This document shows, piece by piece, positions 1 through 30,862 of a DNA stretch of 30,862 nt (position 1 is its first letter; the number at the start of each line of letters is the position of its first letter). The translations under genes were made by a program, and so were the position numbers. This DNA comes from a virus. The stretch spans positions 1-30,862 of the IMG/VR virus record IMGVR_UViG_3300030117_001087. One strand, 5' to 3'. The notes beneath the pieces are model-generated. The model was given only the letters and a program-made list of their open reading frames with translations, was not told the DNA's origin and made no database searches.

Positions 1-546
1 GCACGAGAACAACCAGAAGATATGAAGCCTGAACTAGCAGGTAACATTAGTACATCTATTAGGTTAGATAGTGACTCACCTTTGCTCAAAGAGTTTGTTA
101 GTAAGATAATACCTTCGTTTATGGATAACCACATAAAAACCTATGGACCACCTTATCGTCAAACTATGAAAGAAGGTGAGGGTTGGAACTTAGAAAGTCT
201 TTGGGTTAATTTTCAAAAACAATATGAGTTTAATCCACCGCATGATCATAGTGGCGTGTATAGCTTTGTTATATGGATGCAAATACCTACGTCCTATGAA
301 GAACAAAAAAAACTTCCTATTTGTGCTAACTCAAATGCAGATAACCATATATCTAACTTTGCATTTAGCTACACGAATACGTTGGGCAGAGTATCAACTT
401 TTGCCTATAACATGGAAAAAGAAGCAGAGGGTTACATGGTTATGTTTCCATCAAGTATGCTTCATCAAGTGTTTCCTTTTTATAATAATGATGGGGAACG
501 TATATCAATCTCAGGCAATATCAACATTGCAAAACTAGAAGGGTAA
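1..546 (+). CDS. 2OG-Fe(II) oxygenase-like protein, 5'-truncated by window edge
   Basis: The frame is open from base 1, with a first ATG at 22 lacking a good ribosome-binding site, so the true start is probably upstream. Counting from that ATG, HDH at residues 74-76 inside NPPHDHSGVYSF, a distal His148 (MLHQV) and Arg160 (ERISISGN) match the metal-binding and 2-oxoglutarate-binding layout of the phage 2OG-Fe(II) oxygenase family. Such enzymes hydroxylate proteins or nucleic acids; the substrate here is unknown. The gene sits at the end of the late block, which hints at a virion or host protein target, but this is inference. Family call fairly sure; activity not shown. Confidence 0.75.
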   Translation, partial: AREQPEDMKPELAGNISTSIRLDSDSPLLKEFVSKIIPSFMDNHIKTYGPPYRQTMKEGEGWNLESLWVNFQKQYEFNPPHDHSGVYSFVIWMQIPTSYEEQKKLPICANSNADNHISNFAFSYTNTLGRVSTFAYNMEKEAEGYMVMFPSSMLHQVFPFYNNDGERISISGNINIAKLEG

Positions 547-551
547 GTATA

Positions 552-824
552 ATGGCAAGAGATGCAGATCAAATAGCACAAGACTATGCTGCAATGCTTG
601 GTGGTGTGTCAGTAATTAATAGTGTTATTGCTACACATAACAAAGGTAGTGATGCAACATACGAAGATTTCGGACATGATATGACGCATGACGAAAAGAA
701 AGAGCGTGTAGCTCGTAGCAACGGTTACCTAGTTCATATGAAAGCACTAGGTGATTGGGGAAGTGAAAGTTTTACAGAAATAGATAAAGCTATAAGTGCA
801 GCTAATTCTTTTACTGGAAGCTAA
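552..824 (+). CDS. Small hypothetical phage protein (90 aa)
   Basis: I do not recognise a domain. The protein starts MARDADQIAQDYAAML, is rich in Asp, Ala and Ser, and is probably soluble and helical. It starts 5 bases after the upstream stop and has an AAGGG-type ribosome-binding site about 8 bases before the ATG, so it is co-translated with the oxygenase-like gene. Its place before the virion block suggests late expression; function unknown. Confidence 0.7.
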   Translation: MARDADQIAQDYAAMLGGVSVINSVIATHNKGSDATYEDFGHDMTHDEKKERVARSNGYLVHMKALGDWGSESFTEIDKAISAANSFTGS

Positions 825-856
825 TTTAACTATTGTAAATAAAAAGGAGAATAGCA

Positions 857-1084
857 ATGGGAAAAAATAAAAAAACACCTATGACTATAAACAACAAAAA
901 ATACTTTATTGAAGATTTAACTGATGAACAAAAAGTATTGTTTAATCACGTAGCAGACTTAGATCGTAAACTATCTAGTGCTAAATTTAATTTAGATCAA
1001 CTAACTGTTGGCCGTGATACTTTTGCTAGTATGCTTGTACAATCTGTAGAAGCAAAGATTGTAGACGAAGATAAGGCTGCATAA
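857..1084 (+). CDS. Small protein resembling DUF6447
   Basis: 75 aa with the pattern TINNKKYFIEDLTDEQK near residues 9-25, followed by a helical segment that could form a short coiled coil (VADLDRKLSSAKFNLDQL). This resembles the DUF6447 family of marine phage proteins as I remember it; no function is known. A strong AAGGAG lies 7 bases before the ATG. It belongs to the rightward late operon. Confidence 0.7.
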   Translation: MGKNKKTPMTINNKKYFIEDLTDEQKVLFNHVADLDRKLSSAKFNLDQLTVGRDTFASMLVQSVEAKIVDEDKAA

Positions 1085-1099
1085 CTTTATAGGTTGCAA

Positions 1100-1462
1100 A
1101 TGGAAAACATGAAACTTCCCATAGCTCTAGTTATGGCAATGGCTGTACAGCTTGCAGGTGGTGTCTGGTGGGTATCTCAACAGGCAGCTACTATATCATC
1201 ACTAGAAGAAAACGTAGCACAGTTTGCTAGTCGCATGGCTGTAGAAGATACAGTAAATCTTAAACGTGATGTACAAGAAAGTAAGTCTGACATAATAGAA
1301 CTATGGGAAGATAGTGATGAGATATGGGAAGAAATGGGTGCTATGGTTGCAACATTTAGTTCTGTTAATCAACTTAAACAAAGAATAGCTTTACTTGAAA
1401 CAGAGTTAAAGTACATGAATCGTGAACATAATAGAATGATATTAAACGATGATGGTATGTAG
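1100..1462 (+). CDS. Single-pass membrane protein with coiled coil
   Basis: The N-terminus (MENMKLPIALVMAMAVQLAGGVWWV) has one membrane segment at about residues 6-25, followed by a long charged helix with coiled-coil character to residue 120. The ATG at 1100 is preferred over an in-frame TTG at 1094 because an AGG lies 6 bases upstream of it. The topology, short N-in anchor and periplasmic or cytoplasmic coil, resembles i-spanins or virion membrane-interacting proteins, but no overlapping o-spanin was found. Function is therefore open; lysis accessory or virion protein are the two options. Confidence 0.65.
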   Translation: MENMKLPIALVMAMAVQLAGGVWWVSQQAATISSLEENVAQFASRMAVEDTVNLKRDVQESKSDIIELWEDSDEIWEEMGAMVATFSSVNQLKQRIALLETELKYMNREHNRMILNDDGM

Positions 1463-1464
1463 TC

Positions 1465-1923
1465 ATGGACCCATTAACAATTCTTGCAGGGTTAAAAACA
1501 GGACTTGCTGCAGGTAAAACTGTAGCTGGTCTTAGCAAACAAATAGGTGAGTTCTTTGATGCAACTGACCAAGCAAAGAAAACGCTTCAGAAAAAAGGTA
1601 TATCAAGCAAAAGTGCAAATAGTATTGCACTAGACCGTTGGGCTAAAGTACGTCAAGCAGCAGAAGCTGAAGCTGAATTACAAGAATGGATTACACAGAC
1701 TTACGGAAGATCAAAATGGTTAGAACTTTTAAAAATACGCAAAGAAGTTTTACAAGAAAAACGTCAAGCAGAAGCTGAAGCAAGGCGTGAAGCTATAGCA
1801 AGACAAGAGTTAGCAATAACCTTAGCAGGAATCTTCTTTCTTATTACAGCCTCTGGTATTGGGTCTACAGCATACTTACATCACATGGGATGGATAGACG
1901 TAAAAGATTATTGGCCTTGGTAA
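1465..1923 (+). CDS. Putative virion/membrane protein with C-terminal TM helix
   Basis: 152 aa. The N-terminal part (DPLTILAGLKTGLAAGK, residues 2-18) is Gly/Ala-rich, residues 60-115 are a charged Ala/Glu/Arg helix, and residues 116-135 (ITLAGIFFLITASG) are a clear membrane segment followed by a Trp-rich tail. Proteins of this pattern occur next to structural genes in marine phages, from memory. It starts 2 bases after the previous stop, so the two membrane proteins are probably made together. Exact role unknown. Confidence 0.65.
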   Translation: MDPLTILAGLKTGLAAGKTVAGLSKQIGEFFDATDQAKKTLQKKGISSKSANSIALDRWAKVRQAAEAEAELQEWITQTYGRSKWLELLKIRKEVLQEKRQAEAEARREAIARQELAITLAGIFFLITASGIGSTAYLHHMGWIDVKDYWPW

Positions 1924-1961
1924 TACTAAGGAATTTAAAAATATTAAAAAGGGTTTGATAG

Positions 1962-3989
1962 ATGGCAGAAGAAGTAGACGCTATTGGTAAGAAACAAAAA
2001 GAAATAATAGATTTACAAAATGAGCTTAATGCCCTAGGTAATGTTGCTGACCCCGGAGCTGAACCTGCTCAATTTAGGGGTGGTTATAATAGAACTGATA
2101 ATAGAACATTTGAATATGGTACAGCTTATCAAGTAGGTAAAGGTGATAAAAATACAGATAATCCAGTTACTCAAAGGTATCCATTAAATACTCCTGATAG
2201 GAAAGCTGTAATTGCTAGAGATGTTAGAGCTTATTTAGCTATTGCCAACAAACCATATAATGATTGGAAAGCTAACTCTGATAAGTTTGAAAGAGTAAAA
2301 AAGATAAAAGAAAAAATAGATAAAGCACAAAAAGAACTTACTCAACTACAAACAGATGCTGTATCACAACTACAAACTGCTCAAAGAGATTTAACAACTA
2401 ATGTATTAACTGATCCTAGTTCTGTAGCTACAAAAGCTACTGTAGCAGATATTGATGCAGATGCAACAGGAACTACACTAACTCCAGAAGATTATGAAGC
2501 AACAGCAACAGCAGACCAATATACAGCAAGCACTATTGACCCTACAAAAGTAGATGATGTTGTAGCTCCAGAATCAATAGACGTTGCTAAATTTGATGCA
2601 GCTAAATCTCAAGATCAAATTACTCAAGCAATGCAAGGGGTACAGGCAGCACAAGGTAGTTTATCTCCAGAAGCTATAGCTCAAGCAGCTCAGGTAGATC
2701 CTACTCAAACTTTAGTTGGTGGTATGCAAGCTGCTCAAGGTCAAGCTACACAGGTACAAGGTGCACCTGCTCCTTTGCAGATGACTGCAGATCAGACTAT
2801 AAGTGGTACTACAGTAGATCAAAGACAGGTAGGAAGTATATTTGGTCAGCAGCCACTAGAAGCAGCTACTGTATCAGGTGAACTAGACAAACTTATGCAA
2901 GACTTTGAAGGTGGTCAAACACCTTCGTGGGCTGCAGGAGCTATGAGGGCAGCTACGGCACAAATGGCTGCTCGTGGATTAGGTGCATCATCTATGGCAG
3001 GTATGGCTGTTGTACAAGCAGCTATGGAATCTGCACTACCTATTGCACAGATGGATGCAAGTAACAAACAACAGATTGCAATAGAGTCGGCAAGACAACG
3101 TGCTAACTTTTTACAAATGGAGTTTACTCAAGAGTTTGAAGCTAAAGTTAGAAATGCGGCAAGAGTATCTGAAATTGCTAACATAAACTTTAATGCAGAA
3201 CAGCAGGTAGCATTAGAAAATGCAAGACTAGCTCAGACTATGGACTTAGCTAACTTGACTAACCGACAAGCTATTGTAATGGCAGAAGCTGCTGCTATAT
3301 CACAGTTAGAATTACAAAACTTAACTAATCAACAACAAGCTGCTGTTCAAAATGCTCAGGCATTTTTACAAATAGATATGGCAAACTTAAGTAATGAACA
3401 AGCAACTGTTATATTTAAAAATCAACAAATTGCCCAGTCTATATTTACTGATACAGCAGCAGAAAATGCAGCTCTTCAAATTAATGCAACTAGTCAAAAC
3501 CAAGCTAATCAACTTCTAGCTAACCTAAAGTTTAATGCAGATCAAATTAATTCAGCCCAACAACTTGCAATAGAGCAAACTAATGTAGGTGTAGAAAATG
3601 CTCAAAAACAGTTTAATGCCAATGTTCAAAATAACAGAGATCAGTTTAATGCAACAAATAAAATTGCTATTGCCCAAGCAAATGCTCTTTGGAGACAAAA
3701 TGTTGAAACAATAAATACTGCTGCTGATAATGCAGCTAATGCAGAACTTGCAAAAGTAGCTAATGCACTTACTACTAAAGCAGTAGATGAACTATGGCAA
3801 CGTGAACGTGATTTTATGGATTACGTGTTTACATCTACTGAAGATTCAAAAGAAAGAGCATTGGAATTAATACTAGCTGATAAAAAATATGATGAGTATG
3901 CCTTAGTCAGAGATGATCAACAACAAAAAGATATGTGGGCAATTGTTACAAGAATAGTTTTAGGCAGTAAAGGTTTAGATTTAATATAA
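1962..3989 (+). CDS. Virion structural protein with 22-residue helical repeats
   Basis: 675 aa, very rich in Ala, Gln and Asn. Residues about 310-370 hold MAARGLGASSMAGMAV, a motif I associate with structural proteins of marine phages. From about residue 370 to 610 the chain is one long helix with repeats starting NLTN/NLSN every 22 residues (NLTNRQAIVM, NLTNQQQAAV, NLSNEQATVI), that is two 11-residue units, typical of right-handed coiled coils. An AAGGG precedes the start. Followed at once by the lysozyme gene, it is likely a fibrous tail or internal ejection protein. The family assignment is from memory; the repeat is seen directly. Confidence 0.7.
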   Translation: MAEEVDAIGKKQKEIIDLQNELNALGNVADPGAEPAQFRGGYNRTDNRTFEYGTAYQVGKGDKNTDNPVTQRYPLNTPDRKAVIARDVRAYLAIANKPYNDWKANSDKFERVKKIKEKIDKAQKELTQLQTDAVSQLQTAQRDLTTNVLTDPSSVATKATVADIDADATGTTLTPEDYEATATADQYTASTIDPTKVDDVVAPESIDVAKFDAAKSQDQITQAMQGVQAAQGSLSPEAIAQAAQVDPTQTLVGGMQAAQGQATQVQGAPAPLQMTADQTISGTTVDQRQVGSIFGQQPLEAATVSGELDKLMQDFEGGQTPSWAAGAMRAATAQMAARGLGASSMAGMAVVQAAMESALPIAQMDASNKQQIAIESARQRANFLQMEFTQEFEAKVRNAARVSEIANINFNAEQQVALENARLAQTMDLANLTNRQAIVMAEAAAISQLELQNLTNQQQAAVQNAQAFLQIDMANLSNEQATVIFKNQQIAQSIFTDTAAENAALQINATSQNQANQLLANLKFNADQINSAQQLAIEQTNVGVENAQKQFNANVQNNRDQFNATNKIAIAQANALWRQNVETINTAADNAANAELAKVANALTTKAVDELWQRERDFMDYVFTSTEDSKERALELILADKKYDEYALVRDDQQQKDMWAIVTRIVLGSKGLDLI

Positions 3990-4001
3990 GAAAGTAGTGA
4001 T

Positions 4002-4769
4002 ATGGCACTTTATGAAACTGGATTAGATAATTTACGTTCATCATTAACTGCAAGAGAACAAGCAGAATTAAGAAGAGCACAAAAAGGTTTTACTGATAGA
4101 TCTCGTCTATTTACAGATGGGGAGCCAGACCCAAATAAATTAGTTACAAAAAGAGGTCTTGTACCAAGTAGAGATAAAGAAGAAACTTCTGAAACTGATT
4201 TTTTAACAGAGTTTACTAGTGAGTTATATGCCTCTAACAAAAGTTTAAGGGAGCAGGTAGAAGAAGCTATACAAAAAGCTGAAAGTGAATCTACACAAAA
4301 AGAACCTAAACTAAATGTTAGTGGATCTGGATTTGAAGGTTTTGAAACTGGTGTTAAATTTAAAGCTGATATAGAAGAAGTTTTTGGTTTGAATGATTTT
4401 CAAGCTGCTGCTATGGTAGGAAACTTTGATCATGAAACCGGTGGCTTTACAATGCCTGAAGAATTAAAGCCACTTGTTCCCGGTTCTAGGGGTGGCGCAG
4501 GTTGGGCGATGTGGACTGGAAAAAGAAGAAAAAAGTTTGAAAATTTTGCTAAAGAAAATAATTTAGATATAAATTCTTATGAAGCAAACTTTGGATTTTT
4601 TGTTCAAGAAGTACAAAATGATCCATACTTTATAAAAATAATAGAACAACTAGAAAAAACTAAAAACGTAGATGAAGCAACAGAAGTTTTTTCTAAAGGT
4701 TATTTAAATCCGGGCATACCAAAAATGAATTCACGTAAGAAAAAATCAAGACTTTATCTAGGGAAATAA
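4002..4769 (+). CDS. Virion-associated lysozyme (phage tail lysozyme family)
   Basis: The C-terminal half (about residues 120-255) fits the phage tail lysozyme family: GLNDFQAAAMVGNFDHETGGF with Glu145 as probable catalytic acid, then GGAGWAMWTGKRRKKFENF at 164-182. The N-terminal 115 residues are charged and helical and probably anchor the enzyme to the particle. It would cut peptidoglycan locally during genome delivery rather than lyse the host; its place inside the virion block supports this. A free endolysin cannot be excluded. No signal peptide is present. Confidence 0.8.
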   Translation: MALYETGLDNLRSSLTAREQAELRRAQKGFTDRSRLFTDGEPDPNKLVTKRGLVPSRDKEETSETDFLTEFTSELYASNKSLREQVEEAIQKAESESTQKEPKLNVSGSGFEGFETGVKFKADIEEVFGLNDFQAAAMVGNFDHETGGFTMPEELKPLVPGSRGGAGWAMWTGKRRKKFENFAKENNLDINSYEANFGFFVQEVQNDPYFIKIIEQLEKTKNVDEATEVFSKGYLNPGIPKMNSRKKKSRLYLGK

Positions 4770-4772
4770 TAA

Positions 4773-5294
4773 ATGTTTAGTACACCAATTCCGGGACAAT
4801 CTCTAACAAAAGAACCAAGGGCTTATCCTTGGGAAGACCCACCAAAATATTCTAATCCAGAAGATGCACTTATTTGGCATATAGATAGGTTAGAAAAACC
4901 TGAAAGAACTAAGGCAGTATTAACATTGTTAGAACTTGGGTTAGATGTTGTAACTTTAACTGAGGGTATTCTTCGTGGTGGAGTTGTACAGGGTATGCAT
5001 ACCATTGACGTATCTTTAATTATTGCACCAGTTATTCATGAGTATATAACTGGTACAGCTAATGCTGTTGGTATAGATTTTAAAGAGGGTCTTAGTGAAG
5101 TTGAAGTAGACTACAAACAGTTTGAATCTACCATAGATAAAAATAAAATTAGTGAGGTGTTAAAAGATATAGATGAAGATAAACCAATAGATCTTGAACC
5201 TATAGAAGAAACACTAGAAGAAAAAGAACCACAAGTTGAAGAGCCAGAAGTTAAAGAAAAACCTAAAGGTCTTATGGCAAGGGAGGTTTTATAA
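4773..5294 (+). CDS. Probable virion protein, acidic C-terminus
   Basis: 173 aa. It begins MFSTPIPGQSLTKEPRAYPW, a start I recall from conserved structural proteins of marine phages, has a hydrophobic helical middle (residues 65-105) and ends in a Glu/Lys/Pro-rich acidic tail (residues 130-168). It starts 3 bases after the lysozyme stop with AGGGA upstream, and its stop overlaps the next start (TAATG). Low-complexity tail suggests a flexible linker. Function not known. Confidence 0.65.
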   Translation: MFSTPIPGQSLTKEPRAYPWEDPPKYSNPEDALIWHIDRLEKPERTKAVLTLLELGLDVVTLTEGILRGGVVQGMHTIDVSLIIAPVIHEYITGTANAVGIDFKEGLSEVEVDYKQFESTIDKNKISEVLKDIDEDKPIDLEPIEETLEEKEPQVEEPEVKEKPKGLMAREVL

Positions 5295-6277
5295 TGAGTA
5301 TTAATTTTTCTGGTATCAGAGAGGGTATGGATTGGATAGATAGGGATAACAAATTTGAATTTGCTAAACAAAAATTCTTTTCTGGTGAAAAGAAAGAAAG
5401 AATAGCTTTACTTGCTGAGTACGGAGTTAATTCAAAAGAGTCAACAAAACGAAGAGCTAAAAAAACTGAGTTAACTCAAAGTTTAATAAGTACAGTAGGC
5501 TTACCTAAAGATGTTGCCTCTTACATAGCTGAAACTGGTGAAGGTAAAATAATACTTGAGTTATTTGAAAAGCGTGTAAAAGAGGGTACGTTAAATGTAA
5601 ATTGGATACCTACTATTATTAAGAAGGTTGAATCTACTTTAGCTGATAAAAGTTCTCTACAAGCTAAGGCCATAGCAGCAAAAACTGCACTTTTAAGTAG
5701 TGAGGATATGTCTACAGAAGTTGGTCAAGAAGGATCTTTAATTGAAGCTATCTTTTCAGCAGAAACTTTTGAAGATTTTGAAAAAGTAGATGAAAAAATA
5801 TTAGAAATTGTAACTGCACCTAGACTTGAAGAGTTTACACCAGAGTTACCTACTATAGGTGGATTAAATGTTGGATCTGCAATGGTAGGAGAAACACAAT
5901 TAGCTAGTATAAGAAAACAAGTTATAGATCGAATTGCTCCTTATGCAGGAGAAATATTCGTTAAAGATAATGAAGGTGATTATAGGGTAGACCCTGCTAA
6001 AATTAAATCAGATCAATCTGCAGGTGAACTAGAAAAAATAATATCTGGTACAGTAGATAATATTGTTATAGATGTTGAAACAGGGTCTAGTAATCTAAAC
6101 GAATCCTTTCAAAAACATATTCCTAATGCCGTAAATCTTATACCAAGTTTTATAGGATCTAAACAACCGAAAGTTAAAAATCCTAAAGTAATTAAAAATC
6201 CTGCAGATAGCTTCGATGCAGGTAAAGATTTATTTACAGATAATTTTAAATCTATTGAAGAAGAAAGAAATAGATAA
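5294..6277 (+). CDS. Hypothetical virion-block protein (327 aa)
   Basis: No recognised domain. The protein is largely helical, with basic N-terminal residues (KRRAKKTE about 50-57) and a Pro/Lys-rich C-terminus. The start overlaps the upstream stop as TAATG behind a strong GGGAGG, so translation is coupled to the acidic protein before it. Position between the lysozyme and the giant internal protein points to an internal or ejection protein comparable in place to T7 gp15; this is by context only. Confidence 0.6.
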   Translation: MSINFSGIREGMDWIDRDNKFEFAKQKFFSGEKKERIALLAEYGVNSKESTKRRAKKTELTQSLISTVGLPKDVASYIAETGEGKIILELFEKRVKEGTLNVNWIPTIIKKVESTLADKSSLQAKAIAAKTALLSSEDMSTEVGQEGSLIEAIFSAETFEDFEKVDEKILEIVTAPRLEEFTPELPTIGGLNVGSAMVGETQLASIRKQVIDRIAPYAGEIFVKDNEGDYRVDPAKIKSDQSAGELEKIISGTVDNIVIDVETGSSNLNESFQKHIPNAVNLIPSFIGSKQPKVKNPKVIKNPADSFDAGKDLFTDNFKSIEEERNR

Positions 6278-6280
6278 AGC

Positions 6281-9200
6281 ATGGAATCTTATGTAGAAAA
6301 AGCTAAAGGTAAAACTATAGTTGACATAAAAGACGACAAAGAATTTCAAAAAGATCTTATTCGTTTTTTATCAAGCTCTAGAAAAAATTATAGTTTAAAA
6401 GAGTTAAGAAAAAAAGACGTTGACTGGATGGTTGATGAGTATGTTGAACACATGCGTAGTCAAGATACCAACGAGGCAACAGCACTACAAGATCTTTATT
6501 TTGCTCGTGATGAAAATGCTAGAGAACAAGACCGTCTAGCCTTTGGTCGTCTTATGATGGCTTGGGATTCTGTAGAACGTGCAGGAACTGGTAAAGGTGT
6601 AGGAGATTATCTAGAAGCTATTGCTACATCTCCATCTACTATAGCCGGTATTTTTACCGGTGGTTTTAGTAAACTTGGTGCATTAGGTGCAACCAAGGCT
6701 TCAGCTATTGGTGCTAGGGCTGCTGTATCTAAGGTACTATCTAAAGAGTTTGCTAAACAAGCTGGAAAAGGTTTTGCTACAACGGCAGCTGTTGAAGGTG
6801 CTTTAGGCTATGGTCAAATTGAAGCACAAGAAGCTGCAAGAGAAGAAACAGTAGAAGACTATGAAGGTATGTCTAATACTCAGAAGGCTGTATCGGTAGG
6901 TCTTAACTCTGCTTTTGGTGGAGCTATTGGCGGTATTGCTAGAGGTATAGACGTAAAAAGTGCAGACAAAGCATATGAAGTTTTAGAAAAACAATCTGCA
7001 AAGATTGCAAAAAGTAAACTTGCTGCAGCAAAGAAAGCTACAAACAAGCTAAAGACAGTCCAGAAAACAAAAGCAGGTAAAGAAAAAGTAGGTCGTGTAG
7101 TAGATCGTATTACAGAACTTAATAATGTACTTGCTAAAAGAAGGATTAAGTTAGACCCATTAAATAAAGAACAAGTAGCTATAGGTGAAGAACTTAAAAA
7201 TACTTTACTTAGACAAGGACCAGATAAAAAACTTTCAAGTGGTTTATCAAGACACACACTACAAGCTATTACTGCTGCAACATATGATATAATAGATAAG
7301 TTTAAGATACCAGAAAATGAACGTATAAGTTCTGTTATAGCATCTAAGATTCGTGATGGATCTATAAAAACAAAACAGATAGATGAGATTATAGACGAGT
7401 ACTCACTATCAAGAGAAGAGTTTAGCTACATATTTTTATCTGATTTATCAGAAGCAGGTAGAACTCTTGGTCTAGCAGGTAGAATATCTCAAGAAGCACA
7501 AAAAGATATCTTAACTAACATAGAAAGAATAGCTGAACAAGGTCTTGCTACTGAAGGTGATAGTCTAGCAAGACAAATTTCTGATACAATAGGTATTAAG
7601 AAGGGTGCATTCGGAACTCTAGTAGACGTTCTAAAAGCTACAGACTCAGTTCGTATTGCTTTTATGACATCTCAATTAGGAACTACAGCTGCAAACACAA
7701 TGTTTTCTACAGCTAGAATTGGTATAGATGTAGTAGATGAGATATTTAGACAAACATTAAGAGTTGGTAAGGCTGCTGCAAAAGGTGAAAAGGTTCCTAT
7801 CAGTAGTTATAATGCTGTGACTTCTGCTCTAAGAAGTATGTCAATATCAAGAAACGAATCTATTATACTTAGGGAGATGTTTAAAAGAGATCTTCCTGAA
7901 GAGTATCAAAAGATTTTTTATGATATAAATCGTGTTGAAATTAGTTCTGAATCTTCTTCATTGGTTGGTAAAATAGGTTCTGCTGTAAATTTTCTTAACA
8001 GTGCTGTTGATACCAGATTTAAACAGGCAGCTTTCTATGCTTCAATAGATAGACAGCTAATTGAAAAAGGTTCCAGTGCATCTGAATTTTTAAAGCGTAA
8101 TAACTCTTTATTAGATTTACCTGAAGATGTGAGAGCTAAAGCAGTATATGAAGCATTAGATTTTGTTTTTCAAAAAGGTTATGCAAGACCTAAACAAAAG
8201 AAAGCTATTTCAGACTTTACTATGCTTGGTGCAAAAAATGTACTTAAGTTACATAAAGAAGCACCGTTTGTTGTATCAGGTGTTCTTGGTATGCCTTTTC
8301 CAAGGTACGTAGCAAATCATATAGAGTTTATGAATGACTATACACCAATAGCACTTATTACAGGTGGTGCTAAAAACTTCGATGATAGTATCTATTCAAA
8401 TAAATTAAAAGATGTTAATGAGCGTTGGGCTAGACAGCTAACGGGTGTTACATTATTTACAGGTGCTGTATACGCAAGAGGTTCTCAAGTAGAATTTGAT
8501 GATGAGGGAAATGCTGTTGGAATGAAAACAAATTTTTCTGACATGCAGTTTGGAGAAGAGGGTAAACTTGCTAAACTGGGGCGTGTATCTGGTGCGTTAG
8601 CTGGACACCAACTGCTTGCAGATCTGTGGGTTAGAAACTATTACGATTTACCTATGCCTGAGTACACACCTTTAGCAAAAAATACATTAGAGGTAGTAGG
8701 TGGCTTAGGTAATATGGGATTTGATAAAGGTTTAACGACTGATATCAGAAGATCGTTTGAGTCTGGAAGTATGACTGAGGGACTTAAAAGTAGATTTACA
8801 GATATAGGTGCTACCTTTAGTTATCCTGCAACAATTTTCAGAGACTTAGGTGGTCAGATAGATCCTGAGTTAGGCTACACACCATACACAAGAAGTCTTT
8901 TACTGTCTGATAATAACATGTTAAATGCTATGTTAACTGATACAGAGAGTTTTAACAGACTTGTAAGATTTTTTCCTGAAGTAGATTTTGTACAATACAC
9001 ACAATCTTTTAACGGTAAAACTTCTACTCCTATCTATGATCCCTTTTCAGGTCGTCCAGTTACAGCTGTAAATCCAATGACAAAACAGCTACTTGGTATT
9101 GAGACTAGAGCTGCACCAACAGAGTTACAAAAAGAAATAGCTAACTTAGGATTGCAAGAGTACAAACTTTATGGTAGAAATACTGTTGAAAATCCTGCTT

Positions 9201-9628
9201 TAGATTGGCTAGTTAGATATGGCTTGTCTAAAACATTGCCAAAAAGTTTTGAAGAACATATCTCTAAACCTTTAGTGAGATATAATAATGTTGTATCTTA
9301 CGGACAACTAAGTGATGAAAAGAAAAGACTGGAGTTAAAAGCTTTTCTTAGAGAAAACATAGGTCAAACAAAAGATTTAGTTACACAATATTTTGAAGAG
9401 TTAAAAAGAAAAAATCCTAGAGCTGCTGCTAGTTATATTAGAAACTCATACGAAATAATGAAGAAGCAAAATTTACCAGAAGATTTTTCTAGATCTGCTT
9501 TTGATCTTTCAAAAGGTAAATTTGATAATGCTGATGACTTTATAGCAGATGCAGAAACTATAGAGGATGAACTATTTAGAAGACGAGAGTTAATCAGGAT
9601 GGTTAAATTGTACGATGTCTACAAATAA
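6281..9628 (+). CDS. Giant internal virion (ejection-type) protein
   Basis: 1115 aa, the largest gene of the window. After a charged N-terminal 100 residues there are Gly/Ala-rich hydrophobic stretches (about 110-150, 160-178, 203-220) of the kind that can insert in membranes, then long helical regions with basic patches (KSKLAAAKKATNKLKTVQKT around 245-264). Size, composition and place at the end of the virion block are like T7 gp16-type ejection proteins that form a channel across the host envelope. No transglycosylase motif is seen; that activity may be supplied by the separate lysozyme. It ends directly against the stop codon of the convergent gene. Confidence 0.65.
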   Translation: MESYVEKAKGKTIVDIKDDKEFQKDLIRFLSSSRKNYSLKELRKKDVDWMVDEYVEHMRSQDTNEATALQDLYFARDENAREQDRLAFGRLMMAWDSVERAGTGKGVGDYLEAIATSPSTIAGIFTGGFSKLGALGATKASAIGARAAVSKVLSKEFAKQAGKGFATTAAVEGALGYGQIEAQEAAREETVEDYEGMSNTQKAVSVGLNSAFGGAIGGIARGIDVKSADKAYEVLEKQSAKIAKSKLAAAKKATNKLKTVQKTKAGKEKVGRVVDRITELNNVLAKRRIKLDPLNKEQVAIGEELKNTLLRQGPDKKLSSGLSRHTLQAITAATYDIIDKFKIPENERISSVIASKIRDGSIKTKQIDEIIDEYSLSREEFSYIFLSDLSEAGRTLGLAGRISQEAQKDILTNIERIAEQGLATEGDSLARQISDTIGIKKGAFGTLVDVLKATDSVRIAFMTSQLGTTAANTMFSTARIGIDVVDEIFRQTLRVGKAAAKGEKVPISSYNAVTSALRSMSISRNESIILREMFKRDLPEEYQKIFYDINRVEISSESSSLVGKIGSAVNFLNSAVDTRFKQAAFYASIDRQLIEKGSSASEFLKRNNSLLDLPEDVRAKAVYEALDFVFQKGYARPKQKKAISDFTMLGAKNVLKLHKEAPFVVSGVLGMPFPRYVANHIEFMNDYTPIALITGGAKNFDDSIYSNKLKDVNERWARQLTGVTLFTGAVYARGSQVEFDDEGNAVGMKTNFSDMQFGEEGKLAKLGRVSGALAGHQLLADLWVRNYYDLPMPEYTPLAKNTLEVVGGLGNMGFDKGLTTDIRRSFESGSMTEGLKSRFTDIGATFSYPATIFRDLGGQIDPELGYTPYTRSLLLSDNNMLNAMLTDTESFNRLVRFFPEVDFVQYTQSFNGKTSTPIYDPFSGRPVTAVNPMTKQLLGIETRAAPTELQKEIANLGLQEYKLYGRNTVENPALDWLVRYGLSKTLPKSFEEHISKPLVRYNNVVSYGQLSDEKKRLELKAFLRENIGQTKDLVTQYFEELKRKNPRAAASYIRNSYEIMKKQNLPEDFSRSAFDLSKGKFDNADDFIADAETIEDELFRRRELIRMVKLYDVYK

Positions 9629-9838
9629 CTAATCTTCTAACATCCTATCTGCCCACTCGTAGGCTTCTCTCTTTACTTCTTCAAGTCTAACATAACCACC
9701 ACGACTAGCAGCAAGCAATCCTGACAGTGCTTGACCTGCTAGATATATACGAGCTGACATAGGTGGCTCTTCAACAATTTTTAATTTACGAAACTCTTGG
9801 GCTTCCTGCTCGAGGGTTTTCTTTTTTATAACCTTCAT
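9629..9838 (-). CDS. Small hypothetical protein (69 aa)
   Basis: Start ATG at 9838 chosen (MKVIKKKTLEQ) because AGGAA lies 5 bases upstream and the start follows the upstream stop by one base; a longer frame reaching 9874 would overlap the neighbour. The protein has a basic N-terminus and an Ala-rich helix (SARIYLAGQALSGLLAASRGG). No domain recognised. It is the last gene of the leftward replication unit. Confidence 0.65.
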   Translation of the reverse strand: MKVIKKKTLEQEAQEFRKLKIVEEPPMSARIYLAGQALSGLLAASRGGYVRLEEVKREAYEWADRMLED

Positions 9839-9839
9839 T

Positions 9840-10121
9840 TTATTTCCTAGACTGCTGTTGTACCAAGGCCTCAAGATACCATTGAGCTTTCTTTAAATCT
9901 TCTACACCATTCTTATACCTCCAACGGTGAAGGTACTTAGCTATGTTGCCCCGAAGGTAGCCAGTGTATTCATCATCTGACAAAAAATCTTTTATATATT
10001 CTATACACTCTATTCTACCTTGACCATAATGAGGTGGACTATTTACATAGTCTTCCACATCATCAAATAGTTCAGCAATTTCAAATTCTTCTTCTAATAT
10101 TTCTTTTACATTTTTTACCAT
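9840..10121 (-). CDS. DUF3310 family protein
   Basis: 93 aa with the family pattern VNSPPHYGQGRIECIEYI (residues 26-43), GNIAKYLHRWRYKNGVEDLKKA (58-79) and a C-terminal helix. DUF3310 proteins are frequent in phage replication/nucleotide modules and have been called nucleotide-kinase-like, but no activity is firmly established. AAAGGAA lies about 8 bases before the ATG. It is a late member of the leftward operon below the RNR. Confidence 0.85.
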   Translation of the reverse strand: MVKNVKEILEEEFEIAELFDDVEDYVNSPPHYGQGRIECIEYIKDFLSDDEYTGYLRGNIAKYLHRWRYKNGVEDLKKAQWYLEALVQQQSRK

Positions 10122-10133
10122 TTAAATTTTCCT

Positions 10134-10925
10134 TTATATATCAAGTCGTAATTGTACAGGTTTTTTATAAACTTCTTCAAGCCTTGGATGTAACACCTCC
10201 GAAAACTCTATATCACAGAAGTTACCACAATCAGGCATAATTATTTTTTGACGGTGACCTGCTTTAGGATCAAGCTCATCTAAAAATACATTTCTAATAC
10301 AGCTGTTACCAACTTTACGTTCAGCTTCAGCCATCTTATTAAAAAATTTAGGGAAGTCTCTACGAATTTTATTCCAGTATCCTCTACCACCTTTAACACA
10401 ACCAATACAGTTATTATTATTGTAACCTAATTCATACATTTTAGGTCTTTTAATACCTTGTTTTTCTAGGTAGTATAAACATTCAGGTTTATTTATTTTA
10501 CCTTCAATTAAAGGAAACAGTGGTTTAGCATCGGGGTATTGTTCCTTAAATCTAATTGCCCTATTAACTTCTTTTTTTGTATACTCAAATCCAAATACCT
10601 GCCCGTCATAATCTATTTCACGTTCTAATCTTTGACGTACTCTTTTTTTAAGTACAAGAGTACACCTAGCACCCGAAGGACCATTGACATATTTATCTTT
10701 AATTATAACATCAAACTGATCCTTATATTTATCTGGTGCTCGTTCTGTTAATATTTCTTTTTTATACCAATCTTCACACTGACTTTTAAATCGTTTGTTA
10801 TCATGATGAGCACTGTCAATAGCAAAGTAAATAGGTATAACATTATCTATGCCAAACTCATCTATAGCTAACTTAGTAGCTACTGCACTAGTTACACCTG
10901 CTGACCACCATGAAATTATCTTCAT
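10134..10925 (-). CDS. PP-loop ATP pyrophosphatase, PAPS-reductase-like
   Basis: 263 aa. A PP-loop variant SWWSAGVTSAVA at residues 5-16 should bind ATP. GARCTLVLKK (86-94, Cys88), NNNCIGCVKGGRGYW (171-184, Cys173 and Cys176) and PDCGNFC (231-237, Cys233 and Cys237) give a conserved Cys set that could hold a metal or Fe-S centre. The pattern matches a phage-borne branch of the phosphoadenosine phosphosulfate reductase superfamily. True sulfate reduction is unlikely; nucleic acid thiolation or another adenylation chemistry is more likely, but unproven. The GAGG-type ribosome-binding site supports the start. It sits one base from the nuclease-like gene upstream. Confidence 0.8.
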   Translation of the reverse strand: MKIISWWSAGVTSAVATKLAIDEFGIDNVIPIYFAIDSAHHDNKRFKSQCEDWYKKEILTERAPDKYKDQFDVIIKDKYVNGPSGARCTLVLKKRVRQRLEREIDYDGQVFGFEYTKKEVNRAIRFKEQYPDAKPLFPLIEGKINKPECLYYLEKQGIKRPKMYELGYNNNNCIGCVKGGRGYWNKIRRDFPKFFNKMAEAERKVGNSCIRNVFLDELDPKAGHRQKIIMPDCGNFCDIEFSEVLHPRLEEVYKKPVQLRLDI

Positions 10926-10926
10926 T

Positions 10927-11397
10927 CTATACCTCTATGAGTTCTGCTTCACCGTAAGGAATATGAAAGAAATATTCATATCGTCTAGCGTTGGCTAACC
11001 ATATCTCCTTTGCACAATCTCCATTAAGTTGAAAGTCTTTGATTCTCCATGCTTGCTTACAGTCACTACGTATGACATAGAAGTTACAATAAGTATTGTC
11101 ATCCTCTACCTTCTTGTACTTATTAATTAGTCTATACTTTCTGTAAGGTATACGTATCTCTTTCCACTTAGGGTTCCAATCACCTGTCCACTGGTTCTTC
11201 ATCTCTACTTCAGAGTAATACATACCACCATTCTTTTTACTCTTTATGTCAAAAGAAAAATCTTCCTCAGTATCAAGGATAGTATGTCCATGACTTTCTA
11301 AGTAATTTGTTATTGTTGTTTTAGCCTTACTGTCATTTTCTGCATATGATTGGGGTTGAAACCTTCTGTAATATGATCCTTTAATTGGTTGTAACAT
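10927..11397 (-). CDS. PD-(D/E)XK nuclease-like protein
   Basis: 156 aa. Residues 46-67 contain a possible nuclease core: Asp50 in FSFDIKS, then YSEVEMK with Glu65 and Lys67, the D-x14-E-x-K spacing of PD-(D/E)XK enzymes. The rest is rich in Tyr, Trp and Lys. AAGGAG lies 5 bases before the ATG. Its operon place, between RNR and PP-loop gene, suggests a role in host DNA degradation, DNA modification or replication. The fold is inferred from three residues, so confidence is moderate. Confidence 0.55.
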   Translation of the reverse strand: MLQPIKGSYYRRFQPQSYAENDSKAKTTITNYLESHGHTILDTEEDFSFDIKSKKNGGMYYSEVEMKNQWTGDWNPKWKEIRIPYRKYRLINKYKKVEDDNTYCNFYVIRSDCKQAWRIKDFQLNGDCAKEIWLANARRYEYFFHIPYGEAELIEV

Positions 11398-11406
11398 GGT
11401 ATCTCC

Positions 11407-13302
11407 TTATGTTAAATCTACAATTTCACAGACATCGCCAGAGCAAGCCATTGTCTGCATAGCTACAGTATTATCTTCTTGTTCGTACTCTGATAGTTTA
11501 GACCAGTCTATCTTATCTGGCATACATGATAGTAACATTTCATAGTCATGCTTACCACAGTCTTGGTATGGTGCTTGTTGATAGGTGTGATCAGAGTGTG
11601 GTAGGAATGATACACCTGACATCTCATCAAAATGTTTGTAAACAAATGCACCAACTTCCATCCACTCATCATCTCTTACTGAGATAGTTACTGATGGCTT
11701 ATGCTCACACCATGATCGTTGATATATAAGCCACATCTCTAGTTGTTCTATAGCTGTCATATCATTTCTTGTGATAGCTTTATGAGGAGACTTTACAGGA
11801 AAACTAAATACTGTAGTTGTATCTCCTTTAAATACACAAGGCTCATTAGGTATGCCTTGGTCTTTCATAAACTGTGTTAGAGGATCTTTGTTGTCACCTC
11901 TTACTGTTCTTATGTAGTATCTGCTGTGTCTTGCGTGTATTCCAGAGGCACTATCGACAAGTTGGCTAACCGTTCCGCTTGGCTTGACACAGGTGATAGA
12001 TGTACTTTGTGGAATGCCAAGCCGATTAGCATACTCAAGATTAGTATTAACAGCAACTTCTCGTAAATGTTCAAGAGTCTTCTCCAATCCTTTGTTCTTA
12101 GTTGTTAATAGTTTATTGTCCATTATTCCAGTGAGCGACACACCCAACAGTCGTTCTTCTTCGGTATTTCGTTGCCACACTTTTCGCAGATATGGAAACT
12201 TAGTGAAGGAAGACTGAATAGTTCCAAGAATAGTTGCCAGTTTAACTTTACGCTCAAGATCATCAATTGTATCTGTCGCCCTAACCACGACCTCAGTAAG
12301 ATTACAGAACTGATATGGTCGTAGTATGATTTCGCTACATGGGTTAGTGCCAAACTCGAAGTTAGGATCACGTCTACCAAATTTTGCAGCTTGTTTCTTA
12401 GATGCTTCACGATTAAATATCCCCCTTTCACCAGACTTACTCTCAACCAGAGCAGTCCATTCTCTCATAAAGGTTTCTATGTCAGGTCTCTCTGTATAAG
12501 AAACAGAGTTGTTAGCTAGTGCTCTGTGTGCTGCAGTCTCCCACCATTGACCTGACTTAGCGTGACGCATACGGTCATCACTGAGATTAGATAGTGAGAT
12601 CATAGCACTACGTCTTACTCCACCTACAACAACGATCTGACCAATAAAACACATTAGGTCATGGCATTCCATAGATGATAGCTTACGTCCTTGTGCGCTT
12701 TTAAATGTCTGAACAGTAAAATTAAATAGTTCTACTAGTGGAGCAGGGCCACTGGCTCTACCACCAAATGTCTTTAGTCTTGCACCTGCAGGACGTACAC
12801 GAGATATATCCCATTGTGGTATCTCACCTGCCCAGAGTAAAGCTAGTAACTGACGAAAAGCTTTAGCCCAACCTTCTTTACTATCCTTAACAACTATCAT
12901 TGTCTCACTCTCGTACAGCTCAGGCACTTCTGGTAGCTGTTGTATAAACTGACGTTCAACACTAAAGCCTACACCAGTACCACACAGTAGTATGAACATA
13001 GCTTCATCGAATGACTTAGGATCATCAACTGGTAGATAGGAGCAGTTGTATCCTGCTGTGTTGTCCCTTTCTAAAGCTGGACCTGCAGTCATCATAGCTC
13101 TCATACTAGGCATAACTTCTAAGCTAAGTATCGCTTGTTCTATCTCGTTAGTTGTTTGCTCATCAACTTTTGTATGGACAACCTCAGATACATATCTGTT
13201 TACTGTCTCAGGCCAAGACTCTCTACCTTTACCGTCAAAGTATTTTGCATACCTCGACTTATGTATAAATGCTTGGTAGTCTGTAGGTAAGTAGTTATTC
13301 AT
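11407..13302 (-). CDS. nrdJ: Class II (adenosylcobalamin-dependent) ribonucleotide reductase
   Basis: 631 aa, monomeric ribonucleoside-triphosphate-reductase type. Expected key residues are present: Cys87 (NTAGYNCSY), Cys322 and Glu324 in NPCSEIIL, Cys333 (QFCNLTE), and the C-terminal redox pair Cys620 and Cys625 (ACSGDVCEI). It makes deoxynucleotides for phage DNA synthesis and needs host B12, which favours a cobalamin-making or importing host. No second subunit, NrdI or ferritin-like subunit is encoded nearby, consistent with class II. AGGAGAGG before the ATG; the start overlaps the upstream stop (ATGA). No cobalamin riboswitch was recognised. Confidence 0.93.
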   Translation of the reverse strand: MNNYLPTDYQAFIHKSRYAKYFDGKGRESWPETVNRYVSEVVHTKVDEQTTNEIEQAILSLEVMPSMRAMMTAGPALERDNTAGYNCSYLPVDDPKSFDEAMFILLCGTGVGFSVERQFIQQLPEVPELYESETMIVVKDSKEGWAKAFRQLLALLWAGEIPQWDISRVRPAGARLKTFGGRASGPAPLVELFNFTVQTFKSAQGRKLSSMECHDLMCFIGQIVVVGGVRRSAMISLSNLSDDRMRHAKSGQWWETAAHRALANNSVSYTERPDIETFMREWTALVESKSGERGIFNREASKKQAAKFGRRDPNFEFGTNPCSEIILRPYQFCNLTEVVVRATDTIDDLERKVKLATILGTIQSSFTKFPYLRKVWQRNTEEERLLGVSLTGIMDNKLLTTKNKGLEKTLEHLREVAVNTNLEYANRLGIPQSTSITCVKPSGTVSQLVDSASGIHARHSRYYIRTVRGDNKDPLTQFMKDQGIPNEPCVFKGDTTTVFSFPVKSPHKAITRNDMTAIEQLEMWLIYQRSWCEHKPSVTISVRDDEWMEVGAFVYKHFDEMSGVSFLPHSDHTYQQAPYQDCGKHDYEMLLSCMPDKIDWSKLSEYEQEDNTVAMQTMACSGDVCEIVDLT

Positions 13303-13508
13303 TTATCCTCTCCTATATTTGTAGGTGCGTACACCTCACCATTATACTTACTTCCTGTTGCACCTTCTCCTGTTTCTACACCATTGTTACATTTAAAAAC
13401 AACTATTAATAAAAAGAATATGGCCCATAAACTAACCCTCTTTGAATAAAGTATAAACAGTTCAAATGTTTTCTTTGCCTCTATTTCTGCTGCTTCTCTT
13501 GGTGTCAT
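13299..13508 (-). CDS. Small membrane protein (69 aa)
   Basis: A single membrane segment at about residues 27-41 (LWAIFFLLIVVFK) follows a charged N-terminal helix. The C-terminal 25 residues are Gly-rich and polar. The start overlaps the stop of the 48-aa membrane protein by ATGA and the stop overlaps the RNR start by ATGA, so all three are translated in a chain. Function unknown; it could alter the host membrane. Confidence 0.65.
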   Translation of the reverse strand: MTPREAAEIEAKKTFELFILYSKRVSLWAIFFLLIVVFKCNNGVETGEGATGSKYNGEVYAPTNIGEDK

Positions 13509-13651
13509 TCAGGTACAGTCCAAGGATAGCAGGGTACGATACTTTGTTTACAATACTTTGCGTTGTCTACCAGTAAAACTGGAAGAATACATATTACAAA
13601 TATACAAAACAACAAAGGCCATACCAAACCTTTCATGTCACAGTAGTTCAT
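13505..13651 (-). CDS. Tiny membrane protein (48 aa)
   Basis: This short gene begins MNYCDMKGLVWPLLFCIF and has one membrane segment at about residues 8-28 and a Cys-containing polar tail. Support comes from an AGGAG 7 bases before the ATG, an ATGA overlap with the mazG stop, and an ATGA overlap with the next small membrane protein. No family recognised. Two consecutive tiny membrane proteins between MazG and RNR may act together. Confidence 0.65.
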   Translation of the reverse strand: MNYCDMKGLVWPLLFCIFVICILPVLLVDNAKYCKQSIVPCYPWTVPE

Positions 13652-14004
13652 CTATTATCTCCTGATCCCGATATTACACCACGCTCTAGCCTGTCTTTTA
13701 ATTTTTTAATATTATTGTCAGCTATCTCTTGCATATCAATATTTAAGTCTCTACACAATGCGGCAATGTACCACATGCAATCTCCTACTTCATCGGCAAT
13801 AGCTTTCCTATCAAAGTTACCATCACGCAGTATCTTCTTTACTTTATTTGCTACCTCTCCTGCTTCCGCAGCTAGTCCCAACGCAGGGTATATTACTGCA
13901 TGTTCTTTTTTATATATGGCTGTACTTACAGCAGCTCTTTGGTAGTCGTTCATCTGACTTGAATTAAATATTTCAAAAGCTTCTATATCATCTTTACTTA
14001 TCAT
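13648..14004 (-). CDS. mazG: MazG-like nucleoside triphosphate pyrophosphohydrolase
   Basis: 118 aa with the all-alpha NTP-pyrophosphatase metal motif: Glu47 and Glu50 (EAGEV), then Glu72 and Asp75 (DEVGDCMWYIAAL). Phage MazG proteins hydrolyse (d)NTPs, possibly to recycle host nucleotides or remove abnormal ones; claims about ppGpp are debated. A GAGGT lies 6 bases upstream, inside the end of the small gene before it. Its neighbour RNR fits a nucleotide-supply role. Confidence 0.9.
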   Translation of the reverse strand: MISKDDIEAFEIFNSSQMNDYQRAAVSTAIYKKEHAVIYPALGLAAEAGEVANKVKKILRDGNFDRKAIADEVGDCMWYIAALCRDLNIDMQEIADNNIKKLKDRLERGVISGSGDNR

Positions 14005-14155
14005 ATGTTACCTCACATTCTAGTACTTTTGCATCATCTATATCGTATAAATAATTTTTAACTAGCTCAGATATTACCTCAGTATTATCTCCAGAGGTTT
14101 CTAAGAAGTTTGCATCTGGATCTACTTTTAATCTAATGTTAATCTCAAACTCCAT
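13994..14155 (-). CDS. Small hypothetical protein (53 aa)
   Basis: Starts MEFEINIRLKVDPDANFLE and ends ECEVTYDK. It looks like a small acidic alpha/beta protein. AGGGG lies 6 bases before the ATG, and its 3' end overlaps the mazG start by 11 bases, which supplies the mazG ribosome-binding site. No family recognised. Gene status rests on the ribosome-binding site and the tight fit into the gap. Confidence 0.6.
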   Translation of the reverse strand: MEFEINIRLKVDPDANFLETSGDNTEVISELVKNYLYDIDDAKVLECEVTYDK

Positions 14156-14164
14156 AACGAACCC

Positions 14165-14401
14165 CTAGTTATATCCATACATGGTAGTCATGTCAATCTC
14201 TAATGGTTCGATTGTTTTAGAAAAATGTTTTTGCCACTCATAGGCATCATTAAAATCTTCAAACCAAAAGTTATCGTCTGCTATAATACCATCTACTTCT
14301 GTTCTACAAACCATGTACCAGTTAGCACCATCAGGTGCTTCATCTGGGTATTCTTCTACACTTATTGGGCCTTCTATTACGTCCCATACTTTAACTATCA
14401 T
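14165..14401 (-). CDS. Small acidic hypothetical protein (78 aa)
   Basis: Begins MIVKVWDVIEGPISVEEYPDE. Strongly acidic, with aromatic residues (NFWFEDFNDAYEWQKHF, 43-59), probably a small soluble fold. The start overlaps the end of the PD-(D/E)XK gene by 11 bases. No function recognised; a strongly acidic small phage protein could mimic DNA or inhibit a host enzyme, but nothing here proves that. Confidence 0.6.
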   Translation of the reverse strand: MIVKVWDVIEGPISVEEYPDEAPDGANWYMVCRTEVDGIIADDNFWFEDFNDAYEWQKHFSKTIEPLEIDMTTMYGYN

Positions 14402-14747
14402 TATTATTACCCCAGTATTTTAACAAGTTCATGTAATGATCTAAGCCTATCATAACAACCCAAGGCTTACGATCTGATCTATAACAAACTACAGGCTCAC
14501 CTTTACCATGAGATTCAGCTTGTTCTATGTAGTCATACACAGTCTTTAGTGCAGACTTTCTTCTTTTAACTTCTATTGTTATCGGTATCTTTTTTCTAGC
14601 TGCAGGAGATAGTTGAATATCTTCACCAGTATCTCCCATAGTAGTAGACCTAACGTCATCAGGTTCTAGGTCAGGAAATGTTTCCAGTATCTTATCTCTA
14701 ATTTCATTTTGTCCAAGACGACCCTTTGCTTTAGCTGCTCTAGCCAT
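14391..14747 (-). CDS. Small PD-(D/E)XK endonuclease, resolvase-like
   Basis: 118 aa. A basic N-terminus with RLGQNEIRDKI (10-20, Glu15), GEDIQLS (41-47, Asp43) and ITIEVKRRK (56-64, Glu59 and Lys61) gives the E...D...ExK set of Holliday-junction-resolvase-like nucleases. It would fill the place of T7 endonuclease I, cutting branched DNA or host DNA. The start overlaps the upstream nuclease gene by 8 bases. Assignment is by motif, with no C-terminal specificity domain visible. Confidence 0.75.
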   Translation of the reverse strand: MARAAKAKGRLGQNEIRDKILETFPDLEPDDVRSTTMGDTGEDIQLSPAARKKIPITIEVKRRKSALKTVYDYIEQAESHGKGEPVVCYRSDRKPWVVMIGLDHYMNLLKYWGNNNDS

Positions 14748-15594
14748 TAGTAATCTCTGGAACTTTAGGTGGCTTTTCTACATGAACCAGATACTCAATA
14801 CCGTAAGAGTATTCAAACATTCTTAGGTTAGGCCAACAAGATTTCTTGTACTCACAGAACTGGCAAGATTTATCTAACTTGGTGTTAGGGCTAGACTTGC
14901 TGGCAGGTACGGGTGATATACGCTCAGTAGGTATGTCACCTGCGACCATAATTTTTGCAGCCTCCATCTCTGTTTGTTTGGTAGAAAGCTCATTAGAAAA
15001 ATCATATACATCAAGGCATATTTCTCCATTAACTTTGTCGATAGCTAAAAAAGCACCACGATTTTTATCTGTAACTAGTGGATCATCTTGTGCTGCATAA
15101 ACATAAGAAGATAGTTGACTGATGTAACCAAAAGGATCATTACCTCTTAGCTCACCGTCACGAAACTTTTTAAAAGCAAAAGGACTACAAGACTTTACAT
15201 CAACAGTCATACCATCAATAACCGCATCTCTGTGTCCACGTATACCATGTACACTAACACGATCCTGCATACCTTCTAATTTATGACCTGCTGCTTTTAC
15301 CATAGCAAGTATTAGTTCTTCTATCATGTCTCCATAAAAAAACTTAAGAAGCATTTTAGCATCTAGTGGCTCACCAATTCTTGGTTGATTAACTTTGTAC
15401 CATAGCTTACGCTTACATGGTGTACCTACTGATGACAGTGAAAGATAACCACGAGGTTCTTGTGGTTTACTAAATCTTTTATTTGCAACTTGAGCAATGT
15501 TCTTACCCATAGCTTCTGCTATAGACTTTCTCCAACCACCTTGACCATAGATAACTGACTCTAGATCTTCTATTAGAGTGTCAATATTTTTCAT
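14740..15594 (-). CDS. Cas4/RecB-like exonuclease with probable Fe-S cluster
   Basis: 284 aa. The nuclease core is GHRDAVIDGMTVDVKS with Asp123, Asp132 and Lys134, and Gln160 plus Tyr164 (QLSSYVYA) form the RecB-family QxxxY motif. Cys60 (VGTPCKRKLW) together with Cys244, Cys247 and Cys253 (CQFCEYKKSCW) is the four-Cys layout that binds a [4Fe-4S] cluster in Cas4, AddB and Dna2. It probably replaces the T7-type gp6 exonuclease in end processing and host DNA breakdown. No CRISPR array or cas1 accompanies it, so a CRISPR role is not suggested. AAGGA lies 6 bases before the ATG. Confidence 0.85.
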   Translation of the reverse strand: MKNIDTLIEDLESVIYGQGGWRKSIAEAMGKNIAQVANKRFSKPQEPRGYLSLSSVGTPCKRKLWYKVNQPRIGEPLDAKMLLKFFYGDMIEELILAMVKAAGHKLEGMQDRVSVHGIRGHRDAVIDGMTVDVKSCSPFAFKKFRDGELRGNDPFGYISQLSSYVYAAQDDPLVTDKNRGAFLAIDKVNGEICLDVYDFSNELSTKQTEMEAAKIMVAGDIPTERISPVPASKSSPNTKLDKSCQFCEYKKSCWPNLRMFEYSYGIEYLVHVEKPPKVPEITNG

Positions 15595-15604
15595 ATCATA
15601 TCCT

Positions 15605-15630
15605 TAAAAGGTAGCCCCCCGAAGGGGGCT
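15605..15630 (-). terminator. Intrinsic terminator or attenuator downstream of ssb
   Basis: On the minus strand AGCCCCC-TTCG-GGGGGCT forms a perfect 7-bp stem closed by a cUUCGg tetraloop, followed three bases later by TTTT. It lies between the SSB stop and the next gene in an otherwise gapless operon. The T-run is short, so partial read-through is likely. Confidence 0.8.
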
Positions 15631-15647
15631 TAGTTGAGAGAGGAGTA

Positions 15648-16157
15648 CTAGAACAGAACAGCGTCTGCTTCTTTTTTGTCTGCCTTTGGCAGGGTATCCG
15701 CTGATATAGTCTCAGCTTGGATTACATTATCCACTGGCACATGGTTGATAACTTTTACGGAATCAAGCCTAGTACCGGGACGATCTTTGTAACTGGTATC
15801 ATATACAGATAGCATGACCTCTACAGTAGAGCCATTCCCAATGGGGCCATCAGTATCGAAGTCCCAAGTAGCACCATCAGAATTAGTAACAGCAGGTGCG
15901 CCACTATCCCAATCCCTACCTGTATTAAACTTACGTATGAACTTAGTTTTAAATAAACCATTACCTACATCCTTTGGACTCTTGATTGAACGTGATGCTT
16001 TTAATGCAGCTACATTCTTTTCATCCATAAATAGGTCAATAGTACAAGCACCATCGTGCTCTTCATACGCACCTTGAAAACCTTTCAAGTCACGGTTTTG
16101 AGCAAATACTTTTGCCCACTCTGCAGTACCAGTTAATTTTACTTTACGTGTAGCCAT
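15648..16157 (-). CDS. Single-stranded DNA-binding protein, T7 gp2.5-like
   Basis: 169 aa starting MATRKVKLTGTAEWAKVF, with a beta-rich middle and an acidic C-terminal tail that ends in an aromatic residue (KKEADAVLF), the protein-interaction tail found in T7 gp2.5 and bacterial SSB. It would coat single strands and contact the polymerase and primase-helicase encoded just upstream. A near-perfect AGGAGG lies 6 bases before the ATG and a strong terminator follows the gene, both fitting high expression. The OB fold is inferred. Confidence 0.82.
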   Translation of the reverse strand: MATRKVKLTGTAEWAKVFAQNRDLKGFQGAYEEHDGACTIDLFMDEKNVAALKASRSIKSPKDVGNGLFKTKFIRKFNTGRDWDSGAPAVTNSDGATWDFDTDGPIGNGSTVEVMLSVYDTSYKDRPGTRLDSVKVINHVPVDNVIQAETISADTLPKADKKEADAVLF

Positions 16158-16171
16158 ATGGCCCTCCTTTG

Positions 16172-18016
16172 TTAATGTACGTCACTATAACGTTGACCAT
16201 ACTGTATTTCAATACCTAAGTCAACATTTAATTTAAGATTTTGGTTAAGTTTTTTTATTGCCCATTCTAGTGCAGAACTGTGCTCATCTTCTTCTCCTTT
16301 TCTAACTAGATTAATTGATTCATCGTGAAACTGCCCGATGATATTTGGTCTACGAGTTCTATAGTAAGCAACCCACTTATCAAAACAGTAAGCACCAGTT
16401 GATTGATTAAGTGTAGAGAATACATCCTTTTCATATCTAAGTGAGTGCCAGAACTTACTTACTGGATTCTGTACCCACATCTCGTCATTTATCTTTCGTA
16501 TTTTCTGATTGTCGATAAAAGCTTTGACAGACCAGTTACGTTTCCAGTATGCATCAAGCAACTCTTGTGCTGATTCTTCTGACATACCAGTGGTACGTGC
16601 TAACTTAGCCTTGCCTACGCCATAGGTAGCAGAGTAATTAACTACTTTAAAGTCTTTACGTAAGTCCTTGAGTTGATCGTTCCTACCTGCATTGTACTCG
16701 TCTATCTCTATTTGAGATACGGCATTAGCATGTAAAGCTAGGTCAAGGTGAGGGTCAAATCCCTCTTGTGACATATCGTTTACATAGTCTGGATCATAGG
16801 GATACATGTAGTGTCGTTTGGTTGTGTCCTCTAGTGAAGTCATGTCAGCACCACATAGTGTGTAACCATCTGGAACTGTAAGACAACCACGTACCTCTTT
16901 ACCCCAAGGTTTATCTACAGCAGGTAGATTGACAAGAGGTTTCTTATGTTTAAAACGTAGCGTATTTGTAAGACCATCAATCTCAGCTCTTACGTAACCA
17001 TTGTATTCACACTCTAAAAAACCCTCAAAGATTTTTAATCTGTGTTGTATAACTGTGAGTCCATCCAGTACACTTACAACTGGATTATCTTTTATTAATC
17101 TCTTAACTGATTTAGTAAGCTCGCCATTACTTCGTACTTGTGGTACGAGCCTTGTTTCTGTTGGTGACTCCTTGATATAATTAAAAGTGCAAGGTTCCCA
17201 ACCTAAAGAAAATAACCAACTTTTTACTTGATCATTAGAGTTAGGGTTAGGTTGATCCCAACCTTTAATAACTTCTACTTCTCCTTCGTAATGTCTTGGT
17301 AGTTTGTGTTCATCAAGTAGAGCAAACCATCTCTCACCATGAGATGAAGGTGAGCCATCTTTCTTAAAACAAACTTTAGGTTTGGACTTCTTAGTAGTAA
17401 TTTTTACTCTAGGCATTACACCTTTAAGTTCATTAATTTTAGATGATTGTTGTTCAGTTAATTTTGCGACACAATCTTTAGCTAAACCGACATCTAACTT
17501 CCAACCTACTCTTTCAGCCTCTGCTGCACAGTCCATTTTAAACTGCAAGTATCGAAAAAACTTATCTAACTCAGACTTACTTTTATATATAAACATAAAC
17601 CTTTTTAATACATCCTGCCACAGCTTCCAATTAATCTTAACATCTTCAACACAACGGTGACGGTAGTCATCCTGAGTAAGGTTGTGCCAGTCATCTATCT
17701 TAGGCTTAGGTATTCCAAAGTCCTCACCAAAAGACTCAAGCCCATGTTTAGGTCTGTTGTAGTTGAGAACCCAAGACATAGGTAATGTATCAAACAACCT
17801 AGCTTTAATCTTAATACCTAAGATCTTTTCTAGTAATGGTACATCATACCTAATAATGTTATGACCTATCAAACCTTGTTGGTTTAGTAGTAGATCTTTC
17901 ATACCTTTATAGTCAAACAGTGTATCATAGGTAACACCATCAGTTGTGTAGGACAGACAGTGTATCTTTGTAGCATCATCTAATAAACCATTAGCTTCTA
18001 CATCAAATACAATCAT
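16172..18016 (-). CDS. Family A DNA polymerase, T7 gp5-like
   Basis: 614 aa. The 3'-5' exonuclease domain is seen in FDVEANG (Asp5, Glu7), GHNIIRYD (51-58, Asp58) and CVEDVKI (Asp125). The polymerase domain has motif A GADMTSLED (Asp391), motif B RKDFKVVNYSATYG (453-466, Lys457, Tyr461) and motif C QFHDES (Asp565). The residue matching E. coli Pol I Phe762 is Tyr461, as in T7. It replicates the phage genome with the adjacent helicase-primase. The start overlaps the helicase stop by ATGA. A thioredoxin-binding loop could not be recognised by eye. Confidence 0.95.
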   Translation of the reverse strand: MIVFDVEANGLLDDATKIHCLSYTTDGVTYDTLFDYKGMKDLLLNQQGLIGHNIIRYDVPLLEKILGIKIKARLFDTLPMSWVLNYNRPKHGLESFGEDFGIPKPKIDDWHNLTQDDYRHRCVEDVKINWKLWQDVLKRFMFIYKSKSELDKFFRYLQFKMDCAAEAERVGWKLDVGLAKDCVAKLTEQQSSKINELKGVMPRVKITTKKSKPKVCFKKDGSPSSHGERWFALLDEHKLPRHYEGEVEVIKGWDQPNPNSNDQVKSWLFSLGWEPCTFNYIKESPTETRLVPQVRSNGELTKSVKRLIKDNPVVSVLDGLTVIQHRLKIFEGFLECEYNGYVRAEIDGLTNTLRFKHKKPLVNLPAVDKPWGKEVRGCLTVPDGYTLCGADMTSLEDTTKRHYMYPYDPDYVNDMSQEGFDPHLDLALHANAVSQIEIDEYNAGRNDQLKDLRKDFKVVNYSATYGVGKAKLARTTGMSEESAQELLDAYWKRNWSVKAFIDNQKIRKINDEMWVQNPVSKFWHSLRYEKDVFSTLNQSTGAYCFDKWVAYYRTRRPNIIGQFHDESINLVRKGEEDEHSSALEWAIKKLNQNLKLNVDLGIEIQYGQRYSDVH

Positions 18017-19617
18017 GCTGCAATTACACTCCCTTGATATGGCGCTTCTTCAGTTAGTATGGTAGTCTCTGGATCGTAGTAGACTGACCCTGCTCTACCT
18101 AATTTAGCAAACGGTCTGTTTTTGTCAACAATAAAGTTAGTGGTATTCTGAATTACCTCATCATCTGACTCAACGTCACGTTCAATCTTTATACATATGA
18201 TAGCCTCTTCTTCAAGAGACCCTGCATACTTTGTACGTCCATCATCATTAACCTGTGATATAAACACCACACCTATGTTGAGTTCCTTAGCAAGCTGTGC
18301 CATACGTGAACCCAACGTGGTGAGTGTACTTGTCGCACCATCTACACCAGACTGGGATAGATATGCAAGTCGTTGAACGTGATCAACAAAAATAAAATCA
18401 GCTCCGTACACAGATGCAGCGAGTCTAGTATAGTCGAGTAGCTTAAGAGGATCGTCATGACTGCGCATTTCAAAAACAATGGTACGTTCTCCTTGTGTCA
18501 TATCCTGTGCGGCTTTGATTACACTATCTTCTGAGTAACCATTCTCCTTGGTATCATCTCTAGTTCTAACATTTATACCAAGGTGATAGGTAGCCATAGC
18601 ACGATAGGTTGTGGACTTCATCTCCTCCATGTGTAGTAGAGCTATGCGTGTATCGTTGTCACGCAATAGCCCAGTCTCAAAGTACCGAATAACTTCGGTC
18701 TTACCAGTACCACGAGGAGCTTTGATAAAGGTAAGACCTCCCTTAACCATACCACGTATCTTGTCATCGAGGCCAGAATGACCAGTGGGTACATACTCGT
18801 AAGGGTTTTCATTTAAGATTGCCTGTTCGACATCTACATCAGAGCAGAAGAAATTTTCTGGTGAGTAACGTTGTGGTTTCTTTGCAGCCCACATCAGATC
18901 ATTACCATCGCCATGCTCTAGAAAGTCATTGGCATCTTTGTGTTTGGTCATAGGAACATACCAGAACTTATCTGGAAATGCTTGATAAATTTTGTCAGCA
19001 GCTCTACGTCCTGCGTCATCTAGCTCACCTGCATAGATGATCTCTTTGAATGACGACAGGTAAGCATGATTGTGCTTGATAAACTTCTCACCAATGCTTG
19101 CACTAGGTAGAGACTTAACAGGAAATGTTTTGCCAAGTATCTGATAGAGAGATGCGGCATCAAACTCACCCTCAGTTATATAGATACGTTGGCTAGTACC
19201 TGCGTTAAACTCAGGGCCAAACAAGAAGTGCATACCAAGTCCCTTGTCTTTCATCCAAGTCTTGGACTTATCTTGATAGGCTCTGTACTTAATGGTGTGT
19301 GGATACTTGTAGGCATAGCGTATCGGTCTACCCTCACTAGTCTGTAACTGTATCCCGTATAACTCACAGACATCAGCATCAATACTTCTGATACCATCGT
19401 AAGTCATACCATCAATTTCTATATCCATGATATTTCTCCTCTCTTTAAGTGGATACTCTTGTGCTACCCAGTCAAAAACTTCTGGCATGTTTTTCATCGG
19501 GTAGGAATTACCGCATGAATGACAGTGACCATAGCCATCATCATTCCAGTTGAATGCATCACTTGATCCGCAATCTACATACGGACAAGCTAAATGTGGG
19601 TTATCGTTTTCTGCCAT
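18013..19617 (-). CDS. Primase-helicase, T7 gp4-like
   Basis: 534 aa. An N-terminal zinc-binding domain (Cys11, Cys16, Cys32, Cys35) reads the primer site. A TOPRIM primase domain follows, with TEGEFDAA (Glu149) and GELDDAG (Asp200, Asp201). The helicase domain has Walker A APRGTGKTE (300-308), Walker B DFIFVDH (407-413) and a RecA-type core with ISQVNDDGR. It unwinds the fork and primes the lagging strand with the polymerase downstream. It overlaps a 58-aa membrane protein gene by 17 bases and lacks a strong ribosome-binding site, so coupled translation is likely. Confidence 0.94.
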   Translation of the reverse strand: MAENDNPHLACPYVDCGSSDAFNWNDDGYGHCHSCGNSYPMKNMPEVFDWVAQEYPLKERRNIMDIEIDGMTYDGIRSIDADVCELYGIQLQTSEGRPIRYAYKYPHTIKYRAYQDKSKTWMKDKGLGMHFLFGPEFNAGTSQRIYITEGEFDAASLYQILGKTFPVKSLPSASIGEKFIKHNHAYLSSFKEIIYAGELDDAGRRAADKIYQAFPDKFWYVPMTKHKDANDFLEHGDGNDLMWAAKKPQRYSPENFFCSDVDVEQAILNENPYEYVPTGHSGLDDKIRGMVKGGLTFIKAPRGTGKTEVIRYFETGLLRDNDTRIALLHMEEMKSTTYRAMATYHLGINVRTRDDTKENGYSEDSVIKAAQDMTQGERTIVFEMRSHDDPLKLLDYTRLAASVYGADFIFVDHVQRLAYLSQSGVDGATSTLTTLGSRMAQLAKELNIGVVFISQVNDDGRTKYAGSLEEEAIICIKIERDVESDDEVIQNTTNFIVDKNRPFAKLGRAGSVYYDPETTILTEEAPYQGSVIAA

Positions 19618-19777
19618 AGATCAAATCCCAAATCGTTTCCAAGATTACTAATACAGAAATTATTGGCCATGTCAAGGCAAAAATTAAAGGACTGCCATAT
19701 TCTACCTCTTCTACTATGGTTAATACTAGTATAGCACCTAGTAAATAGAGAACCATTCCTGAAAAATACATACTCAT
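19601..19777 (-). CDS. Small two-helix membrane protein (58 aa)
   Basis: Begins MSMYFSGMVLYLLGAILVL and ends in basic YGRKR. Two hydrophobic stretches, residues 4-22 and 30-47, predict a hairpin in the membrane. Support: AGGA 8 bases before the ATG, ATGA overlap with the preceding gene, and a 17-base overlap into the primase-helicase gene. The size and topology would allow a small holin or superinfection-exclusion protein, but its early-operon position argues against a holin. Unknown function. Confidence 0.65.
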   Translation of the reverse strand: MSMYFSGMVLYLLGAILVLTIVEEVEYGSPLIFALTWPIISVLVILETIWDLIYGRKR

Positions 19778-20115
19778 GAGTTTGTCCTTTTGTTCATCTT
19801 ACTTCTGTGCATTGCACGTAATCTTTCATCGTCTGTCATTTCACGTATTGAATTGTTATAATGTTTGTTATCATTATATTCAACAATAATACCAGTATTC
19901 CAATTTTTTTGTTCAGCTACAGCATCTTCATAAGTATCAAACAATTTAGGTTCTGGGTGGTTAGGAAATGCTTTTGTATCTTCTGGTACGTACATCATGT
20001 CTCCATCCACATCAATTAGCACTGCATATTTCATAGTTATTCCTTTCATCCATCGTTTTTTATAGTGCATATACATTTCTTCATCCCAACTTTCTATATG
20101 CCATTGGTCTGTCAT
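19774..20115 (-). CDS. Hypothetical protein with possible internal start
   Basis: 113 aa from ATG 20115 (MTDQWHIESW), which has AAGGAG about 9 bases upstream but overlaps the previous gene by 35 bases. A second in-frame ATG at 20034 (MKYAVLIDVDGDMMYV) has its own AAGGA 6 bases upstream and would give an 86-aa protein that starts directly with a beta strand. Both may be used. No family recognised; the C-terminus is basic (MHRSKMNKR). The ATGA overlap couples it to the membrane protein that follows. Confidence 0.55.
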   Translation of the reverse strand: MTDQWHIESWDEEMYMHYKKRWMKGITMKYAVLIDVDGDMMYVPEDTKAFPNHPEPKLFDTYEDAVAEQKNWNTGIIVEYNDNKHYNNSIREMTDDERLRAMHRSKMNKRTNS

Positions 20116-20332
20116 TCCTCTCTCTCCTTCTATCTACTGTATTTTCTGGCAGACAAACTATATCTATAACAGGATCATTAAAACCTGCCACTGCAATTAT
20201 TTCTATTGCAAGTGTATCATAATTGTCAGGGCTATTGACATAACTTACGCAAGCATCCTCATGTTCAAAAGATTTATTAAAGACAATGAAAGGATTACCC
20301 ACAGTTAAGGTCACTAATATTACCCAGTTCAT
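20081..20332 (-). CDS. Small protein with hydrophobic N-terminus (83 aa)
   Basis: Starts MNWVILVTLTVGNPFIVFNK, a weak signal-anchor or beta-rich segment, then an acidic middle and a basic C-terminus (DRRRERNDR). Two Cys (28, 60). The start overlaps the previous stop by ATGA. Its 3' end overlaps the next gene by 35 bases if that gene starts at 20115. No function recognised. Confidence 0.55.
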   Translation of the reverse strand: MNWVILVTLTVGNPFIVFNKSFEHEDACVSYVNSPDNYDTLAIEIIAVAGFNDPVIDIVCLPENTVDRRRERNDRPMAYRKLG

Positions 20333-20559
20333 TCTTCTATTTCCATCACTCTAATTTTAATAGGCTTTAACATCTTGTATTCTGGACACTCTGTTCTAAC
20401 CCAAGGTTGTTTTGACATGTCCCAATTATATTTTGAGTACCCTGAGATATTGACACTGTCAGGATTTACCTTACGTTTCCACGTACTTCTGCCCCACTTA
20501 GCTGTTACTAATTTATTTTTTGCTGTATCTTTAATAGCCCACATTTCTACATCAATCAT
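20329..20559 (-). CDS. Small basic hypothetical protein (76 aa)
   Basis: The start at 20559 (MIDVEMWAIKDTAKNK) is chosen because GGAGGT lies 9 bases upstream and the ATG overlaps the preceding stop as ATGA; longer in-frame starts at 20580 and 20640 lack ribosome-binding sites and lie within the upstream gene. The protein is basic and Trp-rich (WGRSTWKRK). No family recognised. Confidence 0.6.
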   Translation of the reverse strand: MIDVEMWAIKDTAKNKLVTAKWGRSTWKRKVNPDSVNISGYSKYNWDMSKQPWVRTECPEYKMLKPIKIRVMEIEE

Positions 20560-20726
20560 CTGGTATCTACCTCCAAACATGCTAGTGTTTCTGAGCTGTG
20601 GTTGACTAACACCACCGCTTCTTTCAATGCCAACTGGCAATCTTCTTTCTTACCATAAGATCCTAACTGGTAGTAATCAACTCCTTGATTAGTTACAAGT
20701 TGCATCCATACTAATATCCACATCAT
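20556..20726 (-). CDS. Small hypothetical protein (56 aa)
   Basis: Reads MMWILVWMQLVTNQGVDYYQ and continues with a helical Cys- and Val-containing part. AGGAG lies 9 bases before the ATG, the start directly abuts the upstream stop at 20727, and the stop overlaps the next ATG (ATGA). The hydrophobic N-terminus could be a short signal-like segment. Gene status is supported by the coupling rather than by homology. Confidence 0.55.
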   Translation of the reverse strand: MMWILVWMQLVTNQGVDYYQLGSYGKKEDCQLALKEAVVLVNHSSETLACLEVDTR

Positions 20727-20918
20727 CTATAATTTCTCCTGTAATGATACACCATAAACATTTACTTCGTAGTTGTTAATCTTCTTAGACATAATATCTT
20801 GTAAGCAATCCTCTAACTGTATCTCTTGATTAGTTTGTAGATTACCTTCAACTACTTCTTTAAACAGCTCTACTATAATCTCTCGTATCATCTGTTTATT
20901 TGTGTCGTTAATTATCAT
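20727..20918 (-). CDS. Small acidic helical protein (63 aa)
   Basis: Starts MIINDTNKQMIREIIVELFK; acidic and helical for its first 45 residues, with a beta-like tail. It overlaps the methylase stop by one base (TGATG). No domain recognised. It lies between the methylase and a run of small genes in the same operon. Confidence 0.55.
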   Translation of the reverse strand: MIINDTNKQMIREIIVELFKEVVEGNLQTNQEIQLEDCLQDIMSKKINNYEVNVYGVSLQEKL

Positions 20919-21337
20919 CAGTTCTTCCCCTTAAAAACCACGATCATACTGTCGTGCATACCTGCCTTGTTAGTTACTTTTTCTCCAAAAGAATTAATAC
21001 CAATAAATCTAACCCTACCTCTTATAAATCTAATTTCATTTGCGTTGGGTTGAATAAAGTCGTGAAATAAAACTGTGCTAGTGCTAACAGGTAAAAGCAT
21101 CACGCACAATTTACCCTTATCAGATTCATCAATAGCTTTTTTAACAAAAGCCTCCTTTAACCTTCTTGAATATGGAGGATTAATAAAGTTTCTTTTTCCC
21201 CAATCAATTTTTAAACCATCAAAGTCTGAGAACAAAGGGCATGGGTCAAAATCAAAATTAAACTCTTGATCTAATTTATCATATAGGTCATTAGGTGTTG
21301 CCCAATTATCGTGATTATCTAAATTTCTATTCTTCAT
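20918..21337 (-). CDS. DNA N6-adenine methyltransferase, phage Dam family
   Basis: 139 aa. NWATPNDLYDKLDQEFNFDFDPCP (from residue 11) and the catalytic NPPYS (53-57) are the signatures of the phage Dam-type adenine methylase family. It would methylate adenine in phage or host DNA, protecting phage DNA or tuning regulatory sites; the recognition sequence cannot be read from the protein. No partner restriction enzyme is seen beside it. The 5' end overlaps the previous gene by 11 bases. Confidence 0.9.
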   Translation of the reverse strand: MKNRNLDNHDNWATPNDLYDKLDQEFNFDFDPCPLFSDFDGLKIDWGKRNFINPPYSRRLKEAFVKKAIDESDKGKLCVMLLPVSTSTVLFHDFIQPNANEIRFIRGRVRFIGINSFGEKVTNKAGMHDSMIVVFKGKN

Positions 21338-21650
21338 CAGTCCTCTCTTTTCTTGCTAACTCCAATCCTTTGCGTAGCATTTCTTTTGCATCTTCATACT
21401 GCCCTCTGCACATACAATCATAGCTCCACCTAATCCATGACATAGCACCCATGTTTAATTCAGTGGCCTCACTTGTAATGTCTTGACTATCAGTGATAGC
21501 ACCACCGCCTACCTTATTGGCATTGAGAAACATTAACAAGCTAGGCTTGTCTACTGGCACATCGACAGGGGTGTAGGCTTTGCCACATATCTTACGTGCA
21601 TCTGCTTGTGTACCTGCCCATACACCATTGCTGTTTCTATATAGTTTCAT
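21327..21650 (-). CDS. Hypothetical protein (107 aa)
   Basis: Begins MKLYRNSNGVWAGTQADARK, a small beta-rich domain, and ends in a charged helix (YEDAKEMLRKGLELARKER, 85-103). Similar proteins occur in marine phage replication modules, from memory, with no known role. Its start overlaps the integrase stop by ATGA, so it is the first gene translated after the integrase; an excision or regulatory role is possible but unsupported. Confidence 0.6.
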   Translation of the reverse strand: MKLYRNSNGVWAGTQADARKICGKAYTPVDVPVDKPSLLMFLNANKVGGGAITDSQDITSEATELNMGAMSWIRWSYDCMCRGQYEDAKEMLRKGLELARKERTDEE

Positions 21651-22531
21651 TGTCTTTGTCTCCTCTCTAATGCAGACTGTGCTGTTTTTAAACTAAATTT
21701 ATTATACGGATTTAAACTTGATACACTCTTGTGACCAGAGACAGACTGGATAGCTAGGTGATCTACTCCACTTTCTATCATTTGTACTATCGCAGTCTTT
21801 CTCAAGTCACCAACTCGCAGGTCATCAGGAAGACCTACAGTAGCCTTAACTTCTCCAAGCAGGGAGGTCATCTGGGATACTGTTAGTGGTCTGTAGGCAC
21901 TGTCCTGTGGCCTGTGATGAGGTACTACATATTCTTGAAAGTCCCAATCCTTTTTCTGTTCAGTTAGCATTTCTAATAAGTTGTCAGGTATTGGTAGTTC
22001 AACGGTAGCACCACGTTTACTTTGAGTGATTGTAACTTTACCTTGTTCTAAGTCAACTGATTCCCAAGTCAAGTTACGAATGTCTATAGGTCTTTGCCCC
22101 CACTCATAACACATGAGAACAATTAGCCCTATGTTTCTCCACTCAAAATTACCGAAGGCAGTGTCAAGAAAAGACATCACTTGGTCATGTGTCCATATCA
22201 CAGATCGAGGTTCGCTTGATCTCTTCTTGACTCTAGCCATCGGGTTGTTTGGTATCTCATCTATTGAGATTAGAAAATTCATAAGAACTGAGAACACCCT
22301 AGCAATATGGTTTGCGTTTGCTGTTGATGTTCCCAGTTCTACTGTATCGTATATCTCTAGACACATAGCAGGGTTAATCTTCTTGATGTTAACGTTGCCA
22401 AGTGTCTTGCCCATAACAGACATACGACAGATAGATGCTAGAGCATACTCATAGTTTAGTTGAGAGGATCTAGACAGGGAGCTAAACTGTCTGGTTCTAA
22501 AGTATTTCTCCATAGCATCTTTTAGTTTCAT
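21647..22531 (-). CDS. int: Tyrosine recombinase (integrase)
   Basis: 294 aa from ATG 22531, chosen over a TTG at 22555 because AGGA lies 5 bases upstream and it couples to a micro-ORF. An N-terminal SAM-like arm-binding domain (about 1-95) precedes the catalytic domain with Arg147 (WGQRPIDI), Lys172, Arg244 (GDLRKT), His267 (SGHKS) and nucleophile Tyr276 (NPYNKF). The usual His of the HxxR box is Gly241. It would recombine attP with a host attB; no tRNA-like attP core was found nearby. Presence of an integrase suggests a temperate life cycle. Confidence 0.9.
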   Translation of the reverse strand: MKLKDAMEKYFRTRQFSSLSRSSQLNYEYALASICRMSVMGKTLGNVNIKKINPAMCLEIYDTVELGTSTANANHIARVFSVLMNFLISIDEIPNNPMARVKKRSSEPRSVIWTHDQVMSFLDTAFGNFEWRNIGLIVLMCYEWGQRPIDIRNLTWESVDLEQGKVTITQSKRGATVELPIPDNLLEMLTEQKKDWDFQEYVVPHHRPQDSAYRPLTVSQMTSLLGEVKATVGLPDDLRVGDLRKTAIVQMIESGVDHLAIQSVSGHKSVSSLNPYNKFSLKTAQSALERRQRQ

Positions 22532-22593
22532 ATCTTTCCTATCCAGTGTGTGCAATCATCATGTGAGTCGTCAGGTTTTTGGTATACTTCCAT
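22528..22593 (-). CDS. 21-aa leader ORF coupled to integrase
   Basis: ATG at 22593 begins MEVYQKPDDSHDDCTHWIG and ends TGA overlapping the integrase ATG (ATGA). AAAGGA lies 5 bases upstream. It is the first reading frame after the candidate promoter. Likely a translational-coupling leader; whether the peptide itself acts is unknown. Confidence 0.5.
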   Translation of the reverse strand: MEVYQKPDDSHDDCTHWIGKI

Positions 22594-22723
22594 GTTATCC
22601 TTTCCTACTTAAAGTATAACTTAAAGTATCTAATAACTTTTAATTATAATTATTAAATACCTATAGTTATACTTTAAGTAATACATATATGCAAATCATA
22701 TCTTAGTCAAGCGTGACACAGTG
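22594..22723 (-). promoter_or_regulatory. Integrase operon promoter/operator region
   Basis: This AT-rich gap holds dyad TACTTAAAGTA at 22606-22616, AACTTAAAGTA at 22618-22628 (12 bases on) and the reverse complement at 22670-22680. The 16-mer at 22606-22621 recurs exactly inverted at 22665-22680. On the minus strand TATACT (22618-22613) and TATAAC (22671-22666) could be -10 boxes toward the integrase. No consensus -35 is seen, so an activator or phage factor may be needed. It is also the likeliest place for attP, but no core is evident. Confidence 0.6.
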
Positions 22724-22727
22724 TCAC
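22713..22727. repeat. Perfect 7-1-7 palindrome GTGACACAGTGTCAC
   Basis: GTGACAC-A-GTGTCAC spans the stop codon of the metallopeptidase gene. There is no T-run after it on either strand, so an operator is more likely than a terminator. It borders the integrase control region. Confidence 0.6.
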
Positions 22728-23704
22728 ATACTATATCTAGTAGTAGATATTTTGTTGTATAAATTAGGGTCATCTATCTTACATTCCTCCATTAAGTCTA
22801 GTGGTGTCATGCCTAGTGAGTCCAGTAACTCAGCGACAGCAAAAGGATTATCTGCGACAATCTCAAAGAGTTGACCTACATTATCCATACTACTTTCGTA
22901 GGCATAACTACCCACACCAAAATCCTCATAGCCTAAGCTGTACCCATACCGACTACCTCTACTAATAGTCTCAGTAATAGTTGGGTCACGCTCAAACACT
23001 AGCTTAGACCAGTCAGCATTCTCCAATGCATACACTAGCTTTTCTAGGTATGCTAAGTCCTGTGACTCAGTGGTACTGTGTTGGCTGTAGTAACCAACGC
23101 TAATGTTAGTACACTCAGATACAATCTCAGCATACTCATTGCTGTCAGTGTATGAACCACCAGTATCAGGCTTGAGCTGTGGCATATTGAGTGCATCTGC
23201 AAATGAATTAGCAAAGGCATCTGATGCAGTACGAAAGCCCATCTGGTGTGTGATCACAGAGTTGTCACCGTACCTGTCAAAAGATATTACAGCCTTGGTG
23301 TAGGTAAGCCACATCGGGTAGTCTCTCACCATCTCCATGCTACCTCTACAGCCAATCTCCTCAGCCGCATGGATAACATACGTACCCTCAATACCTGCCT
23401 CAATCATAGACAGTATGACGTATATACCAGAGGTACAGTCAGCACCTAGACAGCTAGATACTTTGGGGTCAGCCACAGTCACTACATCATTGGTGACTAC
23501 TAGCTTCTGCATACCGCCCTGTCTATGCACAGTGTCATGGTGTGCAGTAAAACAAAGCTTGGGTTTGTCGCCTACCTGTAAGATGTAGTTGCCATGATCG
23601 TCAGGTTTGCCAAAGGTTGGTTCAATGAATCGTTCACAAAACAACTGTTGTGCGTCTGATCCTTGGGGTCTCATGTACCCCAACATTTCTATTATACTAT
23701 ACAT
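22724..23704 (-). CDS. M20/M28-like zinc metallopeptidase
   Basis: 326 aa. All expected metal ligands and the general base are visible: His55-x-Asp57 (TAHHDTVH), Asp89 (GADCTSG), Glu115/Glu116 (HAAEEIGCRGS), Asp143 (SFDRYG) and His209 (YYSQHSTTE). This is the co-catalytic di-zinc aminopeptidase/carboxypeptidase arrangement, so the enzyme is probably active on peptides or acylated amino acids in the cytoplasm. There is no signal peptide. Such enzymes are unusual in phages; peptide recycling, host protein processing or maturation of a small peptide are possible roles. GAGGAG lies 6 bases before the ATG; the start overlaps the upstream stop. Confidence 0.82.
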   Translation of the reverse strand: MYSIIEMLGYMRPQGSDAQQLFCERFIEPTFGKPDDHGNYILQVGDKPKLCFTAHHDTVHRQGGMQKLVVTNDVVTVADPKVSSCLGADCTSGIYVILSMIEAGIEGTYVIHAAEEIGCRGSMEMVRDYPMWLTYTKAVISFDRYGDNSVITHQMGFRTASDAFANSFADALNMPQLKPDTGGSYTDSNEYAEIVSECTNISVGYYSQHSTTESQDLAYLEKLVYALENADWSKLVFERDPTITETISRGSRYGYSLGYEDFGVGSYAYESSMDNVGQLFEIVADNPFAVAELLDSLGMTPLDLMEECKIDDPNLYNKISTTRYSM

Positions 23705-25359
23705 TATAGCTCCTCTTCAGTTAATGGTTCTGGTTTCGTGTAGTAGATGCCATCTCTATCTCGGAGATACCACTCTTCATCATGGTCATCCAGTGCTTGC
23801 TTACACACCTTCTCACCGTCCTCAGTTCTACACATCTCGTCATTGGGATACCACTCGCTAGTCCAATCACACTCAAAGTAATCAGCCTCAAGAGTAATCG
23901 GGTCACACCAGATATCTTGTGACTCAATGTATACAGCACTATCGTTATCCCAATACTCACCGTCAGTCTCACAGTAGATAAAGTCATCACCGTACTCGAT
24001 GACACTGGTAGCAACCATCTCAGTATAGCTGTAACCACTACTACCCATAATATATACTGTAGTAGTATCATCTCTGTGTACATCACAATCTGCATACTCA
24101 CAGTAGATATGCTCTTCATAGTAACAGGACTCACAGTAGTATTCCTCTGTAGTTTCTGAGAAGTAGTACTGATCTTCGCAAAGACCCTCTTCACAACGGT
24201 GGCAGTGATACTCATGTCCACCAAGTATACCGCTGTAGTTACTGGCATCAATCTCACCGTAACTATCTACAACAAGATACTCACCGTCATCAGTCAAATG
24301 TTGTGGACATATGTCTAGGTAAGGTGCAATGAAACCCTCACCGTCAGGGTTAGGTATCCTGCACAGTCTAGCACCAGACCAGTCAGAACTACCTGCCTGT
24401 ACTGCATTCATAACATCAGTCAGGTGATTGTTAATCATGTCAATAGACTGCTCGGATACACCATATATCGGGCCAGCTTGGGGTGCACTATTATTAGTAG
24501 TATTGATAGCAACCACACACCTACTACACACTAGACCGTCTTGATCTAGTACATAGATGATCTTGAAGTCACCACTGGCATAAGCCTCGGCAGGATGTTG
24601 AGGTAGGTTAGAGAACTCATACCGCATACAGCTGTGAGCCATGTGCTTTCTCTTGTAGGTAGTCTGCACGTTCTCACTATTAGACTGCTCACCAGAGTAT
24701 GCAAGTGCAAACTCTTTTGGGTCTTCCGATACATGAAGCCCAAGCTCACGGGGTGCAAACTTCTGTAGGTATGCATCAGTAATCTCATTGAGTGTGTTGT
24801 GATCGAACTCAGGAAACATAAGCTTGATAGCACGAGCAGGTCGCATAGCAGTCTCACGATCATCATCCAAATCCTTGTGCGATTTGTACAAGGTGATCTT
24901 ACCTGTGTACCGCTGTGAACGTCTACAGTTAAATGCTCGCAACCTATACTTAGGTTTGAACTTATCACTGGTAAACAACTTACCATCTTTCTTATGATGA
25001 GATATGTCGATACCATTGATAATGTTCAGAAACCAATCTTGTATAGTGTGGTCACTAACATTAAACAATGCACCATCATAGTCACCCCATGCACGAAGCA
25101 CAGGGTCAGACTCATTAGGATCTTCACGATACTGCTTCTTGACTACGAAACCATACTTCTCAGGTGTAACCAAGTAATACATACTACCATCAGATAGCTG
25201 TACATTACCGCCAACGAGTGTGGGTTTACCATTGTCACTACCCCACATAAGATTATCAAACAGGTGTGGTTGATATGGTACAAGCTTGTCACATATATCA
25301 TCACCATAATGGTTTCTGATCTCATCAGTATTTACTGGAACGAGTGTGTAATTTGCCAT
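23704..25359 (-). CDS. Large Cys-rich protein with zinc-ribbon-like C-terminus
   Basis: 551 aa from ATG 25359 (MANYTLVPVN), which has GGAGGT 6 bases upstream; a longer start at 25386 overlaps the neighbour. The N-terminal 350 residues contain conserved-looking phage segments (KYRLRAFNCRRSQRYTGK near 137-154; HPAEAYASGDFKIIYV near 255-270). The C-terminal 170 residues carry CxxC at 386/389 and 409/412, C420-x4-C425 and Cys 463, 485, 497, 510 and 519, with many Tyr, Asp and Glu, suggesting serial zinc-binding modules. I know similar phage proteins but no function. It overlaps the metallopeptidase start by one base. Confidence 0.7.
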   Translation of the reverse strand: MANYTLVPVNTDEIRNHYGDDICDKLVPYQPHLFDNLMWGSDNGKPTLVGGNVQLSDGSMYYLVTPEKYGFVVKKQYREDPNESDPVLRAWGDYDGALFNVSDHTIQDWFLNIINGIDISHHKKDGKLFTSDKFKPKYRLRAFNCRRSQRYTGKITLYKSHKDLDDDRETAMRPARAIKLMFPEFDHNTLNEITDAYLQKFAPRELGLHVSEDPKEFALAYSGEQSNSENVQTTYKRKHMAHSCMRYEFSNLPQHPAEAYASGDFKIIYVLDQDGLVCSRCVVAINTTNNSAPQAGPIYGVSEQSIDMINNHLTDVMNAVQAGSSDWSGARLCRIPNPDGEGFIAPYLDICPQHLTDDGEYLVVDSYGEIDASNYSGILGGHEYHCHRCEEGLCEDQYYFSETTEEYYCESCYYEEHIYCEYADCDVHRDDTTTVYIMGSSGYSYTEMVATSVIEYGDDFIYCETDGEYWDNDSAVYIESQDIWCDPITLEADYFECDWTSEWYPNDEMCRTEDGEKVCKQALDDHDEEWYLRDRDGIYYTKPEPLTEEEL

Positions 25360-25360
25360 A

Positions 25361-25852
25361 TTAAGACCTCCAATCTGGCTCCTCACCCCAACGCCATGTC
25401 AAGGTGATGTTACGTTCTTTCCAACGATCATTCATATACATTCGATATGCTTGATGCACATCATCTATATCTGAATAATCAACTCCACGTTCTAAATTCC
25501 TAGCACAGTTTGCAAACGGTGTCAAGTACTCATCTGGAAAATCTCCATCATCTACATACTTTTGGAACTCAGGTATCAGTCTGGCAGACTTGTGGTCTCC
25601 AGATTTCTGATTGTATAGCCAACTCATGTGGTGTAGTAGCCACTGGAAGTTAGCACGAGACTGTCTTGCCCACTTACTGCATGGGTGATTTAGGTATGCA
25701 GTTTTGTAGACTTCAAGTGTAGTGTCAGGACACAAAGCCCTCACTGCGGTGGACAACATTTGTGCAGACTCAAGTATCATCTTGTTCTTACGAATGTCAT
25801 CCAACCACAGAGCTGACCGCATCGGACACTTGTCAAATGCAAATATATTCAT
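25361..25852 (-). CDS. Conserved phage protein, possibly DNA-glycosylase-related
   Basis: 163 aa. MNIFAFDKCPMRSALWLDDI, then KMILESAQMLSTAVR (24-38) and NHPCSKWARQSRANFQWL (55-72) match a phage family sometimes annotated as pyrimidine-dimer glycosylase-like. I recall the family pattern but cannot confirm activity. It is all-alpha, with Trp-rich segments. GGAGG lies 4 bases before the ATG, which overlaps the upstream stop (TAATG). Confidence 0.6.
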   Translation of the reverse strand: MNIFAFDKCPMRSALWLDDIRKNKMILESAQMLSTAVRALCPDTTLEVYKTAYLNHPCSKWARQSRANFQWLLHHMSWLYNQKSGDHKSARLIPEFQKYVDDGDFPDEYLTPFANCARNLERGVDYSDIDDVHQAYRMYMNDRWKERNITLTWRWGEEPDWRS

Positions 25853-26220
25853 TAGTCCTCCATCGTTTTAATAGCATCAGCTATATCCATTAGCTTACCT
25901 TTTAGCCACAGATTATCCATGTCCTTGTTCATAAGTTTAACTCTCAAGTTAGTCAACTCATCTAGTAGGAATGCATTATCCTTTTTCGTAACCATCCACT
26001 CCCTTTGCTCACGTTTCTTCAAGGCAGGTTGCATAGCTTCAGCATACATATGACGAGAACGATGCTTGTTATTATAACCTAAAACCACACGCCATCTACC
26101 TATAGACCTTCTGTCTACACCATATTTGGCTTGTGTTTCCACACCAGTATGATGCGTGTAGTATTGACACACCTCATGCTTGAATGAGTTTGGGTAACGA
26201 TGTTGTTTAGAATTTGCCAT
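25852..26220 (-). CDS. HTH DNA-binding protein with coiled coil
   Basis: 122 aa, basic. Residues about 9-46 (RYPNSFKHEVCQYYTHHT..., GVDRRSIGRWRVVLGY) look like a transposase- or homeodomain-type helix-turn-helix. A basic linker and a leucine-containing helix (DNAFLLDELTNLRVKLMNK, 82-99) follow, which could dimerise. It is the best candidate in this window for a phage transcription factor acting on the operator arrays, but this is inference. GGAG lies 8 bases upstream. Confidence 0.6.
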   Translation of the reverse strand: MANSKQHRYPNSFKHEVCQYYTHHTGVETQAKYGVDRRSIGRWRVVLGYNNKHRSRHMYAEAMQPALKKREQREWMVTKKDNAFLLDELTNLRVKLMNKDMDNLWLKGKLMDIADAIKTMED

Positions 26221-26249
26221 GTTTATATCTCCTCACATGAACGGTTGAA

Positions 26250-26465
26250 TTATGCATTGCTTACAATGCGACTGATTAGATTGGTTACATCCTTGATCTC
26301 ACCACTAGGCATATGTAGTTTAAAACCCATATCAGTATGACCAAAGTCCTCATCATCTTTTTGCAGACGATACACTATTTCATTGAGGCTAGTGCCCTCC
26401 TCATAGATAGGCATGAAACCACCATCAGTTTCATACCAACCTTCCAGTATAACTTTATGTGTCAT
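26250..26465 (-). CDS. Small hypothetical protein (71 aa)
   Basis: Begins MTHKVILEGWYETDGGFMPI; a small acidic beta-type protein. Its 5' end overlaps the 37-aa gene upstream by 11 bases. No family recognised. A 29-base gap follows before the HTH gene. Confidence 0.55.
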   Translation of the reverse strand: MTHKVILEGWYETDGGFMPIYEEGTSLNEIVYRLQKDDEDFGHTDMGFKLHMPSGEIKDVTNLISRIVSNA

Positions 26466-26568
26466 CTTTCATCATCCCTTCACATATTCTACGATAACTT
26501 GTTATAATTACAACACGCCCATTATCATCATAAAGGACGTACTTCTTGCCACTCTTTACTATTCTCAT
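26455..26568 (-). CDS. Tiny basic protein (37 aa)
   Basis: MRIVKSGKKYVLYDDNGRVV followed by a short basic/acidic tail; looks like a single small beta sheet. A purine-rich AAGGTGG lies 5 bases before the ATG, the ATG overlaps the upstream stop (ATGA) and the gene overlaps the next by 11 bases. No homology recognised. Confidence 0.5.
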   Translation of the reverse strand: MRIVKSGKKYVLYDDNGRVVIITSYRRICEGMMKDDT

Positions 26569-26807
26569 ATATCCACCTTTACATCTGGAACAGTGGGAGT
26601 TTCCCACACATCTACTTTGAACTCAGGTTCAGGGTAAAGAGAACGCATCTCACTTACCAAGTCAGTTAAATTTTCCCTGTCGTTCCACTCATCTTTAGGC
26701 ATTAATAGTGTGTTAATCCTAAAGTAAAAAGCATAGGTATACTCGTCCATACCTACACGCCACCTACGTTGTAGTGTGCGCCTAGACACATTTATTCTAT
26801 AACTCAT
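26565..26807 (-). CDS. Small hypothetical protein (80 aa)
   Basis: Start at 26807 (MSYRINVSRRTLQRRW) preferred: GGAGGT lies 10 bases upstream and the ATG follows the previous stop by one base; an ATG at 26825 lacks a ribosome-binding site. The N-terminal 20 residues are strongly basic, the rest acidic. Could bind nucleic acid, but no fold is recognised. Confidence 0.55.
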   Translation of the reverse strand: MSYRINVSRRTLQRRWRVGMDEYTYAFYFRINTLLMPKDEWNDRENLTDLVSEMRSLYPEPEFKVDVWETPTVPDVKVDI

Positions 26808-26808
26808 A

Positions 26809-27012
26809 TTACATTTCACCTCCATGATTAGACACTACAGCTCTTAGAAAGCTAACTCCTGCGTTCACATCACAACCTATACCATAGGCTTTATCAATGC
26901 TCACATCATCACTATACAATAGGTCTATCATTTTACCATCTAATGGACAAGATACGAACCCATATTTAGCAAACATATTTATTATTTTATTTTTGTAATC
27001 CAGAAAATTCAT
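26809..27012 (-). CDS. Small hypothetical protein (67 aa)
   Basis: MNFLDYKNKIINMFAKYGFV at the start, two Cys (22 and 47), alpha/beta pattern. It begins one base after the stop of the 51-aa gene. The last codons GGAGGTG supply the ribosome-binding site of the next gene. No function recognised. Confidence 0.55.
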   Translation of the reverse strand: MNFLDYKNKIINMFAKYGFVSCPLDGKMIDLLYSDDVSIDKAYGIGCDVNAGVSFLRAVVSNHGGEM

Positions 27013-27013
27013 A

Positions 27014-27169
27014 TCACACCTCTATCTTTATGGTTTCAATAATTACATTACACTTAGTATCTTGGATAGCTTCAGCTTTCGAATCTATAGCTTCCCAAAT
27101 ACAATGGTGGTCTGAGTATACCCATGCACCATGACCAGAATTAGTTACAATTACTACATATAAATCCAT
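27014..27169 (-). CDS. Small hypothetical protein (51 aa)
   Basis: MDLYVVIVTNSGHGAWVYSD, then HHCIWEAIDSKAEAIQD. A beta-alpha-beta pattern with several His; it resembles the small phage proteins with a YVV/WEA pattern but no family is named. AGAGGT lies 5 bases before the ATG. Confidence 0.55.
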   Translation of the reverse strand: MDLYVVIVTNSGHGAWVYSDHHCIWEAIDSKAEAIQDTKCNVIIETIKIEV

Positions 27170-27172
27170 ACT

Positions 27173-27331
27173 TTACCTCTCTATTTCAAAACATAAACTA
27201 GTCACATTTTCCCTAGTGACTGGAACAAAATAAGACGCACCATTAGCGTCAGTTTTCACAAGGTATTTCACGCCATCAAAGGTTACAAAGTAACCAAAGG
27301 ACGCACCATACCTGTCCAGAAATTTATCCAT
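27173..27331 (-). CDS. Small hypothetical protein (52 aa)
   Basis: MDKFLDRYGASFGYFVTFDG followed by another beta-rich half ending FEIER. GAGGAG lies 6 bases before the ATG, inside the end of the upstream gene. Likely a small beta-rich domain. Function unknown. Confidence 0.55.
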   Translation of the reverse strand: MDKFLDRYGASFGYFVTFDGVKYLVKTDANGASYFVPVTRENVTSLCFEIER

Positions 27332-27334
27332 ACA

Positions 27335-27574
27335 TTACTCCTCTATTGATGTCCAAACTAGATTTATCCAATCCACCGGAATAGTTTGACCGTTGTATCG
27401 ACATTTAGATCGTACTTCAACAGTGCCTATGTCACCATGAAATTGAGGGCAAGTAGCCTTAACAATTTTGATATCATAATGACTATCTACTATGTCACCA
27501 TAATTGATAGACTTAGAGTTAAAATAACCCATAAGTCTAAAAACTTCACCATCATTATTTTTTTGTTCAATCAT
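27335..27574 (-). CDS. Small hypothetical protein (79 aa)
   Basis: MIEQKNNDGEVFRLMGYFNS; the middle (IKIVKATCPQFHGDIGTVEV) suggests a beta-barrel-like fold. AGAGAGGTG lies 5 bases before the ATG. Several genes in this unit share the AGAGAGGT ribosome-binding sequence, which suggests similar translation rates. No function recognised. Confidence 0.55.
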   Translation of the reverse strand: MIEQKNNDGEVFRLMGYFNSKSINYGDIVDSHYDIKIVKATCPQFHGDIGTVEVRSKCRYNGQTIPVDWINLVWTSIEE

Positions 27575-27577
27575 ATA

Positions 27578-27934
27578 TCACCTCTCTATATAAACGTGTG
27601 GTCTATTGTTTTCATCTAAAATTAATATGGCATACTCTGCATTATATATCGGCTCATGAGTGTCCACATCATAAAAATACCCGTACTTGTACGGATCATA
27701 TTTAACTTTTCTTAGCCCATTAGTGTTGGGTTGTGCGTCCAAAGTTTTCATTTCACCTTTTAAAAAGGCATGGACATTTTTCTGCTTGTCTCTAAGCACA
27801 GCTGCCCTACCACCTGCTCGTACTACAAAAATTGGACGTTCCACTTTTACAGTTTTTGCATAGGATACCGGCACACTTTTTGCACGGATAGAGTATATCC
27901 TTTTGTTAATATTATAATAAATTTCTCTAATCAT
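27578..27934 (-). CDS. Basic hypothetical protein (118 aa)
   Basis: Strongly basic with Tyr-rich segments: MIREIYYNINKRIYSIRAKS and VVRAGGRAAVLRDKQKNVHA. Probably binds nucleic acid or sits in a complex; no family is recognised. AGAGAGGTG lies 6 bases upstream. It is the first gene after the regulatory gap at 27935-28081. Confidence 0.6.
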   Translation of the reverse strand: MIREIYYNINKRIYSIRAKSVPVSYAKTVKVERPIFVVRAGGRAAVLRDKQKNVHAFLKGEMKTLDAQPNTNGLRKVKYDPYKYGYFYDVDTHEPIYNAEYAILILDENNRPHVYIER

Positions 27935-28081
27935 TCTACACCTCTCTATTGATTAGACACAATTTTAGTGTCTGGATTTTATGTCCAGTCACAATTATAT
28001 CGTACTTTTTCTAAGTAGATATAATACTAAGCCATCACAAATTATGCAATGGCTCAGGTTATATTTACTTTAAGTTATTAA
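27935..28081 (-). promoter_or_regulatory. Leftward promoter/leader with three hairpins
   Basis: On the minus strand AACTTAAAGTA (28076-28066) is followed two bases later by TATAAC (28063-28058), and a TATAAT lies at 27999-27994. Three hairpins are visible: AGCCAT/ATGGCT (28030-28054), TGGA/TCCA (27973-27987) and GACAC/GTGTC (27956-27972). No clear -35. Likely a promoter plus structured 5' leader for the small-gene unit. Confidence 0.5.
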
Positions 28082-28573
28082 TTAAGCAGCTTTTTTCTTG
28101 CTCACTGTTGCTCTTTGAGCTTGTAATGCTGCAATCATAGCTTCTAATTGATCTGGTCTAGCCGTTGCCATGCGAGCAGCCCATGCCGCTGGATCAAAAG
28201 CTTTAGGCTCAGTATCAGTTGAAAAAGCCTTTTTCCAATTACTACCCCTCATAGACACTTGACCTGATACCTCGGATAAAGTTTTAACAGCACTATTAGA
28301 TAGCGTTGCATCCTTAATCTTAATGGAAATAACTTTACCATTTTTCGTTTTAATCTTTGCACCTATCCAAATTTTACCGGTTGTTACTCTAAGTTGACTA
28401 GTCAATGCTGTATCACATCTATTGATTGAGGCGTTCATGGCTTTAACTAGTGGGGTAGTGTCACCGGTTTTGATAACATGATCCACAATAGATTTATAAT
28501 AGACGCCTAAGTTGATACCGTTACCGATATTGTTTGAAAAATTCTTTACTACGTTTTCAATAATTGAAGTCAT
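28082..28573 (-). CDS. Conserved hypothetical protein, basic C-terminus (163 aa)
   Basis: MTSIIENVVKNFSNNIGNGI; helical N-terminus, then a beta-rich middle (GKIWIGAKIKTKNGKVISIKIKD split across residues 66-88) and a C-terminal Ala-rich helix ending in SKKKAA. The basic tail and leading position in the leftward unit suggest an abundant early DNA- or RNA-binding protein. AGAGAGGA lies 8 bases before the ATG. No domain recognised. Confidence 0.6.
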   Translation of the reverse strand: MTSIIENVVKNFSNNIGNGINLGVYYKSIVDHVIKTGDTTPLVKAMNASINRCDTALTSQLRVTTGKIWIGAKIKTKNGKVISIKIKDATLSNSAVKTLSEVSGQVSMRGSNWKKAFSTDTEPKAFDPAAWAARMATARPDQLEAMIAALQAQRATVSKKKAA

Positions 28574-28756
28574 TTTTTTAATCCTCTCTATAAAATTAAT
28601 GACAAACGATTTTTACCAAAGCAAAAACCATAATAGGCACAAGATAAATTATCTCATGCCTACAAGCTTTTCACTTTACTTACTTTTGAGCGGTTATGCG
28701 TACTATTAAACCCTTGCTAATAGGTTTTAATAAACTAGCCACTTGCCATAAAATAT

Positions 28757-28814
28757 TTTGATAAAATCAACGGAGGCCAAGAAGTGAATTGACCGTGACC
28801 TTTGATAAAATCAA
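28757..28814. repeat. Two copies of TTTGATAAAATCAA
   Basis: The 14-mer occurs at 28757-28770 and 28801-28814, start to start 44 bases. Each copy is a dyad (TTGAT-AAA-ATCAA). The spacing is about four helical turns. It could bind a dimeric protein or form small hairpins. Similar half-sites to FNR boxes but with a 3-base, not 4-base, centre. Confidence 0.6.
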
Positions 28815-29180
28815 ACGTTATAATCTTATAGCGCATTGCTAATTAACACTATATCTCTTTTTCATTTTCGGGTTTTGCATTTGCTACCCGTTACCCCTTC
28901 TACACGAGACCCCAAGTAATAATCACTTACTACCTAGTAATCCGTTACTAACTTCTATTTATCTCTGAGCTTCCTAAAACTGCTTTCGCTTTTTGAGACT
29001 ATCCCCTGACTGTATGTTTAAGAATACACTTATTGAACATCTATCAATTTTGGGAAGCGTCAACTTGCCCTAGTCATTAACTAGGTAGTAAAGGCTAAAC
29101 TCTAAAATACTTATTCTAAACCGTTAGGAAGTTTACTCTTTGGAAGTAAACTGAATAAGAAAGTATTTCCGCTAGTTATC

Positions 29181-29208
29181 GGTAAATGATCCGTTACCAT
29201 AAGATCAT
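29181..29208. other. Possible H-type pseudoknot
   Basis: GGTAA (29181-29185) pairs with TTACC (29194-29198), and ATGATC in its loop (29186-29191) pairs with GATCAT (29203-29208). The crossing arrangement is that of an H-type pseudoknot and holds on either strand. Short stems, so it needs testing by probing or covariation. Confidence 0.4.
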
Positions 29209-29226
29209 GTTGTTTTAATGATATGG

Positions 29227-29316
29227 AAAAAACTACCCTTAGTAATACGCCAACAACAAAGCGTCTAAGCTTTATAACATAGTGATAAGCATTGCCTATC
29301 GGTTATGGTAGTTTTT
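29227..29316. other. Possible three-way-junction RNA element
   Basis: A perfect 10-bp outer stem AAAAACTACC (29228-29237) / GGTAGTTTTT (29307-29316) encloses CTTAG...ACGC / GCGT CTAAG (29238-29269) and GCTT(T)AT / ATAAGC (29269-29290). This is the longest perfect stem in the noncoding region. Confidence 0.45.
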
Positions 29317-29345
29317 AAATTTCAAATAACGTTGGAGGGTCTAAA

Positions 29346-29383
29346 CTCTGAAAATCTCACTCCGAAAATCAGCTCCTAAAATC
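29346..29383. repeat. Three degenerate tandem repeats CTCYGAAAATC
   Basis: CTCTGAAAATC (29346-29356), CTCCGAAAATC (29360-29370) and CTCCTAAAATC (29373-29383), period 13-14. They follow the three-way-junction element. Their role is unknown; protein-binding iterons or linker RNA are possible. Confidence 0.55.
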
Positions 29384-29477
29384 TCCCTAAACTATCTCAC
29401 AAATAATGGCAAGCAAATAATTCAATTTTTTTTCGAGATTAAATTGGTGGTTAAATTGAGGGTTTTATCAGCAGCTT

Positions 29478-29494
29478 AAAAAAAAATTTTTTTT
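29478..29494. other. A9T8 tract, possible bent or melting DNA
   Basis: Nine A followed by eight T, next to GTATACATATG. Such tracts bend DNA or melt easily and are common at promoters and replication origins. No further origin signature is proven, though GAACAAAAGTA repeats lie 29 bases away. Confidence 0.45.
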
Positions 29495-29522
29495 GTATAC
29501 ATATGTGCAGAGACTGGACAAA

Positions 29523-29544
29523 AGAACAAAAGTAGAACAAAAGT
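29523..29544. repeat. Tandem 11-mer AGAACAAAAGT
   Basis: Two exact adjacent copies at 29523-29533 and 29534-29544, with a partial third (GGACAAAA) before them. The 11-base period places copies on the same face of the helix. Confidence 0.6.
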
Positions 29545-29554
29545 AGGGCGATTG

Positions 29555-29674
29555 ATGAACAGTATTTTGCGGGTACTCAACCTTATAAAAAAGCCTTCAC
29601 CCTACTCAGTGAGGCTTAAAATGGCTCTAAACGTTTTGTTATCTTTATGTTTACTATTTGTTCTACTAATTTAG
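29555..29674 (+). CDS. Possible 39-aa hydrophobic peptide
   Basis: MNSILRVLNLIKKPSPYSVR continues into a hydrophobic C-terminal half (MALNVLLSLCLLFVLLI). AGGG lies 6 bases before the ATG. A basic amphipathic start plus a short membrane helix is the look of type I toxin or small lysis peptides. The sequence also contains the leftward terminator hairpin, so the frame may be accidental. No homology recognised. Confidence 0.35.
   Translation: MNSILRVLNLIKKPSPYSVRLKMALNVLLSLCLLFVLLI
29587..29617 (-). terminator. Leftward intrinsic terminator
   Basis: On the minus strand AAGCCTCAC-TGAGTAGG-GTGAAGGCTT forms a 9-bp stem with one bulged base, followed by a T-run (six T including the stem end). It would stop leftward transcripts coming from the operator region before they enter the structured region. 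Confidence 0.65.
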
Positions 29675-29746
29675 TTTAAGGTTAAATTACTTTTGAAATA
29701 TAGTTTAACGTTAAACTACTTTATATATTTTCGTTTAGAGTTAAAC
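29674..29746. promoter_or_regulatory. Operator array 1: three GTTTAACGTTAAAC-type dyads
   Basis: GTTTAAGGTTAAAT (29674-29687), GTTTAACGTTAAAC (29703-29716, perfect 14-bp palindrome) and GTTTAGAGTTAAAC (29733-29746), start to start 29 and 30 bases. Regular spacing near three helical turns suggests cooperative binding of a dimeric regulator. Confidence 0.65.
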
Positions 29747-29758
29747 AAAATGTAGAAC

Positions 29759-29840
29759 GTGATCACAAAACTAGGGGTATATTAAAATGTGATCACAAAT
29801 TTATAGTCGTACATGATTTAATGCTTTTTGTGATCACAAA
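29759..29840. promoter_or_regulatory. Operator array 2: three GTGATCACAAA sites
   Basis: The exact 11-mer GTGATCACAAA occurs at 29759-29769, 29789-29799 and 29830-29840, start to start 30 and 41 bases, all in the same orientation. The core GTGATCAC is a perfect palindrome centred on GATC, a site that Dam-type enzymes can methylate. Confidence 0.7.
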
Positions 29841-29847
29841 TTCAAAA

Positions 29848-29883
29848 TGTTATATTATAACAGTGTGATATTGGTATTCTTAA
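29848..29883 (-). promoter_or_regulatory. Possible leftward promoter with palindrome
   Basis: On the minus strand TTAAGA (29883-29878), 18 bases, then TATAAT (29859-29854). The -10 lies inside the 7-1-7 palindrome TGTTATATTATAACA (29848-29862). Transcripts would run through both operator arrays to the terminator near 29.6 kb. Confidence 0.4.
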
Positions 29884-29963
29884 TAGTATATTGTGTAAAA
29901 TACTTAATAAATACAGTATGTTAAACGAAAAAGAGATACTTTTTTTATCTTTTGACCTAGTGT

Positions 29964-29990
29964 TATGTTATAACATAGCATACCGGTATG
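29964..29990. repeat. Adjacent palindromes TATGTTATAACATA and CATACCGGTATG
   Basis: A perfect 14-bp palindrome (29964-29977) and a perfect 12-bp palindrome (29979-29990) lie one base apart. GGGTA...TACCC follows at 29999-30023. The stretch from here to 30152 holds no convincing gene; it includes near-repeats CAATTTGTGTAT and CAAATTGTGTAT around 30090-30131. Confidence 0.5.
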
Positions 29991-30152
29991 GGACACTGGG
30001 GGTACCTACGTATATATATACCCAGAATGACAGAAATTAGGAAAATTAGGTTGTTAACCACTTTGTTTTAAACTTGTTACAATTGAAACAATTTGTGTAT
30101 AGACTGTAATATGTTGTAACAAATTGTGTATTGGTGTTACATAAATTAATAC

Positions 30153-30194
30153 TTGACAGCGGGGGCATTATGAGATATAATTATGTATACATAA
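30153..30194 (+). promoter_or_regulatory. Consensus sigma70 promoter with operator at start site
   Basis: TTGACA (30153-30158), 17-base spacer, TATAAT (30176-30181): a perfect consensus promoter reading right. The 14-bp palindrome TTATGTATACATAA (30181-30194) covers the predicted start at about 30188, ideal for repression. It would drive the rightward operon at 30365 with a leader of about 180 bases. Confidence 0.8.
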
Positions 30195-30264
30195 CGTATT
30201 ACTTAAAGCTTAACTTAACTCTATTATTACTAATATAATTAGAGTTAATAGATACTAAGAGTAA

Positions 30265-30360
30265 TACTTAAAGTAATACTTAAAGTACTGACGCATATTT
30301 AAACTTTTTTCTGTCGTCCCTATAAAAGTACTTGCTTTTCCTAAAACTTAAAGTATAACT
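30265..30360 (+). promoter_or_regulatory. TACTTAAAGTA dyads and second promoter
   Basis: TACTTAAAGTA at 30265-30275 and 30277-30287 (12 bases apart) and AACTTAAAGTATAACT at 30345-30360. TATAAC (30354-30359) with TTGCTT (30332-30337) 16 bases upstream could be a weak promoter whose start would fall on the ATG at 30365. The same elements occur upstream of the integrase and at 28.06 kb. Confidence 0.6.
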
Positions 30361-30364
30361 ACCA

Positions 30365-30616
30365 ATGTCCAAGAAAAAAATGTTTGCTTCGGATTCCGTT
30401 ATAGAGGAATTTTACAAAGCACTGGCTGATAACAACGAAGCAAAATTACGAAGAGTACATATACCACGTTCAGACGTATTCTATGTACGAGAAGCTATTC
30501 ATCAAAACACAGGTGTCAGGTATACTCTAGATAGAGTAGAACGTGCTATGTATTTGGAGGGGCATCTTAATAAGCATGACGTGTTAGACCCCGAAAGAAT
30601 AAGAGATTGGGAATAA
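30365..30616 (+). CDS. Small basic protein with HTH-like region (83 aa)
   Basis: MSKKKMFASDSVIEEFYKAL, then VFYVREAIHQNTGVRYTLDR (46-65) and VERAMYLEGHL. The second part could be a helix-turn-helix. It resembles a conserved marine phage family I cannot name. No ribosome-binding site precedes the ATG, and a -10-like TATAAC ends 5 bases before it, so a leaderless message is possible. First gene of the rightward unit; a regulator or small packaging protein are options. TAATG overlap with the next gene. Confidence 0.7.
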   Translation: MSKKKMFASDSVIEEFYKALADNNEAKLRRVHIPRSDVFYVREAIHQNTGVRYTLDRVERAMYLEGHLNKHDVLDPERIRDWE

Positions 30617-30862
30617 TGGTAGAAGAATACGACTTAGATAAAAACGGTAAACTAGATGCTGAAGAACGTGCTATCTATTTAGAAGATAGACGTAGAAAGA
30701 TGGAAGATGAAGATGCCAAGCGTGATGCCCAACGCAACATGACTTGGTTTGCTTTATCTGGAATGGTACTCTATCCTATGGGTATCTTTCTCTGTACACT
30801 ACTTGGCATGGATACAGCAGCAATGTTAATAGCTGATATTGCTAACATCTATGTCGTATCTG
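30616..30862 (+). CDS. EF-hand membrane protein, 3'-truncated by window edge
   Basis: Starts MVEEYDLDKNGKLDAEERAI: residues 6-17 (DLDKNGKLDAEE) are a canonical EF-hand calcium-binding loop with Asp6, Asp8, Asn10, Gly11, Asp14 and Glu17. A charged helix (20-40) and two hydrophobic segments (about 43-60 and 66-82) follow and the frame runs off the window. Similar proteins with DAQR and an aromatic membrane segment are common in marine phages; the role is unknown. It overlaps the previous stop by one base. Confidence 0.75.
   Translation, partial: MVEEYDLDKNGKLDAEERAIYLEDRRRKMEDEDAKRDAQRNMTWFALSGMVLYPMGIFLCTLLGMDTAAMLIADIANIYVVS

Follow-up and report, generated by a model that had tools for sequence, protein, structure and literature searches.

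A large structured leader RNA with a boxA-like 5′ motif predicted in HMO-2011-type phages

Results

The window, i.e. the whole stretch of DNA of 30,862 nt that was analysed (IMG/VR record IMGVR_UViG_3300030117_001087), contains a 1.79-kb gap (28574-30364) that is flanked on one side by a minus-strand early gene, termed gene 1, and on the other by a gene for an 83-aa protein that runs divergently on the plus strand (Table 1). A first-pass annotation had noted within this gap a stretch, 28590-29450, with no usable ORF on either strand, and this is borne out by the ORF list, in which a 65-aa overlapping frame at 28512-28709 is the sole frame. Gene 1 has the RBS-like sequence AGAGAGGA at 28582-28589. 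The folding energy of the minus strand over 28590-29340 is low (z = -4.1; 0 of 20 shuffles equally low), and with z = -1.5 for the plus strand of the same stretch, the excess is found on the minus strand only. We conclude that the minus strand almost certainly encodes an untranslated structured RNA of ~760 nt, from ~29332 to the start of gene 1 at 28573. As it lies behind a promoter-like site and ahead of the first early gene, this RNA would be the leader of the early operon. The block around the promoter-like site (29494-29521) is conserved in close relatives. At 29640-29860, upstream of the probable minus-strand promoter, palindromes of the form GTGATCAC(AAA) recur, together with inverted repeats of the TTTAAC/GTTAAA type; these are likely operators or an origin.

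Table 1. Features of the locus and their positions in the window
Feature	Position	Strand	Basis
Gene 1, 163 aa, first early gene	28082-28573	-	ORF
Last hairpin, ahead of the RBS, GGTTTTT..GTAAAAATC	28608-28629	-	pairing in relatives
3′ hairpin, terminator-like, TAGGCA..TGCCTA, tail TATGGTTTTT	28634-28662	-	terminator-like scan match
Conserved core: PA and three-way junction P1/P2/P3	28688-28896	-	alignment A1, covariance model R1
P1 closing helix, GTGT (28846-28849) with GCAT (28696-28699)	28696-28849	-	covariation
P3 arm, TATTAAAACC-TATTAGCAA-GGGTTTAATA	28704-28732	-	covariation
P2 arm, AATTAGC (28838-28844) with GCTAGTT (28733-28739)	28733-28844	-	covariation
Distal P2 loop region, window-specific insertion with duplicated GTTGATTTTATCAAA	28756-28819	-	alignment with relatives
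Hairpin PA, CGGGT-AGCAAATGCAAA-ACCCG	28869-28890	-	alignment A1
Central domain, more variable, between 5′ domain and core	28897-29178	-	comparison with relatives
Hairpin P4, TGATC-TTATGGTAACG-GATCA, and ACCGA motif	29179-29207	-	covariation
Pseudoknot, hairpin-loop GTTGTT (29252-29257) with AACAAC (29209-29214)	29209-29257	-	own-complement test
Helix H1, AAACTACC (29307-29314) with GGGTAGTTT (29230-29238), enclosing the internal hairpin domain	29230-29314	-	
boxA-like motif ACGTTATTTGAAATTT, 5′ landmark of the RNA	29317-29332	-	syntenic conservation, likeness to rRNA boxA
Imperfect hairpin, GGAGUGA loop, just upstream of the boxA-like motif, possible boxB-like element	29348-29372	-	read in sequence
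Promoter-like -35/-10, TTGTCC-16-TATACA, upstream of the RNA	29494-29521	-	consensus match; start putative
Divergent gene, 83 aa, other flank of the gap	30365-30616	+	

In IMG/VR, 478 relatives of the 83-aa protein were found, and 80 of them were fetched for comparison. Further matches of this protein are in cultured Roseobacter phages and in Puniceispirillum phage HMO-2011, which makes the window an HMO-2011-type phage. Phages of this type were reported among the dominant marine viral groups, and the integrase carried by the window agrees with the int-bearing HMO-2011 subgroups of the same study (PMC9038755). For the metagenomic relatives we infer Roseobacter hosts. Most relatives with enough sequence have a gap of ~1.1 to 1.8 kb without a convincing gene between the divergent genes, and no ORF is shared at the place of the RNA. 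Searches by blastn against GenBank phages with the stretch, with one relative and with a shorter leader (see below) gave no match. No clear prophage was found; a single scan of genome contigs gave one contig, L140 (NVWB01000161.1), which is filed under a Blastopirellula MAG and carries the 83-aa phage gene with 78% identity, and which is probably a phage contig binned into this MAG.

The protein encoded by gene 1 is predicted by AlphaFold2 to have a confident fold (pLDDT 87), belongs to no known family and gave no reliable match in structure searches of the PDB and BFVD. The gene-1 proteins of the window and of L013, L035, L037, L059 and L063 look mosaic, with varied N-terminal parts and a common C-terminal DQLEAMIAALQAQR segment. 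Strong hairpins (z about -5.4 on the plus and -5.8 on the minus strand) lie in the spacer that separates gene 1 from the next gene (27936-28081), and the scan marks one of them as terminator-like. The product of 27578-27934 belongs to the L5 gp82 family of mycobacteriophage proteins (PF25735, E 1e-20); in HMO-2011, the annotation of one gene notes similarity to L5 gp82.

The abundance of local stems and an octamer pair spanning about 520 bases had led the first-pass annotation to propose a structured RNA at this place. An RNA is indeed here, but not on these grounds: perfect inverted repeats of 6-9 bp occur at chance level in comparison with dinucleotide shuffles (23 local 6-mer inverted repeats vs 23.8 ± 5.7 expected), and the octamer pair, AACGTTAT at 28814 and 29326, 512 bases apart, is expected by chance as well (15 long-range octamer pairs vs 12.5 ± 5.2 expected), one of its arms falling within the conserved boxA-like motif. 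The decisive evidence is covariation across relatives, not the number of stems, and a check of covariation in related marine contigs had also been suggested at that time. The minus strand, the position as an early-operon leader and the host-rRNA-like boxA at the RNA start were absent from that reading.

The minus-strand alignment of relatives has conserved blocks with swapped stem sequences. When RNAalifold was applied without any hint to alignment A1, which comprises 15 distinct phages over window positions 28896-28688, it predicted 42 core pairs, and 28 of these show compensatory changes. The named core structure has a covariation score of 0.510 vs 0.208 ± 0.016 in shuffles, with one helix off by one, and versions slid by 1-3 columns score at most 0.19. 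The covariance model R1 recovered the held-out L081, L088 and L006, and then L178, L186 and L196, with E-values down to 5e-25; R1 was built with hairpin PA off by one, and its scores are therefore conservative for PA. In PA itself, three pairs have two-sided changes (GC/CG/AU/UA) and the first pair is invariant, the stem being CGGGT..ACCCG in the window, and CCGAC..GTCGG or CGCAT..GTGCG elsewhere. The closing helix P1 has GC, CG and UA at one position and CG/UA/UG at another, with 98% of cells paired, and occurs among the phages as GUCC/GGAU, GUGC/GCAU, GUUU/AAAU and GUUC/GAAU. All seven pairs of the proximal P2 helix change on both sides with 100% of cells paired; the P2 internal loop AAUGC/AAGUG is strongly conserved, and the distal helix is formed by GCTATAAGAT with ATTTTATGGC. 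In P3, 8 of 10 pairs have two-sided changes, and 92% of cells are paired. The insertion in the distal P2 loop (28756-28819) is missing in close relatives, and L186 and L196 have a larger one at this site.

At the 5′ end, type I members have in common a motif at or near CGYUAUUUGAMA; behind it come H1, a strand of the type UCCAU, a variable strand of six bases, and hairpin P4. In a further test of the pseudoknot, its downstream arm was fixed by sequence context. The exact Watson-Crick complement of the own 6-mer arm is present in the hairpin domain of 15 of 17 phages, including the window, and with G-U allowed in 17 of 17, and ten different arms are involved; the complement of another phage's arm was found in only 7 of 252 cross-comparisons, and the signal was confined to one of the nine offsets scanned. 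In seven phages, 95.2% of the cells of the named 5′ structure with pseudoknot form, and the covariation score of the 5′ domain is 0.512 vs 0.235 in shuffles and at most 0.14 in slid versions. In alignment A5, 5 of 8 H1 pairs have two-sided changes with 100% of cells paired, and 5 of 5 P4 pairs change on both sides. Counted over 10 arm pairs chosen by eye, 67/70 cells of H1 are paired vs 51.5/70 in shuffles, and P4 is paired in 50/50 cells over 10 distinct arm pairs, likewise chosen by eye, vs 23.3/50 in shuffled sequences; these by-eye tests are weaker than the context-defined pseudoknot test. In relatives, the central domain has an AUAUA-loop hairpin with covarying stems, of which the window has a divergent version. 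Compensatory mutations across the phages preserve the fold of the leader RNA, whose predicted architecture comprises a 5′ landmark motif, a pseudoknotted 5′ domain, a variable middle, a core with three-way junction, and 3′ hairpins.

Raw stem counts at chance level would agree with a chance structure in AT-rich DNA or with a decayed gene. The covariation refutes chance structure, and together with the pseudoknot, the held-out model matches and the lack of a shared ORF in relatives, it leaves this explanation practically negligible. A replication-origin transcript, i.e. a primer or origin RNA with the neighbouring AT-rich repeats as origin, is also very improbable: the adjacent 29.5-30.3 kb are AT-rich with palindromic repeats, and the site lies at the divergence point of two genome arms, but the conserved features are strand-specific pairs at RNA level, the 5′ motif is transcriptional, and there is no Rfam match.

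The phage motif ACGYTATTTGAMA at the 5′ end is close to the Roseobacter rRNA boxA ACGCTCTTTGAMA. Roseobacteraceae rRNA leaders were read from plasmids with rrn operons, and their boxA versions are ACGCTCTTTGACATCG, ACGCTCTTTGAAATTG and TTGCTCTTTGACATTG. With the rRNA boxA of Sulfitobacter, the window motif shares 13 of 16 positions, and as a match this good is not unique within the window, the case for boxA rests on conservation. Of 48 relatives, 40 have the motif in the 1.1 kb that precede gene 1, vs 0 of 184 background tiles; the relatives are not fully independent because there are near-identical contigs among them. The motif stands at a syntenic, fixed place before H1, heading the untranslated structured leader. 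In the best case, L053, ACGCTATTTGACATCGCAG has one mismatch over 19 nt to the Alloyangia rRNA leader ACGCTCTTTGACATCGCAG, the motif being identical to the host rRNA boxA at 15 of 16 positions. Position 4 of GYTC is most commonly A in the phages (G or T in some), C in the sampled Roseobacter boxA, and T in the rRNA boxA of S. meliloti. At this position, the phage motif departs from the gamma consensus GYTCTTTAANA, and in E. coli the suhB boxA was disrupted by a change here combined with another one (PMC5725501). The canonical GCTCTTTGA is present in L190/L191 and in the cobavirus-like contig L167. In phages with another gene-1 type, the motif was not found, and the isolates CRP-2, CRP-9, CRP-207, CRP-603 and HMO-2011 gave no covariance-model match and have no comparable motif ahead of gene 1; CRP-1, CRP-13 and CRP-345, whose records break inside the gap, were covered by the covariance model alone. 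As most phages depart at position 4, we regard the identity of the 5′ motif as a host-rRNA-type boxA as probable, not proven. The GGAGUGA-loop hairpin is found in the window, L022, L041, L081 and L088 with differing stems, and is variable or missing in the others; it is a weak candidate for a boxB-like element.

Where the gene-1 protein is of a different version, the phage leaders are shorter (359-442 nt); they too open with the boxA-like motif, and 23 of their 55 pairs are compensatory. The AUAUA-loop hairpin with covarying stems occurs in both leader versions and also in PQ867845, a Zobellviridae (Cobavirinae) genome. The contig L167 combines its canonical boxA with a CCCAC-GGCGAATGCAAA-GTGGG hairpin, and the cultured cobaviruses SIO1 and ICBM1 have ACGCTGTTTGACATT 269 and 194 nt, respectively, before the first early-arm gene, as the sole match to the relaxed motif pattern in each genome. 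In cobavirus L147, the motif and the AUAUA hairpin lie about 340 nt or less upstream of a different gene, and a gene-1 relative follows about 1.8 kb downstream. The leader of the window resembles the early leaders of cobaviruses (SIO1, ICBM1, PQ867845, L167) in that a boxA-like motif heads an early operon, and it shares hairpins with them, the AUAUA hairpin with L147 and the CGAATGCAAA hairpin with L167. Unlike the window RNA, the cobavirus leaders are shorter and are known by motif and hairpins, not by a full fold, and the covariance models gave no match in cobaviruses at a convincing E-value.

At the 3′ end, the stem of the 28634-28662 hairpin is swapped to TGAGCAATG..CATTGCTCA in L017 and to TAGGCC..GGCCTA in others, and the relatives differ in the stem letters of the last hairpin (28608-28629) yet pair, e.g. 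GGTTATC..GTAACC. As hairpins abut the RBS in aligned members, RNA types go with gene-1 types, and gene 1 has no other known function, the RNA could be a cis element for gene 1 alone, with the gene-1 protein or a ligand controlling attenuation at 28634-28662 or the translation start. We consider this quite unlikely, since the motif and AUAUA hairpin of L147 precede another gene, the co-occurrence of RNA and gene types may be simple linkage, and an autoregulatory leader would be expected to be smaller.

Rfam gave no match at gathering thresholds, neither for the window nor for 19 relatives, and a search of 28000-30400 for GOLLD, ROOL, OLE and HEARO, which had been named as candidate classes, gave none up to E = 10. 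The RNA is thus not GOLLD, ROOL, OLE or HEARO. The original proposal of a large ornate noncoding RNA, either a member of such a class or a new one, is supported insofar as the RNA is conserved, pseudoknotted and absent from Rfam. Models of group I and group II intron cores also gave no match up to E = 10; a resemblance of GAGATATAGTCC to group I introns was dropped, as there was neither a core nor an Rfam match.

Discussion

Our analysis identifies a phage leader or large ornate RNA whose family is uncatalogued in Rfam. It resembles GOLLD and ROOL in size class, phage origin, pseudoknots, and the combination of conserved and variable domains, which in GOLLD are a conserved 3′ region and a variable 5′ region (PMC12286853), but it differs from them in the missing covariance-model match, the position as mRNA leader, the boxA-like motif at the 5′ end, and the absence of a nearby tRNA, as the 30.9-kb window has no tRNA gene; the nearness of GOLLD and ROOL to tRNA islands is a tendency and not a strict criterion. 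The likeness to GOLLD (PMC12286853) would suit a stand-alone, trans-acting ornate RNA that is abundant in infection and perhaps self-assembling, for which boxA would just secure synthesis and the 3′ hairpin would end or process the RNA, with read-through feeding the early operon. That the terminator-like hairpin at 28634-28662 precedes gene 1, and that boxA otherwise heads rRNA, itself abundant and structured, also points in this direction. We nevertheless regard a stand-alone RNA as rather unlikely, because the RNA is always upstream of a same-direction early gene with the RBS directly behind, the U-tract of the 3′ hairpin is weak and missing in many relatives, and neither a nearby tRNA nor an Rfam match was found.

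In the leaders of Roseobacteraceae rrn operons, where boxA is the NusB/S10 site, ACGYT-TTTGAMAT likewise stands at the head of a long, highly structured RNA that is untranslated; unlike rRNA, the phage RNA precedes a protein operon, is unrelated in sequence, and usually has A and not C at position 4. The lambda nut sites (boxA-boxB) and the HK022 put RNA are short and act in cis on RNA polymerase. Like these, the RNA described here would be an early-operon leader close behind an early phage promoter, in our case a promoter-like site, but it has ~760 nt with pseudoknot and junctions. Its boxB-like hairpin is weakly supported; the helix behind boxA, H1, is no short hairpin of the boxB kind, and an N-like protein was not identified.

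In E. coli, long untranslated 5′ regions lead to Rho-dependent termination, which is relieved by the rRNA boxA, and the Nus/SuhB complex promotes the maturation of structured rRNA (PMC4807359). A 760-nt untranslated leader with boxA fits both roles, and we propose a mechanism of antitermination or fold promotion. The boxA-type 5′ motif would load host NusB-S10 and other Nus factors on RNA polymerase leaving the promoter, and the modified polymerase would then cross the long leader, and probably also the early operon, without Rho-dependent or intrinsic termination. Meanwhile, the Nus factors would help the leader RNA to fold, and the folded RNA could work in cis, much as nut or put sites do, as a scaffold of the Nus-polymerase complex, possibly partnered by the gene-1 protein. 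What we infer is processive antitermination that extends over the early operon and uses the fold of the RNA as its scaffold. At window positions 9700-29600, terminator-like sites outnumber those in shuffles (22 vs 9.3 ± 2.9), so that antitermination would be useful. It counts against antitermination that a simple nut-like site needs no 700 nt of ornate structure, and we see about an even chance that antitermination or fold-chaperoning is the main function of the leader RNA.

Noncoding or intergenic features are unmentioned in the HMO-2011 paper (PMC9038755), as are noncoding RNA and antitermination in the cobavirus paper; the open-licence literature had nothing relevant on noncoding RNA of pelagiphages, and an earlier description elsewhere is possible. 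The transcription control of HMO-2011-type phages was not described in the literature that we examined on these phages.

In summary, we tentatively suggest, with somewhat less than even confidence, that the RNA represents a new class of large pseudoknotted RNA machine in HMO-2011-type phages and cobaviruses of marine Roseobacters, which would borrow the host rRNA transcription apparatus via a boxA variant, and whose fold, with or without the gene-1 protein, may reprogram RNA polymerase or assemble an abundant RNA particle early in infection. As a family new to Rfam, it offers structural biology one more large ornate RNA, and the cultured cobaviruses SIO1 and ICBM1, which have the motif, offer a route to testing at least the boxA part. 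The association of a large leader RNA with a host-rRNA-like boxA thus provides a testable hypothesis of how phages without an RNA polymerase of their own may take over transcription.
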